A stretch of 64,000 bases of DNA, from positions 496,001-560,000 of the forward strand of contig CAMPEQ010000011.1 in the NCBI GenBank assembly GCA_946803585.1, given 5' to 3'. The translations under genes were made by a program, and so were the position numbers. Position 1 is the stretch's first letter; each line of letters begins with the position of its first letter. The notes beneath the pieces are model-generated. The model did no database searches, was not told where the DNA came from, and saw nothing but the letters and a program-made list of their open reading frames with translations. The DNA is from an uncultured Actinomycetes bacterium. Lineage in GTDB: Bacteria > Actinomycetota > Actinomycetes > S36-B12 > UBA10799. Shown one piece after another: positions 1 to 64,000 of the stretch.

Positions 1-91
1 GCAGTCCAAGAAACACTAGTGCGGCAATGTGGCCCTTCTCCGGCTTTCCCGCCGTCGCTGGCTTTGCCGCTGCGTTCGCCGAGTTCGACAT
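1..91 (-). CDS. Partial 5' end of an unknown gene
   Basis: An ATG on the minus strand (89-91) is preceded by a clear AAGGAG ribosome binding site 7 nt upstream, and the frame stays open to the window edge for 30 codons. The peptide begins MSNSANAAAKPATAGKPEKG and then turns hydrophobic (HIAALVFLGL), so it may be a membrane protein with a short polar N-terminus. The rest lies outside the window and the family cannot be named. Confidence 0.5.
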   Translation of the reverse strand, partial: MSNSANAAAKPATAGKPEKGHIAALVFLGL

Positions 92-143
92 TCTGGCTCC
101 TTCTTAACGTTCCGTGGTGACGTGTAGACCGTATTGGGTCGAG

Positions 144-932
144 CTAGGCCAATGCGAGATCCCAGGCCCGGACTGCTCCAATCACGCCGGCAACGTTGGG
201 GACGATCGTGACGTCGGATCCCAAATCAATCTTCAGCCGCTGAGCGTTTCCACCCCCGACGTAGAGGTGATCCCAGCAGAAGACGGGTCGTAACCCGTCG
301 ACAACGACCTGCATCCGTTCACTCCATTTGCGCGGGCCTAGCTCGCGCAGTTTGTGGATTCCGATCCAGGTGTCGTAGGTCGCGTTCTTGCGGACCGGTG
401 CGTGTGACATTTCAAGATGCGGTGCGAGCCGACCGTTGTCGAAGACCGCGCAGCCTAGTCCGGTGCCGAGGGTGAACATCACCTCAAGTCCCTCGCGCTT
501 GATCACCGCCGCGCCTTGGACTTCCGCGTCGTTCAGCACTCGGGTGGGTTTACCAAAGGCCTCTTGCAGGATTTCTTGGGCGGGCCAATGGCTCCAGGCC
601 TCGACGAGGGCGGGGTCCTTGTCGGTATAGGGACCGGCGACGCTCGGGTAGTGCGGTGTTCGAATCACGCAACCGTTGCGGATCATGCCCGGCATTCCGA
701 CCGTGACTCGGTCGTACTCCGGTAGGCGTTTGGCCAGCATCGTCAGCGTGCGGACGAATCGTTCCGGCGGCAGCGGATAGGGGGTCTTGATGCGAATGTG
801 CTGAGCACACATCTCGCCGTTCTCGTCTAGCACCGACGCCTTCAGGCCTGAGCCTCCACAGTCGATCCCCAGGGTTCGGATGAACCCCGGACCACTCTGA
901 GAGCCGCTCGGCTCAACTACCGGTTCAGTCAC
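144..932 (-). CDS. ppgK: ROK-family sugar kinase, polyphosphate-glucokinase-like
   Basis: Probably phosphorylates glucose in the cytoplasm with polyphosphate and/or ATP. The 262-residue protein has the N-terminal phosphate-binding motif LGIDCGGSGLKASVLD (about 22-37), the catalytic Asp in VLNDAEVQG (about 133-141), the TLGTGLGCAVFD nucleotide loop and a C-terminal YVGGGNAQRL. The zinc-binding Cys cluster of many ROK proteins is absent, as in polyphosphate glucokinases, and the length fits that family. The residues after TLGTG (LEMSHAPVRKNATYDTW) differ from the usual ELGH context, so the substrate could be another hexose. The start is GTG. It lies 55 nt downstream of the hydratase gene and might be read through from that operon, with no obvious functional link. 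Confidence 0.75.
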   Translation of the reverse strand: MTEPVVEPSGSQSGPGFIRTLGIDCGGSGLKASVLDENGEMCAQHIRIKTPYPLPPERFVRTLTMLAKRLPEYDRVTVGMPGMIRNGCVIRTPHYPSVAGPYTDKDPALVEAWSHWPAQEILQEAFGKPTRVLNDAEVQGAAVIKREGLEVMFTLGTGLGCAVFDNGRLAPHLEMSHAPVRKNATYDTWIGIHKLRELGPRKWSERMQVVVDGLRPVFCWDHLYVGGGNAQRLKIDLGSDVTIVPNVAGVIGAVRAWDLALA

Positions 933-987
933 CTTGTAAGACTGCCCGAGTCCACCTACCCCACGCAGCGTGAAGTAGGCGTGCGGG

Positions 988-1797
988 CTACTTATCCTTC
1001 GGTGGCGGCGCCCACGGAGCGGGCTCGCGTTTGAGGAACGCGCCCATCCCGGCTTGGGCCTCGGCTGAGCCGAACAGCTCGGCGGACAGCTCTGCGGTCC
1101 AGTCGAAGGCAGCTTGACGTTCCATCGTTCGCACCCGGCGCAGCAGTTCCTTAGTGGCGGCTAGTGCTTGCGGTCCACCGCGCTGGAGCTGATCAAGGTA
1201 GGTGCCGACTGCCGCGTCGAGCGCATCGTCGGGCACGACCTTATTGACCAGTCCCGAGTCGACTGCCCGCTGCGCCGAGACACGCTCCCCGGTCAGGAGT
1301 AGCTCGTAGCCATCGGCAACCTTCATTCGCTGAAGACAAACCACTGAGATCACGGCTGGTGCAACTCCAAGGCGAACCTCGGAAAAGGCGAACTTCGCTG
1401 ACTCCGCGGCAACGGACAGGTCGCAGGCCGCGACTAGGCCATTCCCACCACCAGCGACGTGGCCCTGCACTTTGGCGATAGTCGGTTTGGGGTGGTCAAG
1501 GATCGCGTTGAGCACGTGCACGATCGCCTTCGGCCCACTCCACTTGGTGTCTGCCGCAGCCGCGCCACTGGCACCCTGAAGGTCCGCTCCGGAGCAGAAC
1601 GTGTTCCCCGACCCAGTGATGACAACGACCCGAGCCGCGTCATCGGTGGCCGCATCTTGCAGCGCGGTGTGCATCTGCTGAAGGGCCTCGATCGTCATCC
1701 GGTTGCGCAGATCGGGACGGTTCAACGTGATGGTTGCAACGCCATCCACAACTTCGTAGGTAACGGACTCGGTGTTCTCTTGTTGCTCGTCGGACAT
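988..1797 (-). CDS. Enoyl-CoA hydratase/isomerase family protein
   Basis: Crotonase-fold hydratase of 269 residues, expected to add water to an unsaturated acyl-CoA. The oxyanion-hole segments NTFCSGADLQG (about 65-75) and HVAGGGNGLVAACDLSVAA (about 112-130) are present. The second catalytic Glu expected in the SEVRLGVAPAVIS segment is retained. It is the last gene of the carboxylase/AtuA-like operon, 58 nt after the dehydrogenase, with an AGAGAGGA ribosome binding site before its ATG. The context favours a methylglutaconyl-CoA or isohexenylglutaconyl-CoA hydratase role (LiuC/AtuE type) over generic beta-oxidation, but sequence inspection cannot fix the substrate. Confidence 0.88.
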   Translation of the reverse strand: MSDEQQENTESVTYEVVDGVATITLNRPDLRNRMTIEALQQMHTALQDAATDDAARVVVITGSGNTFCSGADLQGASGAAAADTKWSGPKAIVHVLNAILDHPKPTIAKVQGHVAGGGNGLVAACDLSVAAESAKFAFSEVRLGVAPAVISVVCLQRMKVADGYELLLTGERVSAQRAVDSGLVNKVVPDDALDAAVGTYLDQLQRGGPQALAATKELLRRVRTMERQAAFDWTAELSAELFGSAEAQAGMGAFLKREPAPWAPPPKDK

Positions 1798-1855
1798 TGG
1801 GATTGATCCTCTCTGGAGCTGTGCTTGAGGGCTTGGGTGCTGGAACGCCGAGTGA

Positions 1856-3007
1856 CTAGCGCTTGGTCATTCCTTCCATCATGGCCAGGACCCGCAACAT
1901 GACCTCGTCGGCACCCCCGCCAATGGACGTCAGGCGCCCATCACGGAAGTAGCGCGCGGGCCACATCTCCTCGGCATAACCCATTCCGCCGTGGAACTGA
2001 ACGCACGCGTCGGCGACTTCCCGTTGGAGGCGACCAGTCTTCAGTTTGGCAATCGTCGCCATCCGCGAGACATCCTGGCCAGCCGCGTACCGCTCACCAG
2101 CGGTGTAGCAGTACTCGGTGATGATGTCGATCTCGGCAACGAGTTCAGCAAGGCGGTACTGGATGTACTGATTGGCCATCAGCGGTTTGCCGAACGCATC
2201 GCGCTGTTGCAGGTATTCCTTAGTTCGCTCGATGGCCCGGCGCATGGATCCACACACCATGTAGGCGGCAACGAGGCGCTCATCTTGGAATTGCGACATC
2301 TGTTGCTGGAAGCCCCGACCGATCTCGCCGACGGTGTTACTAACCGGAACGCGGACGTTATCGAAGACGAGTTCGCCGGTATCGGATGAGTGGTTTCCCA
2401 TCTTCTTGATAGCCCGACCAACCGAGAAACCGGGGGTATCGCTCTGGACGATGATCTGACTCATCCCGGCGTAGCCGCCCTCGTCGCTAGTGCGGGCTAG
2501 CACGCAAATCCAGTCCGCCTGCGTTCCGCTCGTGATCCACATTTTGGTGCCGTTGATGATCCAGTCGTCACCATCGCGCACTGCACGAGTCTTGATTCCA
2601 GCGACATCTGATCCGGCATCCGGCTCAGACACCGCGACCGATGTCACCATCTCGCCGCGCATCGCCGGGGCAAGGTACTTGTGCTTGAGCTCGCTGCTGC
2701 CGAACTTCGCCAGGGCGGGAGTTGACATGGAGGCTTGGACGGCGATCGCCATCGGAACTCCGGCAACATCGCACGACCAGCCGAGCTCCTCACCGAGGAT
2801 GAGCGTGAACGTGTGATCGGCGCCTTGTCCGCCGAACTCCTCGTCGTATTCCAGCCCGAAGATCCCGGCAGCTGCCAGTTTTGGGTAGAGCTCATGCGCC
2901 GGGAAGATCCCCGCCTCTTCCCACTCATCAACATAGGGATTGATCTCCGACTCGATGATCGCGCGGACCGTCAGGCGGAACTGCTCGTGCTCGGGGGTGA
3001 ACCTCAT
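1856..3007 (-). CDS. Acyl-CoA dehydrogenase, isovaleryl/citronellyl-CoA dehydrogenase-like
   Basis: FAD enzyme of 383 residues that should introduce an alpha-beta double bond into an acyl-CoA. Family signatures: SVAVSEPDAGSDVAG (about 123-137), WITSGTQADW, and QFHGGMGYAEE near the C-terminus. The usual catalytic Glu position near the end reads GGGADEVM instead of EGTSEI. E243 in QDERLVAAYM sits where isovaleryl-CoA dehydrogenase carries its catalytic Glu, which points to branched or isoprenoid substrates (alignment from memory). The start overlaps the TetR stop by 4 nt, with AAGGAG 7 nt upstream, so translation is probably coupled. Confidence 0.9.
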   Translation of the reverse strand: MRFTPEHEQFRLTVRAIIESEINPYVDEWEEAGIFPAHELYPKLAAAGIFGLEYDEEFGGQGADHTFTLILGEELGWSCDVAGVPMAIAVQASMSTPALAKFGSSELKHKYLAPAMRGEMVTSVAVSEPDAGSDVAGIKTRAVRDGDDWIINGTKMWITSGTQADWICVLARTSDEGGYAGMSQIIVQSDTPGFSVGRAIKKMGNHSSDTGELVFDNVRVPVSNTVGEIGRGFQQQMSQFQDERLVAAYMVCGSMRRAIERTKEYLQQRDAFGKPLMANQYIQYRLAELVAEIDIITEYCYTAGERYAAGQDVSRMATIAKLKTGRLQREVADACVQFHGGMGYAEEMWPARYFRDGRLTSIGGGADEVMLRVLAMMEGMTKR

Positions 3008-3717
3008 TGCGTACTCCTTGTGATTGCTACTTCGGGTTGCGGGATGGCTGTGGGCAGACCCAGGGCGCTAGCCCAGAGTCGAGTCAACGTGTCGGAGACG
3101 ACTTGGGGATCGTGGCGCTCGCCGCGTACCAGCCATTGGCGGCCAAAGCCCTCGACCATGGCGCACAACGCTGATCCGGCCAAGTACGGATCCAAGCTGC
3201 TGTCGACGACGCCATCGCGCTGAAGGCGGCCGATCCCGGCAACCGCTCGCTCGACATAACGCTGGCGAAAATCAGCGAGAAGTTTGCGGTACTTCGGCTC
3301 GGTGGTGCCAACTTGCTCCACCACAGCCAGCAGCCGTGAGTGCCGCGAGTAGCTATCGAAGTAGCGCCTGTTCGCTTCGGCAATCCGCGCCACTGGGTCG
3401 CCGAGGTCTTGGCCGATTCGCCACTCCCGATCGAGCTGATCGGTCAGCTCGTAGACCACCGATTGGAAGACCGCAGCCTTATCCTCGAAGTAGGTATAGA
3501 CAGTTCCGTGGGCGACCCCGGCCTCGTTGGCAATATCGCTGATCCGGGTGTCCGGGTAGCCCTTGCCCTCGAAGACGGTCCGAGCTGCCACCAGCAGAGC
3601 TTCCCTGGTTCGGCGACCCCGTTCGGTGAGAGGATCGCGCGGTGGGGAAGTAGGCCGAGAGGTGTCACCAGTGCCGAGCGCAGCGCTTTGCGAATCAGCT
3701 GCTGTCGCCGGACTCAC
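3004..3717 (-). CDS. TetR/AcrR-family regulator embedded in the acyl-CoA operon
   Basis: DNA-binding repressor of 237 residues. After a roughly 30-residue polar leader, the helix-turn-helix is clear: TREALLVAARTVFEGKGYPD, then ISDIANEAGVAHGTVYTYFE. The C-terminal ligand domain (about 85-230) is of general TetR type. The start is GTG with GGGAG upstream, directly after the AtuA-like stop (2 nt gap), and it overlaps the dehydrogenase start by 4 nt, so it is cotranscribed with the genes it probably controls. The two palindromes over the operon promoter at 9673-9706 are its likely operators, giving autoregulation in response to an acyl-CoA. That link is inferred from context. Confidence 0.9.
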   Translation of the reverse strand: MSPATAADSQSAALGTGDTSRPTSPPRDPLTERGRRTREALLVAARTVFEGKGYPDTRISDIANEAGVAHGTVYTYFEDKAAVFQSVVYELTDQLDREWRIGQDLGDPVARIAEANRRYFDSYSRHSRLLAVVEQVGTTEPKYRKLLADFRQRYVERAVAGIGRLQRDGVVDSSLDPYLAGSALCAMVEGFGRQWLVRGERHDPQVVSDTLTRLWASALGLPTAIPQPEVAITRSTQ

Positions 3718-3719
3718 GG

Positions 3720-5678
3720 CTACAGAACTCCCTCGGTCAGCGGTAGAGCGTTCTCCGGAATCAGGTCAGAAGGTAGCCGGATGAGACGTGCGCGGAACTG
3801 CTCGCCAAGGCCCTTGGCCTGCGGGTCGAGCCGGTTAGTTTCCGCGACACCTCGGTCCAGCAGCCCATGGATAACCACGTTGATCGCACGCAGATTCGGC
3901 AGGCGATAGACGTCGACCCCGAGCGGATCGGCTTCCGGGAGCAGGTCGCGGATCCGGTCCGCCGTCAGCCAACCCTCTAGCCAGGCGTAGCGCAGATCGG
4001 ATTGTCCGTCGGTCATCTCGGGAACCCAGAAGCCGACGTTTGCCGCCCCACCCTTATCACCGGATCGGGCACCCACCAGCAGGCCGAACTGGACGAGACC
4101 AGCGGTGGTCGTCCGCTGGGTTTGGTACACCGGTAGATGCGGCGGGTCGATGGCGTGCCACTGCGGGCGTGGGCCGTCGTAGCCACCGGGCGAGACCTCG
4201 AACGCCTCCTGGCCCTCGACGTGAACCTTGATCGTGACAGTCGACGGATCGATCGTGGTCGGCCAATAGACGCCGAACGGGGTCCCTTGGGCTGGCGGCG
4301 CCGTCGGGAACATCCCGGGGTAGGTCGCCAACGCTGACTCGACGATCACGGAGGTGAAAGGGCGACCGACCTTCTTAGGATCGGAGTCCTTCGCGGTGAT
4401 CCGCAAGAACGATTGCGCCTGCGCCAGGTTGACCGGGTTCCTCTGCCCGGTGTGCAGCAGCGTCACGTCGAGCTCGGTGACATCGAGGGTCGACAACGCG
4501 GCTAGATCCCCTGGCAGGTGGTAGTACTCCTCGCACTGTTCTAAGGACACTCCAGCGATGGTGCGCAGCGCTAGATCAGCTTTAGCTTGGACGTCTAGGC
4601 CGGTCAGCACCAGCGACACGGTATTGCGGAATCCGCCGACTGTATTGACCGCAACCTTCAGCGTCGAGGGCGGCAGCTCCCCGTGGACCCGACCAATCTG
4701 AACGCGATCCTTGGCGATCTCCGTGACGGTGATCGAGTCGAACCGCGCTGTCACGTCCGGGTTCAGATAGGCCGGCGGTCCGAGCTCATAGAGCAACTGC
4801 GAGGTGACCGTCCCGACACTGACTTCACCGCCGGTGTCCTCATGTTTAGTGATGACACTTGAGCCGTCTTCGGCGACCTCCGCGATCGGGAATCCTGGGT
4901 GCTCCAGGCCCTCGACTTCGGTGAAGAATGAGTAGTTGCCGCCGGTCGCCTGCGCACCACATTCAATGACGTGACCAGCAACCAATGCCCCCGCCAGTGC
5001 ATCCAGACTGTGGCGGTCTCCGGCGAGTGCATCGTCGTAGGACCAGCCATGCCACCAAGCCGCCGGCCCGATCGCGAGCGCGGCATCGGTCACTCGACCG
5101 GTGATCACGACGTCGGCACCTCGCTCAAGCGCCTCGGTGATGCAGCGCGCGCCGATGTAGGCGTTGGCCGTCAGGGGCGCCAACCCAACATCTGCGAGTT
5201 CCTCACCGGTATCGAGGTTGGTGAGTTGAACCCCGTTGGCCTGTAGGTCGGGTAGTTGCGGCATCAGGTCATCGCCGGTCACGTAGGCGATCGTGAGGTT
5301 AGCCAAGCCGAGCTCGTCGGCCTTCTCTCGTAGGGCCGTGGCGCAACCTTCGGGATCGAGTCCTCCGGCGTTTGATACGACCTTGATGTTGCGTTCCAGG
5401 CAGGTGCCGAGCACATCGGCCATCTGCTTGAGAAAGGTGCTGGCGTAGCCCGAGCCTGGGCCGCCCTTCATCCGCTGACGCGCCAGAATCAGCATCGTCA
5501 GCTCGGCGAGCCAGTCACCGGTGAGGACGTCGATTGGACCGCCATCGACCATCTCCTTTGCCGCGGCCAAGCGGTCACCGAAGAACCCGCTGCAGTTGGC
5601 AACTCGGATGGGCCGGGTGCCCCGCTCGCTGGTCGACTCCTGATCGGACATATTGCTACCCCCTGGTGTTGTGGTCAT
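3720..5678 (-). CDS. AtuA-family protein (DUF1446) with C-terminal AtuA-like domain
   Basis: Protein of 652 residues of the acyclic-terpene-utilisation AtuA family, whose biochemical role is unknown. The N-terminus shows RVANCSGFFGDRLAAAKEMV (about 26-45), followed by the DUF1446 body (VLTGDWLAELTMLIL, VVSNAGGLDPEGCA, VVITGRVTDAALAIGP). A separate C-terminal domain has the typical GARSGDKGGAANVG (about 540-553). AtuA genes sit with geranyl-CoA or methylcrotonyl-CoA carboxylase genes, as here. The annotated ATG overlaps the carboxylase stop by 4 nt. A second ATG at 5651 has a better ribosome binding site (GGGGG, 8 nt) and could be the real start. Confidence 0.88.
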   Translation of the reverse strand: MTTTPGGSNMSDQESTSERGTRPIRVANCSGFFGDRLAAAKEMVDGGPIDVLTGDWLAELTMLILARQRMKGGPGSGYASTFLKQMADVLGTCLERNIKVVSNAGGLDPEGCATALREKADELGLANLTIAYVTGDDLMPQLPDLQANGVQLTNLDTGEELADVGLAPLTANAYIGARCITEALERGADVVITGRVTDAALAIGPAAWWHGWSYDDALAGDRHSLDALAGALVAGHVIECGAQATGGNYSFFTEVEGLEHPGFPIAEVAEDGSSVITKHEDTGGEVSVGTVTSQLLYELGPPAYLNPDVTARFDSITVTEIAKDRVQIGRVHGELPPSTLKVAVNTVGGFRNTVSLVLTGLDVQAKADLALRTIAGVSLEQCEEYYHLPGDLAALSTLDVTELDVTLLHTGQRNPVNLAQAQSFLRITAKDSDPKKVGRPFTSVIVESALATYPGMFPTAPPAQGTPFGVYWPTTIDPSTVTIKVHVEGQEAFEVSPGGYDGPRPQWHAIDPPHLPVYQTQRTTTAGLVQFGLLVGARSGDKGGAANVGFWVPEMTDGQSDLRYAWLEGWLTADRIRDLLPEADPLGVDVYRLPNLRAINVVIHGLLDRGVAETNRLDPQAKGLGEQFRARLIRLPSDLIPENALPLTEGVL

Positions 5679-7975
5679 GCTGGTTCGTTCGTCTCTGCCT
5701 CGCCAGTCAGCGTGACGAGCAGTTGGTGAGCATCCACGGCTTGGCCGACGCTGACCAGGACGTTGTCGATCACGCCATCGATTGCCGCGGTGATCCGGTG
5801 CTCCATCTTCATCGCCTCAAGGACGATCAGCGTTTGGCCTTCGGTGACGGCCTCGCCGTTAGCGACCTCAACTGACACGATCGTGCCCGGCACCGGCGCA
5901 GCCGGCCCACCCGCGGCAGCCGCCTGATCTGGATCAACGAACCGTGGTGCGCGTTCAAAAGTGAACGAGTCGACGCCGTCGTTGACCCACACGTAGCCGC
6001 CGCTGCACGTGACGATCCAACTACGCAGCAATCCGTCGAGGTCCAGGCGAAGCTCTACCCACGCACCCGCCCCGTTGTCGGAGGTGACCTCGGCCAATCC
6101 GGCATCGCCGAGGGCCTCAACAAACACCAGCTCAGCGGTGAAGTCACAGCCGTCAATCGCAGAACTCCATCCGGCCGCTGGCGCACCCTCGCGGACGGCA
6201 ACGGTGCCTTCACCGTCGCCGCAGTATTGGGTGACGACCGCCTTGGTGATTGCCTCGCCGCTGCGGCGGTAGGTCCAGTCGCGACGGTTGGGTACGACGG
6301 CAATATTGCTCCAACCTGGGAACGCTAGCGACTGCCAGGGTGCATCACTTTGGGCTAGGAGATCGGCGGTCAGGGATGCTGCGATCAGCGCCGATTCGAC
6401 GGCCTGTTCACTCGTGCTGGGGATGCTGAGGAGCTGCGGGTGTAGGTCGAGGAAGTCGGTGGGTGTCGCACCCTTAGCGAACGGGTCGGACTCCAGGATC
6501 GCGACGAGTGAATCCCGGTTCGTCGTGACTCCAGCGATATCGCGCCCACGCAGGTTGCGCGCCAAGTCACGAGCTGCCTCGCTGCGTGTCTCGGAATGGC
6601 TGATGATCTTCGCGATCATTGGGTCGTAGAAGGGCGTGATCTCGTCGCCCTCCTCCGCCGATAGCTCCTCCCGTGCCCGCGGTGGTGCCGAGATCGGTTC
6701 AGCGACGTAGTCGAATCCGACCAGGGTTCCGGTACTCGGAAGGTAGTCATTCGCCGGATCCTCCGCGTAGAGCCGGACCTCGATCGCGTGACCATCGCGA
6801 GTGATCTCGTTCTGGGTCAGCGGGAGTTCATCACCAACTGCAACCTTGAGTTGCCACGCCACCAGGTCCACCCCGGTGACGGCCTCGGTGACGGGGTGCT
6901 CGACCTGCAGACGGGTATTCATCTCCAGGAAGTAGAACTCCTGCTCCGCGCCCTGGCCGAACACGAGGAACTCCACCGTGCCAGCCCCGACGTAGCCGAT
7001 CTCCTTAGCGAGCGAGACTGCCGCGACGTACATCGCGTCCAGCGTGGCTGTGGTCGCACCTGGTGACGGCGACTCCTCAACGATCTTCTGGTGACGCCGT
7101 TGAATCGAGCACTCGCGCTCAAACAGGTGCACAACGTTGCCGTGCGTATCGCCGAAGATCTGGACCTCAACGTGGCGCGCGCCGGTCAGGTAGCGCTCAA
7201 AGAAGACGGTCGGATCGCCAAACGAGTTCTGTGCCTCACGACGAGCGCCAGCAACCGCTTCGATGAGTTCGTCTGCAGCGGAAACCGCCCGCATTCCTTT
7301 ACCGCCGCCACCGGCCGAGGCCTTGACCAGCAGCGGGAACCCGACCTCGTTGGCTGCGGTCACCAGATCGGAATCGGTCGCATCGGCAGAGATCTCTGCT
7401 CCCGGAACAAGCGGCACTCCCGCCTGGGCGGCGATTCGCTTTGCCTGCACCTTCAGCGCCATCTGCCGAATCGACTGCGGTGTCGGGCCGACCCAAATCA
7501 ACCCGGCGTCGATGACGGCTTGGGCAAAGTCCGGGTTCTCCGACAGGAAGCCGTAGCCCGGGTGGATGGCAGCTGCTCCGGAACGCTTTGCTGCGGCGAG
7601 AACTTTGCCGGTATCCAAGTAGGACTCGGTGCTTGTCACGCCGCCAAGGGCGACCGCGATATCTGCGTCGCGCACATGCGCCGAGTCTCGATCAGGTTCG
7701 GAGAAGACAGCGATCGTCTTGGTCTGCGGATGCGCGGAGCGAAACACCCTCCGCGCGATCTCGCCACGGTTGGCCACGAGGAGCCCGTCGAGCATCGGGG
7801 GCTCCACCTCGTCGTACCAGCTCTCGATCTCCAGCGTTTGCGCCAACTGTCCGGGACCGGCATTTGCGTTGCGTGTGGCCCAGAAGTCCCCGGCATCCAC
7901 CAGGGACTCGTCGCTGGGCCCGCCGGTCAGTGGATCGCCCGCTGGTTTGTTCGTTGAGGTTTGCTCGTCAGTCAT
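5675..7975 (-). CDS. Biotin-dependent acyl-CoA carboxylase, alpha subunit (biotin carboxylase + BCCP)
   Basis: Carboxylates its own biotin using ATP and bicarbonate, then hands CO2 to the beta subunit. The 766 residues hold the biotin-carboxylase domain (from LLVANRGEIARRV, about 65-77, ATP loop KASAGGGGKGMR, and FLEMNTRLQVEHPVTE), a linker, and the biotinyl domain with VLEAMKMEHRI, biotin on K723. A 60-residue N-terminal extension precedes the usual start. An internal ATG at 7795 with GGTGGAG upstream would give the normal family length. Next to the beta-subunit and AtuA-like genes it is a methylcrotonyl-CoA or geranyl-CoA carboxylase candidate; propionyl or acetyl specificity is not excluded. 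Confidence 0.93.
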   Translation of the reverse strand: MTDEQTSTNKPAGDPLTGGPSDESLVDAGDFWATRNANAGPGQLAQTLEIESWYDEVEPPMLDGLLVANRGEIARRVFRSAHPQTKTIAVFSEPDRDSAHVRDADIAVALGGVTSTESYLDTGKVLAAAKRSGAAAIHPGYGFLSENPDFAQAVIDAGLIWVGPTPQSIRQMALKVQAKRIAAQAGVPLVPGAEISADATDSDLVTAANEVGFPLLVKASAGGGGKGMRAVSAADELIEAVAGARREAQNSFGDPTVFFERYLTGARHVEVQIFGDTHGNVVHLFERECSIQRRHQKIVEESPSPGATTATLDAMYVAAVSLAKEIGYVGAGTVEFLVFGQGAEQEFYFLEMNTRLQVEHPVTEAVTGVDLVAWQLKVAVGDELPLTQNEITRDGHAIEVRLYAEDPANDYLPSTGTLVGFDYVAEPISAPPRAREELSAEEGDEITPFYDPMIAKIISHSETRSEAARDLARNLRGRDIAGVTTNRDSLVAILESDPFAKGATPTDFLDLHPQLLSIPSTSEQAVESALIAASLTADLLAQSDAPWQSLAFPGWSNIAVVPNRRDWTYRRSGEAITKAVVTQYCGDGEGTVAVREGAPAAGWSSAIDGCDFTAELVFVEALGDAGLAEVTSDNGAGAWVELRLDLDGLLRSWIVTCSGGYVWVNDGVDSFTFERAPRFVDPDQAAAAGGPAAPVPGTIVSVEVANGEAVTEGQTLIVLEAMKMEHRITAAIDGVIDNVLVSVGQAVDAHQLLVTLTGEAETNEPA

Positions 7976-7981
7976 CGCTCA

Positions 7982-9667
7982 TCACATCCGAAATACGCCG
8001 AAGTGGCCGCCATCGGCGCCGGATCCGCCAACGCCAGCGGCGAGCGCGTCGGGGTTACTCGCGCCGACCCCGCGGATAGGTGCGCTATGACAGGCCGACA
8101 GCGCCAACGCCAGCGCGGTACGGGTGTCGCGTGGGTCGATGATCCCGTCGTCCCACACTCGACCGGTGGCAAAGAGCGCGGTGGACTCCCGCTCAACCTG
8201 CTGCTCAAGCTCGTCGCGCATCGGCGCGATCATCGCCTCGGTCTCGGAGTTCCACTCGCCACCAGCGCCCTCTATCTTGCTGCGGGCCACGATCGTCATC
8301 ACCCCGGCGAGCTGCTTTGGCCCCATCACAGCGATCCGGTGATTAGGCCAGGTGAAGATGAAGCGCGGGTCGTAGGCACGCCCACTCATGCCGTAGTTCC
8401 CTGCGCCGTAGGACGCGCCCATCATGAGGGTCAGATGCGGGACGGTCGAGTTGGAGACCGCGTTGATGAGCTTGGCGCCGTCCTTGATGATGCCGCCCTG
8501 CTCGTAGCGCGTACCCACCATGAAGCCGGTGATGTTCTGCATAAACAGGATCGGAGTTTGCGAGCGATTGCACAGCTGGATGAACTGCGCCGCCTTCTCC
8601 GCCTCCTCGCTGAACAGGATCCCGTTGTTGGCCAGGATGCCGATCGGGAAGCCGTTGAGCGTGGCCCAGCCCGTGACGAGGGTCGTGCCGTAGAGCGCCT
8701 TGAACTCCTCGAACTCGCTGCCGTCAACGATCCGCGCGATCACCTCGCGGGCCTCGAACGGCACTCGGATATCCGAGCTGGCGATCCCCAGCAGTTCTTC
8801 GGGGTCGTACCGAGGTGGCTTAGGGGTCTGGGTCGGACCGATTCCGGCCTTGCGCCAGTTGAGGTGCTTGATGATGTCGCGCCCGATCCGCATCGCGTCC
8901 GGCTCGTCAATCGCGAGGTAGTCGGCCAGTCCGCTTGTCCGGGCGTGCATCTCGGCGCCGCCGAGGGTCTCCTCGTCGGCGTCCTCATCGATCGCCATCT
9001 TGACCAGTGGCGGACCACCGAGGAACACCTTGGCGGCCTCCTTCTGCATGACGACGTAGTCGCTCATCCCCGGAACGTAGGCGCCACCTGCCGTGCTCGA
9101 GCCGAACACCAGCGTGATCGTGGGAATACCGGCAGCCGACAGCTGCGTGAGGTTCTTGAAGCTCGCGCCGCCGGGAACAAAGATGTCGGCCTGTTTGGGT
9201 AGATCCGCGCCGCCGGATTCGGTGAAGTTGATGAGGGGGAGACGATTGTTCCTAGCGATCTCCATCGCCCGCAGACCCTTGCGACCCGAGGTTGGGCCTT
9301 GGCTTCCGCCCTTAACGGTCGGATCGTTGGCGACCACCATCACCTCGACGCCGTGGACCCAGCCAATACCGGTCACCATCCCGCCACCGAGTGGGTCGTC
9401 GGAGCCCCAGCCAGCCAGCGTCGATAGCTCTAGGAATGGCGAGTTCTCATCGAGGAGGAGGCGGATGCGCTCGCGTGGGAGCAGCTTTCCGCGCTTGCGA
9501 TGGCGGGCCACTGTCGCCGCCGACTTCTCCGGGTCTTCTTTGCCTCCGCCGGCGGTGACGCGGCCGGTCAGTTCAGCAATATCGTCGAGGGAGGCCAGCA
9601 TCGCCTCGCGATTCGCGACGTACTGCGGATCGTTGCGATCAATCCTGGACTTGATGACTGGCGGCAC
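7982..9667 (-). CDS. Acyl-CoA carboxylase, beta (carboxyltransferase) subunit
   Basis: Transfers CO2 from carboxybiotin to an acyl-CoA. The 561-residue protein has both crotonase-like halves. The stretch [39 protein letters not shown] and [18 protein letters not shown] is characteristic of methylcrotonyl-CoA and geranyl-CoA carboxyltransferases. It is the first gene of the minus-strand operon, 6 nt before the alpha subunit. The start is GTG with no ribosome binding site, but a -10 box TAGTGT ends 7 nt upstream, so the mRNA is probably leaderless. A long antisense reading frame across this gene is a codon-bias shadow. Confidence 0.93.
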
Positions 9668-9706
9668 GAATCTGACACTAGTGTCAACTTGACGCAGGCG
9701 TCAAGT
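9665..9706 (-). promoter_or_regulatory. Leaderless promoter with two adjacent palindromic operators
   Basis: On the minus strand: -35 TTGACG (9704-9699), 18-nt spacer, -10 TAGTGT (9680-9675), 7 nt, then GTG (9667). Palindrome 1, TGACACTAGTGTCA (9673-9686), is perfect and covers the -10. Palindrome 2, ACTTGACGCAGGCGTCAAGT (9687-9706), has 9-bp arms and covers the -35. The two abut. A TetR dimer on either site would block RNA polymerase; the operon's own TetR is the natural candidate. The sites and spacing are seen directly; the regulator assignment is inferred. Confidence 0.8.
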
Positions 9707-10071
9707 GACTCGCCGAATCTGCCCTGAGTCGGCACAACTGCTAACCCAGTGGGCCGTAGAACCGTCGAGGCCTCGATCCAGCGACTGGTGGGGTATCTAG
9801 CCGGGCTCCCTTCACGACCAGATACCCCACCAGACCCCAGTGCTGTCGTTCTGCCCGCAGAACACCTGTTTGGACCACAGGGAACACCCGAACCATCCGC
9901 GCACCCCGACATTTCAAGCAGGTGGTGGAGTCGGCCGCATGATTCCAGTCACGAATGGCACATTTCTGGCGCACCGACGGCTAGGGTGCGATGTTGATTT
10001 GTGCTTAGCCCACCTTCACTCTCGAGAAACACTCAAGGACGCGGTGGTGCTGCCCCACCGAGAGGCCAACT
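9707..10071. other. Intergenic region between divergent carboxylase operon and SulP gene
   Basis: No gene is visible in these 365 nt. They hold a long hairpin at 9785-9833 and, toward the end, TAGGGT near 9983, which may belong to the SulP promoter. A GAGAGG ribosome binding site lies just before the TTG start of the SulP gene. Confidence 0.5.
9785..9833. repeat. Long inverted repeat (GTGGGGTA-type hairpin)
   Basis: Perfect 14-nt arms CTGGTGGGGTATCT (9785-9798) and AGATACCCCACCAG (9820-9833) around a 21-nt loop. It lies upstream of two divergent genes, so it is not an ordinary terminator for either. The core GTGGGGTA/TACCCCAC recurs in the hairpin at 21176-21230. Confidence 0.7.
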
Positions 10072-11595
10072 TTGTCCGTCACATCCGCGACCGCCCCGCC
10101 ACCAAGCGGGTGGGACCCGAAGGCACGCCTGCAAGCGACCCGCAAGAAGTTCACCCCCGGTGTCATCCGCACCGAGACCCTCGCCGGACTGGTCGTTGCC
10201 CTCGCCCTAATCCCTGAGGCGATCGCGTTCTCCATCATTGCCGGAGTGGACCCGCGGGTCGGGCTCTTTGCGTCGTTCACGATGGCCGTATCGATCTCGT
10301 TCTTCGGTGGACGCCCGGCCATGATCTCTGCGGCCACCGGCGCGATCGCGCTGGTAATTGCGCCACTCGTTGCGTCCCATGGTGTGCAGTACCTGCTCGC
10401 CGCAGTCATCCTCGGCGGACTCCTACAGATCGGCTTGGCGTTCATGGGGATCGCCAGGCTCATGCGGTTCATTCCCCGCAGCGTGATGATCGGCTTTGTC
10501 AATGCGCTGGCGATCCTGATCGCGATGTCGCAGCTGCCCTCGCTCATCGGTGTTCCTTGGCTGGTCTACCCGATGGTCGGCGTTGGCCTGCTCATCATGT
10601 GGCTCCTGCCCAAGGTGACCACGGTGATCCCTGCCCCGCTGGTGGCGATCGTGTTCCTCACAGTGGTCACTGTCGCCGCGAACCTCGCCGTTCCCAACGT
10701 CGGCGACGAGGGCGAACTCCCCGACAGCTTGCCGTCGTTCCTCATCCCGAACGTGCCCTTCAACTTCGACACCCTCGCGATCATCGCTCCCTACGCCCTC
10801 GGGATCGCCCTGGTCGGCATTATCGAGTCGCTCCTGACCGCGAAGCTCGTCGACGACATCACTGATACCCACTCGGATAAGACCCGCGAGTCGTGGGGTC
10901 AAGGCGCATCGAACATCATCACCGGCTTCTTTGGCGGAATGGGTGGTTGCGCGATGATCGGCCAGACGATGATCAACGTTAAGGTCTCTGGCGCGCGCAC
11001 CCGGCTGTCGACCTTCCTCGCGGGAGTTTTCCTGCTGATCCTGGTGGTCTCGCTCGGCGACATCGTGGCGATCATCCCGATGGCTGCTCTGGTCGCGGTC
11101 ATGTTGGTCGTTGCCGCCGCCACATTCAACTGGCACAGCATTCAGCCAGCGACCCTCAAGCGTCTCCCGAAGACCGAGACTTTCGTCATGGTCGTCACGG
11201 TCTTCTTCGTGGTCGTCACACATAACCTGGCGATCGGCGTCATCGCTGGCGTCACGGTGGCGATGGTTATGTTTGCCCGCCGGGTTGCCCACATGTCCGA
11301 GGTCGAACCAGTCCTCGACCCGAACTCCGACACCCGGATCTACCGCGTTACCGGTGAACTCTTCTTCGCCTCCAGTAACGACCTGGTCTTCCAGTTCGAC
11401 TACGCCAACGATCCCGCCAACGTCGTCATTGACATGTCCGATGCCCACATCTGGGACCCGTCGACCGTCGCCGCTTTGGACTCCATCGAGACCAAGTACG
11501 CCTCCAAGGGGAAGAAGGTCACGATCGTGGGGATGAACCGCGCGAGCGCCGCCATGCACCAGCGCCACGCAGGTTTGTCCGGCGACGACCACTGA
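10072..11595 (+). CDS. SulP-family anion transporter with STAS domain
   Basis: Inner-membrane anion carrier of 507 residues (sulfate, bicarbonate or a related oxyanion). After a short polar leader the transporter core begins with [20 protein letters not shown] (about 36-55) and has about a dozen hydrophobic segments up to residue 400. The end (about 415-507) is a STAS domain: [17 protein letters not shown], then [20 protein letters not shown]. The start is TTG with GAGAGG about 7 nt upstream. The next gene, 62 nt on, is MoeA-like, so oxyanion supply for molybdenum cofactor is a thinkable role, but there is no direct evidence and a bicarbonate or sulfate role is just as likely. Confidence 0.92.
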
Positions 11596-11657
11596 TCGTC
11601 GGCGCCAACTGACCCCCGGGGTGCGGGCCACAAGCCGCGATTCGGCACCCTAATCCA

Positions 11658-12881
11658 GTGACTGACCACCCAGGGCTCGCCGAAGGTGGTATCTGTGCGT
11701 GGGATGAGGCCCGCAATCGGGCGGCGTCGTTTCGCCGCGAACTCGAACCGGTCGTGGCCACCCCGGAGGAGTCAGTCGGAAGTGTGCTTGCCGATCCACT
11801 GCTCGCGCTAGCGGACATCCCCGCCTACGACACCTCCCTCTCCGATGGTTGGGCGATCGCCGGGCCGGGTCCGTGGCGGATCCGATCGGCCTCCCGCCGC
11901 GACCTCTTCGCCGGTCTGGACTACCACGAATCCACCACCCACCAGCTCTTGCGCGACGGCCAAGCAACCCCAGTCACTTCCGGAGAAGCGCTGGGTTCAG
12001 GGGTAACCGGAGTGATCGCCGAGAACCGCTGCCTCGTCGAGGGTGACCTACTCAAGGCCCGCGACCAGGACAGCGTTCGGGCGCGGATCGAGCCGGGGAC
12101 AGGTGTGCGCCCCCGCGGAAGCGATGCCGCCTACGGCTCCGAGTTGCTCCCAGCTGGCGATCGGGTTACACCAGCCGTCGCGGCGCTCGCGGCTACCGCG
12201 GGCCACGACCACATCTCCATCATCCCGATGCCGATAGTCGGGCTCATCCGCATCGGTAACGAGGTCCTGCAGTCCGGTATCCCGCGCTCCGGGATGACCC
12301 GTGATGCAGTCAGCCCAGCATTACCCGGCTGGATCGCCGGGATCGGTGGACGCTGCCAGCCAGCGCGTTGGGTCACGGAGGGTGACGGCCAGCTCATAGA
12401 AGTGATCGACGACATAATCAGCGATGTCGTCATAACGGCCGGCCCAGCAAGTGGCGGCGCGGTTCGACGGGTACTACAGGGAATGAAGGCCGACATTTTG
12501 GTGGACGGGGTCGCCTGCAAACCCGGTGGCTCGATGCTGCTCGCGCAACTACAAGACGGCCGACCCCTCATTCACTGCGGCGAGATCCCAGCCGATGCGG
12601 TGGCGGCCCTCCTCACGCTGCTTGCACCCATCATCGCCGCGCTTACTGGGCGCCCGGACCCGATTCGGCGGTCACGGATGGCCGATACCGTCTTCGGCGA
12701 TCGCCAACGAACCACACTAGTGCCGGTACGCCATGTCGGCGATCGTGGCCAAGACGCGCAGATCATCAGCCCCGGCGGTCCCGGGGGTCTCTTCGCGCTC
12801 TCGCGCGCCGACGGGATCGCTGTCATTCCCCCTGGCGGAATCCGGCGGAATGAGCCCGCCGCGGTCCTTCCCATGTCCTAG
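11658..12881 (+). CDS. Divergent MoeA-like (molybdopterin molybdenumtransferase-like) protein
   Basis: A 407-residue protein with the MoeA domain order and length. The N-terminal motif IPAYDTSLSDGWAIAGPG corresponds to the P-fD-SamDGyA signature. The middle shows RIGNEVLQSGIPRSGMTRDA (TGdEL-like) and DVVITAGPASGGAVRRVLQ (TGGvSvG-like). The normally strong LPGNPVSA motif is replaced by HCGEIPADAVAALL, and the glycine-rich loops are altered, so activity as a standard molybdenum transferase is doubtful. The start is GTG with no ribosome binding site; CACCCT ends 6 nt upstream and could be the -10 of a leaderless mRNA. It may be a specialised paralogue. Confidence 0.75.
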   Translation: MTDHPGLAEGGICAWDEARNRAASFRRELEPVVATPEESVGSVLADPLLALADIPAYDTSLSDGWAIAGPGPWRIRSASRRDLFAGLDYHESTTHQLLRDGQATPVTSGEALGSGVTGVIAENRCLVEGDLLKARDQDSVRARIEPGTGVRPRGSDAAYGSELLPAGDRVTPAVAALAATAGHDHISIIPMPIVGLIRIGNEVLQSGIPRSGMTRDAVSPALPGWIAGIGGRCQPARWVTEGDGQLIEVIDDIISDVVITAGPASGGAVRRVLQGMKADILVDGVACKPGGSMLLAQLQDGRPLIHCGEIPADAVAALLTLLAPIIAALTGRPDPIRRSRMADTVFGDRQRTTLVPVRHVGDRGQDAQIISPGGPGGLFALSRADGIAVIPPGGIRRNEPAAVLPMS

Positions 12882-13009
12882 GCCGGGACTGCTACCGCCG
12901 GCACCGGACTGCGCCGAGAACCGCCCGCTGGGCTAGCTCGGGATAAGAGGGGCCGCGCAGGTACCTCATCGGCAGGCGTCACTGGCATGTGGCGGTCTAG
13001 CGTTGGGGC

Positions 13010-14104
13010 GTGGCCGGCAAAGTCTCCGCAGAGCAGACATCGAACACCGAAGGGCTGAATGACGACAGCACTTCGGTGAAGGATGTATTTTTCCCGGGGC
13101 ACCGGTCGGGTTTGGGTAATGCTCTGCTCATTCGTGGTGGGATCGCTTTTGGCTGCCTGATGTTGGCCACCGTCTTGGTCTACATCGGCCGCGACGGCTA
13201 CTACGACTCGCAGAACCCGGGCGAGCCAATCTCGTTCCTGAATGCCTTCTACTTCGCGACCGTCTCGCTTTCGACGACCGGCTACGGCGATATCGTGCCG
13301 TCCTCGGATATCGATCGGTTCATCTCAGCGGTCATCATCACGCCACTGCGTGTCATCTTCTTGATTGTCCTAGTCGGTAGCACGCTCGAGGTCCTCACCA
13401 AGCGGACCCAGGCGGAGTACCGGGAAAAGCGTTGGAGGAAGCACGTGAAGAACCACACGATCGTGGTCGGCTACGGCGTCAAAGGTAAATCGGCTGTCGG
13501 CACGCTGATCGATGACGGCGGCGACCCGCACCAGATCGTCGTCATCAGTCCCAGCGCCAGCGAAATCCAGGACGCGACCGCGCTGGGCTGCACCGGAATC
13601 GTTGGCGATGCTCGCCGGGACGACATCTTGGAACGCGCCGCCGTTACCCGCTGTGCCCGCGCCATCATCGCGCCGGATTCTGACGATAAGGCGGTGCTGA
13701 TCACGCTGAATATTCGTCGCCTCGCTCCGAAGGCGACAGTGGTCGCGGCAGTCCGTGAGGCCCAGCACGTGGCGGTCCTGCGACAGTCCGGGGCCAACGC
13801 CGTCATTACGACCGCTGAGGCGGCGGGGCGTCTCATGGGTATTTCGCTGGTGTCACCGACTGCTGGTTCGATTATGGAGGACCTGCTCGATCCGGGCGAG
13901 GGCCTCGAGGTGCGGGAGCGCGAACTGCAACCGCATGAGATCGGGCTCATGGTCGGCGACCTAGCCGACCGCGGCGAGATCGTCCTGGCGGTCGTGCGTG
14001 ATGGCCAAGTCCACCGCTTTGACCAACCCGAGGCGCGCATCTTGCAAGACGACGACCGCATCGTCGCAATCCGCCACATCGGCGACCGCGGCCCCACCCC
14101 TTAG
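13010..14104 (+). CDS. Potassium channel with RCK/TrkA-N regulatory domain
   Basis: Membrane K+ channel subunit of 364 residues. Two transmembrane helices (about 42-65 and 107-128) flank a pore loop with the selectivity filter STTGYGD (about 91-97). A cytoplasmic TrkA-N/RCK domain follows (NHTIVVGYGVKGKSAVGTLI, about 147-166), then a TrkA-C-like end (GLMVGDLADRGEIVLAVVRDG). This is the MthK-type layout, with probable ligand gating by nucleotide or Ca2+. The GTG start has no ribosome binding site and lies 6 nt after TAGCGT, so a leaderless transcript is likely. A hairpin follows at 14116-14167. Confidence 0.93.
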   Translation: MAGKVSAEQTSNTEGLNDDSTSVKDVFFPGHRSGLGNALLIRGGIAFGCLMLATVLVYIGRDGYYDSQNPGEPISFLNAFYFATVSLSTTGYGDIVPSSDIDRFISAVIITPLRVIFLIVLVGSTLEVLTKRTQAEYREKRWRKHVKNHTIVVGYGVKGKSAVGTLIDDGGDPHQIVVISPSASEIQDATALGCTGIVGDARRDDILERAAVTRCARAIIAPDSDDKAVLITLNIRRLAPKATVVAAVREAQHVAVLRQSGANAVITTAEAAGRLMGISLVSPTAGSIMEDLLDPGEGLEVRERELQPHEIGLMVGDLADRGEIVLAVVRDGQVHRFDQPEARILQDDDRIVAIRHIGDRGPTP

Positions 14105-14115
14105 GACCGAAAGAT

Positions 14116-14167
14116 GCGCTCTACTGGGCGATTCGGTTGCCATACCGACCGATTAGCCCAGCAGCGC
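14116..14167 (+). terminator. Hairpin, CTACTGGGC-family, after the K+ channel gene
   Basis: The left arm contains CTACTGGGCGATTCGGT (from 14121) and the right arm ACCGACCGATTAGCCCAGCA. The stem is imperfect but long, closed at its base by GCGCT/AGCGC. There is no U-tract. Two other copies of the same core lie at 34538-34571 and 35602-35647, also after genes. Confidence 0.65.
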
Positions 14168-14198
14168 ACCCGACCGACGATTCGCTAGGAGGCACTGG

Positions 14199-15185
14199 GT
14201 GTTTGCGGTTGTGGTGAAGGAGCCCGGCGGCTCCGATCAGTTGGTCTGGGAGCAGGTTGCTGATCCTGAGCTACATGACGATGAGGTGCTGGTAGATGTC
14301 GCCGCAACCGCGGTGAATCGCGCCGATGTGATGCAGCGGATGGGCTTCTATCCACCGCCGCCCGGGGCCTCGGACACTATTGGCCTCGAATGCTCCGGCA
14401 CGATCTCCGGAATCGGCGCCGACGTCACCGGCTGGCAGGTCGGTGACCAGGTATGCGCGCTGCTCGCTGGTGGCGGGTATGCCCAGCAGGTGGCGGTGCC
14501 CGCGGGGCAACTAATGCCGCTACCGCCAGGGGTCGACCTGGTCGCGGCTGCCGGAATTGCCGAGGTGGCGTGCACCGTGTGGTCGAACCTCATCAATGTT
14601 GCGAGACTTCAGCCAGGCGAGCTTGTGCTGCTCCACGGTGGCTCAGGTGGAATCGGCACCCACGCGATTCAGCTATGTAAGGCGCTCGGCGCGACCGTGG
14701 CGGTGACCGCCGGCTCGGACGCCAAGGTTGCGCGTTGTCTGGAACTCGGCGCTGATATCGGCATCAACTACCGCGATGAGGACTTCGTCGAGGTCATCAA
14801 ATCGCAGTCGCGCGGGGCCAACGTGATCCTGGACAACATGGGCGCTAAGTACCTCACTCGCAACATCTCCGCCCTCGCTCCCGACGGTCGCCTGGTGATC
14901 ATCGGTCTGCAAGGTGGGATCAAGGCTGAGGTCAATATCGCATCACTTCTCGCCAAACGCGGGACGATCTCTGCAACGTCGCTGCGGGGACGCCCGGCCG
15001 AGCAGAAGGCCGCGATCTGCCGTGAGGTCGCGCAGAACGTCTGGCCACTGATCGCTGACGGATCGATCGTCCCAGTCATCGACACCGTTATGGCAATCAC
15101 AGACGTCGCCGCCGCACATGACCGGATGGAGCAGAGCTCACATATCGGCAAGCTCATCCTGACCATGCCGCAGGAGTCCGCTTAA
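14199..15185 (+). CDS. NAD(P)H-quinone oxidoreductase, zinc-independent MDR family
   Basis: Cytoplasmic medium-chain reductase of 328 residues, PIG3/QOR type. It has the GroES-like N-terminal half (VAATAVNRADVMQRMGFYPP, IGLECSGTISGIG) and a Rossmann half with the NADPH loop LLHGGSGGIGTHAIQLCKA (about 148-166). No structural or catalytic zinc cysteine cluster is present. The start is GTG with a strong AGGAGG 8 nt upstream. It precedes the proteasome activator gene by 33 nt, an order I recall from other actinobacteria (the Rv3777 to Rv3780 region of M. tuberculosis). Confidence 0.92.
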   Translation: MFAVVVKEPGGSDQLVWEQVADPELHDDEVLVDVAATAVNRADVMQRMGFYPPPPGASDTIGLECSGTISGIGADVTGWQVGDQVCALLAGGGYAQQVAVPAGQLMPLPPGVDLVAAAGIAEVACTVWSNLINVARLQPGELVLLHGGSGGIGTHAIQLCKALGATVAVTAGSDAKVARCLELGADIGINYRDEDFVEVIKSQSRGANVILDNMGAKYLTRNISALAPDGRLVIIGLQGGIKAEVNIASLLAKRGTISATSLRGRPAEQKAAICREVAQNVWPLIADGSIVPVIDTVMAITDVAAAHDRMEQSSHIGKLILTMPQESA

Positions 15186-15218
15186 CGCGGTAGCGCGGGT
15201 TGGCACGTTCCGCCAAGG

Positions 15219-15866
15219 ATGCCCCAGGCACCTGCAGGAACAGATGGGCGCGCGACAATGGCACGTATGTTCGCGCAATCAGCTGACCACGAACCCTTCG
15301 GTGGCACCCCTGCTGGACCCGACCCCGTCCTCGACACAGATGGCAGTGAGCAGGCCTCCGGCGATCGCACCGGAACTAGCGAGTTAGCCGCACCAAGTAC
15401 CGCATTGGCCAAACACGCTGCCGATTCCGACGAACGTCCGATCACCGAACTCGTGGAGCAACCTGCAAAGGTCATGCGAATTGGCAGCATGATCAAACAG
15501 CTGCTAGAAGAGGTCCGCAACGCACCCCTTGACGATGCCAGCCGCGTCCGTCTCAAAGAGATCCACGCGCGATCAATTGCTGAACTCGAGGACGGCCTCG
15601 CTCCAGAGCTTGTGGCCGAACTCGACCGGCTCAGCTTGCCCTTCACCGACGATTCGACGCCATCGGATTCGGAGCTTCGGATCGCCCAGGCCCAACTTGT
15701 CGGCTGGCTAGAAGGGCTGTTTCACGGCATCCAGACGGCTCTGTTCGCCCAACAAATGGCGGCGCGAGCACAAATGGAAGAGATGCAACGGCAAATGGCG
15801 CTCGGCGCGGGCGAATCGGGCGAATCGGGCGCCGGAATCGCTCAGCAGAGCGGCCCGTATCTCTAA
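15219..15866 (+). CDS. bpa: Bacterial proteasome activator (Bpa/PafE)
   Basis: ATP-independent ring that docks on the 20S proteasome and feeds it unfolded substrates. The 215-residue protein has a disordered acidic N-terminus, a four-helix core (about 85-195: MIKQLLEEVRNAPLDDASR, LKEIHARSIAELEDGLAPEL, AQLVGWLEGLFHGIQTALFA) and the C-terminal GPYL, matching the GQYL/HbYX-like motif that opens the proteasome gate. A glycine-rich linker with two GES repeats joins core and tail. Later ATGs at 15258 and 15267 are possible starts; no ribosome binding site decides. The gene implies a 20S proteasome elsewhere in the genome. A terminator follows at 15888. Confidence 0.93.
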   Translation: MPQAPAGTDGRATMARMFAQSADHEPFGGTPAGPDPVLDTDGSEQASGDRTGTSELAAPSTALAKHAADSDERPITELVEQPAKVMRIGSMIKQLLEEVRNAPLDDASRVRLKEIHARSIAELEDGLAPELVAELDRLSLPFTDDSTPSDSELRIAQAQLVGWLEGLFHGIQTALFAQQMAARAQMEEMQRQMALGAGESGESGAGIAQQSGPYL

Positions 15867-15887
15867 CTCGGCAAGAAATGGGCCGAT

Positions 15888-15907
15888 CGTCACCCGCCTA
15901 GGTGACG
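15888..15907 (+). terminator. Short hairpin after bpa
   Basis: CGTCACC and GGTGACG pair across a 6-nt loop (CGCCTA), 21 nt after the bpa stop. There is no U-run, so this is a candidate terminator or 3'-end stabiliser. Confidence 0.5.
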
Positions 15908-16108
15908 TATTTCGGCAGCGAACTTCGAGGGCTACCCTTATGATGATCTTATTCACCGAGGATCAATCCCTGACTGGGGAAGGGCGTTGCTTCTCTCAGC
16001 GTGCGATCGGCGCAGTCCAGACGTGGGCAAATGCGCCGATCGCGCCACGATCAGACCGGCGGGGCCGCGCTTGATCCCCGATCGGTGCGAAGGGCAGGCA
16101 CAGCGACT

Positions 16109-16852
16109 ATGCCTCCCCACGAGCGCGAATCACATCTCGCCACAGATTTCGAACCACCTCCTAGCGAGAGCCTGCCGGAATCGATCCTCGAGATAGAGCC
16201 CGAGACGACGCCGACACGATCCCCTTCGGACGACTTAGCGATAATTGATGGCGACCCGGAAGTACGGGAATCCCTTGGCACAGAACTCATCGCGTCTCAG
16301 CCGCAACTGCAGCTTCGTTATAGCGGCGACAACGCGCTGGACGTCGTGGACATGGACCCGGCGCCGACGCTGGTGTTACTTGACATAGACCTCGATGTAG
16401 CGGTTCCGACGGCTGAGTTCATCGTGGGGATGAGTACCCGTGGCTCCTGCATCGTTATCCGGTGTACAAGGTTGGATCCAGACACCACTCGGACCCTGAT
16501 TCGAATCGGGGCGAGTGGAATCGTCGCTAAGGTCGCCAGCCGACAGGAGTTACTGGCTGTCGTCGATCTAGCTCTGTTGGGCGGCAAGGCCGTCGATCCA
16601 ACGGTAGCCAGAGCCCTCGCAGACGAGGAAGCTCTCAATAACCCGAAACTATCCGACCGCGAGCAGCAGGTCATGTTGCTCTTTGCCGGAGGATTGAAGA
16701 TCGGTGCTGTCGCGCGTCGCCTCGAGGTCTCACCAAACACCGTGAAGACCCATCTCAAGCGGATCCGCGAGAAGCAGCTTCAAGCCGGACGGCCCGTTCC
16801 GACGCAGAGTCACATGCTGCGCGAGGCCACTCGCCGCGGTCTCGTGACCTAA
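16109..16852 (+). CDS. LuxR-type response-regulator-like transcription factor
   Basis: About 247 residues. After an acidic linker comes a receiver-like domain (DLAIIDGDPEVRESL with the acidic pair, LVLLDIDLD with the candidate phospho-acceptor Asp, GIVAKVAS with the conserved Lys), then a LuxR helix-turn-helix (LSDREQQVMLLFAGGLKIGA, EVSPNTVKTHLKRI). No kinase gene is adjacent, so it may be an orphan regulator. The frame is open back to 16001, but that part is rich in Arg and Ser and does not look coding, so ATG 16109 is preferred. The region before it includes an AT-rich stretch near 15934-15955 that could be the promoter. Confidence 0.8.
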   Translation: MPPHERESHLATDFEPPPSESLPESILEIEPETTPTRSPSDDLAIIDGDPEVRESLGTELIASQPQLQLRYSGDNALDVVDMDPAPTLVLLDIDLDVAVPTAEFIVGMSTRGSCIVIRCTRLDPDTTRTLIRIGASGIVAKVASRQELLAVVDLALLGGKAVDPTVARALADEEALNNPKLSDREQQVMLLFAGGLKIGAVARRLEVSPNTVKTHLKRIREKQLQAGRPVPTQSHMLREATRRGLVT

Positions 16853-16958
16853 GGCTCGCCGGAGCGCTCGACCAACTCCGCCCCGCTTCCTGCCCCGGTC
16901 GGCGCGATCCGCTGACGTCAAGCGGCAGCCTCATCCAAGCGCGCCCTACGCTTAGGGT

Positions 16959-18278
16959 GTGATTGACCTCAAGGTGCTCCGCGATGATCCTGACCGAGTT
17001 CGTGCCTCACAGGAAGCTCGCGGTGAAGATCCCGGCCTCGTCGATGTTGCATTGAACGCCGATCAGGCCCGTCGAACCGCCATCGCAGAGTTCGACTCCC
17101 TGCGATCTCAGCAGAAGGCGCTGGGCAAGCAGATCGGCCCGCTCCAGGGGCGGCTGCGCAAAGCCGACGATGCGGATCGCCCAGCGATTCAGACCCAGGT
17201 CGACGAGTTGATGGCTGGCGCGGCCACCATGTCAGAGAACGTCAAGGCCGCGGAGGCAACCCAACGGGAGGCTGACGAGGCTGCCGACCGCGCGCTCGGG
17301 GCCCTGTCGAATCTGATCGACACTCGCGCGCCAGTGGGTGGAGAGGATGACTTCGTCGTCCTGGAGGAGATCGGCACTGCGCGCGACTTCGCCAGTGAGG
17401 GATTCGATCCCAAGGACCACCTAGAACTCGGCCAGCTCCTGAAAGCCATCGACGTCGAGCGCGGCGCGAAGGTCTCCGGCAGCCGCTTCTACTACCTGAC
17501 CGGAATCGGCGCGCGGCTGGAACTCGCGCTAGTCAACTTGGCGATGGAGTTCGCCAATGGCAACGGGTTCACCCCCGTGATTCCTCCCGCGCTGGTGAAC
17601 CCTCCGGCGATGGAGGGAACAGGCTTCCTGGGACAAGCTGCAGAGAACGTCTACCACCTCGCCGCCGACGATATGTACCTCGTGGGAACCGCCGAGGTTC
17701 CGCTGGCGGCTTACCACATGGACGAGGTGCTCGATGGCGAATCGCTACCGCTTCGCTACGCCGGCTACTCGCCCTGTTTCCGGCGTGAGGCCGGCAGCCA
17801 CGGCAAGGACACTCGAGGCATTTTCCGGGTTCACTGGTTCGACAAGGTCGAGATGTTCTCGTTCTGCGCGCCAGAGAACGCCGAGGCCGAGCACCAGCGT
17901 CTCCTCGGCTGGGAGAAGCAGTTCCTCGACGCGTTGGAGATCCCGTATCGGGTGATCGACGTCGCCTCCGGGGACCTCGGCGCGAGTGCCGCACGCAAGT
18001 TCGACTGCGAGGCGTGGATTCCAACCCAGGGGCGCTACCGAGAGGTCACATCTACCTCGAACTGCACGGAGTTTCAGTCCAAGCGGTTGCGGATTCGGCA
18101 GCGGGGCAGTGACGGAATCTCACCGGTTGCCACGTTGAACGGAACGTTGTGCGCGGTCACGCGGATCATCGTCGCGGTGTTGGAGAACCACCAGCGGGCG
18201 GACGGGTCGATCCGCGTTCCGGCCGCGTTGCGCCCGTACTTGGGCGGGGCCGAGTTCCTCTTCCCGCCGACGAGCTAG
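16959..18278 (+). CDS. serS: Seryl-tRNA synthetase
   Basis: Class II synthetase charging tRNA-Ser (and tRNA-Sec where present). The 439 residues are full length: an N-terminal coiled-coil arm (about 30-110), then the catalytic core with motif 2 ([19 protein letters not shown]) and motif 3 ([19 protein letters not shown]), plus [14 protein letters not shown]. The GTG start has no ribosome binding site. TACGCT ends 6 nt before it, so the mRNA is probably leaderless. The HAD phosphatase gene begins 12 nt downstream. Confidence 0.97.
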
Positions 18279-18290
18279 GCGGACTACGCG

Positions 18291-19205
18291 ATGGCGCAGA
18301 GTGCCGGTCCCGGCCGTCGGCAAATGCTCGCGACTGACCTCGATGGAACCCTGCTTCAGCCGGATGCAACCGTCTCCCCCCGAACGCTGGATGCCCTTGA
18401 GTTGGCGCGCCGACAGGATCTGACGATCACTCTGGTGACGGGCCGTCCCCCGCGTTGGCTGGCGCCGATCTTGCACCAAACCGGGTGGCACGGATTAGCT
18501 GTTGCTGCCAACGGCGCCGTGCTGATTGACCTGTCGACCAAGACAGTCGAGCAGACGTTCCCGATCCCAGACGATTCACTGCGCGAGGCAATCGCGGTTA
18601 TCCGCGCACTTCTGCCCGGGACCGCATTCGCCGTCGAACACGTCCGAGCTGGCTCGGCGGTTCCCGTCGTCGACCCGATGGCTATTGGATCGAGTCCGAC
18701 CAGTGACGGGGAACCGCCCGCGTTCGGCTATGAGGAGGGTTTCCGCCCGCACCTGCTGAACCTGCCGCCCCTGCTGCAGACCCGCACGGTGGAGGAGCTG
18801 ATCGCGCCGGGAGACGTCATCAAGATCCTCGCCCGTGGTCCGCAAGACCATCCGGATCATCCCGATCTGGTCGCCACGCAGGTTGCGCGCGAGCTCGACG
18901 GGGTTGTGACGGTGACACATTCGACGTCCGGGTCGGTGCTGTTGGAGATGTCCCGTGCGGGGGTCAACAAGGCCAGTGGGTTGTCGTGGCTGGCAGCTAA
19001 ACACGACATCGCGCAGATCGATGTCGTGGCGGTCGGCGATATGCCCAACGACTTGCCGATGCTCGCGTGGGCGGGTCAAGGTTTTGGGGTCGCCAATGCC
19101 CACCAGGCGGTGTTGGATTCCGTCGGCCAAGGCGGTGTCCTCCCAAGCAACCTCGATGACGGAGTCGCGGAGCTGATCGACCGGTTACTGGCCGATCGCG
19201 GCTAG
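18291..19205 (+). CDS. HAD-superfamily hydrolase, Cof/IIB type
   Basis: Phosphatase of 304 residues, probably acting on sugar phosphates or flavin/pyridoxal-type phosphates. Motif I is TDLDGTLLQPD (about 12-22), motif II lies in TITLVTGRPPRW, the catalytic Lys is in GVNKASGLSWLA, and motif IV is VVAVGDMPNDLPMLAWAG. The roughly 110-residue cap between motifs II and III places it in subclass IIB. It follows serS by 12 nt and is probably cotranscribed. Substrate unknown. Confidence 0.9.
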   Translation: MAQSAGPGRRQMLATDLDGTLLQPDATVSPRTLDALELARRQDLTITLVTGRPPRWLAPILHQTGWHGLAVAANGAVLIDLSTKTVEQTFPIPDDSLREAIAVIRALLPGTAFAVEHVRAGSAVPVVDPMAIGSSPTSDGEPPAFGYEEGFRPHLLNLPPLLQTRTVEELIAPGDVIKILARGPQDHPDHPDLVATQVARELDGVVTVTHSTSGSVLLEMSRAGVNKASGLSWLAAKHDIAQIDVVAVGDMPNDLPMLAWAGQGFGVANAHQAVLDSVGQGGVLPSNLDDGVAELIDRLLADRG

Positions 19206-19272
19206 TTCTCTGCTGGCGCCCAGTCCTGTGATGGTGGTAACGCGGGAGTAGCGGGTGGGTCGCGTCTAGTAG

Positions 19273-20085
19273 CTAGTTCGCGGTCGCCGCAGGAGTCTTC
19301 GGCCCGCGAAGTGCGCGAATCCCCATCTGGATTGCGGCATATGCCAGCAGCGCCCCGAAGAGCCAGCTCGCCTGCGCCTCGGGTAGCCACTGGCCTAAGA
19401 ACGCGCCTAGTAGCGCCGCAGGTGCCCCCGCAAGCCCGACGAGGATTCCGTCTCGAGTCTGCGCTCGGCCGTTGCGAATGTTGGTAATCGATGCGGTGAC
19501 CGCGGTGAACATGACAACCAGCAGGCTGGTTCCGCGGGCGGTGTCGATGTTCGAGCCAACGAGTAAGACCAGACCTGGCACGAGGATGATTCCCCCGCCC
19601 ACCCCGAGCAGGCCGGCCAGGATTCCGGCAGCGAGGCCGACGACGACCAGCGGCAACCAAATCTGCCCGATCGATTGCTCGAGCCCACCGTCGACACCCT
19701 CGGGTGCATGACCTCCAGCTGGCAACACCAACCGGTACGCGGAGTACAGCAGGATCAGCATGAAGACGCCCTGCAGGACTCGCACCGGGATTCGCGGCAG
19801 CAACCAGACGCCCACCTGGCCGCCGAGGACACCACCGACTCCCAGCGCCAAACCAGCCACCCAGTTGACCGCATCCCCGGTGGCATAGCCGACCATTCCA
19901 GCCAGCGCGATCGGGATGATCGCGATCAGCGACGTGGCGATAGCGCGACGTTGTTCCAGACCCAACCACAGCGCCAGCAGTGGCACCATGACGATCCCAC
20001 CGCCGACACCGAACAAGCCCGACAGCAGTCCACCAGCCACGCCAACCAGCACGACTTTGGTGAAGCGGAGGCTGGTGTCGGACAC
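19273..20085 (-). CDS. TauE/SafE-family membrane permease
   Basis: Inner-membrane protein of 270 residues with about eight hydrophobic segments in two halves, each starting with a glycine-rich motif (LLSGLFGVGGGIVMVPLLAL, about 19-38, and LAGLLGVGGGIILVPGLVLL, about 157-176). The duplicated motif is diagnostic of the sulfite/organosulfonate exporter family. The substrate may be sulfite, sulfoacetate or another small anion. Convergent with the HAD gene and divergent from the riboswitch-controlled hydrolase. Confidence 0.9.
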   Translation of the reverse strand: MSDTSLRFTKVVLVGVAGGLLSGLFGVGGGIVMVPLLALWLGLEQRRAIATSLIAIIPIALAGMVGYATGDAVNWVAGLALGVGGVLGGQVGVWLLPRIPVRVLQGVFMLILLYSAYRLVLPAGGHAPEGVDGGLEQSIGQIWLPLVVVGLAAGILAGLLGVGGGIILVPGLVLLVGSNIDTARGTSLLVVMFTAVTASITNIRNGRAQTRDGILVGLAGAPAALLGAFLGQWLPEAQASWLFGALLAYAAIQMGIRALRGPKTPAATAN

Positions 20086-20397
20086 GGTGCGGACTCTACA
20101 AGGGAGCTAGCCCATGGTGCCCCTTCCAAAGCCCGCCGGTGCGCAACCTGTGGATAGTAAGTTTCGCAGTGAACCCCGTCACGTGACGCCGATCTCAATC
20201 TGGCAGTTTTGGTTGAAGCATCACGAAGAGCCCGTGGCAGAGGGTGAAATTCTCCCTACTGAGCGCAATCCACAGCCCGTCCGAGCCGCTCGTCCTTACC
20301 GAATTCTGGTGTTAGGTTCGTAATCGTTGTTCGTTAATCGCCGCTGCGCAGCGCAGGGCGCGAGCAACCCACTGAAACGTCCGCCCGGTCGGCGAGC
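20086..20397. other. Intergenic region upstream of the riboswitch
   Basis: No gene is supported here. It holds the starts of two divergent transcripts: TauE/SafE to the left and the riboswitch RNA to the right. GTTAGGTTCGTAAT near 20310-20323 is a possible promoter element for the riboswitch transcript. I see no ordered repeat or terminator. Confidence 0.4.
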
Positions 20398-20590
20398 ATC
20401 TTCGTCGCCCGGATCTCGCGAGCACACCACGCCGCGCGGGGAGCGGAGTGCCGGGGACCCACCGAAGATTGATTTGAGCACGACACCCCGGGGCGAATCG
20501 GTGACTCGCTAGCTAGGCGCTAGCCGGAGTCATTTGTAGGGCACTCGAAGCCCGAGCCCGTCAGCTAACCCGGTAAGTGGCGATCGAGGA
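20398..20590 (+). ncRNA. Cyclic-di-AMP (ydaO/yuaA) riboswitch
   Basis: Leader RNA upstream of the NlpC/P60 gene. Conserved blocks match the class from memory: GGAGCGGAGTGCCGGGGACC followed by CACCGAAG (from about 20440), GGGGCGAATC (20490-20499), TAGGGCACTCGAAGCCCGAG (from 20537), and CCGTCAGCTAACCCGGTA. The closing stem can form between TCGTCGCC (20402-20409) and GGCGATCGA (about 20579-20587). The 3' strand of that stem runs into the GAGGAG ribosome binding site, so ligand binding could control translation as well as transcription. In actinobacteria this class typically controls cell-wall hydrolases. The ends are approximate. Confidence 0.88.
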
Positions 20591-20602
20591 GTTGCACAAT
20601 TC

Positions 20603-21169
20603 ATGCGTAAAAACACGATGCGCTTTGGCGCGCCCGCAGCGGTACTGACTGCCGCTGCTCTGACCTTCACCCCCGCGGCAGTGGCAAGCTCAACCGCCGC
20701 CCCGGCTGCTCCAGCAGTCTCTGCTGCTGCGGTCACCACGGTGGATGCCCAACCTCTGACCAAGGCCCAAAAGCGCGCGGCGAAGGCCAAGAAGACTCGT
20801 AAGCGCCTGGTTAAGGTTGCGAAGGCGAAGAAGCGCTCTGGCGCCCAGTACGTCGCTGGCGCGTCATCGTCGCGCCGCTTCGACTGCAGTGGGTTCACCA
20901 AGATGCTCTACAAGAAGGTCGCCGGCAAATACCTGCCGCACTATTCGGGCGCACAGATGCGCAAAGGTAAGCGCGTATCAAAGAAGAACCTGAAAAAGGG
21001 CGACCTGCTTTTCTGGGGTCCCGGTGGATCGCAGCACGTGTCGATGTACATCGGCAAGGGCCGCATGATCGGCGCCAACAATCCGCGCTCAGACGTCAAA
21101 GTCGAGAGCATCAACGCTCCGTGGTGGCGCAATAAGTACGCCGGTGCCACTCGAATCATCAAGGGCTAG
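20603..21169 (+). CDS. Secreted NlpC/P60 cell-wall hydrolase
   Basis: Peptidoglycan endopeptidase of 188 residues. A signal peptide occupies about residues 1-29 (RKNTMRFGAPAAVLTAAALT... ending in AVASS). A very Lys/Arg-rich segment (about 52-75) may bind wall polymers, and the C-terminal NlpC/P60 domain follows. The catalytic Cys is in RFDCSGFTKML (about 95) and the His in GSQHVSMYIG (about 149). The ATG follows GAGGAG by 11 nt and lies just after the c-di-AMP riboswitch, which links wall remodelling to that second messenger. A strong hairpin follows the stop. Confidence 0.93.
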   Translation: MRKNTMRFGAPAAVLTAAALTFTPAAVASSTAAPAAPAVSAAAVTTVDAQPLTKAQKRAAKAKKTRKRLVKVAKAKKRSGAQYVAGASSSRRFDCSGFTKMLYKKVAGKYLPHYSGAQMRKGKRVSKKNLKKGDLLFWGPGGSQHVSMYIGKGRMIGANNPRSDVKVESINAPWWRNKYAGATRIIKG

Positions 21170-21175
21170 CGCATA

Positions 21176-21230
21176 AGTGGGGTAACCGCTCGTTCACTGC
21201 GAACGATTGGTTACCCCACTATTTGCAATT
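21176..21230 (+). terminator. Long hairpin after the NlpC/P60 gene (GTGGGGTA type)
   Basis: Perfect 12-nt arms AGTGGGGTAACC (21176-21187) and GGTTACCCCACT (21219-21230), with an inner CGTTC/GAACG stem. It lies between convergent genes and may serve both; no U-tract is evident. It shares the GTGGGGTA core with the hairpin at 9785-9833. Confidence 0.7.
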
Positions 21231-21253
21231 CGGGGCTCAGACTGGGGTAATCG

Positions 21254-22252
21254 CTACGCGGGACCGGCATTGCGAATCGCGGTCAGCCACGCTTGAGCCT
21301 CAACGAACGCTGGGTCAGCTGTTCCCGGGGCAACGAGCGGCGCCTTACCGTCGTGGCGCGGGTACGAGCCGAGGTAGCGCACGTCAGCGCACACCCGCCG
21401 CAGCCCAGCGAGTGCCTCGCCAACTCGGGCGTCCTGAACGTGACCTTCGCAATCGATCGAGAAGTAGTAGTCCCCGAGCTGGCGTCGCGTCGGGCGCGAC
21501 TCGATCCGGGTAAGGCTCACACCGCGAACGGCGAACTCAGTGAGGATCTCCAACAACGCGCCCGAGTGGTCCTCCCGCATGAACAGCACCAGCGTCGTCT
21601 TGTCGGCACCGGTGCGCTTGGGCGGCGTGCCAGGGCGACGAACCAAGACGAACCGAGTCGAGGCGTCGACGTTGTCCCCAATGTCCTCGGCGAGTACGTC
21701 CAGGCCGTAGTGGGTGGCGGCAATCGCTGGACTGATGGCGGCGTCGTAGGGCGGCGGGTCTTCCTCCGCGAGGCGCTGGGCGGCACCGGCAGTCGACAAT
21801 GCCGCCATGACGTGGACGTCAGGCAGGTTCTTTCCGAGCCACTGGCGGCACTGAGCGGCCGCGATCGGGATACTCGCGACCTGGCGAATATCCGCGAGTT
21901 GCTGACCCGGCCGAACAAGTAGTGCGAACCGAACGGGGATCGCCCATTCCTCGACGATGGTCAGCGGAGCCTCTGCCCGCGCCAGCGCGTCCAGCGTCGT
22001 GGTGACTGGGCCCTCGAGCGAGTTCTCGATGGGAACAACCCCGGCCGCGATCTCCCCGGTGCGAACGGCATCGAGCACTGCATCCACCGTGGGAAGCGGA
22101 ATCGGGATCTGCTCATCGCTTACCGAGGGCATCGCGACCATTGCCGCCTCGGTGAAGGTTCCACGCGGGCCGAGGTAGCCGACCTTGTCTCCAGCCGAGA
22201 GCCCGGCACCGTTTACGCCGGGCTCACTCGCTCGGTCATTCGTGGCGCTCAT
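21254..22252 (-). CDS. pheA: Prephenate dehydratase
   Basis: Converts prephenate to phenylpyruvate in phenylalanine synthesis. The 332 residues comprise a short leader, the catalytic domain starting at VGYLGPRGTFTEAAM (about 24-38) with the active-site motif STRFVLVRR (about 194-202), and an ACT regulatory domain with GALLEILTEFAVRGVSLTRI followed by ESRP (about 223-246), which binds phenylalanine for feedback inhibition. The ATG overlaps the DUF4446 stop by 4 nt, so the two are cotranscribed. It is the monofunctional form without chorismate mutase, as usual in actinobacteria. Confidence 0.96.
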   Translation of the reverse strand: MSATNDRASEPGVNGAGLSAGDKVGYLGPRGTFTEAAMVAMPSVSDEQIPIPLPTVDAVLDAVRTGEIAAGVVPIENSLEGPVTTTLDALARAEAPLTIVEEWAIPVRFALLVRPGQQLADIRQVASIPIAAAQCRQWLGKNLPDVHVMAALSTAGAAQRLAEEDPPPYDAAISPAIAATHYGLDVLAEDIGDNVDASTRFVLVRRPGTPPKRTGADKTTLVLFMREDHSGALLEILTEFAVRGVSLTRIESRPTRRQLGDYYFSIDCEGHVQDARVGEALAGLRRVCADVRYLGSYPRHDGKAPLVAPGTADPAFVEAQAWLTAIRNAGPA

Positions 22253-22749
22253 TCGTTGGTTCCTTTCAGGGCGTACTCAACAGCTTGGATTTCTTCAGGA
22301 CTCAGCGAATCAGAACTTCCGCCGGTAATGCCCTTAGCGATGAACTGCGTCTCAGATCGGCCGTGCAGACTCGTCATGATCACACCATCGCCGGAGTCAT
22401 CGAGTAACGCAATGCTGAAGGATGACCGGCCAGAAACGTCCCGGAACGCGTCGAAACGAACCACCGCAACGTGACGCAGGGAGTGAGCCAGATCATCGCG
22501 GGTCACCTGGACTAGCTCGGCGAGCTGTTCGACGGTCTTAGTGGAGGCATCGATTGCTGAGATGCGGTCGAGTAGGGCGTCGACCACATCACCGTCGGCA
22601 TTGGCGATCCGCTGGTAGTCGCGTTTGGACTCGCGCGCGAGTCGAACTGCACGGGCCGCGATGAACGTGGACACCACGGCGACGACGACAGCAACGATCA
22701 CCAAGACGTAGACGACGATCGACGCGGTACCGGACACGATCCGAACCAT
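22249..22749 (-). CDS. DUF4446-family membrane-anchored protein
   Basis: Uncharacterised protein of about 166 residues: one N-terminal transmembrane helix (VVYVLVIVAVVVAVVSTFIA, about 10-29), a helical stretch, then the conserved DUF4446 core (VVRFDAFRDVSGRSSFSIAL, GVIMTSLHGRSE, SPEEIQAVEYAL). The frame is open upstream to 22908, but that part is proline- and arginine-rich and unlike the family, so the ATG at 22749, just ahead of the membrane helix, is preferred. It precedes pheA with a 4-nt overlap. Function unknown. Confidence 0.8.
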   Translation of the reverse strand: MVRIVSGTASIVVYVLVIVAVVVAVVSTFIAARAVRLARESKRDYQRIANADGDVVDALLDRISAIDASTKTVEQLAELVQVTRDDLAHSLRHVAVVRFDAFRDVSGRSSFSIALLDDSGDGVIMTSLHGRSETQFIAKGITGGSSDSLSPEEIQAVEYALKGTNE

Positions 22750-22975
22750 AACGCCGCGCGCGGGTCTTCGTGCGGTGTGGGCTGATCGCTGTGGGTTATG
22801 GGCTTTGCGCAGCGCTGCAGTTTGGGGTTCCCGAGCCAAGCGGCTTGCGCTCGACGGGTGTTGGGGCTCACACCCTCGGATGTGTGAAGCGGCTCGCAGT
22901 GGGCACAACTAACTCGTAGCCGGGATTCCACGGGGGTGTCTTCCCGACCACCAAGAACGATTCACTGTTTGTATC

Positions 22976-23014
22976 GCTAAGGGGCCGTTGCACTTCTTGT
23001 GCACGGCCCCTAGC
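22976..23014. terminator. GC-rich hairpin between DUF4446 and the short RNA candidate
   Basis: GCTAAGGGGCCGTTGCAC pairs with GTGCACGGCCCCTAGC around a TTCTT loop, giving a stem of about 16 bp with two single-base bulges. It is not followed by a U-tract. It lies between divergently arranged units, so it may be an RNA 3' end from an unseen transcript or a structural element. Confidence 0.6.
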
Positions 23015-23098
23015 CACGTCTTGATCGTGAATCTATCCGCGGGTGTATCCGCGGGAGGAATCTGGCGGAAAATTTGTTTGAAAAGTCAACTAGTTAGC

Positions 23099-23180
23099 TT
23101 GCGCGATCTTCATGATCCCCGTAGGGTGAATTGTGTCCGGACGTTGCTGCATCCCCCGTCGGTAACGTCCGGATCTTTTC
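23099..23180 (+). ncRNA. Candidate small transcript: promoter, 10-codon leaderless frame and intrinsic terminator
   Basis: Promoter TTGCGC (23099-23104), 17 nt, TAGGGT (23122-23127). Five nt later GTG (23133) opens a 10-codon frame, MSGRCCIPRR, ending in TAA. A perfect 10-bp stem TCCGGACGTT/AACGTCCGGA (23136-23145 and 23164-23173) followed by TCTTTT makes a good intrinsic terminator that overlaps the frame. The downstream gene is convergent, so it has no obvious target in cis. It could be a small RNA, a peptide or a Cys-sensing attenuator remnant. The loop CATCCCCC recalls C-rich loops of actinobacterial 6C RNA, but only one such loop is seen. Confidence 0.4.
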
Positions 23181-23234
23181 ATGTCCGGAACCTTCCTCCG
23201 GCTCGCTTGGCCGATCTTGCGGCTAGCGCTCCCG

Positions 23235-24215
23235 CTAAAGCAACGTAACTTGGCGGCCAATCAACCCGGTACGAAGCCGACGCATCTTCGAGGACAACTC
23301 ACCGGTCTCCTTCAGCGCCGAGTCCAACCGAGCACGGAACTCGACCGCAGGCTCTTCTAGATCAGCAGCCTCGTCGCCGGGGGCTAGATCCCAGACGGCA
23401 GCAAGTAAGCCATGGGTCCGGAACGAGCCGACGAACTTTGTCCCGGGACCAAGCCCCAGCTCATCCCGGTCGGCTAGGCGAGCAAAGGCATCCAGAAGTG
23501 GATCCTCCTCCTCTGGCATCACCCAACGCAGGTGCTCCTTGGTTCCGATCCGGCACCAGTACGCCGCATCGACGGAGTCCAGACGAGTGGTCGGTACCAC
23601 CTGCTCGTTCGCGTGCTCGAGCGAATCGCGGATCTCATCACTGACCTCGTTTGCGGTGCCCTCTAGCCAGTAGTTGAACCCCTCATGGACAGCAATCTGT
23701 GGCTTTACCGTGACGTCGAGCAGGTCCTGCAATCGTGGACCAGGCGATGGCCGCGGTACCGATAGCACCGGAAAACCTGGCGCGAGCTCCTGTGCCTCAA
23801 CGAGGGCGGCCGCGACATCCCGCGACGGATCGCCGGAGCCGCCACGCACCTGAAGCCCCACCATGAGCTGATCGTCTGCCCGGTGCAGCGCGGGCCAGGC
23901 AGCTGGTAGCAGGGTGGCCGCGGTGACGGTTCCGCCGTCGGTCAACTTCAGGTCGGTCGTTGCGGCGGGAACCAGCGACGCCATCGCTACCAGATCACAT
24001 TCCCCGGCAATTCCCTCGAACGGGCGGGCCACGCGCTTGGTATGCGCCCGCGCTGCGGCCTTACCGTGACACGCCTTGTAGCGACGTCCCGAACCGCACG
24101 GGCACGGCTCACGCGGACCGACCACTGGAATCGTCGCGCTATCTGTCCCGCTATCCGTCGCGCTATTTGAGGCGTTGTCTGAGTTGGCGGAGTTGGTCCG
24201 CGGTGCTTTTCCCAC
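23235..24215 (-). CDS. SEC-C motif protein, DUF5926-like
   Basis: Protein of 326 residues. A Ser/Asn/Asp-rich tail (1-28) leads to a zinc-binding SEC-C motif, REPCPCGSGRRYKACHG (about 35-51), then a body of about 270 residues typical of an actinobacterial family of unknown function (KPQIAVHEGFNYWLEG, then a C-terminal RLDSALKETGELSSKMRRL). SEC-C motifs occur at the end of SecA and in many small proteins as metal-dependent contact sites. The GTG start has no ribosome binding site, but TAGGGT (24228-24223) ends 7 nt upstream, suggesting a leaderless mRNA. Confidence 0.8.
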   Translation of the reverse strand: MGKAPRTNSANSDNASNSATDSGTDSATIPVVGPREPCPCGSGRRYKACHGKAAARAHTKRVARPFEGIAGECDLVAMASLVPAATTDLKLTDGGTVTAATLLPAAWPALHRADDQLMVGLQVRGGSGDPSRDVAAALVEAQELAPGFPVLSVPRPSPGPRLQDLLDVTVKPQIAVHEGFNYWLEGTANEVSDEIRDSLEHANEQVVPTTRLDSVDAAYWCRIGTKEHLRWVMPEEEDPLLDAFARLADRDELGLGPGTKFVGSFRTHGLLAAVWDLAPGDEAADLEEPAVEFRARLDSALKETGELSSKMRRLRTGLIGRQVTLL

Positions 24216-24365
24216 GTCTTAGACCCTACCCGTCGGCAACCCGAGGTGCCGCTACCGCTGATAACCCTGTGGATCCCCTCGTTGTCCACACGGGGGAACT
24301 TGTCCGGCCAACCAGACGACGAGTTGTGCGAGGCTACCTAACAGCAAGCGACCTCATCTCGGTGA

Positions 24366-24422
24366 ATCGCTCGCCGTCGATCGCTCGTGATCGATCGCTC
24401 GTCCTCGATCAGCTCGTGCCCG
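24366..24422 (+). repeat. 14-nt tandem repeat upstream of the tyrosine phosphatase gene
   Basis: Three 14-nt units beginning ATCGCTCG (24366, 24380, 24394) are followed by a degenerate 15-nt unit (24408-24422) and perhaps a fifth starting ATCATTC. The array ends about 50 nt before the ATG, within or near the 5' untranslated region. Confidence 0.6.
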
Positions 24423-24471
24423 ATCATTCACTCTCAGCCGCTCACGCTCGCACTCTGACCTCGGAGGTCAC

Positions 24472-25422
24472 ATGACCACTCCAGCTCCCGACCAAGCCGC
24501 TGATGCGCACGACCCCACACGACCTGACGGTTCCGCGGGCACCGGGACTTCCGCGAGTGCCAGGGGTGTCAGCGGCGCTGCACAGCCCGGATCCTCGGTT
24601 CGCCTCGCTGACCTAAGCGAGGCCCAGAGCGCAGCCCTGCTCTCTGCCGTACCGAACTTCCGCGACGTTGGCGGATTCCCCACCTCCAATGGGCGACGCC
24701 TGCGCAACGGTACGTTCTTTCGAACTGGGGAGTTGGCGGGTCTTACTGGGGAGGCGCAGGATGCGTTCGCCGCGCTGAACGTGGCCAACGTCTACGACTT
24801 ACGAACGGCAGCTGAACGCGATCCCCGCCCCGACCGAGTGCCGCCGGGAGTCGAGGTGACTATCGCCGATGTCTTGGCCGATGCCCCCACCAGCGGAGCA
24901 GCCGCGCTCGCCGCGCTACTGAAGAGCAACTCACCGACGGTATCGATCGACGACGTGAACGCTGCAATTGGCGCAGGTAAGGGCCACGCCATGATGGTCG
25001 CGACCTACCGCGACTTCATCGAGCTGGGCTCAGCCAACACCGCCTACCGCCGCTTCTTTACTGGTGTTGCCGTCGGTCGTAGCGGGATTGCCTTTCACTG
25101 CACGGCCGGGAAGGACCGTACGGGGTGGGGCGCGGCGATCCTGCAGCTATTTGCTGGCCTAGATCACGCGACCGTCATGTCCCAGTACCTAGTGAGTAAC
25201 GAGCGGACCGGCGCAGCCTTCGGCGCGCTGGTGGCCGCCTTTGGAAAAGCCGGTGGCGACCAGGACTCTCTCCAACAGCTCATTGATGTCCATCCGGAGT
25301 ACCTCGATGCTGGCCTCAACGCAATGACCGATAAGTACGGCACCCTCGAGGACTACCTGCGCGGTGGGCTGAACCTGACTGACGACGATTTGGCTGCTCT
25401 CATGACGCGCCTCGTCGAATAA
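24472..25422 (+). CDS. Tyrosine/serine protein phosphatase (Y_phosphatase3 type)
   Basis: Dual-specificity-like phosphatase of 316 residues. A disordered N-terminus (1-45) precedes NFRDVGGFPTSNGRRLRNG (about 62-80), typical of the family, and the P-loop HCTAGKDRTGWG with the nucleophile C210. C-terminal helices follow. It has no signal peptide, though relatives such as PtpB of mycobacteria are secreted by other routes. The start is ATG with GGAGG 4 nt upstream. No kinase gene is adjacent; the BY-kinase at 40.4 kb is a conceivable but unproven partner. Confidence 0.9.
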   Translation: MTTPAPDQAADAHDPTRPDGSAGTGTSASARGVSGAAQPGSSVRLADLSEAQSAALLSAVPNFRDVGGFPTSNGRRLRNGTFFRTGELAGLTGEAQDAFAALNVANVYDLRTAAERDPRPDRVPPGVEVTIADVLADAPTSGAAALAALLKSNSPTVSIDDVNAAIGAGKGHAMMVATYRDFIELGSANTAYRRFFTGVAVGRSGIAFHCTAGKDRTGWGAAILQLFAGLDHATVMSQYLVSNERTGAAFGALVAAFGKAGGDQDSLQQLIDVHPEYLDAGLNAMTDKYGTLEDYLRGGLNLTDDDLAALMTRLVE

Positions 25423-25610
25423 CCTGCACGAAGCAGTGATGGGGGTCACGCCACAGACTGAGCCGATGGCGCAGGGCCGTCGCGCAGCAGCCAGGGCTTG
25501 CACAACCCGAATACAGCCCTGACCGCATGGGTACCGCACGGCAACCTGCCTCTTGCAACCAGTAGGTAGCGTGGCCTCTGCAGACAACCCATCGACTCAA
25601 CGGAGTATCC

Positions 25611-26741
25611 GTGACCGAGACAACGAGCCAATCCGCCCCGGCCCCCGCCGACTCGCGCGCAAACCCGCGACCGGAGGCCCGCGTCGAGCAAGCGCTATTC
25701 CAGGTCAAACGAGCCGTCGTCGGCCAAGACGCGATGCTCGAACGGTTGATGGCGTGCGCGCTCGCCGGTGGTCACTGTCTGCTGGAAGGCCCACCCGGGT
25801 TGGCCAAGACGCTGGCGGCAAAGTCGATGGCGACCGTGCTCGGCGGCTCGTTCACCCGCATCCAGTTCACCCCTGATCTGCTGCCGGCCGACATCGTCGG
25901 TACGCGCATCTACAAGCCCTCACGCGAGACGTTCGATATCGAGCTCGGCCCGGTCTTCGCCAATATCGTGCTCGCCGACGAGATCAACCGCGCCTCTCCA
26001 AAGGTGCAGTCCGCGCTGCTCGAGGTCATGGCCGAAGGCCAGGTATCGATCGGCGGTCAAAGCCACCGCGTTCCCTCGCCGTTCATGGTGCTGGCAACAC
26101 AGAACCCGATCGAGAGCGAGGGTGTGTACGCCCTTCCCGAGGCTCAGCAGGACCGCTTCCTTATGAAGGTCCTCATCGGCTACCCGACCGATCGAGAGGA
26201 GCACGAGATCGTGCACCGAGTATCGGTCAAGCCACCGGAAATCCAAGAGCTACTCAGCGTCGAGCAGTGGCAAGACCTGCGCGCCGCGACCTCCGATGTG
26301 TTCGTCCACGACGCGATCGTTGACTACGCCGTTCGGATCGTCGCCGCCACGCGTCGCCCCGCCGAGTTCGGTCTCGGTGACCTCGCTCCCTACATCTCCT
26401 ACGGCGCGAGCCCCCGAGCAACCCTGGGATTGGTCTCAGCCGCGCGCGCGATGGCGTTGATGCGCGGGCGTACCTACGCTCACCCCAACGACGTCTACTC
26501 GATCGCCGCCGACGTGCTGCGCCACCGGATCGTGCTGTCCTACGACGCCCTGGCCGCCGACGTCAGCGTCGAGGCGATTCTGGGCCGACTTCTGCAAACT
26601 GTTCGTCCGCCGAACATCACGCCCAACCAGACACCAACTGCTGGGGCGAACACCAACACGAACGCAGCTACCGCCACAGCACCCGCACCGACCACCGCCT
26701 CTCAGCCAGCGAACCCAGCCACGCAGCCACCGGTGCAATAG
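25611..26741 (+). CDS. MoxR-family AAA+ ATPase
   Basis: Chaperone-like ATPase of 376 residues, thought to help assemble or activate VWA-domain proteins. Walker A is EGPPGLAKTLAAK (about 62-74), Walker B IVLADEINRASPK (about 119-131), and the arginine/sensor region lies around ATQNPIESEGVYALPEAQQD. The last 40 residues are a low-complexity Thr/Ala/Pro/Asn tail not normal for the family. The start is GTG with ACGGAG. It begins a three-gene operon with DUF58 and VWA genes (gaps of 2 and 1 nt). Confidence 0.95.
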   Translation: MTETTSQSAPAPADSRANPRPEARVEQALFQVKRAVVGQDAMLERLMACALAGGHCLLEGPPGLAKTLAAKSMATVLGGSFTRIQFTPDLLPADIVGTRIYKPSRETFDIELGPVFANIVLADEINRASPKVQSALLEVMAEGQVSIGGQSHRVPSPFMVLATQNPIESEGVYALPEAQQDRFLMKVLIGYPTDREEHEIVHRVSVKPPEIQELLSVEQWQDLRAATSDVFVHDAIVDYAVRIVAATRRPAEFGLGDLAPYISYGASPRATLGLVSAARAMALMRGRTYAHPNDVYSIAADVLRHRIVLSYDALAADVSVEAILGRLLQTVRPPNITPNQTPTAGANTNTNAATATAPAPTTASQPANPATQPPVQ

Positions 26742-26743
26742 CC

Positions 26744-27637
26744 ATGCGCCAACATCAACGGGCTCTGCGTGAGGGAGCCAACCTTCGGCGTCTCGAGTTA
26801 GCCGTGACGCGCAAACTCGACGGCCTGCTGCATGGCGATCACCAGACTCTGCTCTACGGGCCTGGCTCGGAGCGCGGGGACAGCCGCGCGTATCAGCCAG
26901 GCGACGATGCGCGGCGGATCGACTGGGCGTTAACCGCCCGAATGAACGAGGTGCACGTCCGGGAGACCTACGCCGATCGCGAGATCGAAACCTGGCTCGT
27001 CGTTGACCTCTCCGCCAGCCTTAACTTCGGTACCGCGCTATGCGAGAAGCGCGACTTAGCGTTAGCCATCGCCGCAGCATTCGGCCTGCTCGGAGCTCGC
27101 CCTGGTAACCGGACCGGCGCGTTAATCTTCGACGGCAACGGCACCGAACTCATCCCACCGCGCAGTGGCCGCAACGCCATCATGAACGTCCTGCGCCGCA
27201 TCGACATCCGGCCCGATTCCGCTGGCAAACCGGCGTCGCTATCCGATGCGCTGACCCTGGTCGCGCGAAGTGCTCGGCGACGCTGCCGAATCGTTGTCGT
27301 CTCGGACTTCATCGACGCTGGACCCTGGGTCCAGGAGCTACGCCGACTCGCGGTCCGCCATGACGTCATCGTCGCGAACATCAGTGACCCGCGCGAGTGG
27401 GAGCTACCCGACTCCGGACTCGTCACGTTCGCCGATCCCGAGACCGGGCGCCGGGTTGAGGTTCCCACGAGCAACCGCGCAATTCGGGAACGCTTCAACA
27501 CCGCGGCAGCCGCACGACGTGGCGAGATCCGCAGTTCTATCCAATCCTCCGGCGCGCGAATGGTTGAGCTATCGACCGACCGCGACTGGATGAGCGATGT
27601 GGTGACCTTCGCCAAACGATCGAGAATGGCGGCCTGA
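26744..27637 (+). CDS. DUF58-domain protein
   Basis: Protein of 297 residues with the DUF58 signature SRAYQPGDDARRIDWALTAR (about 47-66) and a VWA-like fold after it (VVDLSASLNFGT, about 87-98; VVVSDFIDAG). The partner of MoxR ATPases in a conserved operon; it probably forms a membrane-linked complex with the following VWA protein. Its start lies 2 nt after the MoxR stop, so the two are translationally coupled. Exact role unknown. Confidence 0.93.
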   Translation: MRQHQRALREGANLRRLELAVTRKLDGLLHGDHQTLLYGPGSERGDSRAYQPGDDARRIDWALTARMNEVHVRETYADREIETWLVVDLSASLNFGTALCEKRDLALAIAAAFGLLGARPGNRTGALIFDGNGTELIPPRSGRNAIMNVLRRIDIRPDSAGKPASLSDALTLVARSARRRCRIVVVSDFIDAGPWVQELRRLAVRHDVIVANISDPREWELPDSGLVTFADPETGRRVEVPTSNRAIRERFNTAAAARRGEIRSSIQSSGARMVELSTDRDWMSDVVTFAKRSRMAA

Positions 27638-27638
27638 T

Positions 27639-28616
27639 ATGGACCTTCCAACATTCGAGTTCCAACTGCCGTGGCTACTGCTACTGCTGATACCGGTCAT
27701 CGCCCTGGCCGCGGCATATGTGTTCCTGCAGGTTCGCCGACGCCACTACGCGGTGAGCTTCACGAACCTTGACTTGCTGAGCTCGGTCGCTCCCAAACAG
27801 CCCGGTTGGCGGCGCCACGTTCCCGCTGCCGCAGTCGGCGCCGGGCTCGCCCTACTCGTGGTTGGCCTGGCCCAACCCACCCAAGACGTCCCCACCTCCA
27901 GCGAATCCCGGATCGTCATGTTGGCGATCGATACCTCGGCGTCGATGATGTCCGACGATGTGGCGCCCACCCGCCTGGAAGCAGCCGTCGAGGCAGCGAC
28001 CACCTTCGTCGACGATATGCCGGCCGATATCGAGGTCGGACTCGTCTCGTTCTCCTCCAATGCCCTCCTCGATGTCTCCCCGACCCTCGATCACGATGCC
28101 GTGACTTCGAGCCTGTCCCAGCTAGAACCAGATGGCGGAACCGCCTCCGGAGACGCCATCGTCGCCTCGTTGCGAGCAATCCAAACTGCCCGGTCCTCGG
28201 CAGGGGTCCCGAGTGGGGCAACGGGTCCGTCTGCCTCGATCGTGCTGCTTGCCGACGGTGATCAGCAGAGCGGAGTCTCGCTCGAGGCCGCCGCTGGCCT
28301 AGCGAAGCGGGAGAACGTCCCGGTATCGACGATTACCTTCGGAACCGCCGATGGCACCGTGACGCTTCCGAGCGGTCTCGTCGTTCCGGTCCCACCGGAC
28401 CCCGAGGCGATGGCAGCGGTCGCGCAAGAGACCGGCGGCCAAGCATTCGATGCGACCAGCCTGGACGAGCTCAACAGCGTGTACTCCCAGATCCAGGGCG
28501 ATATCGGCACGGTCGATCTACAGAGCCCGCTATGGCCGTGGTTTGTTGGCATCGCGTTCCTGCTGCTGCTTGCAGCGGCGGCCGCGGCGATGTACTGGTC
28601 GGGGCGCTTCCTCTAG
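27639..28616 (+). CDS. VWA-domain membrane protein (BatA-like)
   Basis: Protein of 325 residues. It has an N-terminal BatA-type region with two hydrophobic segments (about 9-30 and 62-80), a von Willebrand A domain with the MIDAS motif AIDTSASMM (about 91-99), and a C-terminal transmembrane helix (FVGIAFLLLLAAAAAAMYW, about 301-319). Together with MoxR and DUF58 it is likely to bind a metal-dependent ligand or substrate at the membrane; such operons act in stress resistance and protein complex assembly. Its ATG follows the DUF58 stop by 1 nt. Confidence 0.93.
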   Translation: MDLPTFEFQLPWLLLLLIPVIALAAAYVFLQVRRRHYAVSFTNLDLLSSVAPKQPGWRRHVPAAAVGAGLALLVVGLAQPTQDVPTSSESRIVMLAIDTSASMMSDDVAPTRLEAAVEAATTFVDDMPADIEVGLVSFSSNALLDVSPTLDHDAVTSSLSQLEPDGGTASGDAIVASLRAIQTARSSAGVPSGATGPSASIVLLADGDQQSGVSLEAAAGLAKRENVPVSTITFGTADGTVTLPSGLVVPVPPDPEAMAAVAQETGGQAFDATSLDELNSVYSQIQGDIGTVDLQSPLWPWFVGIAFLLLLAAAAAAMYWSGRFL

Positions 28617-28694
28617 CGGGGAGAATCCTGCAGCTAGCCATCGCGGCACCTCGGCGAGACAATGGAACCAACCTCGACCAAGGAGTTACCCCGC

Positions 28695-29513
28695 ATGACT
28701 AACGACTCAACACGCATACCTTCTGACGGCGGCACCGATTCTGCGTCCGAGCACGCCGCTGAGGCCACCGAGACCGCTGAGACCGCTGAGGCATCGTCTC
28801 GCGCTAGGGAGGCTGTCGAGGGTGTGGGCCGTGACTCGGGCGCACCCACCTATGTCGTGGTCGGCGCCGGACCTGGAATCGGTTTGGCGACGGCAACCGC
28901 GTTCGCCCGCCAGGGTTGGCACACCGTGTTGGTGGGGCGCTCGATGGAGAGCCTCGAGAAGGTCGCGGCTGCCCTCGTTAAGGCTGCTCCCGCTGCGTCA
29001 CTTCCCCAGCTTGTCGTCGCCGATGCCGAGGAACCCGTCGCGCTCAAGCTGGCCCTCGACACCGCAGAGATCGCCCGCGTTGACGTTGCGCATTTCAATG
29101 TGTCTTTGTGGGTGCCCGGCGGGTACGAGAGTTCGCTCATCGAGGTCACTGCTGGGCTGCAAACTGGGGTCATCTCTGCGATGGCCATGGCGCAGTCGTT
29201 GGTGCCGCAGTTACAGGGGGCTCCCGGTCGCGGGCTCATCATGATGACTGGTGGGGGAACAGCGGACGATCCGACGGCAGCCTCAATCGGCCTCGGTCTT
29301 CAGAAGGCTGCCCTGCGCAACCTCGCTGTGGCGCTAGGACGCGAGCTTGATCCTGAACACGTGCGCGTCTCGACCCTGACGATCTATGGAACCCTCAAGG
29401 CTGGCACTCCGTTCGCACCGGAGGCAATCGCTTCCCGAGTCGCCGGAATCTACGAGGACGCCCAGGTCACTGACGCCGATTCTTGGTCAATCGTCACCGA
29501 ATTCCGCGGGTAA
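28695..29513 (+). CDS. Short-chain dehydrogenase/reductase
   Basis: Rossmann-fold oxidoreductase of about 272 residues. A Glu/Thr/Ala-rich N-terminal tail with ETAETAEA repeats precedes the cofactor motif VVVGAGPGIGLATATAFARQ, a variant of TGxxxGIG. The catalytic Tyr-x3-Lys is not obvious: the expected region reads ASIGLGLQKAALRNLAVAL, where Tyr is replaced. It may therefore be a reductase-like protein of altered mechanism. ATG 28695 is chosen because AAGGAG lies 9 nt upstream; an upstream in-frame ATG at 28662 has none. Confidence 0.82.
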   Translation: MTNDSTRIPSDGGTDSASEHAAEATETAETAEASSRAREAVEGVGRDSGAPTYVVVGAGPGIGLATATAFARQGWHTVLVGRSMESLEKVAAALVKAAPAASLPQLVVADAEEPVALKLALDTAEIARVDVAHFNVSLWVPGGYESSLIEVTAGLQTGVISAMAMAQSLVPQLQGAPGRGLIMMTGGGTADDPTAASIGLGLQKAALRNLAVALGRELDPEHVRVSTLTIYGTLKAGTPFAPEAIASRVAGIYEDAQVTDADSWSIVTEFRG

Positions 29514-29537
29514 CTGCTCCGAATTGCATCAGTTCCT

Positions 29538-29575
29538 TGCTCGTGGGGAGACTAATCGGCTCCCCTGCACGAGCA
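29538..29575. terminator. Hairpin between convergent SDR and GDPD genes
   Basis: TGCTCGTGGGGAG (29538-29550) pairs with CTCCCCTGCACGAGCA (29560-29575) with a small bulge. It lies between convergent stop codons and is the likely shared terminator. The adjacent GTTACCCCACCA is related to the GTGGGGTA core seen in other hairpins. Confidence 0.6.
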
Positions 29576-29596
29576 GTTACCCCACCAGGGTCAGTG

Positions 29597-30433
29597 TTAG
29601 CGCCCGAGGCGTTCTAAGACGGCGGCGGGGCGGTTAGAGATGATGCCGTCGACGCCGAGTTCGACGCATAGGTCGATGTCCTCGTCCTCATCAACAGTCC
29701 ACACGTGTACTGCCCGACCGGCGGAGTGCACCCGCTCGACGTAGCGACGGTGCTCGCGGATGACGTGGATCCCTGGTCCGGCGATACGGGCGCCGGACGG
29801 CAGCCATCCGTTGCGAGCGCGGACTGGAACGCGATCCATCAGCAGGACGGTTTGAATGTTCGGGGCCATATCGCGGACGCGGCGCATCGCGGTCTCCGAG
29901 AACGACATCAGCCGAGCACGAGCACCATCAGGCGCTTCGCGCAACATGTCGTAGCGGCGTAGAAGGTCAACTACCCGCTCCTCCACAAGGCTGCCGTAGC
30001 GAACGGGGTGCTTAGTCTCGATGGCGATGTCGATCGGCCGGGGTGCGGCCAGTGTCAGCTTGAGGAGCTCCTCAAGCGTGAGGAGCCCGCGGCCGGTTGG
30101 GTCTTCTTCGTCCTCGAGGTACATCCCCTGCTTCCAGGAGCCGTAGTCCTGCTGGGATAGCTCGGCGTAGGTCTTGGTGGAGACGACTCCGCGACCGTCG
30201 GAGGTTCGATCGATTCGGCGATCGTGAACGCACACGAGGACGCCGTCGGCGGTCAAGCGGGTATCGCACTCGACCGCGTCAGCGCCCTCTTCGATCGCCT
30301 TCTGGTAGGCGGCCAGCGTGTGCTCGGCTAAGTCGGTGTTCGATCCGCGGTGGGCAATTACCTGCGGGTTCGGTCGCACATAGCCGATTCCGCTCACGGT
30401 TGAAGATTGCCAGATTCCGCGCCCGCAAGCCAT
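29597..30433 (-). CDS. Glycerophosphodiester phosphodiesterase
   Basis: Hydrolyses glycerophosphodiesters to glycerol-3-phosphate and an alcohol. The 278-residue protein has the GDPD signature VIAHRGSNTDLAEHTLAAY (about 24-42), the metal-binding GADAVECDTRLTADG and the catalytic VCVHDRRIDRTSDG. A C-terminal segment VHVWTVDEDEDIDLCVELGV is typical. There is no signal peptide, so it is probably cytoplasmic. A GTG at 30397 may be the true start, giving the usual 11-residue lead before the HRG motif. Confidence 0.93.
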   Translation of the reverse strand: MACGRGIWQSSTVSGIGYVRPNPQVIAHRGSNTDLAEHTLAAYQKAIEEGADAVECDTRLTADGVLVCVHDRRIDRTSDGRGVVSTKTYAELSQQDYGSWKQGMYLEDEEDPTGRGLLTLEELLKLTLAAPRPIDIAIETKHPVRYGSLVEERVVDLLRRYDMLREAPDGARARLMSFSETAMRRVRDMAPNIQTVLLMDRVPVRARNGWLPSGARIAGPGIHVIREHRRYVERVHSAGRAVHVWTVDEDEDIDLCVELGVDGIISNRPAAVLERLGR

Positions 30434-30450
30434 GCGACGTCACGCCGCCG

Positions 30451-31503
30451 CTAGACGGTGATGACTGCCTTCCCGCGCAGCGTGCCCTCTTCCATCGCTC
30501 GCATTGCTTGCGGGGCCTCGGCTAGCGGATAGGTCTGGTGGATGGATGGGACGATCTTGCCCTCCGTCGCCAGGCGCCCGAGCTCCTCGATATCGACTGC
30601 GAGCTCCTTCGACAGGAACGCCGTCAGCCGCTGTTTGACGAATGGCGACATCATGACCGCGCCGAGTTGCCGGTTAACTCCGCCGATGAGCTTTCCGCCC
30701 TCCTCGCCGCCAATAACTACGAGGGTTCCGGTGGGCGTGAGCGCCGCCCGGAGTTTGGAGATCGGCGAGTTACCACCGGCGTCCAGGATGACGTCGTAGC
30801 GAGTGCCCGCACTGGCCCAATCACCGGCGGTGTAGTCGATGACGTGGTCCGCGCCCAGAGAACGGACGTAGTCCTGCTTTCCGGTGCTGCACACACCCGT
30901 GACCTGCGCACCGAATGCTTTGGCGATCTGCACTGCGTAGCTACCGACTCCACCGGAGGCGCCTAGCACTAGCACGTGTTGACCAGGCTGCACCTTGGCG
31001 ATATCTCGAATTCCTTGGAGCGCGGTGAGCCCGGAGATGGGAAGGGCGGCCGCAGCTTCAAACGACAGCGACGGTGGCTTGATCGCGAGCTTTGCCTCTT
31101 TGGCGGCCGTGTACTGCGCCCAACTGCCGTTCCCCACGCCGAAGACCTCGTTGCCAACGGCGAACTTGCTGACGGCTGCGCCAACAGCGACAACAGTTCC
31201 GGCAACGTCTAGACCTGGCGAGGGGTTCTTTGGCGCGCGCAGACCAAAACCCAACCGAACCACGAGCGGCAGGCCGACCATCAGGTGCCACGTTCCACGA
31301 TCAAGAGCCGCAGCACGAACCTGCACCAGGACCTCGTCATCCTTGATCGCCGGGCGCTTGACGTCAGCTAGTCGCAAGACCGCGGAGGTTCCGTACTCGT
31401 CTTGAACAATCGCCTTCATCGTGTCAGTCATTGCCTTCTCCGCTGCCGTCGCCTCAGTTGCCATGAGTCTCTTCTTCCGTTCAGTCATTGACCAGTCAAT
31501 CAT
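30451..31503 (-). CDS. NAD(P)-dependent MDR oxidoreductase (quinone-reductase-like)
   Basis: Zinc-independent medium-chain reductase of up to 350 residues: GroES-like domain (DEVLVQVRAAALDRGTWHLM) and Rossmann domain (HVLVLGASGGVGSYAVQIAK, about 180-199), with SLGADHVIDYTAGDW typical of the group. ATG 31503 has GAGGGA 8 nt upstream; a later ATG at 31431 has GGAG and would remove a charged 24-residue leader. It is divergent from a TetR gene, and its promoter carries two palindromic operators, so it is probably an inducible detoxification enzyme (quinones, enones). Confidence 0.9.
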   Translation of the reverse strand: MIDWSMTERKKRLMATEATAAEKAMTDTMKAIVQDEYGTSAVLRLADVKRPAIKDDEVLVQVRAAALDRGTWHLMVGLPLVVRLGFGLRAPKNPSPGLDVAGTVVAVGAAVSKFAVGNEVFGVGNGSWAQYTAAKEAKLAIKPPSLSFEAAAALPISGLTALQGIRDIAKVQPGQHVLVLGASGGVGSYAVQIAKAFGAQVTGVCSTGKQDYVRSLGADHVIDYTAGDWASAGTRYDVILDAGGNSPISKLRAALTPTGTLVVIGGEEGGKLIGGVNRQLGAVMMSPFVKQRLTAFLSKELAVDIEELGRLATEGKIVPSIHQTYPLAEAPQAMRAMEEGTLRGKAVITV

Positions 31504-31547
31504 TCGCTGAGTCCCTCGCCGGTCAGTCCGGTCGGCGAACCCATATG

Positions 31548-31600
31548 CCTTACGTCGTAAGGGTGATGCAGACTCTAGCCATACGATGTAAGGTTGTCAA
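31548..31600 (-). promoter_or_regulatory. MDR promoter with two TetR-type operators
   Basis: On the minus strand: -35 TTGACA (31600-31595), 17 nt, -10 TAGAGT (31577-31572), near-consensus. Operator A, CCATACGATGTAAGG (31579-31593), fills the spacer. Operator B, CCTTACGTCGTAAGG (31548-31562), is a near-perfect palindrome at or just past the start point, with its centre 31 bp from operator A. The two share CCWTACGNNGTAAGG. The adjacent divergent TetR is the obvious repressor. Confidence 0.85.
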
Positions 31601-31651
31601 CACCGGATAGCAATCAGGGAGCCGGTTCACCCGCGGGACAGGGAGGTCTCA

Positions 31652-32347
31652 ATGAAGCGAACCAAGCGCACGGCCCGACCGCCGGTTACCCGCGAGCGTG
31701 CCCTCGAGACGGCAGTGGCGATCGCCGATGCCAGCGGCATTGAGGCCGTCACGATGCGGCGCCTGGCCCAGGAGCTTGGGGTCGAGGCGATGTCGCTTTA
31801 CCACCACGTCGCCAACAAGGACGCCGTACTCGACGGCATGGTCGACATCGTGTTCGAGCAAGTCCAGCTACCAGCCCCGGACGGTCCGGATTGGCGCCAG
31901 GCAATGCGGGATCGGGCGGTCTCGATGCGTGAGGTCATGCTGCGCCACCCGTGGTCGCTCGCCATCATGGAATCCCGAACGTCTCCCGGGCCCGCAACCC
32001 TGCGGCACCATGACGCAATCATCGGCTGCCTGCGGGGGGCCAACTTCCCGATCCCGATGGCCGCGCACGCGACCTCCGTACTCGACGCCTACATCTTCGG
32101 CTTCGTGCTGACCGAGGTGAACCTGCCATTCGACGACGCGACCTCACCCTCGGAGATGGAGCAGATGGTCGAGGGAATGCTCGCCAGCTTCCCCGCCGAC
32201 GACTATCCCCATCTCCTAGAGATGAGCGCCGAGTACATCCTGCAGCCCGACTACAGCTACGCCGCCGAGTTCCTCTACGGCCTCGACCTCATCCTCGACG
32301 GCCTCGAGGCTCGGGTTCACGCTCTACCGGGCATCGTCAGCGAATAG
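31652..32347 (+). CDS. TetR-family repressor (tetracycline-repressor C-terminal type)
   Basis: Repressor of 231 residues. The helix-turn-helix spans about residues 12-55 (VTRERALETAVAIADASGIE, AVTMRRLAQELGVEAMSLYH). The C-terminal half resembles the TetR_C tetracycline-repressor group (MREVMLRHPWSLAIMESRTS, LDAYIFGFVLTEVNLPF). ATG with GGGAGG 6 nt upstream. It probably binds the operators at 31548-31593 and controls the divergent MDR gene and itself. Its 3' end overlaps the convergent FAD-oxidase gene by 24 nt. Confidence 0.92.
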   Translation: MKRTKRTARPPVTRERALETAVAIADASGIEAVTMRRLAQELGVEAMSLYHHVANKDAVLDGMVDIVFEQVQLPAPDGPDWRQAMRDRAVSMREVMLRHPWSLAIMESRTSPGPATLRHHDAIIGCLRGANFPIPMAAHATSVLDAYIFGFVLTEVNLPFDDATSPSEMEQMVEGMLASFPADDYPHLLEMSAEYILQPDYSYAAEFLYGLDLILDGLEARVHALPGIVSE

Positions 32348-33958
32348 GACGCCCGGGGCCATTTGGCCACGGGGGTCCAGCGCTGATTTGATCGCGCGCA
32401 TCACGGCAATCTCCTGCGGCGAGCGAGTCAGGGATAGGTACGCCGCCTTCGCCTGCCCGATTCCGTGTTCGGCGGAGATGGAGCCGCCAAGCCGGGCAAC
32501 TAGCTCCAGGACCGCTCTGGTCGCGGAGTCGTCGGTTGCGGTGGTCTCAGCGATCTCAACGTGGAGGTTCCCGTCGGCGATGTGGCCAAAGCTGTAGTAC
32601 TCGTTGACGCTGGGGATCGAGTCCAGTAGCGGTGTCAGGGCCGCTGCGAACTCCGGCAGCGCGGGCAGCGGGACCGAGACGTCGAGCTTGTGCACAAAGC
32701 CGTCGATGCGCGCGGCCATCACTTGGGCGGCCTCGGACTGGTGCTCGCGGTAGCGCCAGATCCGCGCGTAGTCGGTGGCATCCGTCGCGACAATGGCGTC
32801 GAGCTCGACGTCCGTTCGTGCACCCGGCAAAGGTGCCGACGGCGCATCCGGCAGTGCAACGGGCAAAGGGGCCGACGCAGCGTCCGGCAGGGCATCAGTG
32901 CCCTGCAAGGTGTCCGGCCGCGCATCCGGCACGACGTCCGACAGGGTGTCGGGCAACCAGATCTCATCGCCCTCAACCTCGAGCAACACCAACTTCGGCC
33001 AGCGCTGCGCCAACGGCCACGGCAGGTGCGCGAACTCGCACACGATGTCGACACCGACCTCATCCATCACCTCAGCCGCCAGCAGCCGCGACCCGGTCGG
33101 AACACACGTCGCGACGAGCCGCTGAGCCTGCGCCAGGTCCTGTACCCCGACGAGCGCGAGCGTCGAGTTACCTGGGGCCGTCTGCAACCGAAGCGTCGCC
33201 GCGGTGATGATGCCCAGCGTTCCCTCCGAACCGGTGAATAGCCCGACGAGGTCGTAGCCGGTGTTGTCCTTCGGTAAGCCAGCAAGGTGGGAAACAACCG
33301 TCCCGTCCGCAAGGACAGCCTCGACCCCAACGACTTGCGCGCGGGTCATCCCGAATGCGCATACGCGCACTCCACCGGCATTGGTCGCGATGGTTCCGCC
33401 GATGGTCGCGGAGTCCCGGGCCGCGATGTCCACGCCGTAGTAGAGCCCAGCGGCCAGCGCAGTTCGCTGAACATCGCCGAGGGTCGCCCCCGCACCGACC
33501 TGCACCTGGCCCGCGCGGACCTGCCCAATCGTCGACAGTCGCGTCGTCGAGACAACCACCGGAGCCCGGTCCTGCGCCCCTGCACTTCCGCCACTCACTG
33601 CCCCGGCGCCCGCAACCGTAGAGCTCGACACACCGCCGCCACTCACTGCCCTTGTGCCCCCAGCCCCGGAGCTCCGGACACCGCCACCACTCCCGGCCCC
33701 GGTACCCGCATCCGCGGAGCTCGGCACACTGCCGCCAACCAGCCCGGTGTTCCCGCCCTGCGGATGCACCGTCCGCCTAGCCCGCAGACAAGCCGCCAGC
33801 ACCGCGCTCACTTGCTCGACATCTGCCGGGCGCACCACCGCACACGCGGCGCCGCTGAATCGGCCGGTCCAATCCGTCGTGAAGGCTCCGGTCAGCGACT
33901 CGTCGGTCAGCACATGGTCGGGTCCGACGATGGCTTGAAGTTCAGCGATGAGATCCAC
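32324..33958 (-). CDS. FAD-linked oxidase (glycolate/D-lactate dehydrogenase type) with repeat insertions
   Basis: Flavoprotein of 544 residues oxidising a 2-hydroxy acid such as D-lactate or glycolate. FAD-binding PCMH domain: RTVHPQGGNTGLVGGSVP (about 62-79), RDSATIGGTIATNAGGVRV, DLVGLFTGSEGTLGIITAAT; FAD-oxidase C-terminal domain with YYSFGHIADGNLHVEI and ISAEHGIGQAKAAYL. Two low-complexity insertions interrupt it: about residues 80-123, encoded by a 48-bp tandem repeat, and about 355-380, from a 36-bp repeat. The first lies directly after the conserved GGSVP flavin loop. Active-site motifs elsewhere are intact. Confidence 0.9.
   Translation of the reverse strand: MDLIAELQAIVGPDHVLTDESLTGAFTTDWTGRFSGAACAVVRPADVEQVSAVLAACLRARRTVHPQGGNTGLVGGSVPSSADAGTGAGSGGGVRSSGAGGTRAVSGGGVSSSTVAGAGAVSGGSAGAQDRAPVVVSTTRLSTIGQVRAGQVQVGAGATLGDVQRTALAAGLYYGVDIAARDSATIGGTIATNAGGVRVCAFGMTRAQVVGVEAVLADGTVVSHLAGLPKDNTGYDLVGLFTGSEGTLGIITAATLRLQTAPGNSTLALVGVQDLAQAQRLVATCVPTGSRLLAAEVMDEVGVDIVCEFAHLPWPLAQRWPKLVLLEVEGDEIWLPDTLSDVVPDARPDTLQGTDALPDAASAPLPVALPDAPSAPLPGARTDVELDAIVATDATDYARIWRYREHQSEAAQVMAARIDGFVHKLDVSVPLPALPEFAAALTPLLDSIPSVNEYYSFGHIADGNLHVEIAETTATDDSATRAVLELVARLGGSISAEHGIGQAKAAYLSLTRSPQEIAVMRAIKSALDPRGQMAPGVLFADDAR
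32825..32896 (-). repeat. 36-bp in-frame tandem repeat in the FAD oxidase gene
   Basis: Two adjacent 36-nt units (32825-32860 and 32861-32896) share GGCAAAGG, GCCGACG and TCCGGCAG and encode 12-residue units of the type LPDAxSAPLPxA. A more degenerate third unit can be followed to about 32950. It lies between conserved blocks of the C-terminal domain. Confidence 0.7.
33588..33751 (-). repeat. 48-bp in-frame tandem repeat in the FAD-binding domain
   Basis: Units start at 33588, 33636 and 33684, with a partial copy at 33732, exactly 48 nt apart. Each begins like CCGCCACTCACTGCC and contains GAGCTC. They encode 16-residue units beginning GGGVSSS, GGGVRSS and GGSVPSS. The last contains the conserved flavin-loop GGSVP, so the expansion seems to have copied the conserved motif. 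Confidence 0.85.
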
Positions 33959-34167
33959 GCGCCCATCGTCTCACCGGATCCCGGCGCGAGAGTGTCCGAA
34001 CGGCTACTTGTCAGCTCAACCGAATGCACCGAGGTCACCTGCTACATCCACAACAAAGACGCTCCCCTCCCGATCGGCCCCAAGGTTGGCTAAGGTGAGC
34101 ATGCACGGTCCAACAACGGGGAACGGTCCGCCAGCACGATCGGCGACCGTTGAGCGAGGAGGACGAC

Positions 34168-34497
34168 ATGGGCTACGAATTCACTTTGGTACTCGATCGC
34201 GCACCGAGTGACGACGACCTAGATGCGCTGTTCAACGCCGGTTGTTTTGACGCAATGTTCCAGATCGAGGGTGGCGAGAGCGTCGGCCACTTTGCCCGCA
34301 AATCCGAGAGCCTGACTCACGCGATTGCGACGGCCGTACACGACATCGAGAACGCGGGCTTCCGCACGATTGAGGTGCGCCGCGACGAGATGCTTGGCGA
34401 CCCAGCTCTGCAGCAGGACTACGCCCGCGAGATTGCCGCTGCCAACATGATGGTGGCCACCCGCACCTTCCTCGCCGAGCAGCGCGCCGCCCGCTAG
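34168..34497 (+). CDS. Small conserved-looking protein of unknown function
   Basis: A 109-residue acidic protein starting MGYEFTLVLDRAPSDDDLDA, with a mixed alpha/beta pattern and a C-terminal helix ending in TFLAEQRAAR. The ATG is preceded by GAGGAGG, 5 nt upstream, which fixes this start over an in-frame upstream one at 34150. TAAGGT near 34093-34098 could be the -10 of its promoter. There is no recognisable domain or membrane segment. Followed by a CTACTGGGC-family hairpin. Confidence 0.75.
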   Translation: MGYEFTLVLDRAPSDDDLDALFNAGCFDAMFQIEGGESVGHFARKSESLTHAIATAVHDIENAGFRTIEVRRDEMLGDPALQQDYAREIAAANMMVATRTFLAEQRAAR

Positions 34498-34530
34498 CTC
34501 GATTGACGGTGTGATTCCCCACCGACGCCT

Positions 34531-34573
34531 CTCTACTGGGCAAATCGGTAGGAATACCGACCGATTTGCCCTA
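34531..34573. terminator. Hairpin, CTACTGGGC-family copy 2
   Basis: Contains CTACTGGGCAAATCGGT; perfect 12-nt arms GGGCAAATCGGT (34538-34549) and ACCGATTTGCCC (34560-34571). It lies between the convergent genes at 34168-34497 and 34597-35532 and so is probably a shared terminator. Confidence 0.65.
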
Positions 34574-34596
34574 CAGAACAGAAACACAACCCTGAC

Positions 34597-35532
34597 TTAG
34601 CCGAAAATGGCCCGTTGGAGGAAATCTGCTGTAGTCGTGCGGTGAGCTGTGAGGTCCTCCCACGTGAAGCGAAGAACGGTCCAACCCGCATCCACCAGCC
34701 GATTCTGACGGGTACGGTCATGGCGAAACCTTCGGTGGTCCGTATGCCAAGCTCGCCCATCGACCTCGAGAGCGATCCGCTTGCCACCCCTAACTACTGC
34801 GATATCGATGTACCCAATCAGCCCCGCCTCGTCGTGAGCGGCGAAGTTCGCCGCGAACTTGGTGATTCCGATGCTACGAAGGATCCGGTGCAGCAATGTC
34901 TCGGACTCAGCTCGACTACCCGATGCCGCATCCATAGCCATGGCGCGGAGCTGAGTGATACCCCTTGCACCGGCGAGCTCTTCGCACACGAACTGCAACG
35001 ACTCCGCAGTGATCCACTCCAGAAACAGCGCCCGATACAGAACGTCGCGCGCTCGATCTTCGCGTAGCAGTCGCAGCGAATCGACTACCGCCCGGCGACG
35101 GTCGACAACCGGAATGCCACCGATGAACCTGACATCCCCACCGCTGCGCGCGTCGCGGACTGCGACAACGTGAGGAATCCGTAGGTGACGATTGAGTGGT
35201 ACCGCCACCGTTATGGGCAGGTCAGCAAAACTAGGGATGCACTCGTCGAGTCCATCAAATCGGCGAAGGGCCAGGGCAGAAGGCCCCGTTACAACTGCGC
35301 CAGGACCGGCCCTGAACAGCGCCGACCAGACCCTGGGTGTATGCGAGTCCTCTGTACCCGCAAGGGCGTAGACACCGCGATACTTGACCAGGTGGCGTCG
35401 GCGGATAGCCGCCTCAAAGGAGTGCTTTGAGATTCCCTGCTCGTAGGCAGCGGCCCGCGTCAAGCACCCGCCGTGGGCGAGGGCAAAGTTGTGCATTCGC
35501 TCGTACTGTCGCTGATCGTTGAATTGCTCCAT
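34597..35532 (-). CDS. AbiEi-like winged-helix plus DUF559 (endonuclease-like) protein
   Basis: Protein of 311 residues common in actinobacteria. The N-terminal winged helix resembles AbiEi-type antitoxins (AHGGCLTRAAAYEQGISKHS, LVKYRGVYALAGTEDSHTPR). The C-terminal DUF559 domain has the Vsr/PD-(D/E)XK-like core (YIDIAVVRGGKRIALEVDGR, then AWHTDHRRFRHDRTRQNRLV and WTVLRFTWEDL). No cognate toxin gene is adjacent, so it is probably not an active AbiE module. DNA binding and cleavage are possible but undemonstrated for this family. Confidence 0.85.
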   Translation of the reverse strand: MEQFNDQRQYERMHNFALAHGGCLTRAAAYEQGISKHSFEAAIRRRHLVKYRGVYALAGTEDSHTPRVWSALFRAGPGAVVTGPSALALRRFDGLDECIPSFADLPITVAVPLNRHLRIPHVVAVRDARSGGDVRFIGGIPVVDRRRAVVDSLRLLREDRARDVLYRALFLEWITAESLQFVCEELAGARGITQLRAMAMDAASGSRAESETLLHRILRSIGITKFAANFAAHDEAGLIGYIDIAVVRGGKRIALEVDGRAWHTDHRRFRHDRTRQNRLVDAGWTVLRFTWEDLTAHRTTTADFLQRAIFG

Positions 35533-35601
35533 TGAGCTAGCTTGCGAGACTTATCGCGCGCCCGCATGGTCCATCCACAGCTTCGGCATCAGCCAACAAC
35601 G

Positions 35602-35647
35602 TCTACTGGGCTATTCGGTCGGTAGAGCGACCGAATAGCCCAGTAGA
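35602..35647. terminator. Perfect 20-bp hairpin, CTACTGGGC-family copy 3
   Basis: Arms 35602-35621 and 35628-35647 are fully complementary over 20 bp, including CTACTGGGCTATTCGGTCG, around a 6-nt loop GTAGAG. It lies downstream of the pentapeptide-repeat gene (minus strand) and upstream of the DUF559 gene. It is the most symmetric member of the family. Confidence 0.75.
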
Positions 35648-35668
35648 ACGCGTACAGCGGAAATACTG

Positions 35669-37171
35669 TTAGTTCAGGCCTTGGGCGCCCTTGGTCTTGG
35701 CACCGGCCAGCTTGGCGTTCTTCATCGTGGCGCCCGTGAAGTCGGCGCGCTTGGCGTTCGCCTTGCGAAGGTCCGCCTTGGTCAGGTCGGCCCGCACCAA
35801 CGTTGCCTTCACCAGATTGGCTTTGCGCAGGTTGGCCGCGACCAAGTTGGCCCCGGTCAGGTCGGCCTTCTTCATGTTTGCCTTAGCAAGCTTGGCCTTG
35901 GCAAGGTCGGCGTTACGAAGGTCAGCATTCTTTAGCTTGCCTTCTTTGAGGTTTGCCTTGGTCAGATCCGCACCCTTGAGATTCGCGTCCTTGAGCTTGG
36001 CCTCTTGTAGCTTCGCGGCCTCGAGGTCGGCATTCTTCAGGTTTGCGTCGACCAGCTTTGCGCCTCGCAGTTTGGCCTCCGACAGGTCGGTTCCCTTGAG
36101 CTTTGCGCCCGCAAGGTTCGCGCCCTTGAGATTCGCACCGGTGAGGTCCGCCCCCGTGAGGTTGGATCCCGCGAGGTTCGCGCCCTTGAAGTTTCCGCCG
36201 GCCAGGTCGTCACCCTTGAGGTTCAGACCCGACAGGTCGGCTCCAGCACAGGTCGTGTCGCCACACTTGTCGGCCAAGACAGCGGGCACTTTCGGGTTGG
36301 GGGTGCTGCCGAAGGTGATCGTGATCGATCCGTCGCCACCCGAGCCGCCGACCGCTGCACCGTTTCCGGCTGGCGTGAACGTCGTCCCAGCTGGTCCGGT
36401 GCTACCCCCGGCTCCCGCACCACCGACGCGTCCGTCGAACCCGCCGCTGGCACCTCCGCCGTAGCCTCCGCCACCGCCGGCGTAGCCGTCACCGCCCGCG
36501 CCATCTCCCACTCCCCAACCTGGGTTGTCATCGTTAGTGCCGCCCCCGCCGGGTCCACCGTTTCCATCGCCACCGTCCCGGCCGCTGGAACCGTGGCCAG
36601 TTCCGCCGTCACCGGCGCTTCCACCGTCTCCACCACCGTCACCTTCGCCGTCCTGACCGGCTGGAAGGTCGTTGTACGCGGCATCGCCGCCATCGTTGTT
36701 GTCCTGGTAGGCCGCGCCACCGCCACCGCCAGCGATTACCTGGTCAGGATCACCAGCAGACACGGTGGACGATCCGCCGCCGCTTCCACCGCGGGAATCA
36801 GTATTAGTTCCCCCGCCGCCGCCGCCACCGACGGTCAGCGGCAAGATCTCGCCCGGTGTCACGGTAAGAGCAGCTGTGACCTCTGCGCCGTCGCCGCCCG
36901 TTCCACTACCGGAGTTGTCGTAGGTTCCGCCGCCGCCGCCAACCGCGACTACCGTGATGCTGGTGATTCCGGCGGGAACCAGGTACGAGTGACTGCCAAC
37001 TTCCTCAAAGACGACGTCTGTCGACGCAGCGGTCGCCGTCGTCGACATCCCCGCGAGGGATGACCCCGCCAGCGCGATACCGCCGACACATGCGGCGGCC
37101 CTGACCCAACGACGGGAGGTTGAGCGATTCTGGCGATCAGTCTGCGGGACAGACAGTGGAGCGTTCGACAT
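35669..37171 (-). CDS. Secreted glycine-rich and pentapeptide-repeat protein
   Basis: Protein of 500 residues. A signal peptide (about 1-50, ending near MSTTATAAS) is followed by a glycine-rich domain (about 55-290; blocks like TVVAVGGGGGTYDN and LPLTVGGGGGGGTN), then about 38 pentapeptide repeats (about 305-497) of the A(N/D)LxG type forming a right-handed beta-helix, unusually lysine-rich in its second half (ANMKKADL, AKLKDANLK). Probably surface-exposed or wall-associated. No sorting motif or anchor is seen. ATG with AGGAAC upstream. Role unknown; adhesion or surface coating is a guess. Confidence 0.85.
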   Translation of the reverse strand: MSNAPLSVPQTDRQNRSTSRRWVRAAACVGGIALAGSSLAGMSTTATAASTDVVFEEVGSHSYLVPAGITSITVVAVGGGGGTYDNSGSGTGGDGAEVTAALTVTPGEILPLTVGGGGGGGTNTDSRGGSGGGSSTVSAGDPDQVIAGGGGGAAYQDNNDGGDAAYNDLPAGQDGEGDGGGDGGSAGDGGTGHGSSGRDGGDGNGGPGGGGTNDDNPGWGVGDGAGGDGYAGGGGGYGGGASGGFDGRVGGAGAGGSTGPAGTTFTPAGNGAAVGGSGGDGSITITFGSTPNPKVPAVLADKCGDTTCAGADLSGLNLKGDDLAGGNFKGANLAGSNLTGADLTGANLKGANLAGAKLKGTDLSEAKLRGAKLVDANLKNADLEAAKLQEAKLKDANLKGADLTKANLKEGKLKNADLRNADLAKAKLAKANMKKADLTGANLVAANLRKANLVKATLVRADLTKADLRKANAKRADFTGATMKNAKLAGAKTKGAQGLN

Positions 37172-37355
37172 GACGGTTCCTATTCCGGAGAGGTGAATGA
37201 GCTATCGCCGCTGACGTTAGGCGCGCAAGTGTCAACGGACGGAGCTGTGGAGCGATCAATTAGCCCGGATGCTGAGTCGGATCGGTCCGGAGTCTTGTTG
37301 GGTGGTCTAAGTAGCCTGGTTCCGTTGATCACCACCCTGGGCTGTGCCTGCGGCG

Positions 37356-37370
37356 TATGATCGCGGGATG
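37356..37370 (+). promoter_or_regulatory. -10 box and leaderless start of the DUF4012 gene
   Basis: TATGAT (37356-37361) is followed by 6 nt and then ATG (37368), with no ribosome binding site. The spacing puts the transcription start at the start codon. The -35 is weak. Confidence 0.6.
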
Positions 37371-39137
37371 GCTAACGCTATGAATGGAACGGGTCGAGGT
37401 CAGCGGTCAACCGGTGCTCAGGTCGCGGTCACGATCCTGGCTGTCGTGATCGCTATGGCGGTCGGCGTTGGCGTATCCGCCGCCGTTATTGGGCTCGATG
37501 TCCAGGGCGCGCAGGCGAACGCGAAGAAGGCCAAGACCAGCGCCGATATCGGCAACATGTCCGGACTCATCGAGTCCGTGAAGGCGCTGCAATCCGACGT
37601 TCAGGGACTCGCCACCTACACCGCGTCCCCAGCCTGGTTCATCACCAAGAACATCCCCGCGGTGGGTGAGCCGGTGAAGACCGCGAGCTTGCTGACCGGC
37701 AGCGCGAACCAGCTATCCGAATCGGCCAGCGGATTCATCGCCCTGGCCGAGCAGTTGGACCAGCCCGACGCCAGCCAAGGCGCGCAGTTCATCCCGGCCG
37801 AGGTTCTCAACGGTCTAGGTCCGGCGTCTCAGGAGTTGGCGGCTGGGCTCCAGACATTCACTGACGACATGGCAACGATCGAGATCGGCTCGGTCTTTGG
37901 TCCGTTGCAGGGCCGCGCTCAGGCGGCGGTTGATCGGGCCAACGAGTTGCTGCCCGAGCTCACACTGCTTGTTCGCACGATGCCGTCCGTGGCGGTACTG
38001 CTCGGCAGCGAGGGTCCGCAGACCTGGTTTGTTGCGCTCCAGAACGGCGGAGAGTCACGTGGAACCGGTGGCCTGGTCGGAAGCTTCTCGGTGGTGGAGA
38101 TGGACCGGGGGAAGGCCACTCCAAAGAAAGTAGGCCCGAACCAGGAGCTCACTGCCAAGGCAGATCCGATGCTGTTACCAGAAGACTCGCGACAGCTCTG
38201 GGGGCCAGCGCGGCTCGCGGAGATCTATGGCGTCAACCTCAGCCCCAACTATCCCTATGCCGCAGAGCTGCTCTCCAGCATGTGGACTAAGCAGAGTGGT
38301 TCGAAGCCTGATGCCCTGCTGGCGCTCGATCAACGCGCAACCGTCGATCTGATTGCGGCCACCGGTGGGTTCACCGTCGATGGCGTGGCCGTGAACGGGT
38401 CGAACGCCTTCCAACTGCTGACGGTTGACATGTACTCAATGTTCGACACTGCTGGCAAGGATGCCTTCGTGACGAAGGTGGTCCAGCAGCTCATGCAGAA
38501 GATCACCTCGGGAGCTGTGTCGCCGATTCAGCTGGCCTCTGTGCTCGCCGACTCGGTCCTCAACCGCAGTCTGTTCCTGTGGGCGCAAGATGCGCAGATC
38601 CAGGATCAGATTGCATCCTCACCCATCAGCGGGGAAGTTCCCAATACGGACGGTCCATTCGCGATGGCGGTGGTCAACAACAACGCTGCTAACAAGATGG
38701 ACACCTTCCTACACACCTCGGTCAACTACTCGGCCGGTGAGTGCATCGCCGGTGGCCGACGCGGCACTGTCAGCGTCGAGTTGTTCAACAATCCACCAGC
38801 GCAGCTGCCGGACTATGTGGGTGGTCGTGGTGATCGCGCGCAGCTGTGGGGGCTGAGCCGAGAGGGCGACGGATCTAACCGGGTCCGGCTGGCGGTGTAT
38901 CTGCCGAAGGGCGCGTTCCTCGGCGAGTCCGTTCCGCAGCAACTCTTCACCGGGACGGAGCGCGAACATCCAGTCGCGATGTTTGGCGTGGAGATGAACA
39001 AGGGCGAACGAAAGACCGTGACCGTGGAGTTCACCCAGTTTGGTGATTCCACGCTCGTCAACGAGCGGCCGAAGGTGCTCGCCCAGCCGATGCTGAACCC
39101 GCAGGTGATTACGGTCGAAGAAGGGCCGACCTGCTAA
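37368..39137 (+). CDS. DUF4012-domain membrane-anchored protein
   Basis: Protein of 589 residues with one N-terminal transmembrane helix (VAVTILAVVIAMAVGVGVSA, about 18-37) and a large extracytoplasmic part holding the DUF4012 domain (LLGSEGPQTWFVALQNGGES, then RGTGGLVGSFSVVEMDRGK, about 206-244). The family is found in polysaccharide gene regions of Gram-positive bacteria and resembles LytR-type extracellular proteins in position, but its activity is unknown. An upstream in-frame ATG at 37344 is less likely because the -10 box lies between the two. A bidirectional terminator follows. Confidence 0.88.
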   Translation: MANAMNGTGRGQRSTGAQVAVTILAVVIAMAVGVGVSAAVIGLDVQGAQANAKKAKTSADIGNMSGLIESVKALQSDVQGLATYTASPAWFITKNIPAVGEPVKTASLLTGSANQLSESASGFIALAEQLDQPDASQGAQFIPAEVLNGLGPASQELAAGLQTFTDDMATIEIGSVFGPLQGRAQAAVDRANELLPELTLLVRTMPSVAVLLGSEGPQTWFVALQNGGESRGTGGLVGSFSVVEMDRGKATPKKVGPNQELTAKADPMLLPEDSRQLWGPARLAEIYGVNLSPNYPYAAELLSSMWTKQSGSKPDALLALDQRATVDLIAATGGFTVDGVAVNGSNAFQLLTVDMYSMFDTAGKDAFVTKVVQQLMQKITSGAVSPIQLASVLADSVLNRSLFLWAQDAQIQDQIASSPISGEVPNTDGPFAMAVVNNNAANKMDTFLHTSVNYSAGECIAGGRRGTVSVELFNNPPAQLPDYVGGRGDRAQLWGLSREGDGSNRVRLAVYLPKGAFLGESVPQQLFTGTEREHPVAMFGVEMNKGERKTVTVEFTQFGDSTLVNERPKVLAQPMLNPQVITVEEGPTC

Positions 39138-39140
39138 AAG

Positions 39141-39182
39141 AACAAATCTGCCACGACCGCGGGGGTCAGTGGCAGATTTGTT
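39141..39182. terminator. Bidirectional terminator
   Basis: Perfect 14-nt arms AACAAATCTGCCAC (39141-39154) and GTGGCAGATTTGTT (39169-39182) around a 14-nt loop, between convergent stop codons. A-rich left and T-rich right ends make it work on both strands. Confidence 0.8.
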
Positions 39183-39203
39183 GAATGCTTATTGGTTGAG
39201 CGA

Positions 39204-39701
39204 CTAGACGTTCTTCTTCACCTTGATGGTGGTTGTCACAACCTTGTTCTTGTACTTGGCGACAACGGCCCAAGTCCCCTTCTTCGGGAGCTTGATGTTG
39301 ACGACGGCGCGCTTGTTGCTCTTGATCGGCACCCGCTTCTTGATGACGGTGTTGCCGCGGACGAACCGGTAGGTCACGTACTGCTTGGCGTCTCCACGAG
39401 GCTTGACGACCTTGAAGCTGGCCTTGAACTTGACCTTCTGTGACTTCTTCTTCTTTTTCTTCCACTTGGCGACGGCCTTGCTCGCCCACATGAAGGTGCC
39501 GTTGCTGTTAACCGTGCACTTGGTGTTGGTTGTGGTGTCGTTGATGACGTAGCCATTTTCAGGCGCATTGACTGCGCATTGGTTCGCGCTGATCCGCGGC
39601 GAGGGGGCGGCCGAGGCTGCGGACATACCCGAAGCAACCAAGCCAACGGTTAGTCCGGTGGTCAGAAGTACGGCGCCCGAGCGCCCGAATGATCTACGCA
39701 T
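39204..39701 (-). CDS. Secreted lysine-rich protein of unknown function
   Basis: Protein of 165 residues with a clear signal peptide (RRSFGRSGAVLLTTGLTVGL, cleavage after about ASAA, residue 32), two cysteines, a run of six lysines (about 81-86) and a C-terminal part of short beta-strands (VTYRFVRGNTVIKKRVPI, GTWAVVAKYKNKVVTTTIKV) that looks Ig-like. Leaderless start: TAGCCT (39713-39708) lies 6 nt before ATG, with no ribosome binding site. No family recognised. Confidence 0.75.
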   Translation of the reverse strand: MRRSFGRSGAVLLTTGLTVGLVASGMSAASAAPSPRISANQCAVNAPENGYVINDTTTNTKCTVNSNGTFMWASKAVAKWKKKKKKSQKVKFKASFKVVKPRGDAKQYVTYRFVRGNTVIKKRVPIKSNKRAVVNIKLPKKGTWAVVAKYKNKVVTTTIKVKKNV

Positions 39702-39815
39702 GCTGCGAGGCTACCCGATGATGGAGCCGATTCGTAGTCGGGTTCGCCAAATAGTTGCAATACGTCACCCTGTTGCGCTGATGCAAGCGGTTCTTACCTC
39801 AGCCTTACCCGTGCT

Positions 39816-40394
39816 CTACGAGACGGCAGCAGCTAGTAACGGCTCGAGCTCGGTCTCGGCGTCGGCTTTCAACTGCTCGGCGAACTCCCGCGCAGCTGGG
39901 TTCACGCCCTCCGCCAACTCGGCGGCAGAGACCGCGATGACTCCTGTGAGGTGCTCGCCCACTGCTTGTTCGACGAGTGCTTCTAGCTTGGCTCCGTTGG
40001 AGACGGTGATAGCCGTGATCTGTCGCCCGGTCAGCATGCCGGGGGGATCAGGGGCTTCACTATTTGAACGCCCCCAACTCGTTAGCCATCCGTGTGCCAA
40101 CACGATCCGCTCATTGGCAGTTCGGGCGACTTCCTCCAAGGCGAGGGCCGTGTCCTCTTCCTCAGTCTTGGCTGTCAAGATGTCGGTGAGGGTGACGACC
40201 TGCTCATTCAACGCGATCGTCTGGTTGGCGAACACCGCATCCTGTTGATTGTTCTCGTTTGGATTGCTGGTTTGCTGCGAGGAGTTCGGGTCCGTTGGAC
40301 TTCCGGAACTACAAGCACCGAGGACACCCATCCCGAGTCCAGCAAGCGCGATCGCGGCAACCGTCACCGCAGCCTTACTTCCGATAGTTCGCAT
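39816..40394 (-). CDS. Lipoprotein with degenerate DUF305-like domain
   Basis: Protein of 192 residues with a lipobox LGACSSG (Cys about 28), a polar Asn/Gln linker and a helical domain. The second half, AHGWLTSWGR, PGMLTGRQI, VGEHLTGVIAVSAAELAEG and ELEPLLAAA, follows the DUF305 pattern (WL-wg, gML, mi-HH-gAi, la--i---Q--Ei). Most of the paired histidines are lost, only the His in GEHLTG remaining. It is probably not metal-binding like other DUF305 proteins. Its start overlaps the BY-kinase stop by 1 nt, so it is cotranscribed with the exopolysaccharide regulator. Confidence 0.7.
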   Translation of the reverse strand: MRTIGSKAAVTVAAIALAGLGMGVLGACSSGSPTDPNSSQQTSNPNENNQQDAVFANQTIALNEQVVTLTDILTAKTEEEDTALALEEVARTANERIVLAHGWLTSWGRSNSEAPDPPGMLTGRQITAITVSNGAKLEALVEQAVGEHLTGVIAVSAAELAEGVNPAAREFAEQLKADAETELEPLLAAAVS

Positions 40395-41806
40395 TAGGCC
40401 TCCGACGTGCTTCTCGTGGCGTCATCCACCGACTTCGGTGACGTCTGTTCCTGGGACTCCTGACCGTAACCGTAGCCATCGCCATACCCATAGCGACGCT
40501 TGGCCGGAACAGCGTTCAGCACGGTTCCAAGTAGCCTGGCGTTAACCCGCTTGAACGCACCGACCGCGATGCCGACATCTTCGGTACTCGTCTTACCGTG
40601 GCGAACGACCAGGATGGCTCCATCTGCTCGCGACGAAAGGATCGCTGCGTCCGAGACGGCGAGTAGCGGTGAGGAGTCCAGGATGACGATGTCGAAACGG
40701 GACTTGAGGTCGCCGATGACTGTTTGCATCTGATGTGACCCGAGGAGCTCGCTTGGATTGGGCGGAATCGGTCCGGGCGGGAGGAGCGTGATCAGTCCAC
40801 GGCCCCATGGCTGGAGGGTGTCGTCTAGGGAACGTTGCCCGGAAAGGACATCGGTGAGCCCTTGACTTGCGTCCAGATCGAGGTATTCGGTGATCCGCGG
40901 TCGACGTAAGTCAGCTTCGACCAGGCAGACGGTCTTACCCGATTGCGCAATCGTGATTGCAAGGTTGCAGGCAAGGGTGCTCTTACCGTCTCCCGGCTCG
41001 GGGGAGGTGATCACCAACGCGCGGATCGGGTCATCGACGCTGACGAACTGCAAGTTAGCGCGGATCGTTCGATAGCCCTCAGAGTTGAGGCTCGTCGCGT
41101 CCAGGGCTGCTAGAGCGCGGTTCTGCTTGCCATCGATCGCGACGACCGCGCCGAGCGAAGGGGCGTTGGTGAGTTCCTCGATCTCGGCGGGGGTAGAGAC
41201 TGTGGTGTCGAGGGTCTCGCGTAGTAGCGCCCACGCGATTCCGAGCCCGAGGCCGAGGATCAGACCGAGCGCCAAGTTGATGCGTGTTTGCGGGGATGAC
41301 GGTGCGCCTGGTGGCGTCGCCGGGTCGGTCAGTGTGACCTTGACCGGTGACGTTGAGGTCGCAGTTGGGGTTTCGAGGGCTTCGATTGTGCGTCCGAGCT
41401 GCACTGACACCGCGTTGGCGATCTCGGCTGCTTGAACGGCACTCGCGTCGTTTGCGCTGACAATCAGTAGGACAGTGGAGGGCGGGTTCGTTGCCGAGAC
41501 TTTGCCCGCGAGCTGTTGGGAGGTATACGGGAGGTCAAGTTCTTGAATGACCGGCTCGAGGACCTCAGGGCTGGTGACGATCTCCGTGTAGGACTTGACG
41601 CGTTGGGCGGCGAACTGGGCTCCCGAGAGGGGGCTAGCGCCGTCGGCTGATTCGCCGGTGAGCGCAACGAAGTTCTGCGTGCTCGCGGTGTAGACCTTGG
41701 AAGAAGTGAAGGTATAGACGGCCGAGAGCCCGAAGACGACCACCGTGATCGCGAGAACGGAAATCCATCTCTTGCGCACCGCAGCCAGATAGTCACCCAG
41801 ATCCAT
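40394..41806 (-). CDS. Wzz/BY-kinase fusion (polysaccharide chain-length regulator and tyrosine autokinase)
   Basis: Inner-membrane protein of 470 residues: an N-terminal Wzz domain with two transmembrane helices (about 14-34 and 175-196) and a cytoplasmic BY-kinase domain with Walker A SPEPGDGKSTLACN (about 268-281), Walker A' near IVILDSSPLLAVSDAAIL, and a C-terminal tyrosine cluster RRYGYGDGYGYGQESQ. It controls chain length and export of Wzy-made polysaccharide through cyclic autophosphorylation. It heads the sugar locus, divergent from the PIG-L operon. ATG with GAGGGA 6 nt upstream. Confidence 0.94.
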   Translation of the reverse strand: MDLGDYLAAVRKRWISVLAITVVVFGLSAVYTFTSSKVYTASTQNFVALTGESADGASPLSGAQFAAQRVKSYTEIVTSPEVLEPVIQELDLPYTSQQLAGKVSATNPPSTVLLIVSANDASAVQAAEIANAVSVQLGRTIEALETPTATSTSPVKVTLTDPATPPGAPSSPQTRINLALGLILGLGLGIAWALLRETLDTTVSTPAEIEELTNAPSLGAVVAIDGKQNRALAALDATSLNSEGYRTIRANLQFVSVDDPIRALVITSPEPGDGKSTLACNLAITIAQSGKTVCLVEADLRRPRITEYLDLDASQGLTDVLSGQRSLDDTLQPWGRGLITLLPPGPIPPNPSELLGSHQMQTVIGDLKSRFDIVILDSSPLLAVSDAAILSSRADGAILVVRHGKTSTEDVGIAVGAFKRVNARLLGTVLNAVPAKRRYGYGDGYGYGQESQEQTSPKSVDDATRSTSEA

Positions 41807-41954
41807 TTCAGTTCCCTCGCAGGTTCGATTGCACGACGTCGCTGCTCAGCATACGCACCGAATCTCTCGTTTAAGTTGATCGCTCGCACCCTTACACCGG
41901 TAGCCTAGCGTCAGATGCTAGACCTTCCCGCCACCAAGACTTAAGGACGAAGCG

Positions 41955-42668
41955 ATGTCGACGCTAGTAGTTGTCGCGCACCCCGATGATGAAGCACTCG
42001 GTTTTGGAGCGTCCGGTGCGCTACTCGCAGCTAGAGGCGAAGTGGTGACATGTTGTTTCCTAGCTGGAGGCGTTACAGCGCGAGGCGCACGTCCCGCCAG
42101 TGAGGAACTACTGAGGGACAGCCTTCACGCTCAGGAAATACTCGGATTCTCACCACCAATCATGGGTGACTTCCCGAATATCGGGATGAACGCCGTTCCT
42201 CACCTCGATCTTGTCCAGTTCATCGAGAATGCGATTCAACAAACGCAAGCCTCATCAGTTATCACACATCACCCGCACGATATCAACGACGATCACCGAC
42301 AGGTCTGCTCCGCGACTTTGGCGGCATCCCGCCTGAACCAACGTCAACCGAACGGTTCAGCTCCGCCACTGTCGCAGCTGCTATTCATGGAGGTTCTCTC
42401 TTCGACAGAATGGCAGTTTCGTGGAGGTGGTGACGCGTTCGTCCCAGATACTTACGTCGAAATCGGCGAGGACGGTCTCGAACGCAAGATCGAAGCAGTT
42501 TCGGCGTACCGTGGAGTGATGCGACCGTATCCGCACCCGCGAAGTCCAGAAGCTATCAGAGCTCAGGCAGTGATGCGGGGCGCTCAAGCAGGCCTCAATC
42601 TAGCCGAAGCATTTGTGACTGGCTTCCGGAATTGGCATATTGACGACCTGCGCTCGGACACGCCATGA
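41955..42668 (+). CDS. PIG-L family deacetylase
   Basis: Zinc-dependent N-acetyl-sugar deacetylase of 237 residues. The metal motif VVAHPDDEALGFGASGA (about 6-22) is present, and the second His cluster is in THHPHDINDDHRQV (about 112-125). The 4-nt overlap with the formyltransferase, which in turn overlaps the sugar transferase, suggests that this enzyme removes an acetyl group and the next one adds a formyl group to the freed amine. This is inferred from gene order. It begins the plus-strand part of the locus. Confidence 0.92.
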   Translation: MSTLVVVAHPDDEALGFGASGALLAARGEVVTCCFLAGGVTARGARPASEELLRDSLHAQEILGFSPPIMGDFPNIGMNAVPHLDLVQFIENAIQQTQASSVITHHPHDINDDHRQVCSATLAASRLNQRQPNGSAPPLSQLLFMEVLSSTEWQFRGGGDAFVPDTYVEIGEDGLERKIEAVSAYRGVMRPYPHPRSPEAIRAQAVMRGAQAGLNLAEAFVTGFRNWHIDDLRSDTP

Positions 42669-43513
42669 GATTCGGATTTGTAACTTGCGTCCAGCTCGGA
42701 CTCGACGTCATGTCCGAGATCTACGCCATCGGGGGTGAACTAGATCTAGTAATCACGCTTGAAGACGACCAGGCGCAGAGCAAGTCGGGTCGCGTGTGGT
42801 TAGACGATTTTTGCGACTCGAAAAGCGTCACGCTTCTCAAGTCGCGATCCGTCAACGACCCGAAAGTCACGAAGGCGATCGAGGAGTATGCAATCGACTG
42901 GCTCTTCATTATCGGTTGGTCACAGATCGCGGCGCCAGCGACAATAAGCGCATCGACGAGAGGCTGCATCGGAATGCACCCAACGCTCCTGCCGGAAGGG
43001 CGGGGCCGTGCTTCGATCCCGTGGGCCATCCTCAAGGGCCTCGATAGGACGGGTGTCACGATGTTCCAACTCGACAGCGGAGTCGACACGGGACCCGTTC
43101 TTGCGTGGCAGGAAATTGCACTCACAGAAGAAACAACCGCCACAACTCTCTACCGCCAGGTACTCGAAGCTCATAGGCTCCTGATTTCGCGAACTTGGAA
43201 TGCCTTAAACGAGGATTCGCTGGAGGCAGTGCCGCAAGATCCGGCAAGTGGATCCACATGGCCAGGACGAACTCCCCGCGACGGAGAGATTACTGCCGAC
43301 ATGAGTGTGGCGGAGGCGACTGCGCTAGTAAGGGCGACGACCCACCCGTACCCTGGCGCGTTCTGGCGTGAGAACGACCGCGTGGTCAGGGTTTGGGGCG
43401 CCTCAACCAATGAGCCTTCCAACAACAAGCCAACTTTCACGTGCCACGACGGTCTGCTCGTCGCGCGGGACTTCAGTGTTGAACCCACCTCCCTGGCCGG
43501 TTCGGACCGCTAG
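42665..43513 (+). CDS. Formyltransferase-family protein (probable amino-sugar N-formyltransferase)
   Basis: Protein of 282 residues with the N10-formyl-tetrahydrofolate transferase fold. The core reads CIGMHPTLLPEGRGRASIPW and TGVTMFQLDSGVDTGPVL. The catalytic His (H105) and Asp (D141) are present, but the Asn two residues before the His is Gly (G103). A C-terminal domain of about 70 residues (WPGRTPRDGEITADMS, ATALVRATTHPYPGAF) matches methionyl-tRNA or sugar formyltransferase ends. Context favours an amino sugar over tRNA. Translationally coupled at both ends. Confidence 0.85.
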   Translation: MRFGFVTCVQLGLDVMSEIYAIGGELDLVITLEDDQAQSKSGRVWLDDFCDSKSVTLLKSRSVNDPKVTKAIEEYAIDWLFIIGWSQIAAPATISASTRGCIGMHPTLLPEGRGRASIPWAILKGLDRTGVTMFQLDSGVDTGPVLAWQEIALTEETTATTLYRQVLEAHRLLISRTWNALNEDSLEAVPQDPASGSTWPGRTPRDGEITADMSVAEATALVRATTHPYPGAFWRENDRVVRVWGASTNEPSNNKPTFTCHDGLLVARDFSVEPTSLAGSDR

Positions 43514-44097
43514 TGCACTCAACGAATCTCGTATACCGTCGTAAAGGAAAGCGCGTCCTAGATCTCCTCGTCGCTGTACCGTTTACTGTCTTCGCTGCGC
43601 CAATCGGTCTCGCAGTGGCAGTCGCGATCAGGCTAGATGACGGCGGACCGGTCTTTTTCACCCATGACCGCGTTGGTATTGACGGGCAGCGCTTCAAGCT
43701 GACCAAGTTTCGAAGCATGCCCGTTGGGACTTCGAACGTGTCATCGGCTGAGGCCACGACACTGACTGTGACTCGAGTCGGGACTATAATCAGACGCACA
43801 AGCATCGATGAGTTCCCCCAGATTCTAAGCGTTCTATCCGGTCAGATGAGCCTCGTTGGTCCGCGACCCGCAATTCCAACGCAGACCGAGTTGATCGAAA
43901 TGAGGCGAGCAAACGGCTCACTGGGCCTAAAGCCGGGATTGACCGGAACAGCACAACTGAACGCGTACGACGGGATGCCAGAGCAAGAGAAGGCCGTCTG
44001 GGATGCCGTCTATCTCAAAAGGATCAACTTGAGAACCGATCTTCGAATTCTGTTCGGGACGGTGCGCTACCTACTCCGCCGCCCGCCGAGCTACTAG
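43513..44097 (+). CDS. Initiating sugar-phosphate transferase (undecaprenyl-phosphate)
   Basis: Monotopic phosphoglycosyl transferase of 194 residues that puts the first sugar-phosphate on the lipid carrier. It has one hydrophobic segment (LLVAVPFTVFAAPIGLAVAV, about 17-36), then VFFTHDRVGIDGQRFKLTKF and RSMP, RTSIDEFPQILSVLSGQMSL with VGPRP, and KPGLTGTAQLN. This is the short PglC-like form without the N-terminal multi-helix domain. GTG start sharing its G with the formyltransferase stop TAG. It defines the repeat-unit start for the Wzy pathway. Confidence 0.94.
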   Translation: MHSTNLVYRRKGKRVLDLLVAVPFTVFAAPIGLAVAVAIRLDDGGPVFFTHDRVGIDGQRFKLTKFRSMPVGTSNVSSAEATTLTVTRVGTIIRRTSIDEFPQILSVLSGQMSLVGPRPAIPTQTELIEMRRANGSLGLKPGLTGTAQLNAYDGMPEQEKAVWDAVYLKRINLRTDLRILFGTVRYLLRRPPSY

Positions 44098-44108
44098 GGT
44101 TTCGCCTA

Positions 44109-45083
44109 GTGGATGAATCTCAAGGTCATAGGCGCGTGATCGCCGTCGTTGGGTCGACGGGATTCATCGGTCGTGCATGCGTGGATCGACTGCGACTCAA
44201 CACAACGGTTGTTCCGGTGACCGCGCCCCGACTCCGTCCATTCACTACTTCCCTACACGATTTGAGAGGCGCGGTCCTCCCCGATCAGGCTGCGGACTTC
44301 GCTTACGCGCACTTCCAAGGCGTCGATATCGTCATCAATGCGGCTGGTTTGGCTGATGCGACGAGCGGAAACTTTCGCGACCTTGTCGGTGCTAACTCAG
44401 TAACCCCACTCTTCCTCCTCAAAGCGGCACAGATTGCGGGCGTCCGCCGTTTCGTTCACATTAGTTCGGCTGCAGTTCAAGGGACCGGCTACTTGGACGA
44501 GACAGAGCGACTGGAACCTGGCAGTAGCCCGTACGGCATTAGCAAGGCCCTTGGTGAACTCCTGCTGCGCGACGAGGCGACGATTGAGCTCATCCGCTAC
44601 CGGCCGACTTCAGTACACGGGGCCGACAGGCCAGTCACTCGGTCGCTGTCGCAGCTCGCCGCATCCGGCTTGGCTTTCGTTGCAGCACCTGGTGACGACC
44701 CGACTCCACAAACCAGTGTGGCCCGCGTTTCAGCTGTCGTGGAGTTTCTTTCCCGTGAGAGCGTAAAGCCGCCCGGAGCTGTCGCGCACCCTTGGGAAGG
44801 TGTGACAACGAGCCGATTCCTCAGAGAACTCAGTGGCCGTGAGCCCCGTTCACTAAATCGGTCCGCGAGCCGTTTCGCGGTCAAGACGGCCAGATCGCTG
44901 GGGCAACTTGGACCAGCTGCGGGGGGAAATGCACGTAGGCTCGAGATGATGCTGTTCGGTCAGCGACAGACTCCCGGCTGGCTCACACAACACTCTCAAT
45001 CTATCGAGCCAATCGAACCTGGATGGTTAGTGAAGATTCGAGAGGCGCTGCGGGAAGGCACCGTTGGGGGCGGGGACCGATGA
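44109..45083 (+). CDS. NAD-dependent epimerase/dehydratase family protein
   Basis: Extended SDR of 324 residues with the N-terminal VIAVVGSTGFIGRACVDRL (about 10-28) and the catalytic SSPYGISKALGELLL (Tyr-x3-Lys). Probably a UDP-sugar 4-epimerase or 4-ketoreductase in the repeat-unit pathway. The C-terminal part (GGNARRLEMMLFGQRQTPGW) is less conserved. GTG start 11 nt after the sugar transferase; its stop overlaps the next glycosyltransferase start by 4 nt. Confidence 0.88.
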   Translation: MDESQGHRRVIAVVGSTGFIGRACVDRLRLNTTVVPVTAPRLRPFTTSLHDLRGAVLPDQAADFAYAHFQGVDIVINAAGLADATSGNFRDLVGANSVTPLFLLKAAQIAGVRRFVHISSAAVQGTGYLDETERLEPGSSPYGISKALGELLLRDEATIELIRYRPTSVHGADRPVTRSLSQLAASGLAFVAAPGDDPTPQTSVARVSAVVEFLSRESVKPPGAVAHPWEGVTTSRFLRELSGREPRSLNRSASRFAVKTARSLGQLGPAAGGNARRLEMMLFGQRQTPGWLTQHSQSIEPIEPGWLVKIREALREGTVGGGDR

Positions 45084-46336
45084 AGATAGGGATACTCACG
45101 CAGTGGTTCGATCCTGAGCCCGGTCCCGCCAGCATCCCTGGCGTGTTGGCTCGAGGTCTGGCAGCGCGGGGACACGAGGTCCGCGTGCTAACTGGGTACC
45201 CGAACTACCCCCAAGGCCATCTCTATCCCGGATACAAAATGCGATTGGGAGACACCGTAGAAGAGGCCGGAATCACGACTACTCGTGTGCCCTTGTATCC
45301 GAACCATGGCACTTCTGCGAGTGGTCGCGTTGCCAACTACGCTAGCTTCGCCGCCTCCGCCAGCGCATTCGGTCTCCACACCATGCGACACCTTGACGCA
45401 CTTTGGGTCTATAACTCGCCTGCCACCGTCGCTTTACCGATGTGGGTACTCGCGCTTGGAGCGCGGGTACCCACACTTTTGCACAATATGGACATGTGGC
45501 CGGACAGCCTCTTCGCCACCAGTTTCCTTCCGGAACATCGGGGCGGTAGGGCTCTTGGTAAGGCGCTCGAGAAGTGGTGCGCAGGCATGTACGCGAGTGC
45601 CGCTGCCGTTGGATACATAAGTCCTAGCGCGGGAGTCGAACTCGCCAGCCGCGGTGTGGGAAGCGAGAAACTGGAGTATCTACCTCTGTGGGCCGATGAA
45701 GATATCTACTGTCCCGACGAAATCGCTGGCGCCGCTCAGCGCGCGGCGATGGGGATAGCCTCCGATGAAGTCGTCGTGATGTACGCGGGAGCGTTGGGAT
45801 CAGCCCAAGGTGTCGACGTCCTCGCTAGAGCGATCAATTCACTGCCGAGTGAAACGAAAATTCGTTGCCTAGTTGTTGGCAGCGGAACAATGGAGGAGAG
45901 CGTTCGACGATTGGCCTTGGCATCTGGCGGTCGAGTTAGTGTTTTGGGCTCTCGGCCACCGAGTGAAATGCACGCACTCGTCAACGCTGCGGATATTCAG
46001 TACATAGGGTTGGCGCCGAACCCTATGACTGAGTACACAATGCCCAGTAAGGTGCAATCCATCATGGCGAGTGGAAAGCCGTTGTTGGTATCTGCAGTTG
46101 GCGATATCCGATCCGTTGCGCGAGCCTCTGGCGGTGCGCTACTCGCTGAGGCCGCGGGAGATGCCGCTCTTTCTCGGCAACTCGAAGCCGCCGTTGAGCT
46201 GGGTCGGGGTGGGCTACGAAGCCTCGGAACCGCAAACCACGACTATTACCTAGAGAACTTTTCTCAGGGCTCGGGCGTCTCAAGCGTTCTCAAGGTTCTC
46301 GAAACAATTTCTGCTAGGAAGCACTCCGCTCGCTAA
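45080..46336 (+). CDS. Glycosyltransferase, GT4/WbuB-like
   Basis: Cytoplasmic GT-B glycosyltransferase of 418 residues. N-terminal MKIGILTQWFDPEPGPASIP and PNYPQGHLYPGYKMRLGD are typical of WbuB (FucNAc transferase)-like enzymes. The C-terminal donor domain has VVMYAGALGSAQGVDVLARA and YTMPSKVQSIMASGKPLLVS. If WbuB-like, it could transfer the L-FucNAc made by the capEFG genes at the other end of the locus. The start is the ATG overlapping the epimerase stop. Its stop overlaps that of the next, convergent gene. Confidence 0.9.
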   Translation: MKIGILTQWFDPEPGPASIPGVLARGLAARGHEVRVLTGYPNYPQGHLYPGYKMRLGDTVEEAGITTTRVPLYPNHGTSASGRVANYASFAASASAFGLHTMRHLDALWVYNSPATVALPMWVLALGARVPTLLHNMDMWPDSLFATSFLPEHRGGRALGKALEKWCAGMYASAAAVGYISPSAGVELASRGVGSEKLEYLPLWADEDIYCPDEIAGAAQRAAMGIASDEVVVMYAGALGSAQGVDVLARAINSLPSETKIRCLVVGSGTMEESVRRLALASGGRVSVLGSRPPSEMHALVNAADIQYIGLAPNPMTEYTMPSKVQSIMASGKPLLVSAVGDIRSVARASGGALLAEAAGDAALSRQLEAAVELGRGGLRSLGTANHDYYLENFSQGSGVSSVLKVLETISARKHSAR

Positions 46337-47481
46337 TCGCCAGCAACTCCGCACATTGCCAATAGAGCACGTGCGCGCACTGCACTTGACGATTGATGGG
46401 CAACCAACTCCTCGCGGGCCAGTCCTCTTCTCTCCTCGTCAGCATCTGAGGGCGCAAGGAAGTACTCGGCGATAACTCTAGCTATATCCGAGGGATCGAG
46501 CGGATCGAAGTAAGACGCGTAATCGCCGACTGTTTCTCGAATAACGGGAAGATCGGATGCGAACAGGGGTGTCCCGAGCACCATTGCTTCAATCGGTGTC
46601 GCCGAAAAACACTCGAGCAACGTGGGAAACACAACCCCGTCAAGCCGCGAAGTAAAGTCCGCAGACTGCGCGAGCGTGAGCGGGCCAACATTGATCACGC
46701 TTTCCTTGAGTCCGTCGTTGGCGCATGCCCATGCATCTTCGGGGATGGTCAAGAGAATCTCTACCTCCAGTCCGTGCTGCTCGACAAGAAGTTGCTTTGC
46801 GACGGGTAGAACTTCAAGATTCTTGTGCGCGTAGTTACTAGAGACCACACCAAGCCGAACCTTCGTGGAAGGTAGCGGCATCGCGACTTCTTCCCAACGG
46901 TTCTGGTCAAGAAAAATGCTGTCTACTGTGTTGCTAACGACTGCGATCCGCTTCCGCCCTAGAAACCGTCGCTCTCGCAGTGCCACACGAACCTGTTCTT
47001 GCTCAACGACTAGCTCACCTGCGAGTAAGAAAATGGCTGCCTGCACCCGGTACTTCTGACGGGTAAGCCAGCGCTTCCGAGGGGACAGACGAGAGAACGC
47101 CGAGTTGTCGGGAAACGCGATCCAAGGCTGGGCAAATCCCATCACACTTCGTCTTGCAGCAGCGACCGCATAAACGGGGCCAAAGACATTGAGTACTCTC
47201 GTAAACTGGCTGTAGGAGATTGGCGGCCGAGAGAATAGGGTCCGCAACCCATAGGTGTCGAACACGAAGTAGGCTGAGAACGTACCTAGGTCGGTACCCA
47301 TCGATTCGAGGTTCGCGTGCACCTCACTAGAAGCAAAGACAACAATGCGTCCGGATTTGCTCGTCAGCCTACTTGCCTCGTCAATAACTGATGAAGCAAC
47401 TGCGACTCCCCCGCCGCCGTGGAGGTTCGAGGCGTTCACCAAGACTGTCCCCTGCTCTTGGCATTGGGACCTCGGACGCAC
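46333..47481 (-). CDS. Glycosyltransferase family 4-like
   Basis: GT-B enzyme of 382 residues with an N-terminal glycine-rich loop (NASNLHGGGGVAVASSVID, about 16-34) and a C-terminal donor-binding domain (RLGVVSSNYAHKNLEVLPVA; DGVVFPTLLECFSATPIEAM, with the Glu of the EX7E motif). Acceptor and donor unknown. The GTG start has AAGGGAG 6 nt upstream. It is the last gene of the minus-strand block and ends on the same bases as the opposing glycosyltransferase, with no room for a terminator. Confidence 0.88.
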   Translation of the reverse strand: MRPRSQCQEQGTVLVNASNLHGGGGVAVASSVIDEASRLTSKSGRIVVFASSEVHANLESMGTDLGTFSAYFVFDTYGLRTLFSRPPISYSQFTRVLNVFGPVYAVAAARRSVMGFAQPWIAFPDNSAFSRLSPRKRWLTRQKYRVQAAIFLLAGELVVEQEQVRVALRERRFLGRKRIAVVSNTVDSIFLDQNRWEEVAMPLPSTKVRLGVVSSNYAHKNLEVLPVAKQLLVEQHGLEVEILLTIPEDAWACANDGLKESVINVGPLTLAQSADFTSRLDGVVFPTLLECFSATPIEAMVLGTPLFASDLPVIRETVGDYASYFDPLDPSDIARVIAEYFLAPSDADEERRGLAREELVAHQSSSAVRARALLAMCGVAGD

Positions 47482-47641
47482 TGAAAACTCCCTTCTGGAC
47501 CTTTTAGCGTGCGAACAAGAATAGCCGGCCGCGACGATGCTGCACCAGTAGCCCGCCCTACATATCCGTGAATAGTCAACCTGCTCGAAATCCCTTTACT
47601 CAATCAACAACTGGTTCAGGTGTGTCACCAGTTTGCTAGCT

Positions 47642-47720
47642 CTCAGGACTGGGCTACCGCCGTGTCAACGCTGACTTGAACCCGCCCCGGCGTTGACATG
47701 ACCCATCCGGTAGCCCTGAG
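47642..47720. repeat. Nested inverted repeat, IS-end-like
   Basis: Three sets of arms: CTCAGG/CCTGAG (47642-47647, 47715-47720), GGGCTACCG/CGGTAGCCC (47651-47659, 47708-47716), and TGTCAACGC/GCGTTGACA (47663-47671, 47690-47698). The inner left arm with its neighbours, GCCGTGTCAACGCTGACT, resembles the outward-reading end of the IS21 element here (GCCGTGTCAATGCTGACT, including one flanking base pair region). It could be a terminator hit by an IS whose body was lost. Confidence 0.45.
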
Positions 47721-47760
47721 TACGTCTATCCCACCTGAGCCCTTTGTGGCACGCAGGTAC

Positions 47761-47919
47761 TCATCCAAGAGCTTTGCTGCGCGCCTTCACGACGTCGAGC
47801 GCGACTTCCAATTCTCGTGTCGCTCGTGCGCGGAATCCACTGGACAGGTCGACCAAGAACAAGCCAAGAGGAAGGGAGCGAGGTTCGCCCAAGCGTAGGA
47901 CAAAAGCGGTCTCTTGTGC
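47761..47919 (-). pseudogene. Possible decayed gene fragment
   Basis: A minus-strand frame of about 52 codons without a good start reads QETAFVLRLGEPRSLPLG and ends RELEVALDVVKARSKALG followed by TGA at 47761-47763. Its composition looks coding. I do not recognise the family. It might be the 3' end of a deleted gene. Confidence 0.25.
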
Positions 47920-47922
47920 CCT

Positions 47923-48798
47923 TCACAAAGCCCGATGACGCACGAGTTGTTCTCCGCGGGTGGTCCGGACACCGGCAGGTGACAGTGCGAAAATATCGCG
48001 CTTACTCGGACCCAAATCATCACAGGCGAGCAGGTTCCCGTCTTCGTCAGGGCGAAAGAACAGGTACCCGTTTGCGTCAAGGATCTCAACGCATCGGTCT
48101 CTGCCTTCTCCAAGCGTGCCCTCGGAAAGCGAGTTCCACTCGAGTTGAATCACGTCGACGTGTTGTGATTTCAGGAGTGAAGCCGCTCCCTCAAGGACGA
48201 GCCGCTCAAACCCCTCCACGTCTATCTTGAGCCCGCGAATCCTCTGGCCTCGAAACTCCGAATCGAGTGTGAGTAAGTCAACCGACTCGACAGAGCAATC
48301 TCCGGCCACAGCGATTCTGTTTTCGGCTCCTCGGTCAACCGTGAACGGTACGCTACCTTTTTCAGCACCAAGAGCAGCCCTCCTGCAGGAAACGTCTGCT
48401 CTATTGATCAAGCAGTTCACTTCCAACGATCTAAACACGAGAGCTTCCGGTTCGTACGCGAAGACAGTTGCGCCGCACGCTGCTGCCCAGAGACTGTAGA
48501 CGCCACCGTTCGCACCGACATCGACGAAGATGTCCTTCCCCCGAAGCACCCTCTTCCAAGCGAGCATTTCGTGGCGGTCGGGCGGCCAAGCGTAAGCACA
48601 ACGCATCAGGCTGGTCTCACCAGATCGGATACGGAAACGAATTCCATCTCGTTCTATCTCGGTTACCCCTGAACCCGAGGTAACCAAAGCGATTCGAGTT
48701 CGGGCAGCGCGCGTCAATGCTGTTCCTACCATTCCCCTATTAGATGGGTGGCTAGAAATAAAGCCGACAACGCCTTTCGCATGCTGCAAGACCGCCAA
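47923..48798 (-). CDS. FkbM-family methyltransferase
   Basis: SAM-dependent O-methyltransferase of 291 residues. Motif I lies in DIFVDVGANGGVYSLWAAAC (about 89-108) and the FkbM block is SVDLLTLDSEFRGQRIRGLK followed by IDVEGFERLVLEGA. Such enzymes methylate sugar hydroxyls of polysaccharides. TTG start with GAGAGGG 7 nt upstream. The start is 18 nt after the wecB-like gene, so it is cotranscribed with it. Confidence 0.9.
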   Translation of the reverse strand: MAVLQHAKGVVGFISSHPSNRGMVGTALTRAARTRIALVTSGSGVTEIERDGIRFRIRSGETSLMRCAYAWPPDRHEMLAWKRVLRGKDIFVDVGANGGVYSLWAAACGATVFAYEPEALVFRSLEVNCLINRADVSCRRAALGAEKGSVPFTVDRGAENRIAVAGDCSVESVDLLTLDSEFRGQRIRGLKIDVEGFERLVLEGAASLLKSQHVDVIQLEWNSLSEGTLGEGRDRCVEILDANGYLFFRPDEDGNLLACDDLGPSKRDIFALSPAGVRTTRGEQLVRHRAL

Positions 48799-48816
48799 TT
48801 TGTTGCCCTCTCTAGA

Positions 48817-49935
48817 TCACCCGTTGTTGCTTTCTGTCGCGCTGAGCTCAGCGGGAACGCCTACTAAGTTCTGAAGGACGTTTGCCGCGCGAAGTCCAGC
48901 ATTCCCGTCCCAAAGGGGCGGAATGGCGTACGGACCCAAACCGTTCGCAAGTGTCGCCGACACTGTACTCACCACTGACTCAAGACTTACCAACGAATTG
49001 GTGCCCACACTCACAGTGACGGGCCGTTCAGTTGTCGTGCGAAGAGTGAAGCAAGGCACACCCAAGACGGTCGTCTCCTCTTGAACTCCACCAGAATCAG
49101 TGACGACGCCTAGGGAGGACTCAACTAGACCCATAAACTCTAGGTACGGCAAGGGGTTGGTCAGTGTGAGATTCGGAATACTGGCAAGACCCGCCGATTC
49201 CAGGTTCCTCCTACCGCGAGGATGCACTGGGAACACGAGATGAGTTTCCTCCGCCAACTCTGCCAGCACACGCACGACCCTTGAAGCCGACCGTGCGCTA
49301 TCGACATTAACCGGACGATGAATCGTCACGACAAGATACCCGGCGTGACGATTCTCAATCATACTCGGAAGGCTGCTATCGAATCTGGGCCGGAGTCGGA
49401 GCAGAGAGTCAATCATCGTATTTCCAACCATCGCTATCGATTCAATGCCATGTCCTTCTCTGATCAGATTCTCGGTAGCGTCATTGCTTGTGGTAAGAAG
49501 TGATGCGGCGAGCGCGTCGGTCACAATTCTATTGACTTCCTCCGGCATCGCCCGATCTCCGGACCTCAAGCCCGCCTCAACATGCGCGATTGGAAACTGC
49601 AGCTTCGAGGCAACTAGCGTTGCAGCGAGGGTGGAGTTTACATCCCCGTACACGACTACGGCTTTCGGTGGATGGGCGAGCATCTCCTCCTCCAGCGCAA
49701 CCAGTAGGGCTGCCGTCTGCGCCGCGTGACTCCCAGAACCAATATTCAAGTTTGCATCAGGGTGTCGAATGCCCAAGTCACGAAAGAATGACTCTGAGAG
49801 CGAATCATCGTAATGCTGGCCCGTATGAACGAGGCGCTGTGTCGCACCCCGAACCGCGAGCGCCGAAAGAACTGGTGCTGCCTTTGGGAAATTTGGTCTC
49901 GCGCCCACAACATGTAGGAAATCGAGACGACTCAT
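48817..49935 (-). CDS. wecB: UDP-N-acetylglucosamine 2-epimerase (non-hydrolysing)
   Basis: Interconverts UDP-GlcNAc and UDP-ManNAc. The 372 residues show VVGARPNFPKAAPVLSAL (about 9-26), HVEAGLRSGDRAMPEEVNRI (about 137-156) and TDSGGVQEETTVLGVPCFTL (about 276-295), all typical. It differs from the second 2-epimerase at 60.8 kb, which belongs to FucNAc synthesis, so this one probably supplies ManNAc or a derivative. No UDP-ManNAc dehydrogenase (WecC) gene is seen in the locus. Confidence 0.92.
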   Translation of the reverse strand: MSRLDFLHVVGARPNFPKAAPVLSALAVRGATQRLVHTGQHYDDSLSESFFRDLGIRHPDANLNIGSGSHAAQTAALLVALEEEMLAHPPKAVVVYGDVNSTLAATLVASKLQFPIAHVEAGLRSGDRAMPEEVNRIVTDALAASLLTTSNDATENLIREGHGIESIAMVGNTMIDSLLRLRPRFDSSLPSMIENRHAGYLVVTIHRPVNVDSARSASRVVRVLAELAEETHLVFPVHPRGRRNLESAGLASIPNLTLTNPLPYLEFMGLVESSLGVVTDSGGVQEETTVLGVPCFTLRTTTERPVTVSVGTNSLVSLESVVSTVSATLANGLGPYAIPPLWDGNAGLRAANVLQNLVGVPAELSATESNNG

Positions 49936-49962
49936 CCCACCAACCTAGTACACGGTTTGATC

Positions 49963-51192
49963 TCAAACATCGTGGTCATTGCCGTTTTCCTGCATCCCTT
50001 CCGTTCTGACTACCGCAGCGCGCATCGCTGCCTCTAGAGTGTGGGCGACTTGGTCGTAGGAGTACGACTCGGTAACAGCTTCCCATGCCCTTCTCCCAAT
50101 CACTTCTCGTTCTCGCGGGTTGGAGACGATCCACTCGAGCAGTTCGTGAAGATCCTCAGAATCGCCCTCACGAAAATTCAGTCCTATGCCCGCATTCGCG
50201 CGCCACCTCGAGTTAGGGAGGTCGTTCATGACGACTACGCGCTCACACGCCGCTGCCTCAAGGCTTGACAAGGACGTGCCTCCTGGGTAAACCAAAACGT
50301 CGGCAAGCGAGTAGTACCTATAGAGATCGGCAAATGCCACCATCGGGACGAATCGCGCCCGCTCTGTCACCCTGAGCTTGGCTAGTTCGCTACGCAGTGC
50401 ATCCATATCCGTAGTGCTGCCACCTCCAACAAGGACCAGCCAGCAGTCGGGGTGCTTCGACAAGGTTCTCGCCGCCGCCTTCGCTAGAGTGATGGGGTCC
50501 TTGTCTGGTGTGAGCTTCCCGGTCTGCATCAGCACGACAGCGGATTCAGGTATCCCCAGGTCCGCTCTGAACTCCGAGCGAGCTGACGCGCTGAAGCTAA
50601 ACACATTGGTATCCACGCCAAGAGGCAACAGGTCAACCTTGGACTCAGGCGCCCCAAGCGCGTCGATCAAGAAGCGTGAGCAATCTTCGGCCACACCATA
50701 GAAACCGTCCATCCTAGGAGCCAGGAACTGCTTCATTGTCAGTCTCATTAGTCGGTAGGTCCAGGCACCGCGAAGGGACCGATCTTGGACTGAAAACTCC
50801 ATGTGATTGTCGGCAAAGATGGGGACATTCAAGTGGCTACAAGCTCTCGCTGCGATCAACGTGGTCGGCGACATGCTGCCGTGAACCAGCACTGCATCCG
50901 GCGATAGCTCTCGCAACTGCCTGGTCAAACCTGACATGACGATCCGGCTACGGTACTCAAATCTAACCGGCAATTCATGGACGTAGACGCCGGCAACGGC
51001 GCCCAACTGCTTCCTTCGGCTCCGAGGACCAAGGATCGGTTCAAGGGCAGCCGAATAGTTCTTGTGCGGCGGGTTGAGATTACTCGTAATTACATGCACC
51101 TCGTGCCCGTGCAAGTGATTCCATTTGGCAAGTTGAAGCTCCTGGTAGCCAAGCCTGTCTGTTACAAAGTCCGCTACGTGGACTATGCGCAT
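49963..51192 (-). CDS. Glycosyltransferase family 4
   Basis: GT-B glycosyltransferase of 409 residues: N-terminal MRIVHVADFVTDRLGYQELQ and LAKWNHLHGHEVHVITSN; donor-binding half with VVLMQTGKLTPDKDPITLAK and ADVLVYPGGTSLSSLEAAAC (EX7E Glu present). TAGGGT (near 51205) lies 7 nt before ATG without a strong ribosome binding site, so it may have its own leaderless promoter. Linkage unknown. Confidence 0.9.
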   Translation of the reverse strand: MRIVHVADFVTDRLGYQELQLAKWNHLHGHEVHVITSNLNPPHKNYSAALEPILGPRSRRKQLGAVAGVYVHELPVRFEYRSRIVMSGLTRQLRELSPDAVLVHGSMSPTTLIAARACSHLNVPIFADNHMEFSVQDRSLRGAWTYRLMRLTMKQFLAPRMDGFYGVAEDCSRFLIDALGAPESKVDLLPLGVDTNVFSFSASARSEFRADLGIPESAVVLMQTGKLTPDKDPITLAKAAARTLSKHPDCWLVLVGGGSTTDMDALRSELAKLRVTERARFVPMVAFADLYRYYSLADVLVYPGGTSLSSLEAAACERVVVMNDLPNSRWRANAGIGLNFREGDSEDLHELLEWIVSNPREREVIGRRAWEAVTESYSYDQVAHTLEAAMRAAVVRTEGMQENGNDHDV

Positions 51193-51263
51193 CCTGCGTA
51201 CCCTATTCCTTGGTCAGTTCCCTGAAGGTTCACTAAATGATTCCTCACATCGAGAATAGATCG

Positions 51264-52541
51264 TCAATCAACCGCGGCTCGACGGTTGGTTGACCTCACA
51301 GCTTGCCATACGGCGCCGAGGTACCCGAAGTAGGTTAGTGCAAGACCGAACGCAATCGCTGAGAGCGTCCAAGTCGGGGACGCGCCTGACGAGTAGGCCA
51401 ACCAGCCCAACAGGAGTGTTAGGGCAACGCGACAAGTATCGATTGTCAACATCGCTCCGCTTCGCTCAGTCACGACAAGCACCTGAGCCAACGGAGAAGC
51501 GATCAACGAAATCCCCGCGACTAGGCCAAGGAGCTGAGCCGCCTGACCTGCGGCAACCCATTGGTTTCCCAAGAAGAATCCTGCTATCCGGGGACCGAAG
51601 AGCGCTGGAACGAAGGCCAGCAAAGCGGCAATCGGTAGCAGCCTGGCGATAGCCTTCTTGATCAATCGTGTGTTAAGAACCCCAGTCGTTCGCCAGGTCT
51701 CCGCCAACTCCCCAAGGAGCACTTGAGCCACTGCCACACCTATGAGTGCCGCTGGGACCGTCAGCACGCGGTAGGCGACTCCCACGTATCCCGCCACCGA
51801 CGCGCCGAACCATAATCCCATCAATAGAATCGGTAACTGTCCTCCTAACGCGTTTAATACGCCAGCGATCGTGAACCTGCCCGCAAATCCCCGAAACCTA
51901 TGCCATACCCGGCTCGTTGGTATCGACGGGACAGAGCCCAAGGACCGCCTAACCAGCCTTAGCATCCCAAGAATGGCAACTAACCGAGAGACCAGGAACC
52001 CTCCTACAAGCCCGCCTGACGTCGAAGAAAAGACTCCGAACGTAACCTGAGCGGCCACCAAGGCGCCGCCGCTCACGAGATTCCGCTCAGCGACACTGCG
52101 GTAGCGCCTCTGGTGGATGAGTGCCTGCGAGAGCACCATGAAAACACCAGTCAGTAGGACCATGAGCGGCAGTGAGTAAATCCAGGGGCTGAGATCTAGA
52201 CTAGACAGCGTATCGACACGCTGCCCCAGCAATGCAACGATCACGAGGAGGGCCACGCTAGAGGCCAATGTCGTCAACAACCCCAACCTAACTAGGGCCT
52301 TGACTTCGCTGAGTGAGTGCACCAGAGGGATGGCCAGTTCAAGCCGGACGGTTGCAATCATCACCAACACAAGAGTCAGACTGAATAAGTAGTTGTAGAC
52401 CCCGAAAGCTTCGGGCGAGTACATCCGCGTAAGCAGTGGCAGGGCAAGGAGAGCCAAAGCCTGCGCAATCGCGGTCGCTCCTGCAATTTCGGTAATCGCT
52501 CGCGAACGTCGTCCTAGGCGGAGATGGCGTGCTGCGCTCAC
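51264..52541 (-). CDS. Oligosaccharide-lipid flippase (Wzx-like)
   Basis: Polytopic MATE/MOP-superfamily protein of 425 residues with about 12 to 14 hydrophobic segments (for example IAQALALLALPLLTRMYSPE, about 25-44, followed by AFGVYNYLFSLTLVLVMI). It is expected to move the undecaprenyl-linked repeat unit across the membrane for Wzy. GTG start. It is the only flippase in the locus, which supports a single Wzx/Wzy pathway. Confidence 0.9.
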   Translation of the reverse strand: MSAARHLRLGRRSRAITEIAGATAIAQALALLALPLLTRMYSPEAFGVYNYLFSLTLVLVMIATVRLELAIPLVHSLSEVKALVRLGLLTTLASSVALLVIVALLGQRVDTLSSLDLSPWIYSLPLMVLLTGVFMVLSQALIHQRRYRSVAERNLVSGGALVAAQVTFGVFSSTSGGLVGGFLVSRLVAILGMLRLVRRSLGSVPSIPTSRVWHRFRGFAGRFTIAGVLNALGGQLPILLMGLWFGASVAGYVGVAYRVLTVPAALIGVAVAQVLLGELAETWRTTGVLNTRLIKKAIARLLPIAALLAFVPALFGPRIAGFFLGNQWVAAGQAAQLLGLVAGISLIASPLAQVLVVTERSGAMLTIDTCRVALTLLLGWLAYSSGASPTWTLSAIAFGLALTYFGYLGAVWQAVRSTNRRAAVD

Positions 52542-52573
52542 ACGGATCCAAACAAGCGGTTAGTGCGGGTGCC

Positions 52574-52604
52574 TGCTTGCAACCCCGCTACGGGGTTGCA
52601 AGCA
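52574..52604. terminator. Perfect 14-bp hairpin between methyltransferase and flippase genes
   Basis: TGCTTGCAACCCCG (52574-52587) and CGGGGTTGCAAGCA (52591-52604) pair perfectly across a CTA loop. On the minus strand it follows the methyltransferase gene; no long U-run is present. Confidence 0.7.
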
Positions 52605-52664
52605 TCGACGATTAATGCAGGCACTGTGTGACGGGGGTGTCTCCGGCATGAATCCGTTGCCCGG

Positions 52665-53411
52665 CTATCGGGGTTTCGTGAATACAGTCGTACATCCGAA
52701 GTGTGCGGTGCAGGGTAGCGGACCGAAGTAGCGCACGGGTATCCAGCCTGATCCTTCCAAGTGCTCCGCCGCTCTGCGGTACTCGATCCGTTCCGAGTTG
52801 TCCAGCACAATAGAGCCACCTGGCTTCACTCGATTGGCGGCATGGTGCACACAAGCATTCCGCGACCTACCGTCGACTACAACTAGGTCTAGGGATTCAG
52901 GTTCGAAACTCTCGATCGAGCGAACGTATCGTTCAAAACTTCGAAGGGCAAACTCCGGACTGGACGAGCGGAACTCCTTGGGATGCGCTAGTCCCCGCTC
53001 CTCCGCGGGTACATGCAATACCCGCCAGTTTGCGTCAGGTAGTTCCGCGCGCAACTTGTCCTCAACCAGCCGCTGCCATGACTCGTCATGCTCGACCGAT
53101 ACACCCGATGCGCCCAGTCGGGACATGAAGATCGTCGATCCACCCGAACCGTACTCGAAAACGCGCGAACCGGGACCGATCTGACGCGCGAGGTAGTCAA
53201 TCGCTCCGTAGGTGATCCACGGGAGCCCCTGCTGCATTGGAGTAGTTTGGGGCGCAACAGAATCGGCCCATTTCGCGTAGCTTCGAAGAACCCATTCCGA
53301 TTCAGTCGGCTTCGCACGCAGCGCCGTGAACACCCGGACTGACTCAATCGCGTAATTGCCCAAACGAGCTGTCATTGAACCGCTCAACATCGAAAGTCTC
53401 GATTGCCGCAT
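52665..53411 (-). CDS. SAM-dependent methyltransferase-like protein
   Basis: Protein of 248 residues with a Rossmann SAM loop SRVFEYGSGGSTIFMSRLGA (about 91-110), acidic SVEHDESW after it, and LDLVVVDGRSRNACVHHAAN (about 183-202). Probably a class I methyltransferase acting on the sugar chain or a precursor. The ATG at 53411 has ACGGAG 8 nt upstream. It is divergent from the Wzy-like gene, whose real start (53501) leaves about 90 nt for a shared promoter region. Confidence 0.82.
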   Translation of the reverse strand: MRQSRLSMLSGSMTARLGNYAIESVRVFTALRAKPTESEWVLRSYAKWADSVAPQTTPMQQGLPWITYGAIDYLARQIGPGSRVFEYGSGGSTIFMSRLGASGVSVEHDESWQRLVEDKLRAELPDANWRVLHVPAEERGLAHPKEFRSSSPEFALRSFERYVRSIESFEPESLDLVVVDGRSRNACVHHAANRVKPGGSIVLDNSERIEYRRAAEHLEGSGWIPVRYFGPLPCTAHFGCTTVFTKPR

Positions 53412-53500
53412 ATAGGATACTCCGTAGCCTTGTCATCACCACCGTAGCGGCAGACGCCGCCGTTTCGCAAACCCCACTCGCAAAGTTCGGAAAGGTTGTC

Positions 53501-54955
53501 GTGTTGAAGCCTGAAGACCTCACGCCAGTTGTACCTCAAAGACACCGCGAACTCGCAAACGACGACCCGAGCCATGACTACGAACCGCCAGGGCAGCGCA
53601 CAGGGCTAAACCAAGAATTGCTCGCCAGGCGCAGTCGTTCAGCCGACGGGCGACTGCTTACGTTACTAGTCTGGGCGCTCGTCTTTGCTGTGCTTGTCCC
53701 AACAATGGGCGACTCTGAAGTTGGCCTTCGAACAATCGGCCTGGTCTCGATTGGCTTTGGGTTGTGGTCATACTGGTCTAGCGGAAGGTCGTTTGCATTC
53801 GACGCCGTCGGAATCTGGTCCCTCAGCTTTGCCCTATTCTTCGGGTCTGCAATCGTATTGATGCCCGCAGACTACTCCGACGTGGTGCCGGGACTTCAAG
53901 CCGCCGTCGGCTTGGGGCTTCTGTTCCAGATTATAACGCTCGGGTTCGCTCTTCGTTCTCCTCGCGCTATTAGGATTGAGACCTCGAGGTTTAGGCCGCC
54001 AACCGCGGGCGCCCTCGCGTTCGCCGGGGTTTTGGCCTTCGCAATAGGTCTAGCTCTAAACTCATCCACGATCTTCCGCACTGTCTCAGATGGTCTTATC
54101 TGGGCAAGTCCTGTGATCGTCACACTTGCGGCTGTAACCACGAATCGTCCGTCTCGGCCGAAGCTCCTGCTGGTAGTAGCGATGCTGTGCGTGCTTGTCT
54201 TCGGATTCTGGGGCGGTGGCGGGCGCCTCACGATCCTGGCGCTCCTGGTATCAGCCTTAATCGTCTTCCAGCTGTCTGCCGCCTCCCATAACCGTCTCTT
54301 GAAGCTGGCTGTTCCGTTTACCTTGATCCCGGGCCTAGCTATCGCAGGAGTGGTCGAACTCAGCCGTCGTCGACCAGACCGTTCCCTTCTTACAGTTCCG
54401 GATGACTTTTCCTTCGGCGAAGGCCTCTACTCAGTTTGGTCGCCACTTCGACTATTTGGGCAGATTGTTTCTGATTGGGACACTGGATTGTTGGAGCCTC
54501 AGGGATTCCACACGCTATGGGCCAGTCTGTGGGTATGGCTTCCCCGGCCACTCTGGCCAGAAAAGCCCGAAGGATGGGGACGAGACCTTGCGTTCTACTT
54601 CAACCCAGTTGCGGCCCAGAATGCTGGCCACTCTGAGGCAGCCCTGGTCCCCGGCGAGCTCTATTGGAGTTTCGGTGCGATAGGGGTGGTGACTGGCGCC
54701 GTAATTCTTGGGCTATGCCTAAGGTGGATTGACGGGAAATGGCATGACACAACTTCTGACTTCCATGCGAACCCCCAACCTGCTATTGCAATCGCGTTAT
54801 GGGCGGTCTGCCTTTCCGGGTTGATGTCGCTTTATTGGGGCGGAATATTTACCTTCTTGGGCCGAGTAATCTCCCAGTGGATAGCGATAGTCCTGATCTT
54901 CGGGGCAGCTACGCTCTTCGACGTTGCTACCGGTGCGAGACGGCGCGCCGACTAG
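53501..54955 (+). CDS. O-antigen/polysaccharide polymerase (Wzy-like)
   Basis: Polytopic protein of about 484 residues with roughly ten to twelve hydrophobic segments (first LLTLLVWALVFAVLVPTMG) and a large external loop with LLEPQGFHTLWASLWVWLPR, then PLWPEKPEGWGRDL, as in Wzy/O-antigen polymerases that join repeat units on the periplasmic or outer face. The open frame extends up to 53375 and would overlap the divergent methyltransferase. GTG 53501 with GGAAAGG 5 nt upstream is a better start. The final genes of its operon were separated from it by IS elements. Confidence 0.85.
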   Translation: MLKPEDLTPVVPQRHRELANDDPSHDYEPPGQRTGLNQELLARRSRSADGRLLTLLVWALVFAVLVPTMGDSEVGLRTIGLVSIGFGLWSYWSSGRSFAFDAVGIWSLSFALFFGSAIVLMPADYSDVVPGLQAAVGLGLLFQIITLGFALRSPRAIRIETSRFRPPTAGALAFAGVLAFAIGLALNSSTIFRTVSDGLIWASPVIVTLAAVTTNRPSRPKLLLVVAMLCVLVFGFWGGGGRLTILALLVSALIVFQLSAASHNRLLKLAVPFTLIPGLAIAGVVELSRRRPDRSLLTVPDDFSFGEGLYSVWSPLRLFGQIVSDWDTGLLEPQGFHTLWASLWVWLPRPLWPEKPEGWGRDLAFYFNPVAAQNAGHSEAALVPGELYWSFGAIGVVTGAVILGLCLRWIDGKWHDTTSDFHANPQPAIAIALWAVCLSGLMSLYWGGIFTFLGRVISQWIAIVLIFGAATLFDVATGARRRAD

Positions 54956-55377
54956 GTCCGTCCCCTTATCGTCGGCGTCGAGTCACCGATCGCATGATCG
55001 GACAGTTACCGGGCCTCGGCATCTCAGAGTTTTCTCTTGTCGAGGTGCCCCGTTCATAATGCCAGCCCGGGTTATTGGCTACGGCTAATTCTTCAGAGCA
55101 ATCGCGTGTTTAAATGCGGACGGTCGGCGAGAGCGGAATGTATGCCTATCCAAGCGTCGTCGTCCCTCCAGTCTTCTGCCCCTACTGGGGTATCGATCTC
55201 GGTGTCGAGTATCCCGACGGAGTGTCGTGACCTTGCGCGCAACGGCGAACCCAGACGCTGATGCGCGAGCCGGGGCCTAGGCCTCGCGAGGTTTCGTAGT
55301 CCCGCCCTCACCTATTCATCGGCAGGTCGCAACCTGAACTAATGTGACGCTGCGTTCCCATCGGTGGCAATCCTGCA
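54956..55377. other. Gene-poor stretch before the IS remnant
   Basis: 422 nt after the polymerase stop without a convincing gene. Short frames such as one starting at about 55115 (MRTVGESGMYAYPSVVV) have no ribosome binding site or recognisable family. Probably degraded DNA next to the insertion sequences. Confidence 0.5.
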
Positions 55378-55562
55378 TTGGAAGGCACAGAGTCGACGTA
55401 TGATCGATGGAGCAACCATTACCGAAATTTGAGAGCTGATGGGGCGGACCGGCTCACGTTACTGGAATCTGAGAACGCACGGTTGATGAATCCTGCTCGG
55501 GAGGCGGAGCGAGACGAGGCTATGCTGGAACCGACCACAGCGAGAATGGCTTGACTCCGGCC
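55378..55562 (+). pseudogene. Decayed IS3-family OrfA remnant (left part)
   Basis: A frame from 55378 to the stop at 55552-55554 reads STYDRWSNHYRNLRADGADR and LTLLESENARL, then REAERDEAMLEPT. This is clearly the IS3-family OrfA pattern (TYYRW---YGG-kaddakRLkeLE-ENaRLk). No helix-turn-helix start precedes it and a frameshift follows MLEPTTA. In the shifted frame the reading passes through the IS21 insertion site into 57729 onward. Confidence 0.75.
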
Positions 55563-55633
55563 TGTCGCTGCTGAGTGAAAACTAGGCCAGTGTTGCCGAG
55601 TGAATTTGTTGCCACGTGGGGTTCCCTTGAAGG

Positions 55634-56860
55634 GTGATCACTGTGGAGAACTGGGCTGAGATCCGTCGTCTGCGTAGCAGCGAGGGAATGAGTACGAGAG
55701 CGATAGCAGCGCGGCTTGGTGTCGCGAGACGCACCGTCGATGTGGCGCTGGCAGCGGAGTCGCCGCCGAAGTATTCGCGTGCTGCGCGCGGGAGCGCGGT
55801 GGATGTGTTCGAGGGCGAGATTCGGGCGCTGCTTGCGGAGTTCCCGACGATGCCCTCGACGGTGATCGCTGAGCGGATCGGGTGGACGCGGTCTTCGTCG
55901 GTGTTGCGATCGAAGGTCGCTGATCTGCGCCCGCAGTATCGCGGCGTTGACCCGGCGGATCGCACCGATTACAAGGCTGGTGAGTTGGCTCAGTGCGATT
56001 TGTGGTTCCCGCCCGTGAGGATTCCGCTAGGCACGGGTCAGGTTGGGTCTCCGCCGGTGTTGGTGATGACGTCGGGGTTCTCACGGTTCATCACCGCGAC
56101 GATGATCCCGTCTCGAACGACTGGAGATTTGTCGGCGGGAATGTGGCAGCTCCTCGGGTCGATGGGAGGCGTCCCGAAAGTGCTGGTCTGGGACAACGAG
56201 TCCGGGATCGGTCAGAAACGCCGCCTCACGGACGGGGCCCAAGCATTCGCCGGAACTCTAGGGCTGCGCATTCTGCAGGTCCGGCCACGTGATCCGGAAG
56301 CGAAAGGCGTCGTGGAACGAGCCAACGGCTACTTGGAAACGTCCTTCTTGCCGGGGCGCGCGTTCGTCTCTCCTGTCGATTTCAATACCCAACTGGTGGA
56401 TTGGTTGGCCAAGGCGAACACGCGCCTGGTTCGCCGGATTCAGGCACGGCCAGTTGATCGGATTGGTGTTGACCGGGCCGCGATGCTCTCCTTGCCACCC
56501 GTTGCTCCGGTGACGGGACTGCAGTCTCGGGTTCGGCTTCCCCGTGACTGCTACGTTCGGGTGGATTCCAATGACTACTCCGTTCATCCCGACGCGATCG
56601 GTCATCTTGTTGATGTCAGCGCCAGTCTCGGCCAGATCCGTGTTGTCCTCGCTGGGCGTGAGGTCGCGGTTCATTCCCGGTCGTGGGCTGACCGATTAAC
56701 GATCACCGACCCGGCACACAAGAAAGCGGCCGCCCGATTACGAAAGGACTACCGGACCAGGGCCGCTAAAGCGGCCGAGCCACAGCAGGTTGAGCTTCGG
56801 GCGCTGCCGGACTATGACGACATGTTCGGCACCGGCCAGCCAGAAACGGTGGCATCATGA
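55634..56860 (+). CDS. istA: IS21-family transposase IstA
   Basis: DDE transposase of about 405 to 408 residues. N-terminal helix-turn-helix (ENWAEIRRLRSSEGMSTRAI, AARLGVARRTVDVAL), then the catalytic core with Asp in LAQCDLWFPP, Asp in KVLVWDNESGIG and Glu in AKGVVERANGYLETSF, then a C-terminal domain. A GTG at 55643 with GAAGGG 8 nt upstream is a better start than 55634. It overlaps istB by 4 nt, as usual in this family. Confidence 0.95.
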   Translation: MITVENWAEIRRLRSSEGMSTRAIAARLGVARRTVDVALAAESPPKYSRAARGSAVDVFEGEIRALLAEFPTMPSTVIAERIGWTRSSSVLRSKVADLRPQYRGVDPADRTDYKAGELAQCDLWFPPVRIPLGTGQVGSPPVLVMTSGFSRFITATMIPSRTTGDLSAGMWQLLGSMGGVPKVLVWDNESGIGQKRRLTDGAQAFAGTLGLRILQVRPRDPEAKGVVERANGYLETSFLPGRAFVSPVDFNTQLVDWLAKANTRLVRRIQARPVDRIGVDRAAMLSLPPVAPVTGLQSRVRLPRDCYVRVDSNDYSVHPDAIGHLVDVSASLGQIRVVLAGREVAVHSRSWADRLTITDPAHKKAAARLRKDYRTRAAKAAEPQQVELRALPDYDDMFGTGQPETVAS

Positions 56861-57657
56861 CCGCCACAAAAATCGGAGCCGACCAGACCGGGCCCGATAC
56901 CGATTCCCACATTCAGTTCCTCACCAGGGCGCTCAAGACTCCGGTGATCCGGGAATCGTTTTCCCGTCTCGCCGATCAGGCTCGAGATGAAGCCTGGACC
57001 CATGAGCAGTATTTGGCGGCCGTGTTGGATCGGCAAGTATCTGCCCGGGAAGCATCCGGGACCGCCATCCGGATCGCCGCGGCGCACTTCCCGGCAGTGA
57101 AAACGTTGGAGGAGTTCAACTTCGACTACCAGCCCTCCGCCCGCCGTGATGTCGTCGCGAACCTGGGCACCACCAGTTTCGTCACCGCTGGCGACAACGT
57201 TGTGTTGCTCGGACCGCCGGGGACAGGGAGAACGCATCTCGCGACAGGGCTCGGGATTCGGGCGGCCAACGCCGGTCACCGGGTCTTGTTCGCGACCGCC
57301 GCTCAGTGGGTCACCCGACTCCATGCCGCTCACGCGGCCGGGACCTTGACTCAAGAGCTGATCAAGCTGCGCCGCTACCCGTTACTGATCATTGACGAGG
57401 TCGGTTACATCCCGTTCGAAGGCGATGCCGGGAACCTGTTCTTCCAACTCGTCGCATCGCGCTATGAACACGCCTCCCTCATCGTCACCAGCAACATGGC
57501 ATTCGCCCGCTGGGGTGATGTCTTCGGCGACGACGTCATCGCCGGGGCAATGATCGACCGCCTCGTCCACCACGCCGAAGTCCTCTCACTGAAAGGAGAT
57601 TCCTACCGCACCAAATCACGACGCAAAACCAGCACGATCAACCAAACCGAGAAATAG
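56857..57657 (+). CDS. istB: IS21-family ATP-binding helper IstB
   Basis: AAA+ transposition helper of 266 residues that selects the target and activates IstA. Walker A reads LLGPPGTGRTHLATG: the normally invariant Lys is Arg at residue 125 (codon AGA). Walker B is LLIIDEVGYIPFEGDAG, with sensor 1 at IVTSNMAFARWGDVF. Otherwise full length. The K to R change could weaken ATP hydrolysis. Cotranscribed with istA through the ATGA overlap. Confidence 0.95.
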   Translation: MTATKIGADQTGPDTDSHIQFLTRALKTPVIRESFSRLADQARDEAWTHEQYLAAVLDRQVSAREASGTAIRIAAAHFPAVKTLEEFNFDYQPSARRDVVANLGTTSFVTAGDNVVLLGPPGTGRTHLATGLGIRAANAGHRVLFATAAQWVTRLHAAHAAGTLTQELIKLRRYPLLIIDEVGYIPFEGDAGNLFFQLVASRYEHASLIVTSNMAFARWGDVFGDDVIAGAMIDRLVHHAEVLSLKGDSYRTKSRRKTSTINQTEK

Positions 57658-57728
57658 AACCGAACCCTAAGTGGCAACATTTTCAATCAGCAAAAGTGGC
57701 AACATTTTGAGTCAGCATTGACACGGCC

Positions 57729-57915
57729 AAACGTCTGGCAGCCACCAATTCCTCGCCCCAGGGGCTCGGGATATCGCGCAGCTGGGGGCTTGCCGGGAAC
57801 TGGGAGGTCGCTAGGTCTATCTCAACCAGTCGAAGTTCACACAACGATGCGGCCATCGGGCCTTCAACGCTATTCTGCAACGCGGAGACACTACTGGACA
57901 AGGCGGAGGCTGCAA
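57729..57915 (+). pseudogene. IS3-family remnant (right part) and upstream region of the methyltransferase
   Basis: If the IS21 element and one CGGCC are removed, the frame GAG AAT GGC TTG ACT continues as ENGLTPAKRLAATN, which matches the end of IS3 OrfA (GnwLTPArRrAAv). After about 57760 the similarity fades through frameshifts (QLGACRELGG in another frame). The remaining bases up to 57915 carry the GGAGG ribosome binding site of the next gene. Confidence 0.5.
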
Positions 57916-58659
57916 GTGGGGATTTCGAGCGAATCGCACGACCAATACAATATGCACTACGAGAATGACCAGACACGATGGCGAGATCTCGGCGCACTTG
58001 GTAAGTCGGACAATATCGTCCGAGCGTGGAGCACCACGAACCTGAGCACTGAGAAATCACCGAGAGTCGTCGAGATCGGATGTGGGGACGGCGCTGTCGC
58101 CGCCAATCTGGCGGACCGCGGATTCTTTTCTTCCTACCTAGGGTTCGATATTGCAGAGAACGCAATCTTGGCGGCAGAACGGCGCGGGGTCGCTAATGCG
58201 ACCTTCGAGACCTTCGACGGCAGTAGCCTGCCCATCGCGGCCGAGACAGCCGATCTAGTTCTTATGACACACGTCGTCGAACATCTAGAGGATCCGCGCT
58301 CCTTGCTGATTGAGGCAAGAAGAATCGCTCCAGTGTTGATAGTCGAGGTTCCAACAGAGCTGCACTTCCGAACGCCAGAAGACTACGATTGGGATCCCGT
58401 GGGCCACATCAATAAGTACGACTCAACTTCGATCCGACATCTTGTTCAGACGTGCCGGTGGGACGTGGTGTCGCAGTTCACAACGAATCCAGCGCAGCCA
58501 TTGTCTGATTGGAAGGATTCCAGCCACAGAAATCGTCTCAATTGGCGTCTAAAGAACACGCTACTCAAGCTCCGGCCATCCTTCGCAAATAGGCTGTTCA
58601 CGTACCATGAAACGATCATTGCCTACCGGGCCCAATACCGAGCTCCACTAGCTACCTGA
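57916..58659 (+). CDS. Class I SAM-dependent methyltransferase
   Basis: Protein of 247 residues with motif I PRVVEIGCGDGAVAANLADR (about 49-68), an acidic LGFDIAENAI, and the typical TADLVLMTHVVEHLEDPRSL. A sugar or lipid-linked sugar methyltransferase is likely from context. The frame is open upstream to 57718, but GTG 57916 with GGAGG 6 nt upstream gives the normal N-terminus, and the upstream part is IS debris. The stop overlaps the capE start (TGATG). Confidence 0.85.
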   Translation: MGISSESHDQYNMHYENDQTRWRDLGALGKSDNIVRAWSTTNLSTEKSPRVVEIGCGDGAVAANLADRGFFSSYLGFDIAENAILAAERRGVANATFETFDGSSLPIAAETADLVLMTHVVEHLEDPRSLLIEARRIAPVLIVEVPTELHFRTPEDYDWDPVGHINKYDSTSIRHLVQTCRWDVVSQFTTNPAQPLSDWKDSSHRNRLNWRLKNTLLKLRPSFANRLFTYHETIIAYRAQYRAPLAT

Positions 58660-59681
58660 TGTCGGCTTCTAGGCGTGTGCTGATCACGGGTGGAACGGGA
58701 TCTTTCGGGTCAGCTACCACACGACATCTCATCAGCAACCCAAGCACAGAGGAGATCCGGATCCTCTCCCGCGACGAAGCAAAGCAGGACGACATGCGAC
58801 GCCGGATCAGCGACCCACGTGTGAGCTTTTACGTAGGAGACGTTCGCGACTACCGCAGCGTCGAAGACGCAATGTGTGGAGTCGACTACGTTTTCCACGC
58901 TGCTGCCCTGAAACAAGTCCCATCCTGCGAGTTCTTCCCTCAGCAAGCGATCGCAACCAACATCAACGGGAGCGACAACGTCATCCGCGCGGCCGCAGAG
59001 AACGGGGTCAAATCGGTCGTCTGCCTCTCCACAGACAAAGCCGTCTACCCGATCAACGCGATGGGTATGAGCAAGGCCCTCATGGAAAAGCTCGCTCAAG
59101 CGTTCGCTCGCAACAACCCAGATTCCGAGACCGTTGTCTCGTGCGTCCGCTACGGCAACGTCATGTACTCCCGCGGTTCCGTTATTCCGCTCTTTGTCGA
59201 ACAACTCTCCCAAGGCAAACCCCTCACGATCACCGATCCGGGGATGACACGCTTTCTCATGTCGCTGGCCGAATCAGTCTCGCTTGTCGAGTACGCATTC
59301 GAGAATGCGAAACCTGGCGACCTATTCGTCCGCAAGGCTCCAGCGTCAACTGTTGCTGACCTTGCCGAGGCCGTTGCCAACGTCATTGGCGTCGAACCGG
59401 ACACTCGGATCATCGGATCCCGTCACGCGGAGAAGCTGTACGAAACACTGCTGAGCGTCGAGGAAGTCGCCAAGGCTGAAGACCACGGCGACTACTTCCG
59501 TGTTCCGCTTGATGCCCGCTCCCTCGACTACGGTCTCTACACGGACGAGGGTTCCCGTGGACTCGACCAGGGCCAGGACTACAACTCCCACAACACGAAG
59601 CGTCTGTCCGTAGACGAAGTCGCTGAGCTTCTCATGACACTGCCCGAAATGCGGAAGCTCGTTGCAGAGCGCACCAAATGA
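58659..59681 (+). CDS. capE: UDP-GlcNAc 4,6-dehydratase/5-epimerase (CapE/FnlA type)
   Basis: First enzyme of UDP-N-acetyl-L-fucosamine synthesis. The 340-residue SDR has RVLITGGTGSFGSATTRHLI (about 5-24), FHAAALKQVPSCEFFPQQAI (about 86-105) and STDKAVYPINAMGMSKALME, with Met in place of the usual catalytic Tyr (MxxxK), as in this family. C-terminal VVAERTK-type end. Overlaps capF by 4 nt. Part of a tight four-gene plus-strand run. Confidence 0.93.
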   Translation: MSASRRVLITGGTGSFGSATTRHLISNPSTEEIRILSRDEAKQDDMRRRISDPRVSFYVGDVRDYRSVEDAMCGVDYVFHAAALKQVPSCEFFPQQAIATNINGSDNVIRAAAENGVKSVVCLSTDKAVYPINAMGMSKALMEKLAQAFARNNPDSETVVSCVRYGNVMYSRGSVIPLFVEQLSQGKPLTITDPGMTRFLMSLAESVSLVEYAFENAKPGDLFVRKAPASTVADLAEAVANVIGVEPDTRIIGSRHAEKLYETLLSVEEVAKAEDHGDYFRVPLDARSLDYGLYTDEGSRGLDQGQDYNSHNTKRLSVDEVAELLMTLPEMRKLVAERTK

Positions 59682-60781
59682 AGATCGCGATCACGGGTCC
59701 ACATGGATTCATTGCTTGGCATACTCGGGCCGCGCTGCACACTCAGCCCAAGCACGAATCGTTGCTGATTGGCCGTGATGAGTTCTGCGATCCGCAGTTG
59801 ATGGATAGCGTTCTCAATCAAGCCGACGCGATTATCCACCTTGCGGGCGTAAACCGAACCGGCGACGAGCGAGCAATCGTCGACACGAATCGTTGGCTCG
59901 CATCTCAGCTGGTTGCTGGGCTACATCGGACGAACCGAACGATCCCCATCGTCTACGGCAACAGTATTCACAAGGCCACCGGTACCGTCTTTGGGAGCGC
60001 AAAGGCTGCAGCCGCAGACACCCTCAAGCAATGGGCCGAGGCGGTGGGGGCCCCGTTCGCTGACGTCGTCCTGCCGAATATCTTTGGTGAACACTGCCGC
60101 CCGTACTACAACTCAGTAGTGGCGACTTTCTGTCACCAACTCGTCAACGACAAAGCACCCGAGATCCAGGTGGACCGGGAGATGCCACTACTCCATGTCC
60201 AGCGCGCGGCACAGCTCCTAATCGGCGCGGCGACGGATGCGGTGTCGGGGACGATCGAACCTGAGGGCACACCGATCACCGTGACCTGTCTACTAGAGCG
60301 TGTGCTAGAGATCCGCGATGCGTACCGGACGGCCGATCTCCCTGACCTGTCTGACCCGTTCACCCGCGACCTCTTCAATACCTACCGCTCCTACACCTTC
60401 CCCGAGCAATGGCCGATCTACCCCGAAGTCCGGGGCGACCAGCGAGGTGAACTGTTCGAGGTGGTGAAGTCTTTGGGAGGCGAAGCGCAGGTCTTCTTCT
60501 CGACTACGCGACCGGGCTTCACCCGCGGTCAACACTTCCACCTCCACAAAGTGGAGCGCTTCCTCGTCCTGCGGGGTACGGGCGTCATTCGCTTGCGGAA
60601 ACTCTTCACTGATGAGGTCGTTGAATTCCCCGTTAGCGGCGATCGTCCTGCCATCATCGATATGCCCACGATGTGGGTCCACTCCATCGTCAATACGGGC
60701 GCCGATGAACTCCTGACCCTGTTCTTCGCCGACGAACTGTTTGATCCCGAAAATCCCGATACGTACCCCGAGGAGGTCTGA
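59678..60781 (+). CDS. capF: CapF-type bifunctional epimerase/reductase (SDR plus cupin)
   Basis: Second step of the FucNAc pathway: 3-epimerisation and 4-reduction of the keto sugar. The 367 residues comprise an SDR domain (MKIAITGPHGFIAWHTRAAL, about 1-20; VVLPNIFGEHCRPYYNSVVA) and a C-terminal cupin (about 260-367: GDQRGELFEVVKSLGGEAQV, GFTRGQHFHLHKVERFLVLR) with metal-binding His residues. Overlaps capE by 4 nt. The order capE-capF-capG is the same as in Staphylococcus type 5/8 capsule loci. Confidence 0.93.
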   Translation: MKIAITGPHGFIAWHTRAALHTQPKHESLLIGRDEFCDPQLMDSVLNQADAIIHLAGVNRTGDERAIVDTNRWLASQLVAGLHRTNRTIPIVYGNSIHKATGTVFGSAKAAAADTLKQWAEAVGAPFADVVLPNIFGEHCRPYYNSVVATFCHQLVNDKAPEIQVDREMPLLHVQRAAQLLIGAATDAVSGTIEPEGTPITVTCLLERVLEIRDAYRTADLPDLSDPFTRDLFNTYRSYTFPEQWPIYPEVRGDQRGELFEVVKSLGGEAQVFFSTTRPGFTRGQHFHLHKVERFLVLRGTGVIRLRKLFTDEVVEFPVSGDRPAIIDMPTMWVHSIVNTGADELLTLFFADELFDPENPDTYPEEV

Positions 60782-60786
60782 TCGTC

Positions 60787-61902
60787 GTGAAGGTGATGAC
60801 AGTCGTCGGCACGCGTCCGGAGATCATTCGCTTGGCTGCGGTCATGCGGCGGCTGGACTCGACTCCCGGGATCGACCATGTACTTGTTCATACCGGTCAG
60901 AACTGGGACCACCAACTCAATGGCGTGTTCTTCGACGAACTTGGACTTCGGCTACCTGATCACGTCTTGGACGTAGACACCTCAAGCCTCGGCGCGACCC
61001 TTGGCGACATTCTGCGCAAGACCGAAGCCGTCGTCGAAGAAGAGCAACCTGATGCATTCCTCGTCCTCGGGGATACCAACAGCGCCCTATCGCTCATCAT
61101 GGCCAAGCGCTTGAAGCTCCCGACCTACCACATGGAAGCCGGCAATCGGTGCTTCGATGCGAACGTCCCCGAAGAGACGAATCGTCGCCTTGTTGACCAC
61201 ACCGCCGACTTCAACCTGGCCTACACCGAACACGCCCGCCGGAACCTGCTGAGCGAAGGGCTCGAACCCCGTCGCGTCTTGGTCACTGGGTCACCGATGC
61301 GCGAGGTCCTCGATACCTACCGTGACCGAATCGAAGCCTCCCATGCGCTAGCTGAGCTTGGTGTTAAAGCTGGCGAGTACTTCCTCGTCTCGGCACACCG
61401 TGAGGAGAACGTCGACAACCCCGACCGCTTGGCTCAGCTTGTCGATTCCCTGAACTCTGTTGCCGGGAAGTGGGGTCAGCAGGTCCTTGTGTCGACTCAC
61501 CCGCGGACGCGCAACCGCCTCGACGCTGATCGGGACTTGGTGATCAACGACCTCGTGCGCTTTCATCCGCCGTTTGGGTTCCTCGACTACAACAAGCTGC
61601 AGCTCAGCGCGGTGTGCGTTCTTTCGGATTCAGGCACGATCGCTGAGGAATCGACCATGCTCGGCTTTCCCGCCGTCACCTTGCGTGGGGCGATCGAACG
61701 TCCCGAGGCGCTGGATACCGGAGCCATCACGATGGTTGATGTCGATTCCGCGGCAGTCCTCGCGGGGGTTGAGTTCGCGATCGCGCGGGGACGAAATCCG
61801 GAAGCACCGGCCGACTACTGCGTCGAGAACACCAGCGCGCGAGTAGTGAACTTCATCTTGTCTACCGTTCCCCTGCACAAGCAATGGAGCGGATTGCGCT
61901 AG
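60787..61902 (+). CDS. capG: UDP-sugar 2-epimerase for FucNAc synthesis (CapG/FnlC type)
   Basis: Third step: 2-epimerisation giving UDP-L-FucNAc. The 371-residue WecB-fold protein has MKVMTVVGTRPEIIRLAAVM (about 1-20), HMEAGNRCFDANVPEETNRR (about 118-137), VSAHREENVDNPDRLAQLVD and LSDSGTIAEESTMLGFPAVT. The AGNRCFD motif differs from the AGLRSGD of the other epimerase in the window, as expected for the FnlC group. GTG start with GAGGAGG about 10 nt upstream, 5 nt after capF. Confidence 0.93.
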   Translation: MKVMTVVGTRPEIIRLAAVMRRLDSTPGIDHVLVHTGQNWDHQLNGVFFDELGLRLPDHVLDVDTSSLGATLGDILRKTEAVVEEEQPDAFLVLGDTNSALSLIMAKRLKLPTYHMEAGNRCFDANVPEETNRRLVDHTADFNLAYTEHARRNLLSEGLEPRRVLVTGSPMREVLDTYRDRIEASHALAELGVKAGEYFLVSAHREENVDNPDRLAQLVDSLNSVAGKWGQQVLVSTHPRTRNRLDADRDLVINDLVRFHPPFGFLDYNKLQLSAVCVLSDSGTIAEESTMLGFPAVTLRGAIERPEALDTGAITMVDVDSAAVLAGVEFAIARGRNPEAPADYCVENTSARVVNFILSTVPLHKQWSGLR

Positions 61903-61976
61903 TCTTATCCGCCAAAAGGATCTTTCTCCCCTATCCGGGTAGCGCCCAGCAGATCCCGGACGTACTGTAATCCTCG

Positions 61977-63863
61977 ATGAGACTCCTGCAATGGCGCTGG
62001 GCGCTACTCGACATCTTCGCCTGGCTAGTCGCCGGGACCCTCGCCGCGACGATCCGTTTTGAGCTGATCCCCTCCGGAACTGTCGTCACCAACTACCTCC
62101 TCGTCGGCATCGCGGCGGCACTCACCCAACTAGCCGTTGGCTACATCTTCAACCTCTACCAGGGCCGCTACCGCACCGCGAGCTTCGACGATTTCCGCAA
62201 CATCAGCGTCACAACCATCACCGTCGCTGTCATCGTCACCATCCCCATCGTTGCCTTCCACCCGGTGGACTTCCCTCGCTCGATGGCCTTCACCTCCGGC
62301 GTCATCGCGCTGACCATCATGATTGCTGCCCGCGCCCTGCACCGCGTAAACTATGAACGCTCCATGACGACGCTCGCCACCGCCGAGAACGTCATCCTGT
62401 TCGGAGCCGGAGAAGCTGGCGAACAACTCGCCCGCTCAATGCGTCGCGACCCAAACGCCGGCTTCAACCCAGTCGCCTTCCTCGACGACGACCCGAAGTA
62501 CCAGAACCTCCGCCTAGAAGGCGTTCCCGTCGAGGGCACCCGTCACGACCTCAGTCGGCTCGTTCGCCAAACCGGCGCCACCACCCTCATCGCCGCCGTC
62601 GCCAACGCCGACTCCACGCTACTCACCGACCTCTCCGAACGCGCCGACCGCGCTGGGGTCAACCTCCTGGTCCTGCCACCAGTCAGCCAACTCGTCACCC
62701 AAGGCGTCGGCATCGGCGACCTGCGCGAGATCAGCGAGGCCGACCTACTGGGCCGAGCCGTCGTCGAGACCGACCAGCAGGCCATCTCCGAGCTCATCCA
62801 CGGCAAGCGCGTCCTCATCACCGGTGCCGGCGGCTCCATCGGCTCCGAACTCGCCCGCAAGATTCAGCCGTTCGGCCCCAAACGCCTCTTCCTGCTCGAC
62901 CGCGACGAGTCGGCTCTGCACGCGGTCCAGATGAGCCTGCACGGCCATGCGCTCCTCGAAGGTGAGGACGTGATCCTCGCCGATATTCGCGACCCCCACC
63001 GCCTCACCGAGGTCTTCGACGAGTGTCAGCCGGAGATCGTGTTCCACGCGGCCGCGCTCAAGCACCTTCCCCTCCTGCAGCACGCCCCCAAGGAAGCCAT
63101 CAAGACCAACATCGCGGGCACCACCAACGTCCTGGCGGCGGCGGAACGCTCCGGGGTGGAGGTGTTTGTCAACATCTCCACCGACAAGGCGGCAAACCCC
63201 ACCAGCGTGCTGGGCTTCTCCAAACGCATCACCGAGCGCCTCACCGCCGAACTCGACTCCCGCAACGGCGCCCGCTACATCAGCGTGCGCTTTGGCAACG
63301 TGCTCGGCAGTCGCGGCTCGATGCTCGGCACCTTCACCGAGCAGATCAACCGCGGCGGGCCGGTCACCGTCACCCACCCGGACATCACCCGGTTCTTCAT
63401 GACCATCCCTGAGGCGTGCGAGCTCGTCCTGCAGGCCAGCGTTGTTGGCCGCGGTGGCGAGGTGCTGATCCTCGATATGGGCGACCCGGTGCGCATCACC
63501 GACGTCGCCAACCGATTGATCCGCCACTCCGGTCAGCGCATCAAGATTGTCTACACCGGACTACGTGATGGCGAGAAGCTCCACGAGGATCTGGTCAGTG
63601 ACACCGAGGATGGTGCACGGCCGTTCCATCCGAAGATCACCCATGTGCGGGTACCAGCCCTTGATCCGTCTGCCGCCCGGCCTGATCTGCGGGAGCCTGA
63701 CGAGGAGATTCGAACCTGGATGGCGAAGATGGCCTACCTGGTTCCCGAGGTGTCAGCTCCTCAACCAATCCGTGTCGCGTCGCCCGAGAGCAGTTCTGAG
63801 GAGGGCCTTCCAGCTAGCCCTCGCGACCGCGTTCGTGACGCTCGGGGTGGGGCCACCAGCTAG
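61977..63863 (+). CDS. Membrane nucleotide-sugar 4,6-dehydratase (WbpM/CapD-like)
   Basis: Protein of 628 residues: four N-terminal transmembrane helices (about 8-115), a first Rossmann domain (NVILFGAGEAGEQLARSMRR, about 139-158) and the catalytic SDR domain (KRVLITGAGGSIGSELARKI, about 278-297; FHAAALKHLPLLQHAPKEAI; STDKAANPTSVLGFSK). It makes UDP-4-keto-6-deoxy-GlcNAc, the entry to bacillosamine, QuiNAc or FucNAc. In the MxxxK position it reads LGFSK, so Met is Leu. It may also be the true start of the amino sugar later formylated. Confidence 0.92.
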   Translation: MRLLQWRWALLDIFAWLVAGTLAATIRFELIPSGTVVTNYLLVGIAAALTQLAVGYIFNLYQGRYRTASFDDFRNISVTTITVAVIVTIPIVAFHPVDFPRSMAFTSGVIALTIMIAARALHRVNYERSMTTLATAENVILFGAGEAGEQLARSMRRDPNAGFNPVAFLDDDPKYQNLRLEGVPVEGTRHDLSRLVRQTGATTLIAAVANADSTLLTDLSERADRAGVNLLVLPPVSQLVTQGVGIGDLREISEADLLGRAVVETDQQAISELIHGKRVLITGAGGSIGSELARKIQPFGPKRLFLLDRDESALHAVQMSLHGHALLEGEDVILADIRDPHRLTEVFDECQPEIVFHAAALKHLPLLQHAPKEAIKTNIAGTTNVLAAAERSGVEVFVNISTDKAANPTSVLGFSKRITERLTAELDSRNGARYISVRFGNVLGSRGSMLGTFTEQINRGGPVTVTHPDITRFFMTIPEACELVLQASVVGRGGEVLILDMGDPVRITDVANRLIRHSGQRIKIVYTGLRDGEKLHEDLVSDTEDGARPFHPKITHVRVPALDPSAARPDLREPDEEIRTWMAKMAYLVPEVSAPQPIRVASPESSSEEGLPASPRDRVRDARGGATS

Positions 63864-64000
63864 GTACGGGCTTCCACCGCTGATTGCTTGCCAGTGAACT
63901 AGCCTTCGGTGCTCCACTCGTTTGGCTGCCACGTCTAACCTCAGCAAGGATGTGCCAGCAGCTGTTGGCTCCTCATGGCAAGCTGGACCTACCTCGGCAC
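63864..64000. other. Window end, possible start of the next gene
   Basis: No supported gene. A GTG at 63952 after AGCAAGGAT opens a plus-strand frame to the window edge (MPAAVGSSWQAGPTSA). This is too short to judge; it may be the next gene of the locus. Confidence 0.25.

Follow-up and report, generated by a model that had tools for sequence, protein, structure and literature searches.

A trio of overlapping genes in the 64,000-nucleotide stretch of DNA analysed here (the window), which comes from an uncultured Actinomycetes bacterium, probably constitutes a module that makes and loads an N-formylated initiating sugar, with a substrate, step order and formyl product that we infer. We favour an acetyl-to-formyl swap in which the sugar that starts the repeat unit, probably D-FucN or QuiN, exchanges the group on its 2-nitrogen. 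With somewhat less confidence, we lean towards the wider view that a PIG-L enzyme and a Gly-type formyltransferase provide a widespread, aminotransferase-free N-formyl route. In at least seven bacterial phyla this route would convert 2-N-acetyl to 2-N-formyl on the first sugar of surface polysaccharides, and a relative of it would act on nonulosonic acids in haloarchaea.

The three overlapping genes and their predicted products

The first gene (41955..42668, + strand, ATG start, TGA stop) encodes a PIG-L/LmbE-family N-deacetylase of 237 aa (PF02585), the second (42665..43513, +, ATG start) an ArnA-like formyltransferase-fold protein of 282 aa (FT; PF00551 and PF02911), and the third (43513..44097, +, GTG start) a small monotopic-type sugar-1-phosphate transferase of 194 aa (PGT; PF02397). 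The PIG-L and FT genes share 4 nt (ATGA) and the FT and PGT genes 1 nt (TAGTG), and both the ORF coordinates, which are exact, and the Pfam identities agree with the sequence-only reading, which had described a deacetylase, a formyltransferase and an initiating sugar transferase overlapping in this manner. The GC3 of the trio (0.54-0.65) lies below that of most neighbouring genes. The overlaps were rejected as evidence on their own, because related loci often show short overlaps or gaps at their junctions (17 of 98 overlap, and the gap is about 30 nt or less in most others), and tight overlaps are ordinary in operons. No gene fusions of PIG-L, FT and PGT were found among the surveyed loci of FT relatives.

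The PIG-L protein matches PF02585 with E=9e-16 (59 bits against a cut-off of 28.2) and carries the metal-site motif HPDD as well as the distal DH, with H9, D11, D12, D113 and H114 invariant in 68/68 homologues. Its AlphaFold2 model (pLDDT 92.5) gave BshB (6ull, E=1e-14) as the top Foldseek match, and its proposed role is removal of a 2-N-acetyl group. The PGT (Bac_transf, PF02397, E=3e-50, 170.7 bits) resembles PglC (8g1n) and WbaP, falls in the PglC/CapM size class, and has a catalytic dyad, D99-E100, that is invariant in 47/47 sequences; it is predicted to initiate the repeat unit.

For the FT, both Formyl_trans_N (PF00551, E=4e-22) and Formyl_trans_C (PF02911) exceed their Pfam cut-offs, and the proposed role is N-formyl capping of the amine freed by PIG-L. 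The AF2 model (pLDDT 94.8), built from an alignment without plasmid-derived rows, matches the formyltransferase domain of ArnA (2bln), the closest fold and one that acts on a UDP-sugar, with a VIA-align Z of 29.4 and an rmsd of 2.6 over 269 residues. The residue aligned with Asn102 of ArnA, which is the catalytic Asn in ArnA and FMT, is Gly103 in 84/84 aligned relatives. The canonical Asn of the Asn-His-Asp triad is thus absent, while H105 and D141 are invariant in all 84; the GWS and GxHP motifs are invariant in the subfamily and the HPxxLPxxRGR loop is kept. Degeneration of the FT in this genome alone was rejected, since Gly103 is found throughout the subfamily. The substitution nevertheless makes it less than certain that formyl is transferred in the usual way, and together with the invariant GWS motif it gives some ground for proposing that the protein moves some other group or draws on another donor, the product then not being N-formyl. 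We regard this as improbable, given the retained His, Asp and HPxxLPxxRGR loop, the match to the ArnA fold (Z 29), and the presence of a Gly-type FT in a Natrinema locus syntenic with that of an N-formyl sugar producer (see below).

Conservation of the association and source of the amine

A pattern scan based on the FT only, with one genome per species, gave 80 loci, among which those with an FT identity of 46-58% were taken as close (51 found, 52 counting the window). PIG-L was adjacent to FT in 50 of the 51 (51/52 with the window), the sole exception being cut by a contig end, and the close loci show two gene orders and two PGT classes in at least seven phyla: Cyanobacteriota, Bacillota, Fusobacteriota, Bacteroidota, Pseudomonadota, Chlorobiota and Actinomycetota, besides deltaproteobacterial MAGs. 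As estimated from the density of PIG-L genes in the window's genome, adjacency by chance would be about 0.5% per locus, so the association of FT with PIG-L is far beyond chance, for loci that are not independent, as an operon can move as a unit. FT and PIG-L distances correlate at 0.73, a value confounded by shared ancestry. All three genes occur together in 46/51 close loci across these phyla, so that the triplet, which the sequence-only reading had proposed to look for in other genomes, recurs widely; with the window included the PGT is found in 47/52, in support of the suggested coupling to chain initiation. The order PIGL-PGT-FT was seen 32 times and PIGL-FT-PGT 15 times, window included. 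By mean identity (48% versus 33%), the window's PGT falls in the class seen with the other gene order, so a given order does not always go with the same PGT class.

Polysaccharide clusters are mosaics in which overlaps of a few nucleotides are common, and on that account the trio might be no more than neighbouring polysaccharide genes, without a functional link, in a cluster of ordinary density. This we consider highly improbable, as PIG-L adjoins FT in nearly all the FT-ascertained relatives, across all these phyla and in either gene order.

In two loci the GT4 gene is followed by another PIG-L/FT pair (L037, 5556-6683; L074, 10656-12255, where the pair lies directly before FnlA), which suggests that a second sugar may be formylated there too. 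The searches returned only distant relatives of the FT in the order and phylum to which the window belongs, the gene was absent from the three other genomes of its genus that were searched, and a phage collection gave distant matches only (at most 29% identity).

No DegT sugar aminotransferase was found in the window's genome (98.8% complete), in which the seven matches to the DegT profile of Pfam are aspartate/methionine aminotransferases, SufS, HisC, BioF, an EgtE-like lyase and GlyA. A local aminotransferase is present in only 8/52 close loci (window included), and in 6/34 of those with long flanks. This scarcity makes de-N-acetylation by PIG-L the simplest source of the FT acceptor, and most likely it is PIG-L that would supply the amine. 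Among more distant FTs, and in a few Bacillota, the situation differs: alphaproteobacteria, including Leisingera and Roseibium, have PGT-FT-PIGL-DegT operons, and the Bacillota in question have PIG-L-FT-DegT; in these loci the FT could instead act on a 4-amine. Such operons favour a reading with two nitrogens, in which FT acts on an aminotransferase-made 4-amine and PIG-L on the 2-N-acetyl group; for the trio this is unlikely, the window's genome having no sugar aminotransferase and most close loci none nearby. Plasmid-borne PGT-FT-PIGL-aminotransferase operons were also observed in marine alphaproteobacteria (L011, 7360-10807; L012, 7384-10815) and may represent a 4-amino form of the module.

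The same scarcity bears on a comparison with ArnA, ArnC and ArnD, by which UDP-L-Ara4N is formylated, moved to Und-P and deformylated. In that system the amine acted on by ArnA, which has an Asn-His-Asp triad, comes from the aminotransferase ArnB, and ArnD belongs to a different deacetylase family. What the Arn set shares with the trio is the ArnA-like FT fold, a deacylase and an enzyme that transfers to undecaprenyl phosphate, whereas the trio has no aminotransferase and a Gly in place of the FT Asn. By analogy, formylation could be transient, with FT formylating an amino-sugar nucleotide, the PGT transferring it and PIG-L deformylating it to leave a free amine. The closeness of the FT fold to ArnA, its position beside a transferase to undecaprenyl phosphate and the constant presence of a deacylase would fit; a separate source of the amine would however be needed, in a genome without a DegT sugar aminotransferase and a family in which few close loci have one, and the haloarchaeal product described below retains its formyl group. 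We judge this scheme about as unlikely as the two-nitrogen one, and ArnD-like deformylation, two nitrogens and a non-formyl donor are each less likely than the swap.

The surrounding polysaccharide cluster and a proposed pathway

Downstream of the trio lies a gene for an SDR-family NAD-dependent epimerase/reductase (44109..45083, +, PF01370), a candidate for the 4-keto reduction to UDP-D-QuiNAc or D-FucNAc, the 4-reductase assignment being inferred; its homologue adjoins the module in Jidongwangia (L104). It is followed by a WcaI-like GT4 glycosyltransferase (45080..46336, +), the candidate second-sugar transferase, with homologues adjoining the module in many loci. A PglF/WbpM-type UDP-GlcNAc 4,6-dehydratase is encoded at 61977..63863 (+; PF02719, E=8e-102, with CoA_binding_3) and has a homologue in 28/52 close loci. 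The cluster further holds FnlA/FnlB/FnlC-type genes for UDP-L-FucNAc (58659..61902, +; TIGR04130, E=7e-130, and NF047837, E=2e-67, both below the equivalog cut-offs, and TIGR00236, E=1e-70), a WecB-type UDP-GlcNAc 2-epimerase for UDP-ManNAc supply (48817..49935, -; TIGR00236, E=2e-82), a Wzx-like flippase and a weak similarity to a polymerase, and a UDP-HexNAc dehydrogenase gene begins at the window's end. This sugar set presumably resembles that of S. aureus cap5/cap8, with FnlABC, a PglF type, a small PGT, a GT4, a 2-epimerase and a UDP-HexNAc dehydrogenase; to our knowledge, sets of the cap5/cap8 type contain neither PIG-L nor FT. Beside the cluster, an ORF at 35669-37171 (-) encodes a protein that carries a putative signal sequence and a Gly-rich region and has a long tail resembling pentapeptide repeats.

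In the pathway we propose, the PglF-type enzyme and the SDR would produce from UDP-GlcNAc a nucleotide-linked 6-deoxy-HexNAc (probably UDP-D-FucNAc or UDP-D-QuiNAc), from which PIG-L would remove the 2-N-acetyl group. The ArnA-like FT would then transfer a formyl group from formyl-tetrahydrofolate to the freed amine, the PGT would pass the formylated sugar-1-phosphate to undecaprenyl phosphate, and the GT4 would add the second sugar; the swap could take place either on the UDP-sugar or on the lipid-linked sugar.

Inside the cluster, 55634-57657 holds a transposase gene of the IS21 type, with rve and Mu-type C-terminal domains, and the ORF after it. This element, and the absence of the FT from the other searched members of the genus, are consistent with horizontal gain.

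Relation to known systems and significance

The N5 of legionaminic acid is the 2-nitrogen of GlcNAc, which is acetylated in UDP-GlcNAc, and 5-N-formyl-legionaminic acid therefore requires an acetyl-to-formyl exchange. The glycan of Halorubrum sp. PV6 carries this sugar, and genes 1046-1053 of the strain are ordered LegC-LegB-LegF-LegG-FT-NeuD, then the undescribed gene 1052, then LegI, with no deacetylase named in the main text of the paper (PMC6137143). A Natrinema locus (L075) reads LegC-LegB-NeuA-LegG-FT-NeuD-PIG-L-NeuB, matching the PV6 order and having a Gly-type FT, and its PIG-L gene (9582-10250, -) occupies the slot of gene 1052. A PIG-L at this slot could be the missing deacetylase, the support being synteny with another genus and not proof; none of the plasmid matches listed was from Halorubrum. 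The PV6 locus resembles the window's trio in having formyl on a GlcNAc-derived nitrogen, with a predicted FT beside NeuB/NeuC-type genes, and differs in that it concerns a nonulosonic acid, an archaeal N-glycan, and the last sugar instead of the first. The ORFs annotated near the trio in the window include neither NeuB nor NeuA, both of which are present in L075.

Other sugar formyltransferases (WbkC, VioF, WlaRD, QdtF, FdtF and Rv3404c) share the FT's fold (Z 21-25) and probable reaction, and act on 3- or 4-amines from aminotransferases, in contrast to the de-acetylated 2-nitrogen proposed here. The systems MshB/MshC, BshB/BshC and teicoplanin Orf2 combine, as is proposed for the trio, PIG-L deacetylation of an N-acetylhexosamine with acylation of the resulting amine by a second enzyme; there the cap is Cys or a fatty acyl group instead of formyl, and the reaction has no coupling to the initiation of a polysaccharide. 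Among bacterial polysaccharides, a 2-N-formyl hexosamine is already known from the Pseudomonas aeruginosa O6 O-antigen, which contains D-GalNFoA, although not as the initiating sugar, QuiNAc being listed at that end. The enzymatic route and the first-sugar placement appear undescribed: no account of the trio, the swap route or this placement was found in the literature searched, which leaves most subscription journals outside. The remark of the sequence-only reading that no described pathway has PIG-L preparing a formyl acceptor likewise holds in that literature, which covers few such journals. As to the swap itself, which that reading had suggested from gene order, comparative genomics supports it well (near-universal adjacency of FT and PIG-L, no sugar aminotransferase in the genome, and the synteny of L075), while an FT without the canonical Asn weighs against it.

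Known sugar N-formyltransferases depend on aminotransferases to install the amine, a need from which the swap would free cells. If the proposal is true, any cell with UDP-GlcNAc-derived sugars could make N-formyl glycans, formylated first sugars would be predicted in many uncharacterised polysaccharides, and the swap could provide the deacetylation still missing from the route to 5-N-formyl-legionaminic acid in haloarchaea. The trio also marks a formyltransferase subfamily that appears to be active without the canonical catalytic Asn.
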